Positions 1 through 49,884 of a DNA stretch of 49,884 bases are shown piece by piece. The stretch's first letter is position 1, and the number at the start of each line of letters is the position of its first letter. Source of the DNA: Chloroflexota bacterium (GTDB lineage: Bacteria > Chloroflexota > Anaerolineae > Anaerolineales > Villigracilaceae); contig SXKT01000074.1 in NCBI GenBank assembly GCA_005778035.1, positions 1 through 49,884 on the forward strand, read 5' to 3'. Position numbers and translations under genes: made by a program. Under the pieces are notes generated by a model that saw nothing but the letters and a program-made list of their open reading frames with translations, ran no database searches and was not told the origin of the DNA.

Positions 1-1688
1 GTGTTAACGCGGGAACCCATGCCAGATAACTCTGCCACTTCGTAAGCGTTGATGTTGTAGAACTTTAATTTTTTATCGATGATCGCTTGTTGGACCTCGA
101 CCGGCAGATTATCCCAAACTTCAGTTTCGCTATAGGTGCTGTTCAGCAAAAAGGTTCCACCCGGCATGGCATATTTCACAATGTCAAACCGCTCCAAGAA
201 ACTGAATTGGTGACATGCCACAAAGTTGGCAGTATTGTTAGCGATCAGATACGGCGCTTTGAGGGTCTTGGGACCAAACCGCAGGTGCGATTGGGTCAGG
301 GTACCTGCCTTCTTCGAATCGTAATAGAAGAAGCCTTGGGCGTTGTTTTCAGTTCCCTCGCCAATGATCTTAATCGAGTTCTTGTTCGCGCCCACGGTAC
401 CATCGGAACCAAGGCCAATGAACACACAACGAACGGTTTCAGGATCTTCCACGCTATAGGTATTATCTACGTCCAGGCTGGTAAAGCCAACATCATCCTT
501 GATGCCCACAGTAAAGTGGTTCTTTGGTTCAGGTTTTTTCAATTCATCTAAAACGGCTTTTGCCATCGCGGGGGTGAATTCCTTGGAGGACAAGCCATAG
601 CGGCCACCGATGACCTTGATATCGGTGCGGCCAGTTTCAAACAAGGCATTGACCACATCCAGATAAAGGGGTTCCCCGGCAGAACCGGGTTCTTTTGTGC
701 GGTCTAACACCGCAAGCGACTTAACCGACTTGGGCAAAGAATTGACAAAATTCTTGGTATCGAACGGGCGATACAATCGAATCTTCAGAACGCCCACCTT
801 CTCGCCTTGTCCGACCAAATGATCCACGGTTGCTTCCAGTGCTTCGCCACCAGAACCTAAAATAATCGCGACGCGCTCCGGTTCTGGATGTCCAACATAA
901 TCAAACAAGTGATATTGCCGTCCGGTAAGTTTGGCAAACTTGTCCATTTCATCCTGAACAATTCCTGAAACCGCATCATAAAACGGATTAACCGTCTCAC
1001 GTGCCTGGAAGTAGACATCTGGGTTTTGTGCAGTACCCCTGATGAAAGGACGGTCTGGAGATAAACCACGCAACCGGTGTGCCTGCACCAGATCCATATC
1101 GATCAACTTGCGCAGATCATCATCGGTAAGTTGCTCAATCTTGGCAACTTCATGCGAGGTCCGGAAACCATCAAAAAAGTGCAGGAAGGGCACTCGTGAA
1201 CGCAAAGTGGATGTATGCGCAATGGCTGCCATATCTTGAGCTTCTTGCACGGAGCCTGAAGAAAGCATAGCCCAACCCGTTTGCCGGGCTGCCATAACAT
1301 CCTGATGGTCGCCATAAATTGACAAACCTTGGGCCGCGATCGCCCGTGCAGCAATATGGAACACAGTGCTGGTAAGTTCGCCAGCGATCTTGTACATATT
1401 GGGGATCATCAACAACAAGCCCTGGCTGGCAGTGAAGGTTGTTGAGAGGGCGCCTGTCTGCAGGGCGCCATGGACAGTACCCGCGGCACCGCCCTCAGAT
1501 TCCATTTCTATAACATGCGGAGTTGTTCCCCAAATATTGGGTTTGGTTTTGGATGCCCACTCGTCTGAGAGTTCACCCATGGTGGATGATGGGGTAATGG
1601 GATAGATCGCGATCACTTCGCTAACTCGATACGCAACAGATGCTGCCGCCTCATTTCCATCGATTGTGATGATTGGCCGTTTAGTCAT
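1..1688 (-). CDS. nifJ: Pyruvate:ferredoxin (flavodoxin) oxidoreductase, N-terminal part (runs off the window)
   Basis: This is the first 562 codons of a single-chain pyruvate:ferredoxin oxidoreductase, which cleaves pyruvate with CoA to acetyl-CoA and CO2 and reduces ferredoxin. The family is about 1,170-1,200 residues, so roughly half is present and the 3' half lies to the left of the window. Visible landmarks are the N-terminal YPITPSS motif, the thiamine-diphosphate region EMESEGGAAG with its catalytic Glu, the stretch SQGLLLMIPNMYKIAGEL, and a later gamma-type domain ending in NINAYEVAELSGMGSR. The ATG at 1688 is preceded by a strong AAGGAG. The gene marks an anaerobic, ferredoxin-based metabolism. 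The family call is firm. The electron acceptor and the preferred 2-oxoacid are inferred. Confidence 0.93.
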   Translation of the reverse strand, partial: MTKRPIITIDGNEAAASVAYRVSEVIAIYPITPSSTMGELSDEWASKTKPNIWGTTPHVIEMESEGGAAGTVHGALQTGALSTTFTASQGLLLMIPNMYKIAGELTSTVFHIAARAIAAQGLSIYGDHQDVMAARQTGWAMLSSGSVQEAQDMAAIAHTSTLRSRVPFLHFFDGFRTSHEVAKIEQLTDDDLRKLIDMDLVQAHRLRGLSPDRPFIRGTAQNPDVYFQARETVNPFYDAVSGIVQDEMDKFAKLTGRQYHLFDYVGHPEPERVAIILGSGGEALEATVDHLVGQGEKVGVLKIRLYRPFDTKNFVNSLPKSVKSLAVLDRTKEPGSAGEPLYLDVVNALFETGRTDIKVIGGRYGLSSKEFTPAMAKAVLDELKKPEPKNHFTVGIKDDVGFTSLDVDNTYSVEDPETVRCVFIGLGSDGTVGANKNSIKIIGEGTENNAQGFFYYDSKKAGTLTQSHLRFGPKTLKAPYLIANNTANFVACHQFSFLERFDIVKYAMPGGTFLLNSTYSETEVWDNLPVEVQQAIIDKKLKFYNINAYEVAELSGMGSRVN

Positions 1689-1718
1689 TCCGACTCCTTA
1701 ACATTTTGATGATTCAAA

Positions 1719-1734
1719 CACATAGAATTATGTG
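1719..1734. repeat. 6-bp perfect inverted repeat in the nifJ leader
   Basis: CACATA (1719-1724) and TATGTG (1729-1734) form a perfect inverted repeat around the 4-base spacer GAAT. It lies about 30 bases upstream of the nifJ Shine-Dalgarno and directly next to the hairpin at 1738-1756. It could be an operator half-site pair or an RNA stem. The function is unknown. Confidence 0.3.
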
Positions 1735-1756
1735 AAAAAAGACGCAAACCGTCTTT
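1735..1756 (-). terminator. Intrinsic terminator-like hairpin before nifJ
   Basis: Read on the minus strand, AAAGACG (1756-1750) pairs with CGTCTTT (1744-1738) around a 5-base loop and is followed by a T-run ending at 1735. It can end the transcript of the Nudix gene, whose stop is at 1858. A TATAAT box lies upstream of it at 1817-1812, so it may instead sit in the nifJ leader and act as an attenuator. Confidence 0.55.
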
Positions 1757-1857
1757 ATTATGCCACAAAAAATCATCCCGTTTGGATAACATTTTATAGG
1801 CACATAGGGGTATTATAAACAAATCGGATAAATTTTGTATTAATTCGTCAACCCGAA

Positions 1858-2385
1858 CTATCCCAGCAAAGGCTTAGCCAACCATAGTGCTGCCAGTGTT
1901 TTTCCATCACGGATCTGCCCATTATTGGCAAGGCCATAAGCTTCCTGAAACGGTATCTTAATCACTTCCAAATATTCGTCGTCATCCGGTGGCAAGGGAT
2001 CTTCCGACAATCCGGTAGCCAAAAAAGCTTCCATTAGCTCTGTGCAGTAACCTGGGGCAAGGTAATATGCCCCTAAACGGGTTATCTTGTCAGCACGCAT
2101 CCCTGCTTCCTCCCGCAATTCGCGTGTGGCAGCATTTTCAAAGGTCTCACCTGGTTCCACGGTACCGGCGGGCAATTCCAACAGCCATTCGTCTACCGAT
2201 GGCCGATACTGCCGAATGAAATACAGGTTGCCTGAGTCATCTACAGGGACAATGCTCACCGAACCTACATGATCTACCACATCATAATAGACAGTTTTTC
2301 CATCCGGGGTCACCAATTCATCCTTACGGACCGAAAAAGCGCGTCCCGTGTAAACCAACTCCGAACTCTTTTTATTCAATTTCAT
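1858..2385 (-). CDS. Nudix hydrolase, ADP-ribose pyrophosphatase type
   Basis: A 175-residue Nudix protein. The Nudix box is complete at residues 74-96: G74, E80, then R88-E89-L90-x-E92-E93-x-G95. The upstream segment IRQYRPSVDEWLLELPAG is typical of the ADP-ribose pyrophosphatase (NudF/YqkG) subgroup, which hydrolyses ADP-ribose to AMP and ribose 5-phosphate in the cytosol. A GAGGTG lies upstream of the ATG at 2385. It is separated from the LysM gene by a strong terminator, so it probably has its own promoter. Substrate is inferred from subgroup resemblance. Confidence 0.88.
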   Translation of the reverse strand: MKLNKKSSELVYTGRAFSVRKDELVTPDGKTVYYDVVDHVGSVSIVPVDDSGNLYFIRQYRPSVDEWLLELPAGTVEPGETFENAATRELREEAGMRADKITRLGAYYLAPGYCTELMEAFLATGLSEDPLPPDDDEYLEVIKIPFQEAYGLANNGQIRDGKTLAALWLAKPLLG

Positions 2386-2404
2386 CTTGTCACCTCAATT
2401 AATT

Positions 2405-2433
2405 AAAAAACACCCGGGAGTGTGTCCCGGGTG
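2405..2433 (-). terminator. Intrinsic terminator of the LysM gene
   Basis: CACCCGGGA (2411-2419) and TCCCGGGTG (2425-2433) form a perfect 9-bp GC-rich stem with a 5-base loop. On the minus strand it is followed by TTTTTT (2410-2405). It lies 18 bases past the LysM stop codon. Confidence 0.9.
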
Positions 2434-2450
2434 CTGACCCGTTTGGGTAG

Positions 2451-3191
2451 TTATGGTATCTGTAGGATCTGGCCAACGGTCAGATCATAATTGCCAGTCA
2501 GACCGTTGGCGGCGGCAATGCTCAACGGGTTCACATCGCCATATTGGCAGGCGATCGAATAAATGGTATCGCCCGGGTCCACCACCCACGTATCGGGATG
2601 CGGCATAAGCGACCGCAACCCAGGAAAACCGCCACTGCCAGCTGGGATGACCAATACAGTTCCAGCCTGCAAGTTTTGGCCATCCGCCAATCCATTGGCT
2701 GCCAAAAGCGCATCGGGGTCAACATCAAACCGGCGCGCCAAACAATAGGGGAATTCTCCCAATTGGATGGTGTACGAGCCGGGGTTGGCTACCGGAGCCG
2801 ATGTTGCGGCAGGGCGGTTGGTTGCGACCTTGGTTGGTTCAGCCGATTGCGGATTACCTGTCGCGGTTGGCAAACCCGCAACAGCGCTGGTGTTGGTGGG
2901 GTTTACACCTGCCAGGTTGGTAGGCGTAGGGAAGTTGGTGGACAATGCAACCGCTGTGCCAGGTGTGCCCGTAACTGCCAGGGTTGGCATGGATGGGACA
3001 TTTGTGCCTTTGGCGGCAGCCGTTTGGGTGCCCGAAAGTTCCACGGCATTTAGGCCCTGAACAGAGTTGGCCTTGGATGTAGGCGCAGCGAGGGTATTGT
3101 TGCCGGCCAACGGGATCGCTGCGGATCTGGTGCAGGCACTTAGCGCCAAAATGCTGGCTGCAAGCAAGGTCAAACCAATTTTCTTATTCAT
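2451..3191 (-). CDS. LysM-domain lipoprotein
   Basis: A 246-residue exported protein. The N-terminus is a lipoprotein signal: basic MNKK, a hydrophobic stretch and the lipobox LSAC with Cys20. A linker of about 110 residues rich in Ala, Thr, Pro and Asn follows. Two LysM-type peptidoglycan-binding repeats close the protein, at about residues 140-185 (from YTIQLGEF) and 200-246 (from WVVDPGDTIYSIA). Each ends in the usual VIP/QIP. It is probably membrane-anchored outside the cell and binds glycan. The start is the ATG at 3191, six bases after GGAG. An in-frame TTG at 3203 overlaps that Shine-Dalgarno and is rejected. No catalytic domain is present. Confidence 0.85.
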   Translation of the reverse strand: MNKKIGLTLLAASILALSACTRSAAIPLAGNNTLAAPTSKANSVQGLNAVELSGTQTAAAKGTNVPSMPTLAVTGTPGTAVALSTNFPTPTNLAGVNPTNTSAVAGLPTATGNPQSAEPTKVATNRPAATSAPVANPGSYTIQLGEFPYCLARRFDVDPDALLAANGLADGQNLQAGTVLVIPAGSGGFPGLRSLMPHPDTWVVDPGDTIYSIACQYGDVNPLSIAAANGLTGNYDLTVGQILQIP

Positions 3192-3235
3192 TGCTGTCTC
3201 CAAAATGTTAAACTACACGCTATTTTTGCACTTCG

Positions 3236-3264
3236 ATGGTAGCATGAAGCTCCGGGATGGTCAA
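3236..3264 (-). promoter_or_regulatory. Sigma-70-like promoter of the LysM gene
   Basis: On the minus strand, TTGACC (3264-3259) is followed after exactly 17 bases by TACCAT (3241-3236). This matches the vegetative consensus at five and four of six positions. It lies 45 bases upstream of the LysM ATG. Confidence 0.55.
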
Positions 3265-3317
3265 GCAAAATTTCCCTGGTGTACCGGCTTGCAATGGTGT
3301 TGTAATTCAATATCCAA

Positions 3318-4091
3318 TTAATGGGTTCCCTTAACCGCCCTGGTGGCAATGTATGTCGGAGTGAATTCGGATATGACCGTCCCTGCGTGTGCGTCTTCGT
3401 AAAAACCGGTGATCGCAAATCCGGCATCCAGTTGGCCGCCTAATTGGTCGCTTAGGGTGTGGCTAAATTCCAGCGGGTTTTTATTTTCCAATTGCAACGC
3501 CATCATTTCAGGCACGTTCTCGTCCGCGTAGGGCAATTTATACTTTACTTCCATCACCCCTTTTTCTGCCTTTAGGTAATCAAAGATATAAAAAATCGGA
3601 TTCACAAAACCGGCAAGCATCACCCCACCTGGCTTTAGGACCCGGTATGCTTCACTCCAAACCGGGCGCACAGCCGGCATAAACAAATTACTTACCGGAT
3701 GGAAGATCAGGTCAAAGCTGTTATCAGCAAAAACCGAGAGATCACTGGCATCGCCACATACCGTTCGCAAGTTGTGCAATCCTTCCCGCCGTGCCACAAG
3801 ATCATCCATATCCAATTGCTTTTGAGAATTATCAAACGAAGTAACATTTGCACCAACAGCAGCAAAGACAGGGCATTGTTGCCCACCCCCACTGGCCAAC
3901 CCTAATACTTGTTTGCCAGTCATTGGCGGAAACCAATCCGTGGGCACAGGTTTGGTCTCAGTGAGCAATACAGAAAAAATCCCTTTTCGTGCTTCCGCGA
4001 TCACCTCTGGGCTTACCGGTTTCGTCCACGGGTTGGTTCCGCTATCCACCTGGTGATCCCACGCTTCTTGGTTGTACTTTACTACATTCAT
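3318..4091 (-). CDS. Class I SAM-dependent methyltransferase
   Basis: A 257-residue Rossmann-fold methyltransferase. The SAM-binding glycine motif VLGLASGGGQQ is near residue 62. Motif II (TSFDNSQKQL) and the post-motif SFDLIFHPVSN and YRVLKPGGV segments follow in the standard order. The acceptor substrate cannot be read from the sequence. The ATG at 4091 is preferred because AGGA lies eight bases before it and relatives begin at this MN-x-x-x-YN sequence. The ATG at 4100 overlaps the DinB stop codon (ATGA) but has its Shine-Dalgarno one base away. The gene is co-transcribed with the DinB-like gene. Confidence 0.85.
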   Translation of the reverse strand: MNVVKYNQEAWDHQVDSGTNPWTKPVSPEVIAEARKGIFSVLLTETKPVPTDWFPPMTGKQVLGLASGGGQQCPVFAAVGANVTSFDNSQKQLDMDDLVARREGLHNLRTVCGDASDLSVFADNSFDLIFHPVSNLFMPAVRPVWSEAYRVLKPGGVMLAGFVNPIFYIFDYLKAEKGVMEVKYKLPYADENVPEMMALQLENKNPLEFSHTLSDQLGGQLDAGFAITGFYEDAHAGTVISEFTPTYIATRAVKGTH

Positions 4092-4096
4092 CTTGC

Positions 4097-4552
4097 TCAT
4101 CCTTTCAACAAGCCAAATAATTCATTCCGATGCGATTCCTCATGTTCTACCCAAATTTGTAGCAGTTTTGTCAAGGTTCCTGCCGAACCCCACGGAAACA
4201 TGATCTCTTTCTCTGCAACATCTTTGGGTAACCCAATAAAAGCTTGCACCAACGCTTTGCGAGTTATAACATATTCTTCAATGCTTAGCCGTAAGGGTAG
4301 CGGCTTGCGTTTTTCGATGCTCGAAGTGTTATAAACATCCAAACTATTTATTGGGTCAGGCATATTGCCTGTGCCGTGGGTTGCCTCAATCAAGCATAAT
4401 GCCATCTCATCCCACCCCGTCAGGTGGTCGATAACCTGTTTCATCGTCCATCCCGGGTAGACATATTTTTCTTCAGGCAACCTTGCCGATAAATCTATCA
4501 TTCGCTGTTGGCCCATTACCATAGCGCGAATTGCCTGTTCCATGGTCAGCAT
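4097..4552 (-). CDS. DinB-like (four-helix bundle) protein
   Basis: A 151-residue protein of the DinB/YfiT superfamily. The family's metal-site pattern is visible: a His in the conserved GWTMKQVIDHLTGWDE segment (His43) and two His in EHEESHRNE near the C-terminus. Members are metal-dependent and often act in thiol or mycothiol/bacillithiol transfer or in stress responses. The specific reaction is unknown here. The ATG at 4552 follows a GAGGA at a workable distance. An in-frame GTG at 4573 lacks a ribosome-binding site. The stop overlaps the downstream methyltransferase region, which indicates a two-gene operon. Confidence 0.75.
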   Translation of the reverse strand: MLTMEQAIRAMVMGQQRMIDLSARLPEEKYVYPGWTMKQVIDHLTGWDEMALCLIEATHGTGNMPDPINSLDVYNTSSIEKRKPLPLRLSIEEYVITRKALVQAFIGLPKDVAEKEIMFPWGSAGTLTKLLQIWVEHEESHRNELFGLLKG

Positions 4553-4670
4553 CGTTGGTTTCCTCGCTTTCACTACAAATATATCATCTTGGTGAAAATT
4601 AAAGCTTTATAGTGTAAATCCTCAATGCTGCGGTGTATACTCAATCAAAAAGGATGGAGCATTTCCTATT

Positions 4671-5576
4671 ATGAAACATGCCGTTAGCATTAGCATTGGT
4701 TCTTCAAAAAGAAATAAATCAGTTGAGATCGAGCTGCTGGGTGAAAAAGTATTGATCGAGCGGATCGGTACCGATGGTGATATGGAAAAGGCGGCGCTAA
4801 AATTTAAAGAGTTGGATGGCAAAGTAGATGCCTTTGGTGTGGGTGGGGCTGATCTCGGGTTGATGGTCGATGGTACATGGTATCCTCTCCATAGTGTCAA
4901 ACCGATGGTTAAATATATCCGTCATACACCTGTTGTAGATGGTACAGGGGTAAAAAACACCCTGGAGAAACTTGCTGCCCCATTGGTCACCGAGAAATTG
5001 AAGGACATCATTGAAGCACAGGGCAAAAAAGTCTTGATCATGACCGGCTCTGACCGGTGGGGGCTAACCGAATCGTTTGCCCAAGCGGGCTACCAAGCGG
5101 TGTACGGCGATTTGATGTACTCATTGGATATTCCCATTCCCATCCGGTCTACCCGCGGGGTTAAGATCCTGGCGGCATTATTGCTTCCGATCGCTTCGCG
5201 GTTGCCGTTTGAATGGATCTACCCGACAGGGGAGAAACAGGAAGAAAGAAAACCAAAATACACTGAACATTTTAAATGGGCTACCGTAATAGCCGGTGAT
5301 TGCCATTACATAAAAAGGTACATGCCCGATGACATGGCCGGGAAGATCGTTGTGACAAACACAACTACCCCCGCCGATATTGAATTGTTCCGCAAAACTG
5401 GAGTGAGGTATTTAGTCACCACCACCCCTGTGCTCGAAGGCCGGTCCTTTGGCACCAACATGATCGAGGCCGCACTGGTCGCCATTTCCGGAAAAAATCG
5501 GGCGCTTACGCTCGATGAGTATACCGACCTGTTGAAAAAGATCAATTTTCAACCCCAGTTACAACAACTTAACTAA
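4671..5576 (+). CDS. Conserved protein of the family usually labelled quinate 5-dehydrogenase
   Basis: A 301-residue protein that matches, as I recall it, a family in Firmicutes and Chloroflexota annotated quinate 5-dehydrogenase. Recognisable blocks are the start VSISIGSSKRNK, ERIGTDGDMEKA, the GKVDAFGVGGADL segment, a central GKKVLIMTGSDRWG resembling a nucleotide-binding turn, and the C-terminal TTTPVLEGRSFGTNMIEA. The label is historical; I see no canonical shikimate-dehydrogenase substrate motif and would not assign a reaction. It heads a plus-strand operon with a nucleotidyltransferase 28 bases downstream, a PAP2 phosphatase and an esterase. A GGAG lies 11 bases before the ATG. A possible -10 TATACT is at 4636-4641. 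Confidence 0.8.
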   Translation: MKHAVSISIGSSKRNKSVEIELLGEKVLIERIGTDGDMEKAALKFKELDGKVDAFGVGGADLGLMVDGTWYPLHSVKPMVKYIRHTPVVDGTGVKNTLEKLAAPLVTEKLKDIIEAQGKKVLIMTGSDRWGLTESFAQAGYQAVYGDLMYSLDIPIPIRSTRGVKILAALLLPIASRLPFEWIYPTGEKQEERKPKYTEHFKWATVIAGDCHYIKRYMPDDMAGKIVVTNTTTPADIELFRKTGVRYLVTTTPVLEGRSFGTNMIEAALVAISGKNRALTLDEYTDLLKKINFQPQLQQLN

Positions 5577-5604
5577 ACAGCCAGCGAGCATTTAGGAGAT
5601 AGCA

Positions 5605-6378
5605 ATGTACGCGATTGTTACCGCAGGCGGCATTCCAAAGCCGGATGAACCTCTGTTTGAATATTCTCAAGGCCGCTCCAAATCCCTGATCGATATCGCT
5701 GGCAAACCGATGATCCAATGGGTTTTAGACGCACTTGGTGGATCAAAAAAAGTGGACCAGGTTGTGATCATTGGCTTGGACCAAACCGCCAATGTTACCT
5801 GTGGTAAGCCAGTCCATTATTTGCCAAACCAAGGATCAATGCTGGCCAACATGGTAGCGGGTTTTGGCAAAGTTTTAGAGATTGACCCAACCGCCAAATA
5901 TGTCCTGATCGCCTCATCTGACATACCAGATTTAAAAAGTAACATGGTCGATTGGCTTGTTTCAGAAGTTGAAAAAGAAGCCGCCGACCTGTATTACGGA
6001 GTTGTTCGAAAAGAAATTATGGATCAAACCTATCCTGGATCCCGCAGGACATGGACACGGCTGAAGGACATGGAAGTGTGTGGCGCGGATATTAACGTTG
6101 CTCATGTAAGCATGGCCACAGAACATTTGCCCACGTGGGAAACCTTGATCGGCCGGCGCAAATCCCCGTTAAAACAGGCTGCTGCCATAGGTTTGTGGAC
6201 TCTGATCCTGATGCTTACTCGCCAAGCCACTCTACAGGAGTTGGTTGGCCGTGTATCCCGATCGATCGGAATCAAGGGCAAGGCGATCTTATGGCCTTGG
6301 GCCGAAGCCGGCATGGATGTGGATAAACCGCACCAACTGGCGATGATGCGTACAAGCTTGCAAAAACAAAAATCCTGA
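5605..6378 (+). CDS. MobA-like NTP transferase domain protein
   Basis: A 257-residue nucleotidyltransferase-fold protein. The N-terminal AIVTAGGIPKPDE is the loop that binds the NTP. It is followed by the Lys-containing SLIDIAGKPMIQWVLDAL and by an acidic metal site in VLIASSDIPDL. Relatives include molybdenum-cofactor guanylyltransferase and sugar- or alcohol-phosphate nucleotidyltransferases. There is no companion cofactor gene here, so the acceptor is unknown. A segment with hydrophobic stretches (about residues 190-205) precedes a C-terminal tail. An AGGAGA precedes the ATG, and the PAP2 gene begins six bases after the stop, so co-translation is likely. Confidence 0.82.
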   Translation: MYAIVTAGGIPKPDEPLFEYSQGRSKSLIDIAGKPMIQWVLDALGGSKKVDQVVIIGLDQTANVTCGKPVHYLPNQGSMLANMVAGFGKVLEIDPTAKYVLIASSDIPDLKSNMVDWLVSEVEKEAADLYYGVVRKEIMDQTYPGSRRTWTRLKDMEVCGADINVAHVSMATEHLPTWETLIGRRKSPLKQAAAIGLWTLILMLTRQATLQELVGRVSRSIGIKGKAILWPWAEAGMDVDKPHQLAMMRTSLQKQKS

Positions 6379-6384
6379 CGAGGA

Positions 6385-6948
6385 ATGGCATTGAAGGAAT
6401 TGATCACCGAAATGATCCGATGGGATGAAGCATATTCCCATAAATTGCGCATCGCCGAAAAACCAGGAGTTGGCAGGCGAGCGGCCATGTTTTTTGCCCA
6501 CTCGGGAGATAGTTGGTTTTGGGGTGCCGGTCTTTTGGCAATCTGGTATTTTGGAACCACGGATTGGAAGCGCTGGGCCTTCTACGAACTGCTTTTCATC
6601 AGTTTGTTGGTCATTGTTATTATGTCTCTCAAGTTCACCATTCGGCGCAAACGGCCCGCTGGCGAGTGGGGGGCGATCTACCGAAATACCGACCCGCACT
6701 CATTCCCATCAGGCCATGCCGCCAGGGCTTTCATGATCGCCTTCCTGTGCCTGATCCTCGGACCGGCTTGGCTGGCTGCGATCTTGCTATTATGGGCGCC
6801 ATTGGTCACTCTCAGCAGAGTGTTGATGGGCGTCCATTACATATCAGATGTTATTGTGGGCGCCCTGATCGGTATCGCCTTCGCTTATATCGGCTGGGGG
6901 TTTGCTCCCTTATTCCCCTTGCCAGATATGATCTTAAAAGGTTTTTAA
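6385..6948 (+). CDS. PAP2-family membrane phosphatase
   Basis: A 187-residue integral membrane phosphatase. All three PAP2 signature motifs are intact: Lys83 to Arg90-Pro91 (KFTIRRKRP), P108-S-G-H111, and S144-R145 through H151 and D155 (SRVLMGVHYISD). The protein has about five membrane helices. Family members dephosphorylate phosphatidate, phosphatidylglycerophosphate or undecaprenyl diphosphate at the membrane surface. The ATG at 6385 touches its GAGGA. The in-frame TTG at 6391 is better spaced and could be the real start. The gene lies between the nucleotidyltransferase and esterase genes with gaps of 6 and 3 bases. Confidence 0.88.
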   Translation: MALKELITEMIRWDEAYSHKLRIAEKPGVGRRAAMFFAHSGDSWFWGAGLLAIWYFGTTDWKRWAFYELLFISLLVIVIMSLKFTIRRKRPAGEWGAIYRNTDPHSFPSGHAARAFMIAFLCLILGPAWLAAILLLWAPLVTLSRVLMGVHYISDVIVGALIGIAFAYIGWGFAPLFPLPDMILKGF

Positions 6949-6951
6949 ACC

Positions 6952-7737
6952 TTGTTTCTCAACCACATCCATTTTCGTTCACACGTGCTTGGGTACCAAC
7001 AAAAGCTACTGATTATGCTGCCACAAGGCCAGGATGGCCTGATCTTGCCTGGAAAACTTAAGTGCCTTACCTTGTTGCACGGTCTATCAGATGATGAAAC
7101 TGCCTGGATGAGATGGTCTAACATCGAGAAATACGCCGAAAAATATGGCATCGCCGTAGTTATGCCAGCAGTTGAAAAAAGTTTTTATTCCAATATGGTG
7201 TATGGTGACCGGTTTGCAGATTATATTAGCGAGGAAGTACCGGCGTTTTTACGCGGATTCCTCCCCCTTTCCGGCCAGCGAGAAGACAACTACATTGCCG
7301 GCATTTCCATGGGCGGGTACGGGGCATTAAAGATCGCCCTTTCCAATCCAACATCCTACTGTGCAACGGCCTCACTTTCTGGTGTTGTCGATATTGCAGA
7401 TTTCCTTTCGCAACCTGAGATCACTGAAAACAAAGAATTTTTCCACGATATTAGCTTGGTTTTTGGTGATATCACCAAATTGAAGGATACGAAAAATGAT
7501 TTGTTGCGGCTGATTGTGGATGGGATGGTGAAGGATAATCTTCCGCGTATATACCAGTGTTGTGGAACAGAGGATTTTCTATACCAAAACAACCTGATCT
7601 TTCGAGACAAGGTCTCGGAATTGGACATTGATCATTATTACGAAGACGGACCGGGCGATCACCTTTGGTCCTATTGGGATACGATGATCCAAAAGGTATT
7701 TCCCTGGTTTGGATTAAAAGAGCTGGAACCCATTTAA
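6952..7737 (+). CDS. Alpha/beta-hydrolase esterase (tributyrin/acetyl esterase type)
   Basis: A 261-residue alpha/beta hydrolase of the esterase-D/EstA type. The nucleophile elbow GISMGG places the catalytic Ser at 119, followed by an Asp in CCGTEDFLY and the His in GPGDHLW. HGLSDDETAW supplies the oxyanion-hole region. No signal peptide is visible. The start is a TTG at 6952, which gives the family's usual opening (a short strand followed by a Leu-Gly turn). AAAAGG lies ten bases upstream and overlaps the end of the PAP2 gene. It is the last gene of the operon and is followed by a terminator. The substrate is not evident. Confidence 0.83.
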   Translation: MFLNHIHFRSHVLGYQQKLLIMLPQGQDGLILPGKLKCLTLLHGLSDDETAWMRWSNIEKYAEKYGIAVVMPAVEKSFYSNMVYGDRFADYISEEVPAFLRGFLPLSGQREDNYIAGISMGGYGALKIALSNPTSYCATASLSGVVDIADFLSQPEITENKEFFHDISLVFGDITKLKDTKNDLLRLIVDGMVKDNLPRIYQCCGTEDFLYQNNLIFRDKVSELDIDHYYEDGPGDHLWSYWDTMIQKVFPWFGLKELEPI

Positions 7738-7743
7738 ACGCAA

Positions 7744-7790
7744 CAGGAGGGCTGCCCGATTTATACGGACAGCCCTCCTGTTTATATTTC
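7744..7790 (+). terminator. Intrinsic terminator ending the 4671-7737 operon
   Basis: CAGGAGGGCTG (7744-7754) pairs with CAGCCCTCCTG (7770-7780) in a perfect 11-bp stem followed by TTTATATTT. It separates this operon from the convergent metK. The hairpin might stop both strands, but only the plus side has a T-run. Confidence 0.88.
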
Positions 7791-9002
7791 CTATAACCCA
7801 GCCGCGGCTTTTAGGCTGGCAACCTTCTCGGTGTTTTCCCAAGGCAGTTGCACATCATCACGCCCAAAATGGCCGTAAGCGGCAGTTTGGCGGTAGATCG
7901 GCTGGCGCAGATTGAGGTCGCGAATGATTGCGCCCGGCCGAAGGTCGAAGGTGGTCGAGACGATCTCGGCGATCTTCTCATCGGCGATCTTCCCAGTTCC
8001 AAAGGTTTCTACATTGATCGAAAGTGGGTGGGCAACACCGATCGCGTACGCCACCTGGATCTCACAACGATCAGCCAGGCCAGCAGCAACGATATTCTTG
8101 GCAACCCAGCGTGCCGCGTACGCAGCGGAGCGATCTACCTTTGTGGGGTCTTTGCCAGAGAAAGCGCCACCACCGTGCCGGCCCATGCCACCGTAGGTAT
8201 CTACGATGATCTTGCGGCCAGTCAGTCCGGCATCGCCCATCGGGCCGCCAATGACAAACCTTCCAGTGGGGTTTACATAGATGTTGATATCTCGATCAAC
8301 CATATCGGCGGGCAAAACAGCCAAAATGACATGCTTGATGATATCCGCCCGGATCTGTTCTTGGGAGATCTCGGGGGCATGTTGGGTTGAGATCAACACG
8401 GTATCGATCCGCTTTGGTTTGCCATAAGCGTACTCTACCGTAACCTGGCTTTTGCCATCAGGGCGCAACCAAGGCAGTGTGCCGTTTTTGCGAACTTCCG
8501 CGAGTCTTCGGGCCAATTTGTGTGCCAAGTAGATCGGCATCGGCATCAGGGTGGCTGTCTCGTTGCAGGCAAATCCAAACATCATGCCTTGGTCACCAGC
8601 GCCAACACCATCCACTTCGTCGTGCTCCTTGTGGCTCACTTTTTCTTCAAGCGAGTGGTCTACACCCATGGCGATATCGGCACTTTGGCTGGCCACCGCA
8701 GAAAGGACTGCGCAAGTGTTGCCATCGAAACCCTTGTCGCTATGGTCGTAACCGATCTCTCGTACAACCTTGCGAACCAGTTCATCGAAGTTGACGAAAG
8801 CGTTGGTGGTGATCTCACCGAGTACGGCGATCAGGCCGGTTTTGGCGGCTGTTTCGCAAGCCACGCGTGATTGCGGATCTTGCGCCAAACAAGCATCCAA
8901 CACAGCGTCGGAAATTTGGTCGCAGATCTTGTCAGGATGCCCTTCCGTCACAGATTCGGACGTAAAAAGCAATTTTGGTGAAGTCATAAAAGTGCTGCTC
9001 AT
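7791..9002 (-). CDS. metK: S-adenosylmethionine synthase
   Basis: A 403-residue methionine adenosyltransferase that makes SAM from methionine and ATP. The signatures are complete: [18 protein letters not shown] near the N-terminus, the ATP motif [12 protein letters not shown], and the glycine-rich [19 protein letters not shown]. Its length matches the family. The ATG at 9002 follows AAGGAG by seven bases. A longer in-frame reading upstream would translate the riboswitch and is rejected. The gene is controlled by the SAM-I riboswitch directly upstream. Confidence 0.97.
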
Positions 9003-9010
9003 GATTTTCT

Positions 9011-9060
9011 CCTTAGGATTAAAAGAAATCGCCCTTTCAGGAACAGACGTGAAAGGGCGA
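9011..9060 (-). terminator. Expression platform of the metK riboswitch (terminator and Shine-Dalgarno)
   Basis: On the minus strand an 11-bp stem (9060-9050 with 9039-9029, core TCGCCCTTTCA) with a 10-base loop is followed by TTTCTTTT. This is a standard intrinsic terminator. Just past it lies CCTAAGGAG (from 9017), the metK Shine-Dalgarno. A CTTAGG at 9074-9069 is complementary to CCTAAG at 9017-9012, so the ribosome-binding site may also be masked. Confidence 0.9.
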
Positions 9061-9082
9061 AAAAAGAACCTAAGTCCTTGCC

Positions 9083-9203
9083 CTCTCATCTCCCAGATAA
9101 TGCTCTGTCGGATTTGGCACCGCGCAGCGTTAGGGATATGAACCACATGCTGTCGGTTGTCGAGGCTTCACAGGGCCGTTCCCTCCGCCTCTCTGGATAA
9201 GAG
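9083..9203 (-). promoter_or_regulatory. SAM-I (S-box) riboswitch aptamer
   Basis: The minus-strand RNA has the full S-box layout. P1 is CTCTTATC (9203-9196) pairing with GATGAGAG (9090-9083). The conserved core includes AGAGAGGCGGAGGGAACGG, TGAAGCC, CGACAACC and GGTGCCAAATCC. P3 is formed by ACCG/CAGC with GCTG/CGGT, and P4 by CAGA/TCTG. The 3' strand of P1 continues into GAGAGGGC (9087-9080), which can pair with GCCCTTTC (9058-9051) in the terminator. SAM binding therefore favours termination, and absence of SAM favours metK expression. Confidence 0.96.
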
Positions 9204-9232
9204 TGCCTTCTTGGGCAACAAATTGCCTGAAA

Positions 9233-9261
9233 TATATATCACAAACGAATGCATATTGCAA
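9233..9261 (-). promoter_or_regulatory. Promoter of the metK transcript
   Basis: On the minus strand TTGCAA (9261-9256) and TATATA (9238-9233) are spaced by exactly 17 bases. Transcription would begin near 9226, about 23 bases before the riboswitch P1 stem. The placement just upstream of a confirmed leader RNA supports it. Confidence 0.65.
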
Positions 9262-9318
9262 GGATTTTTATGGCACAATTTATCTACACTTTCATCGAAC
9301 CACACAGAGGCAGGCTTT

Positions 9319-10029
9319 ATGGAAAATGACAACCACCCCCCCAAATACCGCATCTCAGACATGGTGGAAGATGACAAACCCCGGGAAAGACTTGCATCTT
9401 TTGGGCCTGCGGCATTATCCAACAGCGAACTGATCGCCATTCTTATTCGGGTAGGGGTGAAAGGCGAAAGCGCCATTCAGGTTGGCAACCGCTTACTAAA
9501 AAAATACAACGGTCTACGCGGCCTCTACCGCGCCCCTTTTTCAGAACTTCAGAATGAACATGGGTTAGGCCTGGCCAAGAGCGCCCAGCTTAAAGCAGCC
9601 ATAGAGCTTGGCCGCAGACTCACCCTGGAATCTCCGCATGATCGGCCATCCATTGGCTCTCCCAAAGAAGCCGCGGACTTGGTTCTCTATGAAATGAGTA
9701 TCCTGGAACAGGAAGAATTTAGGGTAATGTTATTGGACCGGCGCAACAAGGTTATGGAGACGAACACTCTGTATATCGGTTCGGTCAGTTCGTCTCAGGT
9801 GCGCATCAGTGAAGTATTTAAAGAAGCGGTCCGAAAGAACTCCTCGTCAGTTATCCTTTTTCACAATCATCCAACGGGCGATCCAACCCCAAGTGCCGAT
9901 GATATTTCGGTTACACGGGCGATCATCCAGGCTGGGAAAATTCTCGATATTGAGGTTCTCGACCACATTATCATAGGCGCTGGAGTATTCACTTCTATGA
10001 AGGAAAAAGGCCTCAGCTTTGGCAGCTAA
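9319..10029 (+). CDS. radC: RadC family JAMM-domain protein
   Basis: A 236-residue RadC homologue. The N-terminal half (about residues 20-100, from KPRERLASFGPAALSNSELIAILIRVG) is the UPF0758 helix-hairpin-helix region. The C-terminal half is the MPN/JAMM domain with metal ligands H182 and H184 in HNHPTGDPTPSADD and the closing Asp195. Despite the name, a role in DNA repair is not established. The ATG at 9319 follows AGAGG by eight bases. Longer readings would run back into the metK promoter region. No clear terminator follows before the kinase gene. Confidence 0.93.
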   Translation: MENDNHPPKYRISDMVEDDKPRERLASFGPAALSNSELIAILIRVGVKGESAIQVGNRLLKKYNGLRGLYRAPFSELQNEHGLGLAKSAQLKAAIELGRRLTLESPHDRPSIGSPKEAADLVLYEMSILEQEEFRVMLLDRRNKVMETNTLYIGSVSSSQVRISEVFKEAVRKNSSSVILFHNHPTGDPTPSADDISVTRAIIQAGKILDIEVLDHIIIGAGVFTSMKEKGLSFGS

Positions 10030-10066
10030 ATTGAATTAAGCTTATTTTGCCACTTTTGTTCTACGC

Positions 10067-10072
10067 TATAAT
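10067..10072 (+). promoter_or_regulatory. -10 box before the kinase cassette
   Basis: A perfect TATAAT lies 21 bases before the kinase ATG. No good -35 is seen at 16-18 bases; TTGCCA is only 14 bases away. The kinase ATG has no clear Shine-Dalgarno. Confidence 0.4.
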
Positions 10073-10093
10073 GGTTTAATATTTGTTAACCCT

Positions 10094-11983
10094 ATGGATA
10101 CCAAACTGATCGATCCCCAATCTACCCCGTCCGATTCCCCTTCCCCTAACAAACATGTTCCAGGATCAACGATCGCTAACCGATACCTGCTTTTGGACGT
10201 GATCGGTGTAGGTGGCATGGGGTCTGTCTACCGCGCCAAAGACCTGCACTTTGCCCGGGTAGACAGGTTGGTTGCCATCAAAGAATTGGTCATACAAACC
10301 AAGGACCCAGAGATTCGCAAGACCATTGCCCAAAATTTTGAGCGAGAAGCCAATATCCTGGCCATGCTGGAACATCCCGCCATTCCAAAAATTTTCGACG
10401 CCTTCTCGGAAGAAGATCGCTCTTTTTTGGTAATGGAACTGGTGGATGGAAAAGACCTTGAGGAAATGATCAATAATAATCCTGGGTACTTCCCAGAGGA
10501 ACGCGCTCTTGATTGGGCGATCCAACTTTGTGATGTGCTCTCCTACTTACACCAACACCAACCAACCCCGATCATTTTTCGCGATATGAAACCTTCGAAT
10601 GTGATGGTAAACCAACGGGGAAAAGTAGTATTGATCGATTTTGGTATCGCCAAACCGTTCCAGATCGGCCAAAAAGGAACCATGATCGGCACTGAAGGGT
10701 ATTCATCTCCAGAGCAATATCGGGGAGACGCGACGGTTCGTACCGATATTTACTCACTCGGTGCTACATTGCATCATTTGCTTACCAAAAAAGACCCACG
10801 CAACGAGCCTCCATTTTCGTACAACGACCGTCCGGTCAGAAAATTCAACCCGGCGATATCTGCTGACCTTGAAAAAGTTGTGCAGACCGCGGTTCAGTAC
10901 GAAACTGAAAACCGATATGCCAACATAGAGGAATTGCGCTCTGCCTTGGTGGCCGCCGGAAAAAAAACCGGCCTCCTGAACCGGGCACATTCCGGACCCC
11001 GGACCGCCGATCTCGGAGCCCACAACGCTGTCACCCCACTGTGGTCCTTCAAGTGTGAGGATGAGATCAGGGGCTCTGGTGTTTATGCAGACGGTAGCCT
11101 TTATTTCGGAAGTTATGACCACAATGTATACGCGCTGGATGCCGCCACTGGAGACTTTAAATGGAAGTATGCTACCCATGCCGGCATCGTTAGCAAGCCA
11201 ACTGTGCTCGGAGACCAAATCATGTTTGGTTCGGAAGACAATAATGTATATTCCGTGCATGCAGAAACTGGCAGCATGGTATGGAGTTATCCAACCGGCA
11301 GCCCGATCCGATCATCTGGACGGGTAGCAGACGATCACTTGTTCATAGGTTCTGATGACGGATTTTTACATGTGATTCAAATTGGGTCTGGAACGCCCGC
11401 ATGGACCTATGACGCAGGCGGACAGGTTCGATCAAGCCCCTATTTACTGTCAGACAAGGTGATTTTCGGTACCGAAGCCGGTGAATTGATCGCTCTGAAT
11501 TTTCGTGGCCAAACTTCCTGGAAATTCAGGGCAAAAAGGGCAATCACGTCCTCGCCGGTAGCCAACGAGAACCTAACCTTTGTCTCTTCATTGGATTCTT
11601 ACCTATATGCGATAGACACCAATTCCGGATGGATGATTTGGCGATACAGGTTGGAGAAAGCCTCCATTTCTTCCCCTCTGTTGGTTGGCAACCAGATCAT
11701 TCTCGGATCAACTTCTGGCTTTGTAATTGCCATCGATTCAAAAAGCGGACGGGAAATGTGGCGATTTAAAACCGATGGACAGGTGAATGGTTCACCCTCC
11801 TATTACAAAGATAACCTGTATATTGGCAGCATAGACAAACACCTTTACTGCCTCGAAATTGCCACCGGCAGGTTGGTTTGGAAATACCAAACCAAGGGGC
11901 CTATCACTGCCACCCCCGCAGTATTTGACGGAATGGTATACATCGGCTCCACGGATCATACTTTTTACGCATTTGGTGTATAG
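10094..11983 (+). CDS. Ser/Thr protein kinase with C-terminal PQQ-type beta-propeller
   Basis: A 629-residue cytosolic kinase. The Hanks-type catalytic domain (about 30-290) has the Gly loop GVGGMG (38-43), the ATP Lys63 in VAIKE, the catalytic loop FRDMKPSNV with Asp164 (Phe replaces the usual His of HRD), DFG at 182-184 and the activation segment ending GTEGYSSPEQY. Residues 315-629 are about seven or eight PQQ/WD-like blades with repeated forms such as GSLYFGSYDHNVYALDAATG. No membrane helix or signal peptide is seen, so the propeller should be cytosolic and may sense a ligand or bind a partner. It is the first gene of a cassette with its cognate-looking phosphatase 13 bases downstream. 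Confidence 0.92.
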   Translation: MDTKLIDPQSTPSDSPSPNKHVPGSTIANRYLLLDVIGVGGMGSVYRAKDLHFARVDRLVAIKELVIQTKDPEIRKTIAQNFEREANILAMLEHPAIPKIFDAFSEEDRSFLVMELVDGKDLEEMINNNPGYFPEERALDWAIQLCDVLSYLHQHQPTPIIFRDMKPSNVMVNQRGKVVLIDFGIAKPFQIGQKGTMIGTEGYSSPEQYRGDATVRTDIYSLGATLHHLLTKKDPRNEPPFSYNDRPVRKFNPAISADLEKVVQTAVQYETENRYANIEELRSALVAAGKKTGLLNRAHSGPRTADLGAHNAVTPLWSFKCEDEIRGSGVYADGSLYFGSYDHNVYALDAATGDFKWKYATHAGIVSKPTVLGDQIMFGSEDNNVYSVHAETGSMVWSYPTGSPIRSSGRVADDHLFIGSDDGFLHVIQIGSGTPAWTYDAGGQVRSSPYLLSDKVIFGTEAGELIALNFRGQTSWKFRAKRAITSSPVANENLTFVSSLDSYLYAIDTNSGWMIWRYRLEKASISSPLLVGNQIILGSTSGFVIAIDSKSGREMWRFKTDGQVNGSPSYYKDNLYIGSIDKHLYCLEIATGRLVWKYQTKGPITATPAVFDGMVYIGSTDHTFYAFGV

Positions 11984-11996
11984 GCTGCATTCAGTG

Positions 11997-12890
11997 ATGT
12001 TAAATAAACTTATCGAAAAATTAAAATCGCTTTTTGGAAACAAAACACCAGCCATGCTGGATTCAAGCACGCCGCACGTTCAAAACCGCGCGGCTGAAAT
12101 GTCTCGCCAAAACACAGTCTCAGAATTGCGTTATGCGGCCGGCCAATCCATCGGAAGGGTCCGAAAACAAAACGAAGACAGCCTGTTCGCAAATTCGATC
12201 GTCATAGCCGGAAACAACAAACAAACCCGGGTAGGCATTTTTATCATTGCAGATGGAATGGGTGGTCATCACCATGGTGAAGTTGCCAGTGGTTTGGCGA
12301 TCAACACCATCATTTCAGAACTCCAAGATTCCATTTTGCTTCCCCTGTATAACCAAAAAGAGAAGTTATTTGAAAATAACTCCCTCCACGAGATCTTGCA
12401 ACATGCGGTTTCCTCTGCCCAAAACGCCGTTGTTAATGCTGTGCCCGGCGCTGGCACTACCGTCACCATGGTTGTAGTGGTCAATTCGCAAGCCAGTATC
12501 GTAAATATTGGTGATAGCAGGTGTTACTTGTTGCCTGATGATGGATCGATTCAAAGCCTTACCATCGACCATTCCCTGGTGAACAGGTTAGTAGAACTGG
12601 GTCAAATTACGGCCGAAGAAGCTGTTCAACATCCCCAGAAAAATATCCTCTACAAAGCGATTGGCCAAAAAGGCGAGATCGATGCCGACATTGAAACACA
12701 CTCTTTGCACTCCGGCGACAGGTTACTGTTATGCAGTGATGGTCTTTGGGGCCAAATTTCCGATGATCTTCTTCAAAATGCCATTACTTCAGCTGCCAGC
12801 CTTGACCAGGCTGTAGAGGATCTGATCTCGTTAGCCAACGGCAGTGGTGGCCCCGATAATATCAGCGCAATCCTCATTCAGGTACCATGA
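11997..12890 (+). CDS. PP2C-family protein phosphatase
   Basis: A 297-residue PPM-type Ser/Thr phosphatase. The metal-binding motifs are present: QNEDS (Asp61), ADGMGGH (Asp86), GDSRCYLL, CSDGLWGQI and the C-terminal GGPDNISAIL. An N-terminal segment of about 40 residues precedes the catalytic domain and has no clear fold. The ATG at 11997 is 13 bases after the kinase stop. Its ribosome-binding site is weak, which points to coupled translation. It most likely reverses phosphorylation by the adjacent kinase. The last codons overlap the J/vWA gene by ATGA. Confidence 0.93.
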   Translation: MLNKLIEKLKSLFGNKTPAMLDSSTPHVQNRAAEMSRQNTVSELRYAAGQSIGRVRKQNEDSLFANSIVIAGNNKQTRVGIFIIADGMGGHHHGEVASGLAINTIISELQDSILLPLYNQKEKLFENNSLHEILQHAVSSAQNAVVNAVPGAGTTVTMVVVVNSQASIVNIGDSRCYLLPDDGSIQSLTIDHSLVNRLVELGQITAEEAVQHPQKNILYKAIGQKGEIDADIETHSLHSGDRLLLCSDGLWGQISDDLLQNAITSAASLDQAVEDLISLANGSGGPDNISAILIQVP

Positions 12891-14344
12891 CCGATCCATC
12901 CCGGAAGGATCTTTACTCCATTTTGGGTATCAGCCCAACCGCCAGCCTGCAAGAGATCAAATCAGCATTTCGCAAGGCATTAAAAGAAAATCACCCCGAC
13001 GTAGCCAATGGCAGCACCACCCGATTCTTCGACATTCGCGACGCCTATGTGACACTTTCAAAGGAAAAAACCCGCGAGGAGTACGATCGGTCAATCCATG
13101 GCCAAAATGACCTTGGTCTGATTCAGATATTGCCTACCATATACCCTGAGGAAATTCCCTTCGGAATTGACCGCGCGCGCATATCCCTTCACTTAAAATT
13201 TACGGGGGCTACTGAAAAATCTACAAGCTCTGGGCAAGGAATAGAATTGGTGATTCTGATCGATACCTCCACTTCTATGGCCGGCACCAAGCTCGACGCT
13301 GTGAAATCAGCCTGTCAGGCGCTTCGAGGTGGCCTTCACCCTGCCGACAAACTCACCATCATCGGGTTCAATGATTTCCCCAATATTTTATTTGAAAACC
13401 AAGACCCAACCCTTCCCGGCCTTGGAAACAAGATCCAAACAGTTCAAGCCAAAGGCGGTACAGAATTATCCAAGGCATTGGATATGGCTGGCCAGCGGCT
13501 TGCTGCCCATCACAGAAAAGACAGGCCACAGTACATCTTTTTATTCACAGACGGAAAAACCTATGGCGACGAGAATGCATGCTTGCAATTTGCCGCCCAG
13601 GCAGCGGAGAATATAGTGGCGGTACACTGTTTTGGCATTGGCCCTGAATGGAACGAAACACTACTTGAAGAGATATCTGGCAGGACAGGCGGGTCAACCA
13701 ATTTTTTATCGCAAAAACAACTCACAGCAAAAGAGATATTGCGTTACTTGCATTCCGCGATAACACGCAAGGTTCCAGACCTCTACCTCAGCCTTACACC
13801 TTCTCCCGAATCCCAAATTCTGAGCATCTATCGGCTCAACCCTTCTCCCCAGCAAATACCCTATTACCCCAAAATGGTCATTGGTAGGTTTTCCGGTGAG
13901 CGCCAAGCAAGTATTTTGGTTGAATTGGAACTAAACCTGCAAGGCAACTTTACATCCAAATCGTTACTTACCGTTTCCTCCTGGATATCTGGTATGCCTT
14001 CTGCTCATACTATTGACATTCCCGTTCCAGCATCCAGTTCCAACTCAGAGGAAAAGATCCCCGATGAAACGATCCGTGACGTAACCCAAAAGGTCGTTCT
14101 CATTCGTATGCAACAAAAAGCCCGAAAGCTGATCAACAAGGGAAGCTTGGTTGAAGGCAAAAAATTGCTCAACAGAGTGGCAGAATTATCTCGCCAGTAT
14201 GGTCATGTGTCCTTGGCACAAACCATCGTTCTTGAACTGAATGAACTTGACGCGTCTAAACATTTTTCGGATGAGGGTGAAAAAAAGATTCATTTCGGCA
14301 CCAGGGCTTTGTTGCTCCCGGATGAAAAGGAGCAAAAATCATGA
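12887..14344 (+). CDS. J-domain/von Willebrand factor A fusion protein
   Basis: A 485-residue protein with an unusual architecture. Residues 7-68 are a J domain with an intact HPD (36-38), which in co-chaperones stimulates DnaK ATPase. Residues 118-300 are a vWA domain with a complete MIDAS: D126, S128 and S130 (DTSTS), T192 (KGGTEL) and D222 (FTDG). It therefore should bind a divalent metal and a protein partner. A beta-rich region and a C-terminal helical region follow; the latter (about 400-465) resembles the tail found after vWA domains in other proteins. It overlaps the phosphatase gene and the FHA gene by ATGA at both ends. Function is inferred from domains only. Confidence 0.85.
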   Translation: MTDPSRKDLYSILGISPTASLQEIKSAFRKALKENHPDVANGSTTRFFDIRDAYVTLSKEKTREEYDRSIHGQNDLGLIQILPTIYPEEIPFGIDRARISLHLKFTGATEKSTSSGQGIELVILIDTSTSMAGTKLDAVKSACQALRGGLHPADKLTIIGFNDFPNILFENQDPTLPGLGNKIQTVQAKGGTELSKALDMAGQRLAAHHRKDRPQYIFLFTDGKTYGDENACLQFAAQAAENIVAVHCFGIGPEWNETLLEEISGRTGGSTNFLSQKQLTAKEILRYLHSAITRKVPDLYLSLTPSPESQILSIYRLNPSPQQIPYYPKMVIGRFSGERQASILVELELNLQGNFTSKSLLTVSSWISGMPSAHTIDIPVPASSSNSEEKIPDETIRDVTQKVVLIRMQQKARKLINKGSLVEGKKLLNRVAELSRQYGHVSLAQTIVLELNELDASKHFSDEGEKKIHFGTRALLLPDEKEQKS

Positions 14345-14754
14345 AAGTTTGCCCATACTGCGCCACCGAGGCATTGTTTGGCAGCATTTATTGCGAGCAG
14401 TGTGGAGAGGCGCTATTTCAATCCTCGCCTCCCGAAATATTTTTGGTGATTGGAAGCCAAACCATAACACCAAATCCTTCTTTAAGCATCCTGCTGGGCA
14501 GGGATCCAACCCCGGTATCCGGTTCACAGGTGATCTCGCTGGAAAACTACTCACAGGAAGAAATGGGTGTTTCCCGCAATCATGCGATCATTTTCCTGTC
14601 TGATTCTAAATTTTTTATTAAAGACACAAGTTCCACCAATGGAACTTGGCTAAATATGAATAAAATTAAGCCACAAGAAGCAGTGGAGATACATGACAAT
14701 GACCGAATTAGGTTGGCCAATTTTGAGATTCTCGTAAATATTCGAAAGCGATAA
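14341..14754 (+). CDS. Zinc-ribbon FHA-domain protein
   Basis: A 137-residue protein. The N-terminus is a zinc ribbon with C4, C7, C18 and C21 (CPYC and CEQC). Residues 33-135 are a forkhead-associated domain with GRD (53-55), SRNH (78-81) and SSTNGT (97-102), the residues that contact phosphothreonine. It would read the phosphorylation state produced by the kinase at 10094 and carry it to a partner bound through the ribbon. It overlaps the J/vWA gene by ATGA and ends two bases before the next ATG. Confidence 0.9.
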   Translation: MKVCPYCATEALFGSIYCEQCGEALFQSSPPEIFLVIGSQTITPNPSLSILLGRDPTPVSGSQVISLENYSQEEMGVSRNHAIIFLSDSKFFIKDTSSTNGTWLNMNKIKPQEAVEIHDNDRIRLANFEILVNIRKR

Positions 14755-14756
14755 AA

Positions 14757-14996
14757 ATGAATACTGTTTTGATCCATGTGCTCAACGATGATCCGATCCT
14801 GGGTGAGTTGGACGATTTACCCGCACCAACTGACCAGTTGATTAAAATTTCCCATCCCAGAAAAAAAGATGGGAAAGATTTGCCGTACTTGGCCCAAAAC
14901 GTTACGGAGATTTTTTGGCCGTTAAGCCGCATCACCTTTATTGAAGTGATGCCAAGCGAGGACGATGACGAAATATTTGGTTTCGTGAGGGAGTAG
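14757..14996 (+). CDS. Small protein of unknown function in the kinase cassette
   Basis: A 79-residue cytosolic protein that I do not recognise. It has a hydrophobic start (VLIHVL), a Pro/Asp-rich segment, a basic RKKDGK patch and an acidic C-terminus (PSEDDDEIFGF). It lacks Cys, membrane helices or a signal. Tight spacing supports it as a real gene: two bases after the FHA stop and three bases before the response regulator ATG. It may be an adaptor of the cassette, but nothing in the sequence says so directly. Confidence 0.7.
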   Translation: MNTVLIHVLNDDPILGELDDLPAPTDQLIKISHPRKKDGKDLPYLAQNVTEIFWPLSRITFIEVMPSEDDDEIFGFVRE

Positions 14997-14999
14997 ACA

Positions 15000-15710
15000 A
15001 TGACCGAAGAATTGGAAAGACGCCGAATTTTGGTTGTCGACGACGAAGAACGAATGGTTCGTTTTATTCGATTAAACCTGGAGCATGATGGCTACATGGT
15101 CAGTGAGGCCTTCAATGGCAAGCAAGCCATGCAAAAACTGCGCGAAGCCCTGCCAGATCTGATCCTGCTGGATGTTATGATGCCTGATTTGGATGGCTTC
15201 GAAGTTTTGGAGATGGTCCGAGAAATCAGCAACGTACCCATCATCATGCTAACCGCCAAAGGCGAAGAAGATGACCGTGTACGCGGGTTAGAAAAAGGCG
15301 CTGATGACTACGTCACCAAACCATTTAGCCCGCGCGAATTAGTGAGCCGTGTAAAAGCCGTATTGCGCCGCACCGAAGGCGCTTCCGGGTCCATGCACGG
15401 GTTGATTGAAGTGGATGAACGATTAAAAATCGACTTTGATAAACGGGAAGTTTGGTTGGAAGGCAAGATCGTAAAATTGCGGCCGACAGAATATAAGTTG
15501 CTTTTTCATTTGGTGCAAAACGCAGGCTGGGTGCTCTCTCACGACCAATTGCTTACCAATGTTTGGGGGTACGAGTACCGCGACGAACCACATTATGTGC
15601 GCCTATACATAAATTACCTGCGCCAAAAATTGGAAAAGGATGCCTCGAACCCAAAGTACATCCTGACTGAACGTGGGGTTGGCTACCGTTTCGTCGACTT
15701 CCGCCGGTAA
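15000..15710 (+). CDS. OmpR/PhoB-family response regulator
   Basis: A 236-residue two-domain regulator. The receiver domain has the acidic pair DD (14-15), the phosphoacceptor D58 (LLDVMMPD), a Thr in MLTAKG and the Lys in YVTKPFS. The C-terminal winged helix has the [16 protein letters not shown] and [14 protein letters not shown] segments, ending in RGVGYRF. It binds DNA when phosphorylated. No histidine kinase gene is adjacent. It follows the small cassette protein by three bases, so it is probably part of the same transcript as the Ser/Thr kinase, and crosstalk is possible. Confidence 0.95.
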
Positions 15711-15741
15711 TGGCGTGTTTTCTGGCAAAAAGGCCCCAAAC

Positions 15742-15770
15742 TTGCGATTAATCCGGCGGTTAGTTATACT
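15742..15770 (+). promoter_or_regulatory. Sigma-70-like promoter of the NarL-type regulator
   Basis: TTGCGA (15742-15747) and TATACT (15765-15770) are spaced by exactly 17 bases. Transcription would begin near 15777, giving a short leader before the ATG at 15794. Confidence 0.7.
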
Positions 15771-15793
15771 ATCCGGCAGACGGAGACATTTGG

Positions 15794-16456
15794 ATGACAA
15801 ACAAACAACGTATTCTGCTGGTAGATGACCATGAAGTGGTACGGTTGGGACTTCGCTCTTTATTGGAGCGGCACCCAAATTTTGAAGTGATCGCTGAAGC
15901 AGGTTCAGCGCGTGAAGCTTTGGAGCAAGTAGCCCACATGAGCCCCGATGTGGTCGTGATGGATATCCGCTTGCCAGGAACCTCTGGCATTGAGGCTTGT
16001 GAAGAGATCGTGAGGTTATACCCCGCCACCAAAGTGATCATGTTAACCTCCTATGCTGAAGATGAGATGTTATTCTCGGCGATCCGCGCCGGGGCTTCCG
16101 GTTACATTCTTAAGCAGATCGGCGGTGCGGACTTGATCCATGCCCTTGAGGCTGTTGGCCGCGGAGAAGCATTGCTTGATCCGGCAGTCACCCAACGAGT
16201 TTTTCAGGAAGTCCGAAAAGCTGTCAAAGAAGAGGAAGCATCCGCCTTTGCACACCTTAGCCAGCAGGAAAAACATGTACTTTTGCTGGTCTCTGAAGGA
16301 AAAACAAACCGCGAGATTGCCCGGTCACTGTATTTGGGCGAGGGAACCGTACGCAATTATGTCAGCAGTATCCTCTCCAAACTTGGGGTCAATAACCGTG
16401 CAGAAGCTGCCGCCTACGCAGTAGAGCATAACCTAAAAGAATATATCCATAACTGA
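15794..16456 (+). CDS. NarL/LuxR-family response regulator
   Basis: A 220-residue regulator. The receiver domain has DD at 11-12, the phosphoacceptor D57 (VVMDIRLPG), Thr in MLTSYA and Lys in YILKQI. The C-terminal LuxR-type helix-turn-helix includes [18 protein letters not shown] and [17 protein letters not shown], and it resembles DevR/DosR and LiaR. It has its own promoter and a following intrinsic terminator, so it is a monocistronic unit. No sensor kinase is adjacent. A GGAG precedes the ATG. Confidence 0.95.
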
Positions 16457-16476
16457 TATACCAACCAATTCCAACA

Positions 16477-17325
16477 TTAAACCTGGCCACTTACCTGTTG
16501 CCAGGTTTTTTTCATGTACAAGGCATCTTCCTCCATGATCGGGCTTTCACACAGTATCCTGCCACCTGCATCATGGAGCTTCAAGGCTTCAAACAAGCCT
16601 CGCAGATCCAGGTCAGATTCCGCAATCGGCAAGTGGTTTTTCTCACCTTTTTCACCATATTCAATGCCACTCAGGTGGATATGCAATTGCTGAAGGGCGG
16701 TCTGACCGAGTTCTGCCTTCATCTGTACCAATAAGGCATTCCATTCATCGTAGCTGTTCATGCTGCCATCCCCTGGCCTGGCGTGTAAGTGGGCAAAGTC
16801 TATGCATGGCAACACACCCTGAATGTCTGTCGCCATCGCCAATGTATCTTCGAATGAACCCAACATTGCCCCTTTGCCCATCGTCTCAGGGCGCAAAAGT
16901 ACCGGGTTTCCGGCCGCGCGTAATTCTTCAACGCATCCAAGAAGGCGTGGCAATGCGGTTTTTAATACTTCCTTGGGTTCTGCGCCAAAGTAAGAGCCAG
17001 GATGAAAAATGATATCGGTAGCACCTGCAAGGTTCCCAAAATAAGCCGCATCCATAAGACGCTTCCGCGATTTCGGCCATTCCTCATCATTGGCGTTAAG
17101 GTTTATGAAATAGGGCGCATGAACAGAGATCGCCACATCTTCAGCGTCCGCAGACTCGCGAATCATTTTGCAGGTTTCCTCAGACACCCGCACAGACTGC
17201 ACCCAGCCTAATTCCAGGCAATCCAATCCAATAGAACGGGAGTATTTTATTGCCGTTACAGATCCTCCCGGTTTGGGTGTTGCGATCGGTGAACCTACTG
17301 TGCCAAAACGAAATTTGGATTTCAT
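16477..17325 (-). CDS. Endonuclease-IV-like TIM-barrel protein
   Basis: A 282-residue AP-endonuclease-2-family barrel. Likely metal ligands follow the Nfo order: His in VHAPYF, His in FHPGSYF, Glu in RPETMGK, Asp and His in CIDFAHLHAR, the paired His in LHIHLSG and Glu near the end in CESP. This favours a deoxyribonuclease IV activity on abasic sites. Xylose-isomerase-like sugar enzymes of the same fold are the alternative. The ATG at 17325 is five bases after the dgkA stop. It is the last gene of a long minus-strand operon, and its final codons contain the terminator of the convergent regulator. Confidence 0.78.
   Translation of the reverse strand: MKSKFRFGTVGSPIATPKPGGSVTAIKYSRSIGLDCLELGWVQSVRVSEETCKMIRESADAEDVAISVHAPYFINLNANDEEWPKSRKRLMDAAYFGNLAGATDIIFHPGSYFGAEPKEVLKTALPRLLGCVEELRAAGNPVLLRPETMGKGAMLGSFEDTLAMATDIQGVLPCIDFAHLHARPGDGSMNSYDEWNALLVQMKAELGQTALQQLHIHLSGIEYGEKGEKNHLPIAESDLDLRGLFEALKLHDAGGRILCESPIMEEDALYMKKTWQQVSGQV
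16479..16513 (+). terminator. Intrinsic terminator of the NarL-type regulator, inside a convergent gene
   Basis: AAACCTGGC (16479-16487) pairs with GCCAGGTTT (16500-16508), followed by a run of T to 16512. It lies within the last codons of the minus-strand TIM-barrel gene. Confidence 0.88.
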
Positions 17326-17330
17326 TTATC

Positions 17331-17726
17331 TCATTCTCCGATTAGTTGTTGAATTTTTTGTAAAAACAATGGGCCCAAAATAATGATGCCTACCAGTACT
17401 GCTGCACAGGCCGCGATAAGGACTCCGGCCGCTCCAATATCTTTCCCCATTTTCGCCAACGGATGGTGGGCCGGGCTTGCCAGGTCTACAACAGCTTCTA
17501 TGGCCGTATTTATAAACTCTGCCAGCCATACCAATGTAACCATAATGATCAACAATGCCCACTCTAAGCGGCCAATTTCCAGCCACAATCCAACCAACAG
17601 AACACACAGGGATGCAAAAGCATGGACCCAGGCATTTTTTTCGTGCTTCAGCACATAATGCCAACCTTCGATCGCATATGCGATGGAGCGAACCCTGTTC
17701 GCGAAAAACTCTATCAACAGTTTCAT
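17331..17726 (-). CDS. dgkA: DgkA-type diacylglycerol/undecaprenol kinase
   Basis: A 131-residue membrane kinase. The family signature is clear: E70-F-I-N73-T-A-I-E77 and the following Asp81, then HPLAKMGKDIGAAGVL. Three membrane helices are visible, around residues 35-52, 55-72 and 98-118. Gram-positive-type members phosphorylate undecaprenol, which fits the short form seen here; diacylglycerol is the alternative substrate. The ATG overlaps the ybeY stop (ATGA). This ybeY-dgkA order is widely conserved. Confidence 0.9.
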   Translation of the reverse strand: MKLLIEFFANRVRSIAYAIEGWHYVLKHEKNAWVHAFASLCVLLVGLWLEIGRLEWALLIIMVTLVWLAEFINTAIEAVVDLASPAHHPLAKMGKDIGAAGVLIAACAAVLVGIIILGPLFLQKIQQLIGE

Positions 17727-18178
17727 TCGGTTATAGCAATGTGACCCATCCCCAATTTATCCAATATGGCGGATTGATGGAACCACATTTCCTTTTTTTC
17801 TTCTTCGGTGTAATGATCAAATCCCAGCAAATGCAATAAACCATGTATCGCCAACAAGGTGCATTCTTCAAGGTTGGTATTTCCATTTACAACCGATTGT
17901 TCTACGGTCCGTTCGATGGAAATGACAATATCGCCGAGGTACTCATTCCCACTATCCGGGTCGGTCTCTTCCGATGGAAAAGACAACACATCAGTCGCTC
18001 CATCTTTGCCCATCCAGGTTTTATTTAATACCGAGATCTCGTCATCATTAGTCAGGTAAATGGTCAGGTCTTTGTTTTCATCCAGCCCAAAATGTGCCAT
18101 AGAACTACCAATCGCGGCATAAATTGTTTCAGAGTATGGAGCAGGGTCGATCACTTCGGCGTGATTGAGGTAAATCAA
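17723..18178 (-). CDS. ybeY: Endoribonuclease YbeY
   Basis: A 151-residue single-strand-specific metal-dependent endoribonuclease needed for 16S rRNA 3'-end maturation and ribosome quality control. The zinc signature H112-x3-H116-x5-H122 (HGLLHLLGFDH) is intact, and the preceding TDVLSFP motif is present. The ATG overlaps the pgpH stop by ATGA, and its own stop overlaps dgkA. Confidence 0.96.
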   Translation of the reverse strand: MIYLNHAEVIDPAPYSETIYAAIGSSMAHFGLDENKDLTIYLTNDDEISVLNKTWMGKDGATDVLSFPSEETDPDSGNEYLGDIVISIERTVEQSVVNGNTNLEECTLLAIHGLLHLLGFDHYTEEEKKEMWFHQSAILDKLGMGHIAITE

Positions 18179-20286
18179 TTGCTTGCCTCTTTATCTTCCG
18201 TTCTGGCAATTTGTTCGTTATTCGGGTAGGCTATGCGAGGGTGGTATAGTCCGATCAGGGTCGTCACAAATGCTTCATTGATTTCGGCAAGATCGCGAAA
18301 TGTGAACGGGGTGTTGGCCAGTTGCCCATCTGCCTGGCAAGATTCAATTGCTTTGCGTACAACACTGGCAATCTCTTCCTCGGTTTTGGGCCGTTCCGAA
18401 CGGGTACGAGCCTCAACATTATCAGCCAGCATCATCAGGCCGGTTTCTTTGGTCTTAGGCGAAGGACCAGGGTATTTATAAGCGGAAATATCCACTTTGT
18501 TCGTGTCACCTTTGCACTCGGCGAGGGCGCGGTTATATAAATACTTTGCTGTTAGCGTTCCATGATGTTCTAAAATGAAATCCAATATTCGGTTTGGCAA
18601 TCGGTACTTATGAGCCAATTCCTTGCCATCCGCAACATGTCGAATAACAATCTTTGCCACATCAAGCGCTGGCATGTCATCATGCGGGTCCAAATTGGTC
18701 GGCAATTGGTTTTCAATAAAGAAAGCGGCATTGGCGGTCTTGCCAATATCATGGTAAAGGGCTCCAACCCGCAACAATAAGGTGTCCAGCTTAAGTTTTT
18801 CTCCGGCTTGCTCTACAAGGTTTGCAACCATAAGGCTATGCTGGTACGTGCCCGGTGCAGTGCGCAAAAAGTGCTTTAACAGGGGCGCGTCCGACCGTGA
18901 TATTTCCAACAAGCGCAAACCGGTCGCCAAACCGAAAATATCAGCCAGAAAGTATTGCATCAACAATGCCAGGCTCGCGCTCGCGACCCCATTCAATAAT
19001 GATGCCCCGGCCAGCGTGGCAAAGCCTACCCAATCCAGCATGCCAGATGGCAGCCTGTAAGCTATGATGATAACGATACCAGCCAAACTGCCAAATAAAC
19101 CAGCCCACACAAACGAACCGATTCGATATCCTTTCCCCAAGGCCAACACGCCTACCAATGAAGAAAAAAGATAAAACTCAGCCAAACCGGGTGTATGGTT
19201 TAAACCAAAAGGAGCCACCAGCGCCAGGATGATTGAAAAAATCATTCCGGCACCCGACCCGAAAAGGGTGGCGATGAGCAACCCAAAGGCAGGCAGAGGC
19301 AACACATATGGCAAAACAACCCTGTCGGGAATCACCCACCTGCCTGCGAGAGTAAACAGTAACAGCAAGCATCCGATCAAAAACAGGCTGCGTTTGTCAT
19401 AATAAAATGCGGGCTTTCTGCGAATAAAATAAAAGCCTGCAAGTGTGGTTAGCGCAGATACAATCGCAGACGCGCTGATCGCTTTTTCGAGATCATTTTG
19501 GCTGGCGATCAAGCTAAAAAACTCTAAGGCTTCAATATCCGAAGCGCCCAAGATCCTTCCTCGTTGGACGATCAATTCTCCACGCACATATGTTTGCGAG
19601 ACAGGGCTGATATTTGCCCGAGCATTTTGTCTGGCCAGATCAGTTTGTTGAGGGTTAAAAAAACTGTTTGGAACAATATAGGGTGTTACCAATGCGACCA
19701 CAGCACTTGCTTGGTCTTCCGTCAATGCCAGGCTCACTTCCTGAGGCAAAGACACCATTTTTATTTCCAAGTTTTCATCTCGGACAGAGGATCGCATCAC
19801 AACTTCCAATACCCGCAATGCCTCAATCCGTACGGATTGCCACCGTACATCAGAAAACATGAGTAGTTGTTCGATCGATCGATCCTCCAGTAGCACCCCC
19901 ACAGTTGAAACCAGTAATTCAGTTTTTTCAGCCACCGACAGATCATTTCGTGTCCGGGCAAGTTCAACCTCATCGAGTAATTTGCGTAACAGGTTGATCT
20001 GCTTGCGGGTTATGCTTGGGTCTGGCAATGAAAATTGAGGAGAAACGTTGCGTTCCGCTACTGCCCGCGCGTTTTCAGTTCTCACATCACTAACATAGGT
20101 AGCTGCGTATGGCGCCGAAATATCCTCACTGGCAACCTGGCCTTCCTTCAGCGCCAAGGTGGTCGCCTCAAAGGGATGAGGCAAAACCAAGATCGAAACC
20201 AAAACAACCGCGATAGCTACCAATAACAAGAAAGCCAACAAATGATGGCCTTGTTTTGTTCGTACGGATGGCTCGCGGTGATCCAC
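18175..20286 (-). CDS. pgpH: Cyclic-di-AMP phosphodiesterase PgpH (7TM-HD protein)
   Basis: A 703-residue membrane protein. It has one N-terminal helix (about 15-38), a large extracytoplasmic 7TMR-HDED domain (about 45-265), a block of seven helices (about 285-460) and a cytosolic HD domain. The HD signature is visible in HSLMVANLVEQ and GALYHDIGK. Homologues hydrolyse c-di-AMP, the second messenger for osmotic and wall control. The start is GTG at 20286, three bases after the yqeY stop, with only a weak AGG upstream. No downstream ATG fits better. Confidence 0.93.
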   Translation of the reverse strand: MDHREPSVRTKQGHHLLAFLLLVAIAVVLVSILVLPHPFEATTLALKEGQVASEDISAPYAATYVSDVRTENARAVAERNVSPQFSLPDPSITRKQINLLRKLLDEVELARTRNDLSVAEKTELLVSTVGVLLEDRSIEQLLMFSDVRWQSVRIEALRVLEVVMRSSVRDENLEIKMVSLPQEVSLALTEDQASAVVALVTPYIVPNSFFNPQQTDLARQNARANISPVSQTYVRGELIVQRGRILGASDIEALEFFSLIASQNDLEKAISASAIVSALTTLAGFYFIRRKPAFYYDKRSLFLIGCLLLLFTLAGRWVIPDRVVLPYVLPLPAFGLLIATLFGSGAGMIFSIILALVAPFGLNHTPGLAEFYLFSSLVGVLALGKGYRIGSFVWAGLFGSLAGIVIIIAYRLPSGMLDWVGFATLAGASLLNGVASASLALLMQYFLADIFGLATGLRLLEISRSDAPLLKHFLRTAPGTYQHSLMVANLVEQAGEKLKLDTLLLRVGALYHDIGKTANAAFFIENQLPTNLDPHDDMPALDVAKIVIRHVADGKELAHKYRLPNRILDFILEHHGTLTAKYLYNRALAECKGDTNKVDISAYKYPGPSPKTKETGLMMLADNVEARTRSERPKTEEEIASVVRKAIESCQADGQLANTPFTFRDLAEINEAFVTTLIGLYHPRIAYPNNEQIARTEDKEASN

Positions 20287-20289
20287 GTT

Positions 20290-20739
20290 TTAACCTGCGG
20301 TTAGGTTGCGTTTTACTGCCGCGCTTACTTCATCACCGGCAGCTTTGCCTGCAACCTTTGGCATAACAGCTTTCATTACCTTGCCCATATCAGCTGCGCT
20401 GGTTGCCCCGGCCTCTGCAATCGCTTGTTTTACGATCACGTCCAATTCTTGGGGGGTCAAACTTTTGGGTAAAAATTCCTTCAAGATCTCAATTTCACTC
20501 TGCGCGTCAGCCGCAAGATCGGCACGGTTAGCCCCATTAGCCTCTTCCAAAGCCTCTTTTCTAAGTTTGATTTCTCGCTGTAAAATTGCCATCACAGCGT
20601 CATCATCGAGATCGATCCGTTTATCCACTTCCACTTGTTTGATAGCCGCCTGCACCATGCGCAGCGTTTTTTTTCGCAGTTCATTTCCCATTTTCAGGGC
20701 GGTTTTTACCTCATCATTGATCCGTATCTTTAAGCTCAT
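20290..20739 (-). CDS. yqeY: GatB/YqeY domain protein
   Basis: A 149-residue YqeY protein. The family pattern includes LRKKTLRMVQAAIK near residue 22, the acidic EFLPKSLTPQEL, and the C-terminal ADMGKVMKAVMPKVAGKA. The domain is homologous to the tail of the amidotransferase subunit GatB and is thought to bind tRNA, but no activity is proven. A Shine-Dalgarno AAGGAG precedes the ATG. The start overlaps the stop of the Het-C-like gene. Confidence 0.93.
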   Translation of the reverse strand: MSLKIRINDEVKTALKMGNELRKKTLRMVQAAIKQVEVDKRIDLDDDAVMAILQREIKLRKEALEEANGANRADLAADAQSEIEILKEFLPKSLTPQELDVIVKQAIAEAGATSAADMGKVMKAVMPKVAGKAAGDEVSAAVKRNLTAG

Positions 20740-21365
20740 TCTCTCTCCTTATTTTTTCCACAAAACTGAGTGGTTTCATCATCTGACAACATTTTCTTGA
20801 TCCCAAGAAACTCAAGCCATGTCCTGTAGATCGCTGCTTGCCTGGCATGTTCAAATCCGATGCGGCCTGGGTGATCCTTATTCAATTTGGCATGAGAATC
20901 CGCAGGAAACATCTCCAGCATCCTGTTTGGAAGACCCTTGAAGAAGGTGATCACCTCAAACGGGTAATACAACTTCCCCGAGATCAATGCATCGGAATGA
21001 ATCAGGCTTTCATCCATTGGGTTAATATCTTCCGGCAACTGGCCTGGGTACTTCGCCAGGTACAATTCCACATAATTCGAGTGGGCATAAAAATCCTGGA
21101 CAGTATGTGCCAGCTTGCCAAAGAAACGCCATGCACTATGCATATCTCCGGTTTGTATGGCGGCTACCGTATGTAGCTGAAGTTCACTACGGAATTTTTC
21201 GGCAGCAGCAAAGGAGTTGTTATCAACATGAAATTGATCGTGGCCAAGTTGGTAGATCAACGCGTCTTGTCCAACATTTGCCAAACATATTAGCTCGATG
21301 GCTGGCTCCCCAAAGGTGCCTCCCAATGCGGTTTTGGTAATTTCAATGTGAATGTTTTTTTTCAT
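20736..21365 (-). CDS. Het-C/zinc-phospholipase-like protein
   Basis: A 209-residue all-helical protein. The segment H87-T-V-Q-D91-F-Y-A-H95-S-N is the hallmark shared by the Het-C family and the zinc-dependent phospholipase C/P1-nuclease fold. Other candidate ligands are His7, His42 and His46 upstream. There is no signal peptide, so unlike many relatives it should be cytosolic. The substrate is unknown. The ATG at 21365 is chosen; an in-frame TTG lies at 21383, and both have weak ribosome-binding sites. It is first in the yqeY-pgpH-ybeY-dgkA operon. Confidence 0.72.
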   Translation of the reverse strand: MKKNIHIEITKTALGGTFGEPAIELICLANVGQDALIYQLGHDQFHVDNNSFAAAEKFRSELQLHTVAAIQTGDMHSAWRFFGKLAHTVQDFYAHSNYVELYLAKYPGQLPEDINPMDESLIHSDALISGKLYYPFEVITFFKGLPNRMLEMFPADSHAKLNKDHPGRIGFEHARQAAIYRTWLEFLGIKKMLSDDETTQFCGKNKERE

Positions 21366-21373
21366 GTGATTAC

Positions 21374-21425
21374 CCGGCCACAATCCGGCCTGTTCATATT
21401 TTTCTGTTAGCCATTAAAGTATAAT
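21374..21425 (+). promoter_or_regulatory. Divergent control region with a -10 box at 21420 and CCGGCC direct repeats
   Basis: A perfect TATAAT (21420-21425) lies only seven bases before the corrinoid adenosyltransferase ATG. No strong -35 is seen. Upstream, CCGGCC occurs twice (21374-21379 and 21385-21390) with an 11-base period, about one helical turn. This could be an operator between the divergent genes. Confidence 0.4.
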
Positions 21426-21432
21426 CTCATCC

Positions 21433-21981
21433 ATGACTTCCATCTATACAAAAAAAGGCGATGACGGCGACACTGGATTGTTGGGTGAAGGCCGGTTTTC
21501 AAAAGCAAGTTTGCGGATCGATGTTTTGGGGAACCTCGACGAAGCATCTGCTGCATTGGCGGTCGCCCGTTCAGCGATCGATGACACCAAGATCAACCTT
21601 GTCTTATCTCGGATCCAAAAAGACCTGTACAACATGATGGCCGAAGTTGGCGCCACGCCAGAAAACGCGCATACCTTCCGAAGGATCGACAAAGCTTGCG
21701 TAGATTGGCTTGAGCAGCAAATAGAGCAAAACCTGGAAATCACTGGCGCGCCCACTGAGTTCATTATCCCCGGCGAGGTCAGCTCGAGTGCATACCTTAG
21801 TTTAGCCAGAACAATTGTGCGCCGGGCAGAACGTCGCTTGGTTGAGTTGCACACCCGAGAACCATTCGAGAATCCCCACCTCATTACATACATCAACCGA
21901 CTTTCCAGCTTGTGTTTTTCATTGGAGTTGCTGGAAAATCATCGGAAAGGCGTCTCCACCAGAGCGATCAAAGACCTATGA
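21433..21981 (+). CDS. Corrinoid adenosyltransferase (PduO type)
   Basis: A 182-residue cob(I)alamin/cob(I)yrinic acid a,c-diamide adenosyltransferase that transfers the adenosyl group of ATP to reduced corrinoid, making coenzyme B12. PduO signatures are complete: IYTKKGDDGDTGLL at the N-terminus (ATP loop), RIDVLGNLDEASAAL, and the C-terminal SLARTIVRRAERRL and YINRLSSLCF. There is no Shine-Dalgarno, and the -10 box is next to the ATG, so the mRNA may be leaderless. The stop overlaps the start of the DUF554 gene (ATGA). Confidence 0.94.
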   Translation: MTSIYTKKGDDGDTGLLGEGRFSKASLRIDVLGNLDEASAALAVARSAIDDTKINLVLSRIQKDLYNMMAEVGATPENAHTFRRIDKACVDWLEQQIEQNLEITGAPTEFIIPGEVSSSAYLSLARTIVRRAERRLVELHTREPFENPHLITYINRLSSLCFSLELLENHRKGVSTRAIKDL

Positions 21982-22679
21982 TCGGTACAATTATCAACTT
22001 TATTGCCATTATTGTCGGCAGTTTCATTGGGCTCTTCTTTGGCTCTAAATTGCCCGAAAACCTCAAGAATACCGTCATATCTGGCATGGGTTTGTTTACA
22101 ACCGCCGTTGGCATTCAAATGTTTTTGAAGACAGAAAACCCGTTGATCGATCTGGGCGCTTTGGTGCTTGGGGCAATCCTGGGAGAATGGGTGAACATTG
22201 AAGAAGCGGTTAAACGGTTGGGCGTTTGGTTGGAGCAAAAGTTTTCAGGGTCCTCTGAAGGGTCTGGAAGCAATTTTGTGCGCGGTTTTCTTAGCTCCTC
22301 TGTATTATTTTGCACCGGCCCCATGGCAGTTTTGGGTGCCATCAGCGATGGGCTAAAAGGGGATTACCTCACCTTGTCGATCAAATCGATCATGGACGGC
22401 ATCATTGCCATTGCATTCACATCCACATTGGGTATCGGTGTCGCCTTTTCTTCATTGCCTGTGCTTGCCTACCAAGGTGGTATCAGCCTTCTGGCCGCTC
22501 AACTGAATGCCATCATTTCCGAATCGATGATGAATGAAATGACCGCCACTGGCGGGGTGCTTCTGATGGGCATTGGTGTTAGCAGCCTTCTGGAACTTAA
22601 AAAAATCAGGGTCGCCAATTTCCTGCCTGCTTTGCTCTTCGCTCCCCTGATAGCATACCTGTTGGATACATTGTTATAA
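21978..22679 (+). CDS. DUF554 family membrane protein
   Basis: A 233-residue integral membrane protein of the DUF554/YdfK type with about six or seven helices. Family features include the N-terminal GTIINFIAIIVGSFIGLFFG, the ALVLGAILGEWVNIEEA segment, and FCTGPMAVLGAISDG followed by IKSIMDGIIAIAF. These proteins are thought to be transporters or channels, but the substrate is unknown. The ATG overlaps the preceding stop, so it is coupled to the corrinoid gene. That suggests, but does not prove, a link with cobamides. Confidence 0.88.
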   Translation: MIGTIINFIAIIVGSFIGLFFGSKLPENLKNTVISGMGLFTTAVGIQMFLKTENPLIDLGALVLGAILGEWVNIEEAVKRLGVWLEQKFSGSSEGSGSNFVRGFLSSSVLFCTGPMAVLGAISDGLKGDYLTLSIKSIMDGIIAIAFTSTLGIGVAFSSLPVLAYQGGISLLAAQLNAIISESMMNEMTATGGVLLMGIGVSSLLELKKIRVANFLPALLFAPLIAYLLDTLL

Positions 22680-22719
22680 ACCAAACGCCCCCCAATTTCT
22701 TCATCGGGGGGCGTTTGGT
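22680..22719. terminator. Strong hairpin between convergent genes
   Basis: CCAAACGCCCCCC (22681-22693) pairs with GGGGGGCGTTTGG (22706-22718), extended to 14 bp by A22680-T22719, with a 12-base loop. There is no long T-run on either side, so termination efficiency is uncertain. It serves as a boundary for the plus-strand DUF554 gene and the minus-strand thioredoxin gene. Confidence 0.75.
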
Positions 22720-22735
22720 ACACTGATCGTTGATC

Positions 22736-23431
22736 CTACTGGTTCAAAAAGGAATCGATCTCAACTTTGAAGGCTTCAAAGGGGACAGCTCCTTCGACCA
22801 ATTTGCCGTTGACGATAAAGGAGGGTGTTGCCCGGATGCCCGCCGCTTGGCCATCGACCCCGTCTTGTAAAACCCGACTTTCATATTTGTTGCTGTTGAA
22901 ACAATCGTTAAAAGAGGACATTTCCAAACCAAGTTTTTCAGCAAATGCCACCAGTCGTTCATCGGAATATGCGCCAACATTTTCGCCAGTTTGGTTTGCG
23001 AAAATCAGATCGTGCATTTCCCAGAACTTTTCCTGGTCTCCGGCACAATATGCTGCTTCACCAGACCGCATAGATTCCGGACCAATAAATTGGCCGAAGG
23101 TTCGATATTCGAAATACACTTTGCCTGTGGCTACATACGCGTCGAGCAATTGCTGCTCGGTATCGCGAGTGAAGTTGCCGCAATACGGGCATTGGAAATC
23201 AGAATATTCCACGATCTTCACCGGGGCATTCGGATCACCCACGGTATTGAAACTCACTTGCGGCCTATTTATCACCTCCGCGTCCGCAATCTCACCAATC
23301 GGTTTTAAAGTGGGCAAGATCAGGAAAGCGGCAATTGCCAAAGCCACCAAGACTACGCCAAGTATGATGAATATTTTTTGGCTTTTTTCTTGTTTGGCTC
23401 TTTTTTCTCGCATTTCTTGTCGTTTACTCAT
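22736..23431 (-). CDS. Membrane-anchored DsbA-like thioredoxin
   Basis: A 231-residue protein. A basic N-terminus (MSKRQEMREKR) precedes one membrane helix (about 19-41), so the rest lies outside the cytosol. The DsbA-fold domain has the active-site C81-P-Y-C84 and the cis-Pro loop ATPSFIVNG. It probably oxidises or isomerises disulfides of exported proteins, like BdbD. A further cysteine pair (YCAGD and NDCFN) may form a structural bond. The ATG follows TAGGAAGAG. Confidence 0.88.
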   Translation of the reverse strand: MSKRQEMREKRAKQEKSQKIFIILGVVLVALAIAAFLILPTLKPIGEIADAEVINRPQVSFNTVGDPNAPVKIVEYSDFQCPYCGNFTRDTEQQLLDAYVATGKVYFEYRTFGQFIGPESMRSGEAAYCAGDQEKFWEMHDLIFANQTGENVGAYSDERLVAFAEKLGLEMSSFNDCFNSNKYESRVLQDGVDGQAAGIRATPSFIVNGKLVEGAVPFEAFKVEIDSFLNQ

Positions 23432-23474
23432 TTTTTCTCTTCCTAACTAGAATTTGAAACTTCACAAAATAGTA

Positions 23475-24305
23475 TCACAATAATTGGTCATTAATCCAAT
23501 TCATAACTGCTTCCAACACTTGCTGTTTCTGTGGTTCGTTATGGGTTTCGTGGTACAAACCTTCCCATGGTTTAAAAGTTACATTGTCATTCGCTTTTTT
23601 CGCAAACTCTTGTGATGCTTCAAAAGAAGTTAATTTATCCTCACTTCCATGAAACAAAAACAGAGGTAACCCAAACTGGTCTGCATTGGCAAGCGCTTTA
23701 GCGCCAGCCCTATCCATGCTATTGTACAGGCTAACCGAGATTAAATCATGCACAAGTGGGTCCTTGCTATACGCATCACATACCGCCCCGTCATGAGACA
23801 ATGACCGAGAATCCAGGCCGCTGCTTAGAGTGAGGGATGGGTAAATAGATTCGAGGACATTTGCCAATATCACCTTGGCTTTGGGGGGGGCAAACGCAAG
23901 CCTTATCCATGGGCTGGAACAAACCACCCCTTTTACACCCGCAGGGCGATTGTGGCCATAGTTAAGAACCAGGTTTCCGCCCATACTGTGCCCATACACA
24001 AATATCGGCAGATCGCGATTTTTTTCCTTAACCTGGTCAACAAAATCACCCACATCTCCCAAAATTGAATCGTAGTTGGGAGAATGACCGCGTTTACCCT
24101 CTGAGATGCCATGCCCACGGTGGTCGAATGCATACGTAGATAGGTTATTTGCCGCAAAAAAATCGGCGACATGCCTGTAACGCATGCTGTGCTCCCCGTG
24201 GCCGTGGACCAACGCTACAGCCGCTTTTGGGGATTCGACAGCCCAACCTCTGGCTGCCAGGCGCAATCCATCCTTGCTTGTTAGTGCCCATTCCTGAGTT
24301 ACCAT
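23475..24305 (-). CDS. Monoacylglycerol-lipase-like alpha/beta hydrolase
   Basis: A 276-residue serine hydrolase of the lysophospholipase/monoacylglycerol lipase group. It shows HGHGEHSMRY (oxyanion hole), DHRGHGISEG, the nucleophile elbow GHSMGG, an Asp in HGSEDKLTS and a His in EGLYHETHNE. No signal peptide is present. The ATG at 24305 has AAGG and CAGG close upstream. An in-frame upstream extension reads through the GNAT gene end and is rejected. It is the last gene of the 25171-27522 gene string, 13 bases after the GNAT stop. Confidence 0.85.
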   Translation of the reverse strand: MVTQEWALTSKDGLRLAARGWAVESPKAAVALVHGHGEHSMRYRHVADFFAANNLSTYAFDHRGHGISEGKRGHSPNYDSILGDVGDFVDQVKEKNRDLPIFVYGHSMGGNLVLNYGHNRPAGVKGVVCSSPWIRLAFAPPKAKVILANVLESIYPSLTLSSGLDSRSLSHDGAVCDAYSKDPLVHDLISVSLYNSMDRAGAKALANADQFGLPLFLFHGSEDKLTSFEASQEFAKKANDNVTFKPWEGLYHETHNEPQKQQVLEAVMNWINDQLL

Positions 24306-24318
24306 ATGCCTGACCTTT

Positions 24319-25164
24319 CTAAAATTGGTATTGAAGAACCGGAAATTGTTGTGAGTTTCGTTCAAAGCCATTTTTTTGGTATAGCGCCAAGGATCGAAGA
24401 TTGTCATTTTGGGTGTTGACCGTGATCGAATCGCAGCCAACAGAGGCAGCATAGTTGTTGAGGTTATCAAGCAAACAACGCCCAACACCCTTGGCCTGAA
24501 AACCAGGCATAACAGCCAGGCGCGCCAAATGGATACTTGTGTATAAATGGTTGCTTAGCTGATAACCACAAGCCACCCCAGCGCATGTTGCTACCGTTGT
24601 ATAACCATGTGCCCGCATACCGGCTTCCAGCGTCGCTTTGCTGTTTCTCCACAGCGGAATAAAGCTTTCCTGGTCAATTGCTGCGATCTGTTGAAGGTCG
24701 TTGACCGTCGCCGCCCGAATCATCAAACCTGGTGTCTCATCTGCCTGCTGAATCGGCTGGCTAACCTGCTTGGCAAGGAACACGATCGATTGTTTGTTCT
24801 CCCAACCACAATCGATCAGATACGGTATCAACTGGGAATTCTGCGCGATCACCGCTGTTGTGCAACCAACAAATGGGTGTTGTACAATAAAATTCCAAAA
24901 TTCTGACCACACTTTCTGAGGGCTAATGGTTGGGTAATAAACCATCAATCGCAACCACCTGATCCCGCTCGGTTCTTCGGGGATCACCAACAATGCAAGC
25001 AGATCTTCGCCCTCAAAAAGCAGAAGTGTATCTGGTTTCAACATCCAATCGCGTGTGTTTAGCCAATCCATGTGCCGGACGAATGTATTGCCCCGCAGCA
25101 TCAATATATCGATGCTGGTCGCATCTTCCTGGCTGGCTGGCCTTACGTACCTTCCAGTATTCAA
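24319..25164 (-). CDS. GNAT-family N-acetyltransferase, two-domain
   Basis: A 281-residue protein. The C-terminal half (about 145-281) is a standard GNAT domain. It has LARLAVMPGFQAKGVGRCLLDNL (acetyl-CoA loop) and the late VNTQNDNLRSLALYQKNGF. The N-terminal half looks like a degenerate GNAT repeat. The substrate is unknown. The start is a TTG at 25164, six bases after the TadA stop, without a clear Shine-Dalgarno, which suggests coupled translation. Confidence 0.8.
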   Translation of the reverse strand: MNTGRYVRPASQEDATSIDILMLRGNTFVRHMDWLNTRDWMLKPDTLLLFEGEDLLALLVIPEEPSGIRWLRLMVYYPTISPQKVWSEFWNFIVQHPFVGCTTAVIAQNSQLIPYLIDCGWENKQSIVFLAKQVSQPIQQADETPGLMIRAATVNDLQQIAAIDQESFIPLWRNSKATLEAGMRAHGYTTVATCAGVACGYQLSNHLYTSIHLARLAVMPGFQAKGVGRCLLDNLNNYAASVGCDSITVNTQNDNLRSLALYQKNGFERNSQQFPVLQYQF

Positions 25165-25170
25165 CGGGGT

Positions 25171-26496
25171 TTATCGCCTTCTGAATACATCAGCAACAGA
25201 AGCACCAAATATCTCTGGGGGCAATTTGAACCCGGCTGCATCTAACCGGGGGGTGAATAATGGCCTGATACCAGTAGGTTTGAGCGAACCAACGATCTTT
25301 CCGTCTTCCGATACGCCGGTCTGCTCAAATTTAAAGATATCTGTAAGCACAATAGTATCGCCTTCCATCCCAGCAACCTCGGTTATCGCGGTTACCTTGC
25401 GGCTGCCATCCTTTAAGCGTGTTTGTTGAACGATCAAGTCTATGGCGGCTGAAATTTGTTGTCGTACCACCTTGATCGGAAGATCCATCCCAGCCATTAA
25501 CACCATCGTCTCTGTGCGAGAGAGAGCGTCCCTGGGTGTGTTGGCATGCAATGTGGTCAGGCTGCCATCATGGCCAGTATTCATGGCCTGCAACATGTCC
25601 AAGGTTTCTCCGCCACGGCACTCACCAACGATAATTCGGTCTGGCCGCATGCGCAGGGAATTGCGAACCAGGTCACGAATGGTCACCTGGCCTCTGCCAT
25701 CGATATTTGGAGCCTTGGTCTCCAAACGAACCACATGTTCTTGCTGCAATTGCAATTCCGCAGCGTCCTCAATGGTAACGATACGTTCATCTACAGGAAT
25801 GAAACCGGAGAGTACATTTAGCAATGTGGTTTTTCCCGATCCCGTTCCTCCCGAGACCACTACATTCAGCCGGCTGACAACGCATGCCCGCAAAAATTCG
25901 GCCATCGAATCTGTTAGCGAGCCAAATTTGACAAGCTGCTCGATCTTCAATTTGTCTTTTTTAAATTTTCGGATCGTGATCGATGCGCCATCGATCGCAA
26001 CCGGTGGTATTACCGCGTTCACGCGAGATCCATCTGGCAGGCGGGCGTCTACAGTAGGCGAATCAAAATCAACCCGGCGCCCCAATGGCAGGATGATTCG
26101 GTCAATCACTCGTAATACTTCCGAATTATCTTCAAATTCCACATCTGAACGGATGAGCCGACCCTTTTTCTCAATATATACATTTTTGGGGCCGTTCACC
26201 ATTACTTCACTCACATCCTCGTCGTCCAACAGTACTTGGATCGGCCCAAAACCAAGCAATTCATTCCTGACCTCGACCCTGATGCGCGTCCTCACATCAT
26301 CACTAACCGACGCTTGAGCAGAATCCTGAAGCTTGGCAAGCAGGTCTTCGATCTTTTTTTCGACGATGGTTTGTCGGTCTGCCAGTGACGGTCGTTCTGC
26401 CTCCAGATCTCTTTGGATGCTTTGAATAATGAATTGGCGGATTTTACGTATATCCGCTTCGGAAATTGCTGACTGATTGCTATTTGGATTGTCCAT
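25171..26496 (-). CDS. CpaF/TadA-type secretion ATPase
   Basis: A 441-residue ATPase of the type II/IV secretion family, TadA/CpaF branch. The N-terminal domain (about 15-180) precedes the RecA core. The core has Walker A GGTGSGKTT (216-224), the acidic IVTIEDAAELQL, the His-box segment MNTGHDGSLTTLHAN and the arginine-rich SLRMRPDRIIVGE. In complete systems it powers Flp/Tad pilus assembly. No tadB, tadC, prepilin or secretin gene is visible in this window, so it is an orphan here or works with distant genes. It follows the small DUF6812-like gene by seven bases. Confidence 0.93.
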   Translation of the reverse strand: MDNPNSNQSAISEADIRKIRQFIIQSIQRDLEAERPSLADRQTIVEKKIEDLLAKLQDSAQASVSDDVRTRIRVEVRNELLGFGPIQVLLDDEDVSEVMVNGPKNVYIEKKGRLIRSDVEFEDNSEVLRVIDRIILPLGRRVDFDSPTVDARLPDGSRVNAVIPPVAIDGASITIRKFKKDKLKIEQLVKFGSLTDSMAEFLRACVVSRLNVVVSGGTGSGKTTLLNVLSGFIPVDERIVTIEDAAELQLQQEHVVRLETKAPNIDGRGQVTIRDLVRNSLRMRPDRIIVGECRGGETLDMLQAMNTGHDGSLTTLHANTPRDALSRTETMVLMAGMDLPIKVVRQQISAAIDLIVQQTRLKDGSRKVTAITEVAGMEGDTIVLTDIFKFEQTGVSEDGKIVGSLKPTGIRPLFTPRLDAAGFKLPPEIFGASVADVFRRR

Positions 26497-26503
26497 AAAA
26501 GCC

Positions 26504-26788
26504 TTATTCCTCTACAATTTCTCCCGGAATTACCCAAACGATCTGCTCGCGGGCAACCGAAAGAAATTTCGCCTGATACGATAGCGAACCATCGGCGGCA
26601 TAAATTTTCGCGTCAGTGACAGCCAAAAATCTTTCTCCTTCATCCAACTCATCCTTCACCCGTTTATCCCTGCGGATGTGGATAACCCCCTCAATCAGAT
26701 TTGTTACTGTTTGGATGGTTGCCTTTACAGCGGATTTGTTGATCACTTCTGTAAAGATCTTCCCTTTTTCGTTGTAGTCGTAACTCAT
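26504..26788 (-). CDS. Small conserved protein (DUF6812-like)
   Basis: A 94-residue protein of mixed charge. It resembles the small DUF6812-type proteins found in Chloroflexota, with GVIHIRRDKRVKDEL, a central FLAVTDAKIY and the closing FLSVAREQIVWVIP. I recall this resemblance and could not check it. No membrane helix is present. The ATG overlaps the response regulator stop (ATGA), and the TadA gene follows seven bases after the stop, so the three are one transcript. Confidence 0.72.
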   Translation of the reverse strand: MSYDYNEKGKIFTEVINKSAVKATIQTVTNLIEGVIHIRRDKRVKDELDEGERFLAVTDAKIYAADGSLSYQAKFLSVAREQIVWVIPGEIVEE

Positions 26789-27522
26789 TTTATGCCTCCG
26801 AGTTTGATCTTGATCGGTTTGCCAGTTTCGGGTGATATTTGCGGCATATAATATCCAATACCCGATTTCGTTAGTATATGGGTGGGTTTGTGGGCATCCA
26901 CCTCAATTTTTTGGCGCAATCGAGCGATACTGACCCACAGGATCTCTTTTTCCGTTTTGTATTCCTCGCCCCAAATTCGTGTTAAAAGATCATCCGCTGA
27001 TACGATCGTTCCCACATTTTGCGCCAGGATCAACAACATGCGGTACTCATTTGCGGAGAGAAATAATTGGTCTTCTGCCCGCCAAACTTCAGCTCGCGAG
27101 CGGTCAATTTTTAAATCGCCATGAGAAAAAAATCTGTCGTTATCTTTGTTTGGGTCATTGAGCTTCCTTCGCAGAGCGACCCTAACCCTTGCCAACAATT
27201 CTGTGGCAAAAAATGGTTTTAGTATGTAATCGTCACCACCACCGTCCAATCCTTTTACCCTGTCTTGTTCCTCTGTCCTTCCAGTAAGGAAAATGATCGG
27301 GATATCGGAAAACTGCCGGATACGGCTGCATGTTTCGAATCCATCCATATCTGGCATTACAACATCCAAGATCACCAAATCAAAACTCTCTGCCGATAAA
27401 AGATGGATCGCGGAGTTGCCGCTTTGTGTCGTGGTTACTGTATGCCCATCATTAACGAGGCTTGTTTCGATCAGCACCCGATATAATGCCTCATCCTCTA
27501 CCACTAAAATTTTGGTCGACAT
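26785..27522 (-). CDS. OmpR/PhoB-family response regulator upstream of the TadA ATPase
   Basis: A 245-residue regulator. The receiver domain has the acidic pair E9-D10, the phosphoacceptor D53 (VILDVVMPD), Thr in FLTGRT and Lys in YILKPFF. The winged helix has LSANEYRMLLILAQNVG and ILWVSIARLRQKIE, ending in SGIGYYMPQ. A short basic tail follows. No histidine kinase is adjacent. The ATG at 27522 has no close Shine-Dalgarno; a GAGGA is about 14 bases upstream. Confidence 0.94.
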   Translation of the reverse strand: MSTKILVVEDEALYRVLIETSLVNDGHTVTTTQSGNSAIHLLSAESFDLVILDVVMPDMDGFETCSRIRQFSDIPIIFLTGRTEEQDRVKGLDGGGDDYILKPFFATELLARVRVALRRKLNDPNKDNDRFFSHGDLKIDRSRAEVWRAEDQLFLSANEYRMLLILAQNVGTIVSADDLLTRIWGEEYKTEKEILWVSIARLRQKIEVDAHKPTHILTKSGIGYYMPQISPETGKPIKIKLGGIK

Positions 27523-27778
27523 TTACTTATGTACCATCCTCGCAGTTGGACTGCCCACAACTCATTATCGTATCCGGATCAGATTGCCTGTTTGGAATAA
27601 GTTCTATGCTTCATCACTCGTTATTGAGCGTGTATCCCATTCGATGCGCCAAGCATATTAATTTTATACGATGGCTGTCTAATCTAATATAACCAATTTG
27701 ATAGGATTAAAAAGTACTGGTACGGCCTTTTTTTACCATATTTTGCGGCAACAACATACCAAACATTTTACATAGGTT
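27523..27778. other. 256-bp gap between the response regulator and the amidohydrolase
   Basis: No gene or RNA is recognised. The region is A/T-rich and should carry the promoter of the minus-strand regulator. Possible -10-like boxes are at 27569-27564 (GATAAT) and near 27660, but no consensus pair stands out. A short inverted repeat AGTTG/CAACT lies at 27544-27562. An A/T-flanked stem of AAAAAG with CTTTTT around 27711-27733 may weakly terminate the amidohydrolase transcript. Confidence 0.35.
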
Positions 27779-29371
27779 TTAGATACTGGCCGATTCTTTT
27801 TGGTAAACCCACTGGCCATCAATCATGGTTGCAATCGGAAGCATGTCCCTTAATTCCTGAGCGTTCGCCTGGTATGGGTCTTGCTCTAATACGATCAGAT
27901 CTGCACTGTAACCCGGCTTAAGCTGACCCAATTCACGTTCCTGATAAGCGGCGTATGCCGGCCCAACCGTATACGCGGCGATGGCATCCTGAATTGTGAG
28001 GCATTCCTTCTCGATCCATTTTTGTGAGTTGGGATGGTCTAATTTCTTCCTTTGTGTAGCGGCATACAGCCCCCAAAATGGGTTCGGTGATTCAACGGGA
28101 GAATCGGATCCAAAGGCCAGGATCGCGCCGTGATTAAGTTGGCTTTGCCAGGCATATGCCCCATTGATTCGCGCGCCCCAATGCATGTCTGCGATCTCCA
28201 TATCTGAAATGGCATGGATCGGTTGCATCGAAGCGACGATGTCAAGTTCCGCCAGTTTTGCCGCGTCTTCGGGATGAACAAGCTGAACATGCTCGATACG
28301 GTGGCGCATTTTGGGCAAGTTGTTTTCTGTCTCAAATTGGCGCAGATGTCGGAACCCTTCGAGAATTTGCCTTACGGCCATATCACCGATCGCATGCCCT
28401 GTTATCCCCAAACCTGCTCTGGCCGACTCCAAGGCAATATCGAGAAATCCTTCCCAATCCATGTTCAATATACCAACATTCTTCCCATCATTTTCGTATG
28501 GCGCGATCATGGCGGCGGTCCTTGCACCCAGAGCGCCATCCATAAACACCTTTACAGAGCCGATCCGTATGTTCCCGCTCCCCTGGCCTGTTTTATAACC
28601 TCTTTGAACCGCAATCGGCAGTAGTTGGGCTGGGATATTTTTTACCACCTTTAATTTCAGTCTGTTTTCTGATTCCAATAGGTTCAAGCCATCCAGGGCT
28701 TCCTGGTAATCAAAATCGTGTACACTGGTGATCCCCAACTTCCAAAGGCTTGGGATTGCTTCTTCTATCTGAAGTGCTGCACGTTCAGCGTCAACCTTCG
28801 GTATTTGGCTATCGACCAATTCCATCGCCAACTCTAACAAGATCCCCGTCGGATCATTGTTCTCATCCTTGATAACCTTGCCGTTTATTGGGTCCGGAGT
28901 TAAACGATCGATACCAGCCAAACGTAAGGCATACGAGTTTGCCCAACCCAAATGCAAAGACTTTCCCGTCAAGTACACCGGATTATTTGGTGAAACAACA
29001 TCAAGATCGTATCGGCTTGGTAACTGTCCATCCCACAAATTATGCTGAAACCCATGCCCCAAGATCCATTCGCCCTTTTTGGCGGCTTTGGCAGCCTGCC
29101 GTACACGGTCCAATGCTTCGGCCTTGGTGGGGGTCTCAACATCGACCCTCTGGCGTGAAAGCGCGTACTGGTAAAGATGGATATGGGCATCTGTAAGCCC
29201 AGGCAAGATGGTATGTCCATGCATATCCTGTATGGTGGCTTTACCAGCATGTTGGCCCACAAGGTCCTCTCCACCTACCGCCAAGACCTTCTTCCCCTCA
29301 ATAACAATCACCGAATCATAATGATTCGGTGAGCAAACATCAACACTACGCGCGTTTTTGAGTATTAGCAT
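27779..29371 (-). CDS. YtcJ-type amidohydrolase
   Basis: A 530-residue metal-dependent hydrolase of the amidohydrolase superfamily, YtcJ group. Landmarks are LPGLTDAHIHL (the first metal HxH), GKSLHLGWANS, a Lys in SVKVFMDGA, His in TGHAIGD, RIEHVQL, and the catalytic Asp in LAFGSDSPVE. The C-terminal sheet closes with GYSADLIVLEQDP. The substrate is unknown; relatives act on N-acyl amides or cyclic amides. The ATG at 29371 is three bases after the parB stop, so it is the tail of the par transcript. Confidence 0.88.
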   Translation of the reverse strand: MLILKNARSVDVCSPNHYDSVIVIEGKKVLAVGGEDLVGQHAGKATIQDMHGHTILPGLTDAHIHLYQYALSRQRVDVETPTKAEALDRVRQAAKAAKKGEWILGHGFQHNLWDGQLPSRYDLDVVSPNNPVYLTGKSLHLGWANSYALRLAGIDRLTPDPINGKVIKDENNDPTGILLELAMELVDSQIPKVDAERAALQIEEAIPSLWKLGITSVHDFDYQEALDGLNLLESENRLKLKVVKNIPAQLLPIAVQRGYKTGQGSGNIRIGSVKVFMDGALGARTAAMIAPYENDGKNVGILNMDWEGFLDIALESARAGLGITGHAIGDMAVRQILEGFRHLRQFETENNLPKMRHRIEHVQLVHPEDAAKLAELDIVASMQPIHAISDMEIADMHWGARINGAYAWQSQLNHGAILAFGSDSPVESPNPFWGLYAATQRKKLDHPNSQKWIEKECLTIQDAIAAYTVGPAYAAYQERELGQLKPGYSADLIVLEQDPYQANAQELRDMLPIATMIDGQWVYQKESASI

Positions 29372-29374
29372 GGT

Positions 29375-30271
29375 TTACGGTGTGTATGCGCGCCCGGTGA
29401 GCAATTGCATCAGGTTTTGGAATTCTTCTTCAGAACCAAAATAAATCGTCATGGAACCACTGGATTGTTTGCCGATCTTTACATTGACCTTTTGACTTAT
29501 ATTTTGGCTCAAAAAATCAGCAATCGACTTGGCATCCGCGGATGGCGGTGGGGTTGGTTTCTTTTCCGGGATTGCTCCCTTCAACATATTCACCAGATCT
29601 TCCGTTTGCCGAACGGTCAATTTTTTTGAGATGACAGTCTTTAGCGCAGATTCGATTGCCCTCGGGTTCGAAAGGCCCAGCAGAGCGCGGGCGTGGCCTT
29701 CCGTGATCTCTCGTTTGAGGAGGCTGTCCTGAACAAACTCTGGCAAGTTGAGCAGGCGTAATGTGTTGGTTACCGCAACCCGGCTCTTGCCAACCCGCGA
29801 CGCGATGCCTTCGTGAGACAGGTTAAAATCTTCCGAAAGGTGCCTGTAGGCGTTTGCTTCTTCGATCGCGTTGAGGTCCTGCCTTTGTATATTTTCGATC
29901 AAGGCAAGTTCCAACCTTTGTTGGTCGGTAGTTTGCCGAACAATGACTGGGATCTTAGCCAATCCGGCGATCTTGCATGCTTGCCAGCGTCTCTCGCCGG
30001 CGATGAGCGTGTATTGGTCCGCGCCATCCGTTTTCGAGACCAACAATGGCTGAATAATGCCGTGTTCCTTGATGGATAAGGCCAGTTCATTTAAATGCTC
30101 AGGGTCAAAGTAAGACCGCGGTTGGCGAGGATTTGGAACAATGTGCCCGATCTCTACTTCAAGATACCCTGCATGGTCGGTTGGTATTGGATTGGTGCCA
30201 GGCGAAACTGGTTGAAAACCACCCGGGATCAACGCATCCAGTCCTTTACCCAATCCTACGTGTTTTGGCAT
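29375..30271 (-). CDS. parB: Chromosome-partitioning protein ParB
   Basis: A 298-residue ParB/Spo0J protein that binds parS sites, acts as a CTP-dependent clamp and cooperates with ParA in origin segregation. It starts with the GLGKGLDALIP signature and has NPRQPR, the CTP motif GERR (92-95) and the helix-turn-helix segment IASRVGKSRVAVTNTLRLL. A Pro-rich linker and a C-terminal dimer domain follow. AAGGAG precedes the ATG. It is 42 bases downstream of parA. Confidence 0.96.
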   Translation of the reverse strand: MPKHVGLGKGLDALIPGGFQPVSPGTNPIPTDHAGYLEVEIGHIVPNPRQPRSYFDPEHLNELALSIKEHGIIQPLLVSKTDGADQYTLIAGERRWQACKIAGLAKIPVIVRQTTDQQRLELALIENIQRQDLNAIEEANAYRHLSEDFNLSHEGIASRVGKSRVAVTNTLRLLNLPEFVQDSLLKREITEGHARALLGLSNPRAIESALKTVISKKLTVRQTEDLVNMLKGAIPEKKPTPPPSADAKSIADFLSQNISQKVNVKIGKQSSGSMTIYFGSEEEFQNLMQLLTGRAYTP

Positions 30272-30313
30272 ACCAACTCCTTACCTTTTACAGGCCAAGA
30301 TCGAAGCTGCGAT

Positions 30314-31093
30314 TTATTTCGCACTTACACCATCCCCCTGGAGCAATTCTTTGGCCAATGAAGCATAGGCAACCGCCCCTGAAGAGGAAGGTGCATATAT
30401 TGTAATTGGCAAACCATAAGATGGCGCTTCAGCCAGGCGAATACTGCGGGGTATGATGGATTGAAAAACCTGATTTGGAAAATATTTCTTTATTTCGTCT
30501 ACCACATCGGTAGACAGGTTAGCCCTGCTTTCGAACATGGTCATGATCACCCCGCGAACTTTGAGGGTAGGGCTAACACGTTGGACCTTCTGGATGGTTT
30601 GCACCAGTTGGCCAACCCCTTCCAATGCCAAATACTCGCATTGAACCGGTATGATGACACCATCCGTAGATGCCAAAAGTGCGTTGACGGTCAACAAACT
30701 TAGCGATGGCGGGCAATCGATCAGAATGTAATCGAACATCCCTGATACTTGTTCCAATGTGTTCTTAAGTTTGTTTTCCCGGCCTTGTTGGTCCACCAAT
30801 TCCACTTCTGCGCCAGCCAACGCAGGCGATGCCGGAAGCAATGTCAACCCTAATGTTGGGTTTGCAAGCAAAGCCGATGCTGGTTGGACAAGCCCCAAAA
30901 TGGTTTCGTAGGTACCCTTGGTAACAGTGTGTTTATCTACACCAAGGCAAGAGGTTGCGTTAGCCTGCGGGTCCAAGTCTACGATTAACACACGTTGGCC
31001 CAAATTAGCCAAATTCGCGCCTAAATTGATTACGGAAGTGGTTTTTCCCACTCCGCCTTTTTGGTTCACCAATGAGTAAATTCTTGCAGTCAC
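30314..31093 (-). CDS. parA: Chromosome-partitioning ATPase ParA (Soj)
   Basis: A 259-residue deviant-Walker ATPase. The Walker A motif is KGGVGKTT (12-19) with the signature Lys12, followed by VLIVDLDPQANAT and the Walker B-type YILIDCPPSLSLLT. It dimerises on DNA with ATP and is released by ParB. The start is GTG at 31093, nine bases after AGGA. The gene lies 22 bases after the PfkB gene in the same direction. Confidence 0.96.
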   Translation of the reverse strand: MTARIYSLVNQKGGVGKTTSVINLGANLANLGQRVLIVDLDPQANATSCLGVDKHTVTKGTYETILGLVQPASALLANPTLGLTLLPASPALAGAEVELVDQQGRENKLKNTLEQVSGMFDYILIDCPPSLSLLTVNALLASTDGVIIPVQCEYLALEGVGQLVQTIQKVQRVSPTLKVRGVIMTMFESRANLSTDVVDEIKKYFPNQVFQSIIPRSIRLAEAPSYGLPITIYAPSSSGAVAYASLAKELLQGDGVSAK

Positions 31094-31115
31094 GCTTTGT
31101 TATCCTGCTTTCATT

Positions 31116-31967
31116 TCATGATAAAACCTCGACCAAGGCGAGGCGAATTTCTTCTGTTGTCGGAATGCTTTGCATTCCCCGCCGTGTCACTGAGAACGCG
31201 GCCAATTGATTTGCATACCTCGCCGCCTCCCACGGATCTCGAGTTGCGAGAAGACGGATGAAGAAAGAAGAGGCAAAAATATCACCCGCGCCTGTAGGGT
31301 CGGTTTCAGAGACCACCCTGGCAGGGAATTTTCGTATATCCCCATTCCAATACAATCGTGATCCGTTCACACCTTCGGTAACATTGAGTATTTTGCAACT
31401 ATGCGCAAAATGCTCAATGGAGCTTTCATCGTGCTCCAGATCCTCGGAACTTAATACTGCAACGGATGCTTGCAGGATCTGTTCGATATCCGGGTTCCAA
31501 TGGGAAGAATGGATCGCGTGATCATCATCCCACTTCCTTAACCAACCTTGTGGAGTGACCCCAAGGATATCCGCCTTTATGACCGCAGGATCAAATGGCA
31601 GAATCTCGTTTGCGACGGGAGCAAGGTGTATGATCTTTGCCCTTTTCCATGCATCCGGCAGGTCACCAATATTCAACTCGCTGGCTACGTTCCAGATCTT
31701 TTGTACTCGTCCTGTTTCGGTATATACGTTTTCAAAGGTAGAACTTGTCGAAGTTGGTATGTTGATGATCTGAATACCCTGCAGTGCATCCAACGGCAAT
31801 TCATTGCCGTAAGATGTAAAGATACCAACCCTAAGCCCATGCTGCCGCGCGTTCAATGCGGCATAAGCTGCTGTTCCACCAACCATCTGGCCCTGAGCAG
31901 TATTATCGATGGTAATATGTCCAATTACCAAGTAGTCTACTGTTGTGGCATGGGCAACAATATCCAT
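31116..31967 (-). CDS. PfkB-family carbohydrate kinase
   Basis: A 283-residue ribokinase-fold protein. The N-terminal lid region has the GGTAAYAALNARQHG pattern, and the C-terminal signature ETDPTGAGDIFASSFF carries the catalytic base Asp. The N-terminus lacks much of the usual substrate pocket of ribokinase, so the sugar or nucleoside substrate is unknown. It is located inside the jag-parA string, as in some relatives, but there is no obvious link to segregation. A GAGGA precedes the ATG. Confidence 0.87.
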   Translation of the reverse strand: MDIVAHATTVDYLVIGHITIDNTAQGQMVGGTAAYAALNARQHGLRVGIFTSYGNELPLDALQGIQIINIPTSTSSTFENVYTETGRVQKIWNVASELNIGDLPDAWKRAKIIHLAPVANEILPFDPAVIKADILGVTPQGWLRKWDDDHAIHSSHWNPDIEQILQASVAVLSSEDLEHDESSIEHFAHSCKILNVTEGVNGSRLYWNGDIRKFPARVVSETDPTGAGDIFASSFFIRLLATRDPWEAARYANQLAAFSVTRRGMQSIPTTEEIRLALVEVLS

Positions 31968-31996
31968 CGCTGATCCTCGCTCTGTAGAGTCCTGCG

Positions 31997-32725
31997 CTAC
32001 CTTTTGGGCAAAATACTAACTTTTCGCGCCACCCCTTCACCAATACTCTCAGTGACGACATCGGGGTTATCCTTCAGTTCCAAGTGAATAACCCTGCGTT
32101 CTGAAGAAGACATCGGTTCCAGAATTTGGCGGCGATTTGTCTTCACTGCTTGTTCAGCCATACGGTGAGCCAGCTGCTTAAGCTGCCTGGTCCTCCGAAC
32201 TCGATACCCTTCTACATCAACAACAACCTGGGTCCAATGGTTTAAGTGCTTGCTGACCATTAAAGTTAGCAAATATTGTAGCGCATTCAAGGTTTCAGCT
32301 TTGCGGCCGATCAAGGGGCTCAGGTCATTGCCTGTAATATCAACAAATAATGACCGATCGCCATCGTCATCCGGTTCGCTAAGTTGGGCTGTAACTTTGG
32401 CCCTCATCTTTAATTTGTTAAGCAAGTCCTCGGTAGTTTGTTCTGCGGCATAAATAATATCCGCGTCATTGCCAGGTTCAACCATTTTTCGTTCCGTTGT
32501 CTTGGCATCTACCTTTTTTTCTGGTTGTCTTTCTTCACTTTCATCACCATTCTTCAATGTCAGCCGAATGCGCATTTGGCGGCTGCCTATGCCCAAAAAA
32601 CCCTTCGATCCTTCATCCAATATCTCTACATCGAAGGCATCACGGTCCACGCTAAATTGTTCTGTTCCTTTTGCAATGGCCTCTTCGACAGAGCCAGCAA
32701 TCACTTCAAGCATTGGCCTGTTCAT
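31997..32725 (-). CDS. jag: RNA-binding protein Jag/KhpB
   Basis: A 242-residue protein with the three standard parts. The Jag-N domain (about 5-55) contains KGFLGIGSRQ. A linker of charged residues is followed by the KH domain with its LIGRKAETLNALQYLL loop. The C-terminal R3H domain ends with NRRQILEPMSSSERRVIHLEL and GEGVARKVSI. It binds RNA, pairs with KhpA in other bacteria and affects cell division. The ATG at 32725 is six bases after the yidC stop. Confidence 0.94.
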   Translation of the reverse strand: MNRPMLEVIAGSVEEAIAKGTEQFSVDRDAFDVEILDEGSKGFLGIGSRQMRIRLTLKNGDESEERQPEKKVDAKTTERKMVEPGNDADIIYAAEQTTEDLLNKLKMRAKVTAQLSEPDDDGDRSLFVDITGNDLSPLIGRKAETLNALQYLLTLMVSKHLNHWTQVVVDVEGYRVRRTRQLKQLAHRMAEQAVKTNRRQILEPMSSSERRVIHLELKDNPDVVTESIGEGVARKVSILPKR

Positions 32726-32731
32726 TTTCTT

Positions 32732-33556
32732 CTATCCTTTTTTCACGGAGCGTGATTTCGCATCGACAACTTTGGTTGAGGAACGGCCACCAAAAAGGTT
32801 TTTCCAATCCACTTTTCCTAATGCGGCGTATTGGGCAATACCAGCCAAGTTGCTGGTAATAAAGTAAACCGCCAAGCCAGAAGCAAAATTGAGCGAGAAA
32901 TAGAACAATAATGCAGGCATATACAAGCCCATCATTTTATTCATCTGGGCAGATTGATCGTTGGGATTGGCGCTCGGGGGCATGGTCAGTTTGGTTTGGA
33001 TAAAGGTTGTAAGGCCAACGATGATCGCAAGGACAGGAATACCAAAAGGCAAAAAAGGTACGGCAACCGAATCCGGCATTCCAAGGTTCATCCACAGGAA
33101 TTTGCTGTCAATCGGCAGTAAATTACCCAAAGAGGCTGCCGGGGTGATGTTCTCCAACCCGGGGTAAATGCTACGCACTAATTGCAATAATTGCAGCGGT
33201 GTTACACCAATAGCCCGTACAATGCTCTGATAAAACCCGATCAGGATCGGGAACTGGATCAGGGTGGGCAAACAAGAACTGAATGGACTCACGCCTTTTT
33301 CGGAGTAAATGCGCATTTGTTCTTGGGCCAATTTTTCCTTGTCGTTTTTGTACTTTTCCTGGATCTTTTGCCACTCTTCAGATCCCATGATCGCCTGCAT
33401 GGCCGCGCTGGACTTGATCTGCTGAGCCATGATCGGATGGGTCAGGAGTCGGATCAATATTGTGAATAAAATAATCGATACGCCAAAATTGCCGATAAAC
33501 GCGTAGATCAGCAACAGGGCGTTGGTAAACGGATTAACGATCAGCATGTCAAACAT
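32732..33556 (-). CDS. yidC: Membrane protein insertase YidC/Oxa1
   Basis: A 274-residue YidC of the short Gram-positive type, without the large periplasmic domain. About five membrane helices are visible. The LIRLLTHPIMAQQIKSSAAMQ segment has the conserved Arg of the insertase groove, followed by a cytosolic coiled hairpin (KIQEKYKNDKEKLAQEQM) and FPILIGFYQSI. The Lys-rich tail (KSRSVKKG) may bind ribosomes. An AGGAG precedes the ATG. The gene follows the PQQ lipoprotein gene by nine bases. Confidence 0.96.
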   Translation of the reverse strand: MFDMLIVNPFTNALLLIYAFIGNFGVSIILFTILIRLLTHPIMAQQIKSSAAMQAIMGSEEWQKIQEKYKNDKEKLAQEQMRIYSEKGVSPFSSCLPTLIQFPILIGFYQSIVRAIGVTPLQLLQLVRSIYPGLENITPAASLGNLLPIDSKFLWMNLGMPDSVAVPFLPFGIPVLAIIVGLTTFIQTKLTMPPSANPNDQSAQMNKMMGLYMPALLFYFSLNFASGLAVYFITSNLAGIAQYAALGKVDWKNLFGGRSSTKVVDAKSRSVKKG

Positions 33557-33565
33557 TGCGCTCTC

Positions 33566-34672
33566 CTATTTTCCTGTAAATGTCCAGCGCTGAGCGCCAT
33601 TGAGGTCGTATGCGACCATCACAAACTCCGCGTTCATTGGAGCCATCACGATCGATTCTCCAACCACCAGGGGGGCGTTATAAAAATGGGCATTCTCAAT
33701 CAGAGCCTGCCACTTGGGCGTACCGGCTGCATCCATGGCTTGAAGTTTTCCAGCCTCGGTTGCATAAAGGACCATCTCACCATGGACAACAGGGCTGGCC
33801 ACAACCGACCCTTCCTCATCCTTCGTCCAAATCGTCGCTCCATTCGCCGCTGAAAGGCTATACACCTTGCCAGCCGTGCCAGATACGGTTCCTACGTAAA
33901 GGGCATCGCCAGCCAACGCTGGGGTACCCCAAATTCCGCCTGTCAATTGGCTGTTCCATAAAATTTCGCCACTTGCAGCATCAATTGAAAATAACTTGCC
34001 ACTCAGTGTTCCGATGTATAACTTTCCATCTGCCACAAGCGGAGAGCTCAAAATGGAGGTGTCAAGTTCAGTGGTCCACTTTTCGTTCCCTTCCAGGTCC
34101 AAAGCTACCACCTGGTGATCCATGTTCACCACGTATATGGCGCTGCCGTCGCTGACCGGGGAGATCCAAAGTGAATGGTCTGAGATCTTAATCGGCTCGC
34201 CAACGCTGGAACCAGTTGCGAGATCGAGCCGGTACAGGTTGCCATCGCCAGATGCGGCAAATACAGTTTCGCCGATCGTCAAGGATTTCGCAAACCAGGT
34301 GTTCTTGGCCTGGTCGAATGACCAAATTATGTTTCCATTGGCCGGATCGACATTAAAAAAGTTGTGCGATTTTGTGGCAGAATTCCCTACCAAAATGGAG
34401 CCGGTTGGAGAGATCTCCACCGGGGCATAAAATGCCATCGCGCCATCCGCTTTCTGCGGAAAACGAGCCGGCAAGACTCCTTCAGCGGTATTCACAGTTT
34501 TTTCTATGCCGCCATCCACATCTACAGCATAAATAAAACTACCATTGGATAAGTAAACTGTTTCCCCGTCACTGGAGAGCGCCGGCCAATTTGTCGCCGG
34601 GGCACTCCCACACGCTGTCAGGAATACCATCGCTCCCAATACAGCGAGCATTTTCAACATTTTTAATTTCAT
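33566..34672 (-). CDS. PQQ-propeller lipoprotein (BamB-like fold) next to yidC
   Basis: A 368-residue exported protein. The lipoprotein signal MKLKMLKMLAVLGAMVFLTAC has its lipobox Cys at 21. The mature part is about seven or eight PQQ-type blades with repeated forms such as GNLYRLDLATGSSVG, KLFSIDAASGEILWN and KVYSLSAANGATIWT. The fold matches BamB, but no outer-membrane assembly partner is present here, so it should not be called BamB. It is embedded between yidD and yidC, nine bases before yidC, which suggests a role near membrane insertion. An AAGGAG precedes the ATG. Confidence 0.88.
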   Translation of the reverse strand: MKLKMLKMLAVLGAMVFLTACGSAPATNWPALSSDGETVYLSNGSFIYAVDVDGGIEKTVNTAEGVLPARFPQKADGAMAFYAPVEISPTGSILVGNSATKSHNFFNVDPANGNIIWSFDQAKNTWFAKSLTIGETVFAASGDGNLYRLDLATGSSVGEPIKISDHSLWISPVSDGSAIYVVNMDHQVVALDLEGNEKWTTELDTSILSSPLVADGKLYIGTLSGKLFSIDAASGEILWNSQLTGGIWGTPALAGDALYVGTVSGTAGKVYSLSAANGATIWTKDEEGSVVASPVVHGEMVLYATEAGKLQAMDAAGTPKWQALIENAHFYNAPLVVGESIVMAPMNAEFVMVAYDLNGAQRWTFTGK

Positions 34673-34712
34673 TTCATTCTCCTTGGCCAAATCAGCCAAT
34701 GGTGGATTGTAT

Positions 34713-34994
34713 TTATGGCAGATCCACCCCGCCAGGATTGAATGGGTTGCACCGAAGCACACGCCAAACCGCTTTTACGGTTCCCACGACCGCGCCATAT
34801 TTATATATTGCCTGATATCCATAATGTGAACAAGACGGATAAAAACGGCAGGTGTTGGGAGGCAAGCCCTTGGAAATGGTTGCCTGATATAAACGAATGA
34901 TGGCCAATAATAAGATCCTTGGCATATTCCAAATATTGCGGGGAATATCCCGCAATTTCGGCTCGTGCGAATAATCATCTGGCAGATAACTCAA
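34713..34994 (-). CDS. yidD: Membrane protein insertion efficiency factor YidD
   Basis: A 93-residue YidD protein. The core [36 protein letters not shown] and the C-terminal [10 protein letters not shown] are the family pattern. It is a membrane-associated helper of YidC. The TTG at 34994 overlaps the rnpA stop (TTGA) and gives a 23-residue extension before MPRILLL. The ATG at 34925 is the alternative start. A perfect 8-bp hairpin at 34935-34956 lies in this N-terminal segment. Confidence 0.9.
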
Positions 34995-35356
34995 TCAATA
35001 ATCCTGCCTGCTGTGGGGGTTTGCGTGGTTAACTTTGCTTTGTGCACCAGCTTGGCCACTGCTATTTGCAGGTCTGCAAATTTTGCCTTGTTGATGGCAG
35101 ACCTGGCGACCAAAACAAATTCAACATCGGTGCGCAACTGGCCCAACAAAGGGCGGATGATCTCGCGCAAGACCCGCTTGGCATGGTTTCGTTGCACAGC
35201 GTTGCCAACAGCTTTGCTAACACTCACTCCCACACGCAAAGAGGAAGACAGATCATTCCCTTTAACCAACACAATAAGCGGGTGTACAAAGGAACTTCCT
35301 TGTGTACGCACCCGCTTAAAATCGATTGACCTGGAAAGGCGAAATCTCTTGTTCAA
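34991..35356 (-). CDS. rnpA: Ribonuclease P protein component
   Basis: A 121-residue RnpA protein that supports the RNase P ribozyme in 5' tRNA maturation. The landmarks [32 protein letters not shown] and AKRVLREII are present. The RNR motif reads R56-N57-H58, with His in place of the usual Arg. The start is a TTG at 35356, five bases after AGGA. The stop overlaps yidD. The order rpmH-rnpA-yidD-yidC-jag supports the call. Confidence 0.95.
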
Positions 35357-35412
35357 TTTGTTCCTGCCCTATTCAGCATAACGGGCCGATCAAACAGGAA
35401 GAAGGAAGAGAA

Positions 35413-35586
35413 TTACCAGCGAATTCGCTTGACGTGGTTATTGATCTTGACAGTCAGCTTGGCGCGCCCACGTCCTCGGCGACGGGCAAGGACCTCGCGG
35501 CCATCAGATGTGGACATTCGCTCGCGGAAGCCATGTACACGCATTCGGCGACGAATTTTGGGTTGATAGGTTCTTTTAGTTGCCAT
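35413..35586 (-). CDS. rpmH: 50S ribosomal protein L34
   Basis: A 57-residue L34 protein, short and very basic. The core [17 protein letters not shown] and [22 protein letters not shown] match the family. The usual length is about 44-47 residues; here a C-terminal extension follows LTV ([11 protein letters not shown]). The ATG at 35586 is close behind AGAGG. It lies 56 bases upstream of rnpA, as in most bacteria. Confidence 0.95.
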
Positions 35587-35625
35587 TTTTCCTCTTTACA
35601 AACGGTAATAAACAATATCAGATGC

Positions 35626-35656
35626 CCGTTCAAATCTTGAACGGCATAGTATTATA
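35626..35656 (-). promoter_or_regulatory. rpmH promoter -10 box with hairpin at the transcript start
   Basis: On the minus strand TATAAT (35656-35651) lies 64 bases before the rpmH ATG. A CTGACC is 15 bases upstream of it, which is short for a -35. Right after it, CCGTTCAA and TTGAACGG (35644-35626) form a perfect 8-bp stem with a 3-base loop, near the expected first base of the RNA. Confidence 0.55.
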
Positions 35657-35698
35657 ACCGAAAATTTCAGGGGTCAGGTTTGTTTTTTAGGTTCCAAT

Positions 35699-37870
35699 TT
35701 ACTGTGTTTGCCTAACTGGCAATTGTAAATAGAAAGTTGACCCTACCCCTTCCAAACTTTCGAACCAAATTTTTCCAGTGTGCTGTTCCACGATCGACCT
35801 GACGATCGCCAAACCCAAGCCGCTCCCCCGCCTGGCTTTCACCTCAGCCCGTTGGCTGCGGAAGAATTTTTCGAACAAGTGAGCCTGGTCTGCTTTTGAG
35901 ATCCCCAAGCCCGTATCACTTACCTCAAACCGTACCCAATCCTTTTGGTGCAATACATTTACAGTAACCTTTCCGCCAGAGTTGGTGTACTTAATGCCAT
36001 TTTCGATCACATTTCCAAGCGCTTGTTGCACCAAACCTGGATCGACCTGGATCAGGCCATCACCGCCTACATAGGTCTTTTCCAGGAGTATGTTTCGCTG
36101 TTGGGCGATCGGCAACAATGAACCCATCGCTCCCTCAACCACATCGCTGATGGTTACCAACTCCAACTGCAGCCGAACACCAGCATCTATCCGCCCCAGA
36201 TCCAAGATTGTATTGACCAACCGTGTCATATCCTCGATCGCCGCGTTGATCTTTTGAGTGTAAATAAATTGTTGGTCATTTAATGAGCCAACCATCTCTA
36301 TCATCCCTGCATACCCTCGTATCAAGGATAATGGCCCGCGCAGATCATGGCTTACAGAATTGAGGAATTCTGAACGCAACCGCTCTTGTTCGTGGTAAAG
36401 ATGGATGTCGCGCAGTAACCATAATTTTTGGTTTTCCACCAACCCACCCATGCTTGGGGCTGAGTAAACCAATACCTGAACGCCATTATCCAGTTGGATC
36501 TCTGTTGCGGTGTTGTTTTTGTTTTTGGTAGCCATCAACGAGCGCAGCCTTGAGTCTGTGATGATGGTTTCAATTTTTTTTCCAACCGCTTTTTTACGGT
36601 CCAGGTTCAATAACTTTTCCGCTGCGCTGTTCGACCAAACCATGCAATCTGTTGGGTCACTGATGATGGCGCCATCAGGCAACAGGTCAATAACTTTCTT
36701 TAAGATCTCAGTGGCGGAATTTTTATCAACTTTATTGCCTGGCGTTGCTTGCGGGTTTTCAGCCCAAACCGCCAAGTCGGCAACCCTTTTTTTGTCGGCC
36801 AATGTAAATGAGGCTGGGGTAGTAAATGCCCCCCACAAGATCGCCACGGGATCTCTTCCCCGGCTGATTTTTTGGATGAACAAACTGGCTGGCAAGCGAA
36901 CACCCTGGACACCGGCATTGCGGAACAATTTTTTTGTATCTTGCAAAAACAAGTGATTGGTTCTTTCCGCGATCGCCCTTATGATCGGATCAAACCGCTC
37001 GTAAATGTCAGAGCCTGTAATTGAACTTGCAGCGGCAAAAGAAGGTTCAAATCCCATCCCATCCGATAACGGTATGAGCCGCAAGGCATCCGCATTGAGA
37101 AAAGAAAGACCAGCAAAAATGGCTGCGGCATCTGGCATGGGCTCACCTAAAACCAAATTACCTGGCCCTCCTGAAGTGGTGCCACTTCTTTCACCCTGCC
37201 AGTTATCCTCATCCATTGCCAATTCAGCAGATTTGTTCATTTCTTCTGAATAGGATTTGAAGCGCCAAAGCTGGAGCGAAGCCCCACCAATGAACATGAA
37301 AGCAAATGTAAAAAAGGCGGCCAGCCCTGCCAACACGAATTGCTGGTATGGCAAGAAATAAAACAAGATCTCCGCCCCACCCATCGCTGGAATGGCGCGA
37401 TAGATCCCAGTCTCCCCATCTCCGAGACGCACAAAAATATTGGCCAGTTGAGTCGCAGTTTTCCAGGATTCTGGTCCGGAGGAGACTCCACTGTGCCCAA
37501 GGATCTCGATCTGCCCGCTCTTCTGAAGCACAAACTGGCAGCGCATGGCCGGTTGGCATTGAAATCGCTTGTTGGCAAAAGATCCCGTTGTGCCAGGGGT
37601 AATTTGCACGGCATAGAGCGACCCAATTGCGCCAGCTGCAATGACAAGTATCGAAATAACTGCCGAAATTTTAATGCCATCAGTAATGGCTCGGGCGTAC
37701 GGGACAAACAGTCTTCCCATCGATTTCCGAGAATTCATTTCACTGCTCTTGGAAGACTTCCTCGCAACCCCAACGGCAATTAAACCCAAGCAAGCCATTC
37801 CCCCGGCCAATAGCAATATTGGCAAGAGCGGCCGGCTTTGAATCAACAGGAAAAACTGCTGGAGGTCCAT
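35699..37870 (-). CDS. Membrane sensor histidine kinase with PAS domain
   Basis: A 723-residue sensor kinase. Two N-terminal helices (about 12-35 and 67-90), an extracytoplasmic stretch of about 80 residues with two Cys, and a third helix (about 177-200) precede a cytosolic region with a GAF-like part (about 245-370) and a PAS domain (about 395-490). The HisKA box has H508 (SVSHDLRGPLS). The HATPase domain has N-box NVIENGIKYT, SDTGLGISK and GSGLGLAIV. The ATG at 37870 is chosen; an in-frame TTG lies at 37900. No regulator is adjacent, so the partner may be one of the three orphan regulators in the window. It lies directly upstream of rpmH. Confidence 0.92.
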   Translation of the reverse strand: MDLQQFFLLIQSRPLLPILLLAGGMACLGLIAVGVARKSSKSSEMNSRKSMGRLFVPYARAITDGIKISAVISILVIAAGAIGSLYAVQITPGTTGSFANKRFQCQPAMRCQFVLQKSGQIEILGHSGVSSGPESWKTATQLANIFVRLGDGETGIYRAIPAMGGAEILFYFLPYQQFVLAGLAAFFTFAFMFIGGASLQLWRFKSYSEEMNKSAELAMDEDNWQGERSGTTSGGPGNLVLGEPMPDAAAIFAGLSFLNADALRLIPLSDGMGFEPSFAAASSITGSDIYERFDPIIRAIAERTNHLFLQDTKKLFRNAGVQGVRLPASLFIQKISRGRDPVAILWGAFTTPASFTLADKKRVADLAVWAENPQATPGNKVDKNSATEILKKVIDLLPDGAIISDPTDCMVWSNSAAEKLLNLDRKKAVGKKIETIITDSRLRSLMATKNKNNTATEIQLDNGVQVLVYSAPSMGGLVENQKLWLLRDIHLYHEQERLRSEFLNSVSHDLRGPLSLIRGYAGMIEMVGSLNDQQFIYTQKINAAIEDMTRLVNTILDLGRIDAGVRLQLELVTISDVVEGAMGSLLPIAQQRNILLEKTYVGGDGLIQVDPGLVQQALGNVIENGIKYTNSGGKVTVNVLHQKDWVRFEVSDTGLGISKADQAHLFEKFFRSQRAEVKARRGSGLGLAIVRSIVEQHTGKIWFESLEGVGSTFYLQLPVRQTQ

Positions 37871-37882
37871 TTCGTTAAACAA

Positions 37883-37888
37883 ATTATA
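37883..37888 (-). promoter_or_regulatory. -10 box before the sensor kinase
   Basis: TATAAT on the minus strand, 12 bases before the ATG at 37870. A start site about six bases before the ATG would give an almost leaderless mRNA. No Shine-Dalgarno is seen and no clear -35. Confidence 0.4.
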
Positions 37889-37920
37889 CTTGTTCGCCAA
37901 ATGTGCCCATTGTTGGCAGA

Positions 37921-38604
37921 TCAGGGCATTTTTTCTGCGAGCGTTATGATGGCATCCACAACTTCATCGATCGCCATCTCACTTGAATTGATCACAATGG
38001 CATCTGGCGCGGCACGCAGGGGGGCAACCGCGCGGTTGGAATCGATCCTGTCACGCTCAATCACGCCAGCGAGAATTTCTTCAAAATTGGCTGCATCACC
38101 CCTCGAAACCAATTCTTGATATCGCCTGCGCGCCCGCTCTTGCGGAGACGCATCCAGGTATATTTTTAAGTCAGCATCTGGAAGGACCACAGTACCAATA
38201 TCCCTGCCCACCATTACTACGTTCCCCCGCAGCCCGATCTTTCTCTGTTGAGCCGTGAGCGATGCGCGCACACCCTTGTAGGATGCTATCTTGGAAACAT
38301 TTGCTTCTACAGCAGGTTTTCTGATCTCCCAGGTAATATCGGTGTTGCCGATCAGCACATCGCATGGCCTGCCATCATCTACGCTGGCGGCTTGCACTTC
38401 GATAGTGGTTTGCTCGGCAAGGAGGGTAGCTGCTTGCTCGTCCGCCATGTCGATCAGGTTTTCCATGGCAGCCCAGGTAATGGCGCGATACATCAGCCCC
38501 GTATCAAAATAAAGGTAGCCCAACTTGCGGGCCACAATTTGTGCAACGGTTGACTTTCCTGACGCTGCCGGTCCGTCGACCGCGATGATTGATCTTTGTT
38601 TCAC
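37921..38604 (-). CDS. cmk: Cytidylate kinase
   Basis: A 227-residue CMP/dCMP kinase that makes CDP for nucleotide supply. The P-loop GPAASGKST and the following YFDTGLMYRAIT, NGD-like VGRDIGTVVLPDADLKIYL and RRRYQEL segments are typical. The start is the GTG at 38604, five bases after AGG. A GTG at 38610 is too close to the same sequence. It begins eight bases after the stop of the GT-C gene at 38612. Confidence 0.95.
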   Translation of the reverse strand: MKQRSIIAVDGPAASGKSTVAQIVARKLGYLYFDTGLMYRAITWAAMENLIDMADEQAATLLAEQTTIEVQAASVDDGRPCDVLIGNTDITWEIRKPAVEANVSKIASYKGVRASLTAQQRKIGLRGNVVMVGRDIGTVVLPDADLKIYLDASPQERARRRYQELVSRGDAANFEEILAGVIERDRIDSNRAVAPLRAAPDAIVINSSEMAIDEVVDAIITLAEKMP

Positions 38605-38611
38605 TGCCACC

Positions 38612-40312
38612 TCATTCTGGATTATTTTGTCTGTCGATAAATCTGTCAGCTTTGATCCATAAGATCAATCTTTGTTCATTCACCGGAAAATTTCGGCTAA
38701 CACTCCACTTCAACCAGTCTGAAAATGTCAGAGCTTCGTACGCAACCTCACTGGACCAAATGAAACCTTGGCCGCGATATGCCTTTTCTAATTGCTCATC
38801 GACCATATCAGGATTAGTGATAATAATATCGCCCAAGTCCTCGGGGTTACTCATCCCGGGTAGAAATTTTACACTGGAATCGCGCAATTGCCACAACAGG
38901 GCAGGGCTATCTGCCCCCACTACCGAAACCCGCTCATTTAACCCGCTTCCAAAATTCCAGGCATTCACCGCCTCCAACTGGGTTTTAAGTACATTGCCGT
39001 CAGTGATCCTGATCGTTGCGTCGGTAAGCTCCTGGGTGTTACCAGCGCGAAGGTGGCTAACCGACCATGCCGCGTTGATGTTGACCGCGAATAAAAACAC
39101 TGCCAATGCACTGATAAGGCCGCGCCAAGCCACCGAAAATGACCAACCATACGTAACCAAAACCAAACTGGCAGCCAGCATGGTAAAAGACCCGATCATC
39201 ACCGTCCAACGCAGCTGGGTAACAGAAGGATCCACCTGGGCTAATGCGGCCGAAAGATAGTTTAGGCCCATAAAGACCAAGACCACCATCGAAAAAATGA
39301 ACATTCCTAAGGTTTCCCGATCAAAAAGTGGACGAACTGTCAGAAATTCCGCCACAAACATCGATCCCCCAACTAATAACAACGGGGTGATCCAGGCAAG
39401 CGCGATGGTGTTTTGCTCTGGTTGAAAGTAAGTAGCAATAAACATGAACAGCGAGAAGGCATACAACCAAAACCAACGAGCAGAATTTTTGGACAGCAAC
39501 GAAATTCCACAAATCCCCAAGACCAACGCGAACAGCTCATAAAATACCAAACCCAAACCGGGCAGGAACATTGTTGGCCCTGTGGGTAAGGAGAATCGTG
39601 AAAAAATACTTGCCAACCCGTTGAAGGGCACATCCAACATGGCAGGTTGAATATAAAGACCACCACCAAAGGCAACAATGCTTATTGATGCGGATAGAAG
39701 AATCACCAAACCTTGTTTTTTTCCATGATCTACCACAATTGCGGCAAAAGGTTTCTGTTTAAATAGGCTGTGTGCACCCAAACCTAACCCCAAACCTGCC
39801 AGCGACAACCACCCCATCGGCCCGCCAAGCATGGCCATCGCCAATGCAAAACCCGCAAATCGCGGTCTTTCAGAGATGAGCGCGTACACCAACAAGGATG
39901 TGGAGAGCAACGGCAATACCACATCATTGACCGAGCGGGAGACAGCGATAAGGGAAGGGTCGAAAGCAAATAACCCCAATAGCACCAAACTGGCCACATC
40001 TCCAAGCTGGCGCCGGAACAACGCCGGGACCAAACTGAATGCCCACCCTGCCATGGCAGGTACCAACCGTGCTATCGATTCGCCCGAGCCAAACAACCAA
40101 AAGAATAGACCCGTCAGGCTGACATAGAAACCCTCGGTCACAGCCGCGGGTTTTATTCCCGCCGCCAGCGAATGTGCGGCCATCGCCTGCAACGCTTCCG
40201 CATCGGCTAAAGGCATCGATCCCAAATGGGAGAATCGCAGCAATCCGCCGGCGACGGCAAACAAGAGCGCCAGTGGGATCGCAACTGCAGGTCTAACTTG
40301 TTGATCATCCAT
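38612..40312 (-). CDS. GT-C-type membrane glycosyltransferase-like protein
   Basis: A 566-residue protein with about ten membrane helices and a C-terminal soluble domain (about 440-566). The N-terminal LRFSHLGSMPLADAEALQ is the GT-C first-loop pattern, with an acidic pair (Asp and Glu) at the likely catalytic site. It should transfer a sugar from a polyprenyl-phosphate donor on the outer face. The donor and acceptor are unknown. It lies between cmk and the DUF2298 gene in one minus-strand string. Confidence 0.78.
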   Translation of the reverse strand: MDDQQVRPAVAIPLALLFAVAGGLLRFSHLGSMPLADAEALQAMAAHSLAAGIKPAAVTEGFYVSLTGLFFWLFGSGESIARLVPAMAGWAFSLVPALFRRQLGDVASLVLLGLFAFDPSLIAVSRSVNDVVLPLLSTSLLVYALISERPRFAGFALAMAMLGGPMGWLSLAGLGLGLGAHSLFKQKPFAAIVVDHGKKQGLVILLSASISIVAFGGGLYIQPAMLDVPFNGLASIFSRFSLPTGPTMFLPGLGLVFYELFALVLGICGISLLSKNSARWFWLYAFSLFMFIATYFQPEQNTIALAWITPLLLVGGSMFVAEFLTVRPLFDRETLGMFIFSMVVLVFMGLNYLSAALAQVDPSVTQLRWTVMIGSFTMLAASLVLVTYGWSFSVAWRGLISALAVFLFAVNINAAWSVSHLRAGNTQELTDATIRITDGNVLKTQLEAVNAWNFGSGLNERVSVVGADSPALLWQLRDSSVKFLPGMSNPEDLGDIIITNPDMVDEQLEKAYRGQGFIWSSEVAYEALTFSDWLKWSVSRNFPVNEQRLILWIKADRFIDRQNNPE

Positions 40313-40326
40313 AAGTTACCTAATCT

Positions 40327-42732
40327 CTATTGTGAATATTGGTAGATCGTAACACTTCCAGTTTGGTATGCAACCGCCAAATTTTCTGCAAACTTTTGTT
40401 CAAAAACCTTATATGTAACCCGTTCCAAATTGCCGATCACAACGTAATCGACGTTGTAACCTTCCAACAATTCTTTCGTCGCTTGCCAATCCGGGGTCAC
40501 ATAAATCGCCTCTACATCCTGCTGACGAGATCCGACCTCATCATAACCACCCCTCCATTGGCTTTCGTGTCCAGGCCACCCTAATAGGGTAGGCTGCCCC
40601 GAGAAAGTGGACATGCGGGCATACTCAGAATAGGAGCCACCGATCGCCTCAACTATCACCCTTTGGGGTTGATGCCGCAACCACAATATCGCCGCATATT
40701 CATCAGGGTTATTGGCAGCCAATTGGGAGGCTCCATCCAATGTAATGGCGGGTTTGGATTGAAAATTTAATAATCCTGTCTTCTCGGGCAGGGATGTGAT
40801 TGGATACACCAGCCCTATTGCGCAGGTCAAAACAAACACCAACCCAGGAATCCACTTGAGGTAGCCGCGGGATTTTTCGATTGATTTGATCATCCCATAC
40901 CCTGCGGCAATCGACCAAAGGATCCATGCCTGGTAATAGAACTTGAAGACCGTATTCATGCGGTTGCCAAATTGGTCTCGCAGATACACAAATTCAGGTA
41001 CCAAAACCAACACCGCGCCAACAACCACCAGCATAAAAACAAACAGGGTTTTCCGGTCTATGCGAACCCGGGCAAATTGGCTGACGACAGCCAGCCCAAC
41101 CGATAATACCCCCCCAACGGTTACAAGGCCGCCAAGGTAAGCCAAGCGCCTTCCCAAAGCGGCTTCCAATATCTGCGAAAAAGTTGCGTAACCTTGCGAA
41201 TTGATCAGCGCCGCACCTTCTGGCAAGCTGCTCGCTACCCAGCCCAACAAGGTGGAGAGTATCGCCAACGCTGTGATCAGAAACAGTGTCCCTAATACAC
41301 CTTCGATAACGGAGTTTTTCAACCTCCATATCTTTATACCCCCAAACCAAAAGATCGGAACAAGCAACGGCAAGAACATGACCCAGATGTAGGCACCCCG
41401 GGTCGGGAAAATTATGTTGGGCAACAGACCGCCCGCCTGCGAGGAAAACCCCAGATAAAACGGGAGATACAACAATATTGATAGCGTTCCCGCCAGTAGA
41501 GACCACAACGCAAGCTCCCAAAACAGAGCTTTGCTCCAGCCTCCATATTTTGCGGAATGAAAGAGCCGCGCCAAAATGACCAACCCAAAATAGATCGGAA
41601 AATCCCACGTGTTAAGAAAGGCAAGCCCGCCCAATACAACAGCTGACCCCCATAGAAGTGGGTCGGCAAGAGGGGTTGGCGTACCGTTTTCGCGCCAAAG
41701 CAATGCCAGAGCCACCGCAATGGACAACAGCACAAAAGGGATGGCCAATACATGGGGATGCAAGTCACCTAACAAGAAGGAAAAAAAGGGGAACTCGTCG
41801 ATGACCTCGTGGAAGTTTCCCAACAGGTCGTAATCTTGTAATACCCGCGAGGCCCGCCACCAAAACCAGTACCGTGGTGGCCACACATTGATCATATCTG
41901 GCGGAACATTGATATCCTTGATGTTCAACCAGGACCAAAACCATCCGCTACTCGCTCTCCAACCTACCCCATATGCCCGCAAAAGTTCCAAAAAACCTTC
42001 CGCGTTTCCCATAAAAGTGAGCAACATCGGTCCGATCACAGGAAGCGATAATGCAGCCATGCTTATCTTTTTGCCTGCTGTATGCTCGCCATTGCGCAGC
42101 AAGTTGAATACCAGCGAATATGAACCTGCAACCGCCATGGCTGTCACCATTGCCAACATCAGGTTAAACGCGACAGACCCTGGTGTTTTGGTGGCCAAGG
42201 CCAATATGCCAGCCATTACATAACCAAAATAGTAATAGGATATGGCATACCCGCTGAGCCATGGATCTGATGGCGGGAAAACAGCCGATTTGATGATCGA
42301 GTTGATGAAAGCCAACTCCATCGGTTTTTCTGTGCCTGAAACCTCCGGGTTTAGCGCACGCATAAATGCCCAAAAAGCAAAGGCGGCAAAGAAAAGCAAT
42401 TCGCTTGCACCAACAACCCGCTGGTTGGCTACAACAAACGTCCTTATTTTTACCCAGCTATTTTCCCAGGTATCACCTTTTGGCCACAGGTTGGTTATAA
42501 CAAAAACCACACCCGCAAAAAGAATCACAGATAAATAAACCCCGCCAAGCGTGTTGGTATAGGCACCCAAGGTTACCAAGATCCAATGGATGTAACTAAC
42601 CCCCAATAAACCGGCGATCTTGGAAAAGCCATACCCCCCATCCGCGAATTTCTCGAACATGCGATTCACCAACGGGAAGGCGATCAGCCCGATCAGGGTT
42701 ATTAATAAGTACCAGGCAAAAAATGAACCCAT
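40327..42732 (-). CDS. DUF2298 / YYY-domain membrane protein
   Basis: An 801-residue integral membrane protein with about 14 helices. It carries the YYY pattern (AISYYYFGYVMAG), the nearby FPPSDPWLSG, and the acidic FSFLLGDLHPHV. This domain is known as Chlor_Arch_YYY, found in Chloroflexota and methanogens. The C-terminal region (from DEYAAILWLRHQPQRVIVEA) is soluble. The function is not established; GT-C-like transfer is inferred. The ATG at 42732 is preferred (AAGG 11 bases upstream); an in-frame GTG at 42744 overlaps the DUF952 stop. Confidence 0.85.
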   Translation of the reverse strand: MGSFFAWYLLITLIGLIAFPLVNRMFEKFADGGYGFSKIAGLLGVSYIHWILVTLGAYTNTLGGVYLSVILFAGVVFVITNLWPKGDTWENSWVKIRTFVVANQRVVGASELLFFAAFAFWAFMRALNPEVSGTEKPMELAFINSIIKSAVFPPSDPWLSGYAISYYYFGYVMAGILALATKTPGSVAFNLMLAMVTAMAVAGSYSLVFNLLRNGEHTAGKKISMAALSLPVIGPMLLTFMGNAEGFLELLRAYGVGWRASSGWFWSWLNIKDINVPPDMINVWPPRYWFWWRASRVLQDYDLLGNFHEVIDEFPFFSFLLGDLHPHVLAIPFVLLSIAVALALLWRENGTPTPLADPLLWGSAVVLGGLAFLNTWDFPIYFGLVILARLFHSAKYGGWSKALFWELALWSLLAGTLSILLYLPFYLGFSSQAGGLLPNIIFPTRGAYIWVMFLPLLVPIFWFGGIKIWRLKNSVIEGVLGTLFLITALAILSTLLGWVASSLPEGAALINSQGYATFSQILEAALGRRLAYLGGLVTVGGVLSVGLAVVSQFARVRIDRKTLFVFMLVVVGAVLVLVPEFVYLRDQFGNRMNTVFKFYYQAWILWSIAAGYGMIKSIEKSRGYLKWIPGLVFVLTCAIGLVYPITSLPEKTGLLNFQSKPAITLDGASQLAANNPDEYAAILWLRHQPQRVIVEAIGGSYSEYARMSTFSGQPTLLGWPGHESQWRGGYDEVGSRQQDVEAIYVTPDWQATKELLEGYNVDYVVIGNLERVTYKVFEQKFAENLAVAYQTGSVTIYQYSQ

Positions 42733-42736
42733 CGCT

Positions 42737-43108
42737 TCATTCACCTTTCAGCGCGACAAATTTCCCCTGATCGTCCGCTTCCAAATCTGCGACTCCGATG
42801 ATCGCATCCATATTCAAAGGGCCGTACAAATGCGGAAACTGCTCGTTGAGGGGGATCTCAGCATGGGCATTTCCATCCGGATGGGCAGCGGATTCAAATT
42901 TGAGGGGCGCCCTCAATTTATCCGTGTCGATCATCAAACAAACCAGATCTGCCGCGTTTCGATAAAACAGGTTCGCGACCACCAAGACCTGATGTCGCTG
43001 TGATAAGTGGACAAAGCCCTCAGCCGTGAGCGAAGGTGGGTGATATTCTCCGGTTTGTTTCGCCTCGGAAAGTTGTTGGCCAGTGGTGATATGGTATAGC
43101 GTGCTCAA
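42737..43108 (-). CDS. DUF952 family protein
   Basis: A 123-residue cytosolic protein. The DUF952 pattern is clear: LYHITTGQQLSEAKQTGEY, SLTAEGFVHLSQ, VVANLFYRNAADLVCLMIDT and EQFPHLYGPLNMDAI. Structures of the family resemble ADP-ribosyltransferase folds, but activity is unproven. The TTG at 43108 overlaps the stop of the upstream gene (TTGA), seven bases after GAGG. Its stop lies next to the start of the downstream YYY gene. It is thus squeezed between two giant membrane genes. Confidence 0.85.
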   Translation of the reverse strand: MSTLYHITTGQQLSEAKQTGEYHPPSLTAEGFVHLSQRHQVLVVANLFYRNAADLVCLMIDTDKLRAPLKFESAAHPDGNAHAEIPLNEQFPHLYGPLNMDAIIGVADLEADDQGKFVALKGE

Positions 43109-46100
43109 TTTGCCACCTCGTAGATCGTCACGCCATCCTTTTGGTAAACGCTGCGCCAAAAAATGCCGTCGAATTGTTCGAACTTCGCGATTCCCTCTGG
43201 AGCGTATTGGATCTGCTCCAATTCACCCACAACGATATAGCGAACACTGTATTTGCGCAGGAAATTAACTGTGCTTTCGATCCGGTCCCCATTATAAAAA
43301 TTGTGAACATCCTCTACCCGGCTTGTCACCCATTCGCCCGGCAACAAAGCCCTTTGTTGGCGCTGATGCCAGTTCCAGCCAACCACACCCGGCAAACCAG
43401 TATAGATGGTGAACCGGTTTCCCCAGCGATACTCAACCGAGTTCGCCTCAACGATCACTGGCGATCCGGTAATGTTTTCCTGCATCCATTTGATCGCATG
43501 GTAATCTTTGGACAAGGCCATCTCTTGCTGATCCCAAAACGTGGCGTATGCCATATATTGCATCGAATCAAATGTAAAAGGTATACCTTGCGCCATTCTG
43601 TCACGCACTTTGTCGAACGATGCCGTGATGGTATACAATAACGCGCCAGCCAGTAATGCCATGCCAACCATCTCAAACACCATTGTGCGAAGGCGGCCCC
43701 AATCTTCCCGGTATTTGATCATTTGCGCAAGCGCGTATGCGGCGGTTATGGCAAACAGGGTCCAAACTTGTAAATAGAACTTGAAAACGGTATTCATGCG
43801 GCCGATATCGCCGGATAAAACAATGACCTCAACCATCGATGTGAGAACCAAACCTGTACCAAACATAAACAGCACAATCCTGTTTTCATCCGTCTGGCCA
43901 GGCTGAAGGATCAGTAACAACGCCCACAATGCCAGCGGGAACACAAACCATGCAATGGGTACATTCAACCCAAACTGAATGCCAGCGATCATCACAACCA
44001 CAGTGATCACTCCCCAGATGATCAATGTTTTGTATGGCCTCAAATATGCCAATGCCGAAACTGGAGTTCGCGCCATCCATTGGCGGGTTTCCCAGGACAT
44101 CCACATAAGGATGGTGAAAAGGAACAGACCCCAATGGGTCAAATAAGACCAGATCGGAGTTTTTTCATTCTGCCACATTTCCACTTTGCCATAGGCCATG
44201 CCATACCAATAACTAAAGGGCTGAAAGAATACCTGCGAAGCGGCAAGCAACACAACCAGGCTAACAACCCAATTGATCGCCGGCCGAAGCCTTGCCGGCA
44301 CCAAACCGTGCCGAATGATCTGCAGCGATGTGTTGGAAAGGCTAACGAACGAAACCACGATCGCCGCGAGCAATAAATAGGTCGGATGATCCCACGTATT
44401 GGTCGGGCGCAAGGATCCGATGACCAAGCCACCGAACAACAATGAAACAAGCCATCTTGTGGTAGAACCCTCATCCTTCATTCGCAACATGGAGATGACC
44501 CACACGATCACCAACAAGGTGATCGGCAGGGCGATCATATGGGCGTGCAGGTCACTATATAAAAATGTGAACAATGGGAATTCCGTGATCGCAAGGTCCC
44601 CTTGTGGCATTACCCGGCTGGGAGCCCACATGTAATCTCCCCAGCTAATGGGTAATTGTTCACCGCCCAACAATTTGCCAAACCCCTGCAACGCCCAAGA
44701 CCAGCGTTGAAGTACGGGGGTGGCAATAGAATCGACCAACTCGTTTGAAACCATCATTTTTTGCAGCGAGCGGTAGATCAGCTGAACTGTCCCCAGGTTG
44801 CCCAACAAAACCAAGCCCCCGGCCCCGGCAATTGCGCCAATCACTTGCCGATAATCCCATCCAGAATCTTCGTTTTTAGTCAGGTTCCACACCGCCGAAA
44901 AACCACCCATGCCAAGCATCGCGAACAAACTCGGCAGAACGTAATTGTAGGCAACAGAAGGAGTGATACCCAGCAATTTGATTGGAGTGCCTACCAGTAC
45001 AAACCCCCAATAGTAATAATTAATGTAACCGCCTGCATACCAAGGATCGTAGGGAGGGAAGGTTGTGCTTTTAAGTACCGCGTTGAGGTATGAAAAATCC
45101 ATTGGCCGCTCGCCACCCCTTGCCGGATGCCACAGATCTGGGTTGCCCAGGCGAATCAGCAGGTCGAACAGGAACAGGACAAAAAACACCAATTCTGTCA
45201 GGCCAATTTTTTTCAGGTTGCGTTTTACAAAATCAACCATTGCCTCTCTCTGAGCCCAAAAGGCAATGCCGCCTGCCGTTATGAACAAAGCCAACCAAAC
45301 CGCCAATACCGGCCTGGTATAAGGGATCGGAGTAACAGAACTGGCCAACCATGCGCCATATGCAAATAACAACATACCCGCCAAACGGGCAACCGGGTAA
45401 GCCTTATCGGACAGGCTGCGGAAGATATAAAACAGGAATGGGAACGCCGACAAACCAAGCAAAAAGATGAAGCCATACCAAACCGCCAAACCCAGCCACG
45501 GATTTGCATTCAAAGGTGAACTTGGTGGATATAACTCGGCCCAGGTTCCTCCATCAATATTTGCATTGGCCTTTTCCGGGGTTTGCAACAGGTCCAAAGT
45601 AATACGTGGAGCGTTTCTTGGCGTTACGTGAATGACCTTGCTTAGGTCTACACTGCCGAGAATATCAGCCACCTTCTGTGAGTCATAATTGGCGCTTTTT
45701 TTAAAGATCAACACCTTGGTGGCATCGTATACGGTAAAAGATTCATCGGCAAATTGGGTGTTAAACTCGTGGCCAAAAATCCGCGGGTAAGCGGTGAACG
45801 TCGCCACCAACTCATAACCCAGATTGCCTGTAAACATATTCGGTGTCGCCACGTTATAACACCACAGCACTTCTTTTTCCGGGGGGCAGCCGATCAATTG
45901 CTGGTAATACGTTGTTGTCAGCGGGTACCGCTCTGGTACCCGTGTTGTAGTCGCCCATTGACGGTTCGAGGAGATCACCAGAAAATCTCCCGCATCCAGG
46001 TTGGATTGGAATCGGGTGAGTTTGTCGGTATTGTCGTCCCAATACATTTCAAAGTTCAAGTCTGGCAGGTATAGCCCGCCAAATGGGTCATAGCCATCCA

Positions 46101-48009
46101 TTCGTAAGGGCAAGCCGTCATCCCAGGAAGATTCTTGAACGACAGCCGATCCCATCAGGGTTACGTTGCCAAGGCTCGAAATTCGCAAGATATATGGCTG
46201 GCCGCCCTGCACCCCAACCGGCGTCTTCAGCTTGGCTACTGCCTGTTTGGTTATTTCTTTGGCAAGCACCACCTTTCCGCTACCAATGGCCGGCCGGTCC
46301 GGAAAGCCATCCTGGGAAAAAACTTCAACCAATACCTCTGTCCCTGGGTTGCGATCCAGGTCTTCAATCGTAGCGAAAAATACTTCTGAAAGTGAGCCAC
46401 TTATGTTAGGAACAAAGACCACCTCGTACGAAAAACCTGGGTTGATCGGGTAGCCGTGCTGATATGGCAAGAGTTGAACCTGCATGCCTGAAATCTCATT
46501 ATTGATCCTCAGGTTGATCGGTCCAGGCACATTCTGGAATATCCAGCGTGTCGCCTGCACGCGGCTATGATCTACGGTGTAGATACGGGTGAAAGCAAAC
46601 GCCCAAAAAAAAGTGAGCACCAAAACAATGGCACCTGCAGACCAAAATACAACCTTGGACACGGCAGGCTTGAGAAAAGGCAGTTTGGGGTTATTAAATA
46701 CAAACCATGCCGCAATGATCGCAACAAGGGGGTAAATCGGCAATTGGTAGCGCATGTTTGGGTTCCATTGAATGGATTGCCAAATAAAATAAAACGCTAC
46801 CCACCCCCAAAGGAATAATGATCGGTTGCGTTTGCCTTTTATAGCCTCCCAGCCCATCCACATTGTGGCGGTCGCCCACAATATTCCCAATGGCCACCCC
46901 AACCCCCAATGAAGCATGTTTTCGCCTGAATACAACGAGCTGCGGCGTGTCCATTGCAAGGCAGGTGGAAAATCCACATCACCGCTTGCCTGTGCCCGCT
47001 GGGCAGAGATGGCTTCCGTCCATAATGGGTTTAGCGAAAAATTGAAAAAGCTGGGTCCTTTAAACGCGTACGGCATGAATACCCGAAATGCCAAAATTGA
47101 AATTAACCCACCAAGCACCAGTAAGAAAGCGATGGTCTCATAATTGAAAGTCGGCTTGTCGGCCAGGACATCGCTATTCTCGTGGTCATCCCCATCGTGC
47201 AAACGGAATTTCCGGATCGCGATTGCTGCGGGAAGCAGGACAGCCAAAGGGGCGGCGTTGATCTTGCACGCTACTGCAGCCCCAAAAGCCAATCCAAACC
47301 AAATGGTATTCCTAAAAGCAGTTCTCCGCGTAATTTCCAATATCCCATCAACCGAAATTTTCTTCTCTCCGCCGAACACAACACCAACATCGAACGGATC
47401 TTCCCGATCGAAGATGATCTCTACCGCGAAGTACACCGCCAGCAGCATAAAAAAGTTCGCAAACATATCCACTGTGAAGAAATGTGACTGCTGGATCTGC
47501 ATGACCGCCAATGAAGAGAAAGCCATTGCCAACAGCCCAACCTTGGTGGAATAAAACCGCCGCCCGATCAGAAAAACCAGCACCATCGAGCCCAGGTCCG
47601 AGATCGCCGATAGAACCCTTCCCAGGAGTACCACTTCATCGTAACCAGCCCAATTTTCTATGCCAGCGAATGCAGCCAGCCATTCAGGCAAACCTTCCAG
47701 GGTCCGCAGATAGGGTGTTATTTGGTTGAGCCATTCTGCCAAATAACGCACAACAACGATCGGCAGATCACCATATACATAAAACCCATACCCCCGATTA
47801 TTAGGATTCAACGGGGATATCGCGGTATCAAAATATTCACCCAAATTTCTGGCAGGTTCCAATGCCGATACAACCATGGTCATAAATCGTTCGTCTGGAT
47901 GAAGATGTTGGCTTTGGTCCCAATTAACTCCGATCAGCCGAAAATATGCGGCGATCGAAAGAATTAATACGAATGCCAGGATGGTAAAAGGGGTTTTTAG
48001 TTTTTGCAT
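43105..48009 (-). CDS. Giant fusion of a PMT-type glycosyltransferase and a YYY/DUF2298 domain
   Basis: A 1,634-residue membrane protein. The N-terminal part (about 1-560) is a GT-C/PMT-like domain with the first-loop HPDERF acidic pair and about a dozen helices. A large extracytoplasmic region (about 560-850) follows. The C-terminal part (about 860-1634) is a YYY domain with YINYYYWGFVLVG, FPPYDPWYAGG and FTFLYSDLHAHM. Its end resembles the tail of the neighbouring 801-residue protein. It probably transfers sugars to surface molecules. The ATG has no clear Shine-Dalgarno. No internal stop or frame change is visible. Confidence 0.88.
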   Translation of the reverse strand: MQKLKTPFTILAFVLILSIAAYFRLIGVNWDQSQHLHPDERFMTMVVSALEPARNLGEYFDTAISPLNPNNRGYGFYVYGDLPIVVVRYLAEWLNQITPYLRTLEGLPEWLAAFAGIENWAGYDEVVLLGRVLSAISDLGSMVLVFLIGRRFYSTKVGLLAMAFSSLAVMQIQQSHFFTVDMFANFFMLLAVYFAVEIIFDREDPFDVGVVFGGEKKISVDGILEITRRTAFRNTIWFGLAFGAAVACKINAAPLAVLLPAAIAIRKFRLHDGDDHENSDVLADKPTFNYETIAFLLVLGGLISILAFRVFMPYAFKGPSFFNFSLNPLWTEAISAQRAQASGDVDFPPALQWTRRSSLYSGENMLHWGLGWPLGILWATATMWMGWEAIKGKRNRSLFLWGWVAFYFIWQSIQWNPNMRYQLPIYPLVAIIAAWFVFNNPKLPFLKPAVSKVVFWSAGAIVLVLTFFWAFAFTRIYTVDHSRVQATRWIFQNVPGPINLRINNEISGMQVQLLPYQHGYPINPGFSYEVVFVPNISGSLSEVFFATIEDLDRNPGTEVLVEVFSQDGFPDRPAIGSGKVVLAKEITKQAVAKLKTPVGVQGGQPYILRISSLGNVTLMGSAVVQESSWDDGLPLRMDGYDPFGGLYLPDLNFEMYWDDNTDKLTRFQSNLDAGDFLVISSNRQWATTTRVPERYPLTTTYYQQLIGCPPEKEVLWCYNVATPNMFTGNLGYELVATFTAYPRIFGHEFNTQFADESFTVYDATKVLIFKKSANYDSQKVADILGSVDLSKVIHVTPRNAPRITLDLLQTPEKANANIDGGTWAELYPPSSPLNANPWLGLAVWYGFIFLLGLSAFPFLFYIFRSLSDKAYPVARLAGMLLFAYGAWLASSVTPIPYTRPVLAVWLALFITAGGIAFWAQREAMVDFVKRNLKKIGLTELVFFVLFLFDLLIRLGNPDLWHPARGGERPMDFSYLNAVLKSTTFPPYDPWYAGGYINYYYWGFVLVGTPIKLLGITPSVAYNYVLPSLFAMLGMGGFSAVWNLTKNEDSGWDYRQVIGAIAGAGGLVLLGNLGTVQLIYRSLQKMMVSNELVDSIATPVLQRWSWALQGFGKLLGGEQLPISWGDYMWAPSRVMPQGDLAITEFPLFTFLYSDLHAHMIALPITLLVIVWVISMLRMKDEGSTTRWLVSLLFGGLVIGSLRPTNTWDHPTYLLLAAIVVSFVSLSNTSLQIIRHGLVPARLRPAINWVVSLVVLLAASQVFFQPFSYWYGMAYGKVEMWQNEKTPIWSYLTHWGLFLFTILMWMSWETRQWMARTPVSALAYLRPYKTLIIWGVITVVVMIAGIQFGLNVPIAWFVFPLALWALLLILQPGQTDENRIVLFMFGTGLVLTSMVEVIVLSGDIGRMNTVFKFYLQVWTLFAITAAYALAQMIKYREDWGRLRTMVFEMVGMALLAGALLYTITASFDKVRDRMAQGIPFTFDSMQYMAYATFWDQQEMALSKDYHAIKWMQENITGSPVIVEANSVEYRWGNRFTIYTGLPGVVGWNWHQRQQRALLPGEWVTSRVEDVHNFYNGDRIESTVNFLRKYSVRYIVVGELEQIQYAPEGIAKFEQFDGIFWRSVYQKDGVTIYEVAN

Positions 48010-48036
48010 GGTTTTTTCTTTTTTATGGATCGGATT

Positions 48037-49884
48037 TTAATTGTTTGAAACATTAAATATCAGGAAAGACTTACCCTCAATTTTGGACGAGAACCTGTTG
48101 AGCAATCCAGTTGGGTACAATTCTTTAAGGGCCAATTGGCTTTCTACATCCTGCTCATTAAGCAAGAACAGTTTGTTACCCCGAAGATCGATCGTCTCTC
48201 CCAATCGTTCTCGGGGAAGTGCGTAATCTTTTGTGGGGAAACCAGCCTGTATGCCAACCAGTCGAGTATCTGCCCAATGAGGCCATGGAACAACAAAAGC
48301 CAGGTTTGGGTCGTTGCCTGCCGCCACAAAATCAGCGATCACATTGCCCATATCAGAAGTGTTCCATGCGTTTTGGCGGAATTGGCTGGCAAATTGGTTA
48401 AAGACCAGGTCGTAGTTTTGCCAAGCAGAAAATATCAGCATTGCGGAGACGGCAATCGGCGCGACCATGGGTGACCACCGGCGTAAGCTACGATAGATCG
48501 TATCCAAAGCCAGCGCCGCGATCACCATCACCACGATGGCGGCCCCGCCGGTGCGATTAAGCGAAGGATTTTCAGAGGGAAATGCCAAAGACAAGGTCGA
48601 TGGCAAGACCAACACCGGGATCAACACGATCAAGTACAGGTCCATCCAATATCGGTGACGAATATAGCGGTTCGTGACCACCAATAGACCAAGCACAAAC
48701 AACACCGCAGTGACAATATCCAACGCTGGGCGGTAAGGTATGGAGTGAACCCAGGTATCCCCATTGTTATAGTTGAACATTTCAAAAGCATTAATGTTAT
48801 TCCTTAAAAATATCGTCAGGGCTGGCTCCTCCAATGCTTTTTCCACCCCCGAAATTCGCGTCATCGTCCGTTCCAATACAATATCAGGGTGGGTGAGCGT
48901 GTAGCTTAGGAGAGGTACAAAAACCAATACTGAGGCCAGTGTCAGGACCAGGAAATTAAATACTGCCGCAGACCGCCATTCCGCATTTTTTTTGTGCATC
49001 CAATAAATGATGATGCCTGCCAATAAGGCGAACGGAACAATTCTTGCAGGAGAATACCCATGCAACCCCAAACCAAGGAATATGCCCGATAAAATGAAAT
49101 CGTTGCGGTTATTCCTCTGCAATCCCTTTACCAAAAAATAGAGGGCGGGCGCCGCAAAAGCAGGGTACAACGGAAACCGCAAGCCAATGCGGCTGATGGT
49201 ATTTAGCCAATACGATACGGAGGCCAAAACCAATGCCATTACCCCCACCCGCCAACCTCCGACCATTTTGCCCAGCCCATAGATGAATGGCAGCGCGACC
49301 AGCCCGATCAACACCGTACCGGTCTTGAGGGCCATAAAAGTAAGGCCCATGTTCGCGATCACGGCCAAAAACGCTGTTACATAAAACTGTAGAAACTCGC
49401 GGCCGGTGTTACGTTCAAAGTAGGTGTAATAATTTCCCTGGGTTACGTTGAATACATCCAGCAACTTCTCTGCGTGGTCACTGAAAGGTTCCGCGGGAAC
49501 ATTTTGCAGGTTATAAAAACGGAAAAATAGCATCGTAAGTATCACGATCACCAACACAATTGCGCGCCTATTGATGCTTAGCCGCCATTGTTCCTGGCGA
49601 AGTACTTGATAAATTTTGTGAATCCAGCCATAGGATTTTTCATCCTGAACCCAAAATGCCCTGATAAAGAAGAAGATACTCATCCCCCATACGATGGTAT
49701 TCCAAAAAGTGAATACACCATCCAAAAATAGCAGGACCGCCAAAACAGCCAAGCCCATCGAGAGGAAAAAAGGCCGAAGGCCGAACATGCCTTGCTGGGG
49801 AACCTTTTGGTTGAGTTTTGGGGGAGCGATGGTCAACTCTTTTTTCCAAATGGAAAAAACCAAAAAGATCATCGCCAAAAATAA
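48037..49884 (-). CDS. GT-C-type membrane glycosyltransferase, 5' end beyond the window
   Basis: At least 613 residues with many membrane helices. It has PFSDHAEKLLDVFNVTQG, with an acidic residue in the first extracytoplasmic loop as in GT-C enzymes, and a C-terminal soluble domain (about 490-613) ending in FLIFNVSNN. The reading frame stays open to the window edge, and the visible TTG/ATG codons at 49878 and 49872 fall within a hydrophobic stretch, so the true start is probably further right. It heads, as far as visible, the surface-glycosylation string, 27 bases before the 1,634-residue gene. Confidence 0.8.
   Translation of the reverse strand, partial: LFLAMIFLVFSIWKKELTIAPPKLNQKVPQQGMFGLRPFFLSMGLAVLAVLLFLDGVFTFWNTIVWGMSIFFFIRAFWVQDEKSYGWIHKIYQVLRQEQWRLSINRRAIVLVIVILTMLFFRFYNLQNVPAEPFSDHAEKLLDVFNVTQGNYYTYFERNTGREFLQFYVTAFLAVIANMGLTFMALKTGTVLIGLVALPFIYGLGKMVGGWRVGVMALVLASVSYWLNTISRIGLRFPLYPAFAAPALYFLVKGLQRNNRNDFILSGIFLGLGLHGYSPARIVPFALLAGIIIYWMHKKNAEWRSAAVFNFLVLTLASVLVFVPLLSYTLTHPDIVLERTMTRISGVEKALEEPALTIFLRNNINAFEMFNYNNGDTWVHSIPYRPALDIVTAVLFVLGLLVVTNRYIRHRYWMDLYLIVLIPVLVLPSTLSLAFPSENPSLNRTGGAAIVVMVIAALALDTIYRSLRRWSPMVAPIAVSAMLIFSAWQNYDLVFNQFASQFRQNAWNTSDMGNVIADFVAAGNDPNLAFVVPWPHWADTRLVGIQAGFPTKDYALPRERLGETIDLRGNKLFLLNEQDVESQLALKELYPTGLLNRFSSKIEGKSFLIFNVSNN

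Follow-up and report, generated by a model that had tools for sequence, protein, structure and literature searches.

The archaellum regulatory network of Sulfolobus includes the ArnA-ArnB module, on which the kinases ArnC and ArnD and the phosphatase PP2A act, according to the part of the literature accessible to us. In this module a zinc-finger FHA protein is paired with a protein of vWA, split beta-sandwich and C-terminal helix-bundle architecture. TerY-P-like modules, which place vWA, PP2C and kinase genes in one cluster, work as stand-alone defence (accessible part of PMC11090510). The type VI secretion (T6SS) threonine-phosphorylation pathway brings together a kinase, a phosphatase and an FHA reader as PpkA, PppA and Fha (accessible part of PMC12607579), with kinase and vWA joined in one PpkA chain (accessible part of PMC1262709). 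Neighbours of actinobacterial GAP1-N2 GTPase systems include a kinase gene beside PP2C and a separate vWA gene, an arrangement restricted to actinobacteria and tied to these GTPase systems in the accessible part of PMC7159879. Finally, the AfsK-type kinases of Streptomyces combine a kinase domain with a PQQ-type propeller.

The locus studied here lies in a window of 49,884 nucleotides (the whole analysed stretch of contig SXKT01000074.1 from a Chloroflexota bacterium), where six genes are tightly packed (Table 1). An ORF check found all of them real at the coordinates listed; the mechanical listing starts the PP2C ORF at 11859, and the ATG given in Table 1 is the plausible start. The original prediction, that the six genes overlap or lie at most 13 bases apart, holds within the cassette, and Pfam bears out every domain it named in five of the genes: Pkinase and the PQQ-type propeller in the kinase gene, PP2C in the second, and DnaJ with VWA, FHA, and Response_reg with Trans_reg_C, each in its named gene. 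A scan for operon boundaries gave 11 promoter-like sites, where shuffles averaged 9.2 (sd 3.6), and 13 terminator-like sites, where shuffles averaged 7.6 (sd 3.3), and the boundary reading was dropped; the promoter-like match upstream of the NarL-type gene likewise showed no excess over the shuffled expectation.

Table 1 Features of the cassette and its downstream neighbour (positions in the window).
Feature	Positions	Strand	Remarks
Ser/Thr kinase with C-terminal PQQ-type beta-propeller	10094-11983	+	629 aa
PP2C-type Ser/Thr phosphatase	11997-12890	+	297 aa; 13-nt gap after kinase gene
J domain + ArnB-like vWA protein	12887-14344	+	485 aa; 4-nt overlap with PP2C gene
Codons Thr472-Arg-Ala-Leu475 of vWA protein	14300-14311	+	counted from ORF start 12887
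Zinc-ribbon + FHA protein	14341-14754	+	137 aa; ArnA-like architecture; 4-nt overlap with J-vWA gene
U79	14757-14996	+	79 residues; 2-nt gap after FHA gene
OmpR/PhoB-type response regulator	15000-15710	+	236 aa; 3-nt gap after U79
NarL-type response regulator, outside core	15794-16456	+	83-nt gap upstream

A core of five genes recurs with its order kept in Anaerolineae, Chloroflexus, Roseiflexus and Herpetosiphon, and the J domain and the OmpR gene are lineage additions to it. The genes had been proposed to form one unit; a search for the same gene order showed that it is not unique to one genome, and its return in relatives speaks against chance. Locus genes here are our own ORF picks with profile labels, and an absent gene may be a missed call. 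A long J-vWA match was found in 17 of 20 relatives, the exceptions being G007 (62% complete), G014 and G019. U79 is present in 16 of the 17 fetched relative loci (in the remaining one, L031, the contig stops just past the vWA gene), and all six genes stand in 15 of 17 U79 loci, window included, with L028 and L032 cut by contig ends and with L029, in which a further kinase gene separates FHA from U79, counted among the six-gene loci. The suggested check of co-occurrence found U79 in all 49 sampled genomes with a cassette-type vWA protein (match of at least 430 bits, a threshold of our choice where the list drops from 431.9 to 374.1; one partial U79 match, G028, included), co-located in 48. U79 occurs as one copy per positive genome in two scans (85/85 and 78/78), and distance correlations, calculated with sequences longer than 60% of the median length, indicate co-inheritance of the cassette proteins across families. 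Named carriers among the best 80 of 183 relatives include Chloroflexus islandicus, Herpetosiphon aurantiacus and Thermanaerothrix daxensis. Within these best 80, 79 carry names that we take to be of Chloroflexota type, some of them assigned by recall; the remaining one, a 'Gracilibacteria' MAG (L131), is 85% identical to a Chloroflexus-type query and is probably mis-binned.

The closest likeness of the cassette is to archaeal ArnA-ArnB, a parallel missed in the original prediction. The kinase domain spans approximately residues 24-290 and the propeller residues 315-627, with no clear membrane helix. The kinase active-site residues K63, D164 and D182 are conserved in the family (identical proteins were entered once in all residue-conservation counts), as are the Asp residues of the PP2C protein, which scores 223 bits with the Stp1/IreP-type model (cut-off 230). 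Together with the FHA reader in the same conserved unit, they bear out the proposal of a complete write-erase-read set. The vWA protein comprises a J domain (approximately residues 8-72), a split beta-sandwich, a vWA domain (120-291) with an intact MIDAS and a four-helix bundle (394-484), so the vWA, beta-sandwich and C-terminal helix-bundle architecture of the archaeal module is present, and its predicted fold matches ArnB. The MIDAS motif of the proposed metal-binding vWA adaptor stood up, and from it metal binding and an adaptor role may be surmised. PF18677 (ArnB_C) has no match in the window's own genome, with the Sulfolobus acidocaldarius control positive, and gives no row in the Pfam scan of the window at E 0.1; a C-terminal vWA profile searched against solved-structure sequences found neither ArnB nor the 4fx5 chain. 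Because of both results, the helix-bundle match to ArnB is one of predicted structure only. In the FHA protein, C4, C7, C18 and C21 form a putative zinc ribbon, a cysteine pattern found in 110 of 120 FHA proteins and corresponding to the N-terminal four-cysteine zinc finger of the archaeal module, and the best solved-structure profile match is ArnA, in the FHA part.

Membership in the Arn family proper was rejected on PF18677, and because the ArnB_C match is absent, we claim that the cassette 'works like' ArnA-ArnB, not that it 'is' one. By analogy, the FHA-vWA pair would in both cases be the substrate of a kinase of the Hanks type and of a Ser/Thr phosphatase. The cassette differs in being bacterial with the kinase and phosphatase genes in the same string, in using PP2C where the Arn phosphatase is PP2A, in a kinase with a propeller where ArnC has an OB domain and repeats, and in adding U79 and, by lineage, the J domain and the response regulator.

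We lean, by analogy, towards reading the locus as a Ser/Thr phospho-switch of the cytosol, working in the manner of ArnA-ArnB and encoded in one operon in Chloroflexota. This reading draws on gene order and co-inheritance, on catalytic and binding residues that are intact, on the predicted-fold match to ArnB, on the profile match to ArnA and on the predicted Sm-like fold of U79; from these we infer the phosphorylation sites, the docking, which way the effect runs and all output steps. Against it counts the accessible part of PMC12852372, according to which proteins of ArnB architecture occur widely and, for the most part, have no connection with multi-site phosphorylation. The zinc-ribbon FHA protein would probably be docked already on the vWA beta-sandwich via its ribbon, and its FHA domain would clamp a phospho-Thr of the vWA protein, which may alter the pair's conformation and its partners, until PP2C resets the switch. 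The output would run via U79, a small protein of predicted Sm fold and the most persistent partner of the kinase, and in Anaerolineae a second output may run via the OmpR-type regulator from the same gene string. Judged from conservation, Thr472 in the last helix of the vWA protein is a candidate for the phospho-Thr: T472 and L475 are each invariant, in 111 of 111 sequences that cover the position. A helix predicted with confidence (462-476) contains T472, and this conservation may therefore be structural. In vWA paralogs read by eye, T472 occurs in 10/10 beside an FHA gene versus 8/12 elsewhere (p 0.096); pooling with the cassette proteins gives p 4e-5 for sequences that are related to one another. 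In this locus, bacteria would have an equivalent of the archaeal switch within a single operon, and since the genera include named strains, the whole set of kinase, phosphatase, substrate and reader is open to joint testing. The open-access literature searched contained no description of the cluster.

U79, the 'unknown protein' of the original prediction, is the most telling part of the cassette. It has no family match in Pfam or NCBIfam and no PADLOC match, and is predicted to form an Sm/LSm-like five-stranded barrel. Like Sm/LSm/Hfq proteins (3by7, LSm2, EDC3, SmF), the model has five strands in about 65 residues and a short turn before strand 5; unlike them, it has no N-terminal helix and no sequence-family match, is acidic and is tied to a kinase cassette. 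Searched against solved-structure sequences, U79 gave weak MCM4 rows only. U79 may be no more than a beta-barrel adaptor, holding kinase and FHA protein together and playing no part in RNA biology, a reading that falls slightly short of an even chance; it is compatible with the ArnAB-like switch and bears on the output arm. At most loci U79 adjoins the gene for the kinase or that for the FHA protein, none of 41 members gives an LSM or Hfq row at E 1, and the acidic character of U79 (median pI 4.83 over 123 sequences, with an acidic tail ending in F-x-R-E) weakens an RNA-binding reading. Against a plain adaptor stand the predicted Sm-like fold, a conserved basic stretch with a P-x-x-R turn, and one family in which a topA-like gene follows immediately and cassette genes are not visible (the recN-, topA-, dprA- and NAD-kinase-like neighbour names were read from sequences, independently of any family search). 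In a bolder reading, which we regard as unlikely, U79 would be a kinase-controlled riboregulator or other RNA-linked output, with an ArnAB-like switch and a new Sm-like family coupled in one operon. Chloroflexota are almost without canonical Hfq (0/189 good genomes), and the cassette adds to this phylum a widely conserved small protein outside Pfam and NCBIfam with a predicted Sm-like fold. RNA binding by U79 would bring Ser/Thr signalling and RNA control together in one operon, and a true riboregulator would link protein phosphorylation directly to post-transcriptional control; without RNA binding, U79 would count as a new kinase adaptor, and either outcome fills a gap in Chloroflexota regulation. 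In five loci (L089, L107, L110, L188, L215) U79 directly follows the kinase gene, with PP2C, vWA and FHA not between, and in five others (L091, L114, L115, L132, L185) U79-OmpR stands with no visible cassette. The related four-gene clusters found in other Chloroflexota showed no U79, and the core switch may therefore do without it.

In a further reading, the unit regulates the OmpR-type regulator, the kinase phosphorylating it, as is known for other pairs of Ser/Thr kinases and response regulators. The gap between U79 and the OmpR gene has a median of 3 nt (62 loci), none of the six proteins is better conserved within the order than the regulator, at 71-95% identity to the window copy, and its receiver residues D58, T85 and K107 are conserved. 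The OmpR gene follows U79 in all 17 order-level loci and in 11/40 and 34/80 loci of wider sets, where some contigs end at that point, so the proposed contact between Ser/Thr and two-component signalling is a lineage feature and does not hold as a general trait. Where the contig continues, U79 of the Chloroflexus, Roseiflexus, Oscillochloris and Herpetosiphon loci is not followed by an OmpR gene, so the regulator cannot be the core target, and this reading is distinctly unlikely.

That kinase, PP2C and vWA trigger an anti-phage or stress response, as a TerY-P-like or other defence or conflict module, is highly unlikely. The cassette has the three enzyme classes of TerY-P, the stand-alone defence role of such modules counts in favour, and PADLOC PD-T4-6 kinase models match the kinase domain (best E 4.9e-64). 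A PD-T4-6 match of that kind is expected for many Ser/Thr kinases. As a defence system by PADLOC the locus was rejected, the matches being to kinase-domain and PP2C models only. Opposed to this reading, the vWA protein of the window has no TerY_C at E 0.1 (Pfam), the kinase bears a propeller and neither zinc ribbon nor OB fold, and TerD (PF02342) was found in 0/21 genomes, with Bacillus subtilis and Deinobacterium chartae controls positive and the own genome 64% complete. TerY_C (PF15616) occurred in 1/21 genomes on another contig, a search whose control is uninformative (0/14 control genomes). The cassette, which also includes the FHA protein and U79, is thus rejected as a TerY-P triad. The single U79 copy per positive genome and the co-inheritance across families, the absence of any hit to the window U79 among 72,556 plasmid records and of a confirmed relative in a viral-contig scan, and a gene string with no obvious effector gene argue in the same direction. 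The T6SS pathway, for all its similar kinase, phosphatase and FHA reader, is practically untenable and refuted for the genomes tested, since the VipB sheath protein is found in 0/21 genomes (E. coli control positive; own genome 64% complete), the FHA protein scores 39 bits against TagH (cut-off 120.25) and belongs to another family, and the cassette vWA is separate from the kinase, unlike in PpkA. In line with the original statement that no ter or T6SS gene is nearby, the ter and T6SS markers searched are not tied to the cassette.

The best NCBIfam match of the kinase is AfsK-type, at 231.7 bits far under the equivalog cut-off of 1300. The actinobacterial GTPase-system neighbours have a kinase of zinc-ribbon or membrane type, and the accessible part of PMC7159879 mentions neither an FHA protein nor U79. 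A Tad/type IV pilus link, considered from a T2SSE ATPase at 25171-26496, was dropped: its relatives occur in just 2/137 cassette loci and the tested neighbours are unrelated genes.

The J domain had been taken as a hint of DnaK recruitment. Its HPD motif is present in 56 of 112 vWA proteins, and the 56 HPD-less ones include Chloroflexus, Roseiflexus and Herpetosiphon forms without J, contig-cut or split fragments (L028, L149, L168, L174, L180) and a pair of proteins that begin like a J domain (L086, L183). The J domain thus lies outside the core, which rules out DnaK recruitment as a general mechanism. In a look for this vWA type outside Chloroflexota, the window vWA protein has no match in plasmid records, and one paralog without J (L222) matches 76. 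Four plasmid loci of this type were read: the unannotated one (L241) holds the vWA protein alone by profiles, and the three annotated ones list no kinase, PP2C or FHA gene in their incomplete gene tables and have a MerR-type gene as the immediate upstream neighbour of the vWA gene. Downstream of the cassette, a NarL-type regulator is found nearby in 10 of 17 relative loci, with 78-91% identity.

The six genes of the original prediction were all found in the window, tightly packed on the plus strand with successive spacings of 13, -4, -4, 2 and 3 nt (negative values denote overlap). Pfam domains were identified in five of the six proteins: a kinase with a PQQ-type propeller (STK), a PP2C phosphatase, a DnaJ-vWA protein, an FHA protein and an OmpR-type regulator. 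The other product, U79, a predicted Sm-like barrel, has no family match in Pfam, NCBIfam or PADLOC. The window kinase retains the glycine loop, K63, the Phe-Arg-Asp catalytic loop with D164 and the DFG motif (182-184). These elements are conserved across the family alignment, as are the PP2C aspartates, the vWA MIDAS residues (D126, S128, S130, T192 and D222), the FHA residues G53, R54, S78, R79, H81 and N100, and the receiver residues D58, T85 and K107 of the regulator. Since hydropathy revealed no convincing membrane helix in any window protein, and 2 of 107 family kinases pass the mark used for one, the kinase probably acts as a sensor in the cytosol rather than as a receptor.

The cassette is a real, conserved phospho-signalling operon, and the write-erase-read idea originally proposed for it holds. 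Long J-vWA matches were found in 17 of 20 relatives searched, and the order STK-PP2C-vWA-FHA-U79-OmpR surrounds them wherever the contig is long enough, one with an extra kinase. This second kinase gene (locus L029, genome G017) lies at 6225-7448, between FHA and U79. Searched with a U79 profile, 85 of 199 genomes from the class and 78 of 251 from the phylum gave a match, always in single copy. Among 40 loci picked from these matches, usually one or two from each family, 26 carry all five core genes (kinase, PP2C, vWA, FHA and U79). A genome scan over 84,980 species yielded 183 relatives, and in the best 80 of these the five genes are complete at 60 loci, a contig end cuts 13 more (read from the listing), and seven are arranged otherwise (L132, L159, L162, L164, L170, L185 and L188). 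Genera named in the titles of these best 80 include Chloroflexus, Roseiflexus, Oscillochloris, Chloroploca, Herpetosiphon, Thermanaerothrix and Anaerolinea. Across the sample of 251 genomes, U79 accompanies the cassette-type vWA in 49 of 49 genomes, lying in the same orientation 0.4-1.2 kb downstream in 48 and on a different contig in the last (G435); three genomes of the same order (G366, G374 and G396) have neither. Pairwise distances of the six families correlate (Spearman 0.51-0.79, all above 100 label shuffles), as expected of jointly inherited genes. A Chloroflexales-like cassette also occurs in a MAG named Candidatus Gracilibacteria (L131), whose U79 is 85% identical to the Chloroflexus-type query; this MAG is probably mis-binned.

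The core is drawn at five genes because the HPD motif and the OmpR regulator are missing in many loci. The HPD motif of the J domain is present in 56 of 112 vWA proteins, forms lacking it including those of Chloroflexus, Roseiflexus and Herpetosiphon, and the suggested recruitment of DnaK therefore fails as a general idea. The regulator follows U79 in 17/17 order-level loci, 11/40 of the wider set and 34/80 of the best 80 of 183; it is absent from the Chloroflexus, Roseiflexus, Oscillochloris and Herpetosiphon loci where the contig continues.

The final helix of the vWA protein contains Thr472 and Leu475 (numbered as in the window protein), both unchanged in all 111 aligned sequences. FHA domains often read phosphothreonine when the +3 position is Ile, Leu or Asp. 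Because of this invariance and preference, T472-x-x-L475 is the leading candidate phospho-site for the FHA protein. Two points speak against such a role: the residue sits within a predicted helix, and the Thr is retained by 8 of 12 paralogs without a neighbouring FHA gene, versus 10 of 10 with one (read by eye; p 0.096). Pooling with the cassette proteins, sequences that are not independent, gives p 4e-5 for this association. Superposition on ArnB, the vWA partner in the archaeal ArnA-ArnB switch, ends at model residue 477 and chain residue 381; from these range ends only, candidate T472 would fall near ArnB residue 376, close to the reported T371-T375. The cassette mechanism is most likely like that of ArnA-ArnB. 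The cassette is not classed as an Arn system, because it lacks one Arn sequence feature, and phosphorylation, binding and target are proposals here. The earlier ideas of TerY-P and T6SS do not hold. In the open-access library searched, no paper was found to describe this cluster in Chloroflexota; the nearest accounts met there describe neighbouring kinase, PP2C and vWA genes in actinobacterial GTPase systems (PMC7159879) and list PQQ-repeat kinases in Deinococcus and Streptomyces within a bacterial kinase survey (PMC1262709).

The patterns of gene loss suggest that U79 is the closest partner of the kinase, because its gene directly follows the kinase gene in L089, L107, L110, L188 and L215. 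Elsewhere, an FHA-U79 pair stands behind recN-like genes (L111, L112, L209 and L214). In one family, a longer-tailed U79 directly precedes a topA-like gene at seven loci (L115, L199, L201-L204 and L206), with a dprA-like gene upstream in three and no cassette genes seen; its tail ends with a conserved (D/N)-E-(D/E)-(F/L)-L-R-R-(V/I)-R motif. The recN-like, topA-like and dprA-like names are our reading of the sequences.

A related gene set, comprising kinase, PP2C (mostly about 550-660 residues), vWA without a J domain and FHA, occurs in G335, G364 and genomes of a further family, f75. G335 is Chloroflexus-like, its U79 being identical to that of named Chloroflexus loci (L116-L118), and the U79 of G364 is Roseiflexus-like. 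No U79 was seen in these paralogous clusters (L222, L224, L225, L230, L235 and L236), and therefore a four-gene kit of this kind is wider than the U79 cassette. The kinase label is absent in L224. L228, too, belongs to the paralogous PP2C, no-J vWA and FHA clusters of other Chloroflexota, most of which have a kinase, and no U79 was seen there; in L221 and L232, vWA genes adjoin each other. On plasmids of two Deinococcus and one Picosynechococcus (L239, L240 and L242), relatives of the paralogous vWA immediately follow a gene for a MerR-type regulator, a different pairing that recurs.

Features located in the window
Feature	Position	Strand	Details
SAM riboswitch	9083-9203	-	Rfam RF00162, 75.5 bits (gathering 44.4)
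U79	14757-14996	+	79 residues
T2SSE-type secretion ATPase	25171-26496	-	
DUF2298 membrane protein	40327-42744	-	805 aa
DUF2298 membrane protein, neighbouring	43105-48009	-	1634 aa

No pilus genes were found among the tested neighbours of the T2SSE-type ATPase. The larger DUF2298 protein carries this domain in its C-terminal half. The riboswitch lies upstream of an S-adenosylmethionine synthetase-like ORF (7791-9146), which overlaps it because the GTG listed as its start is probably placed too far upstream.
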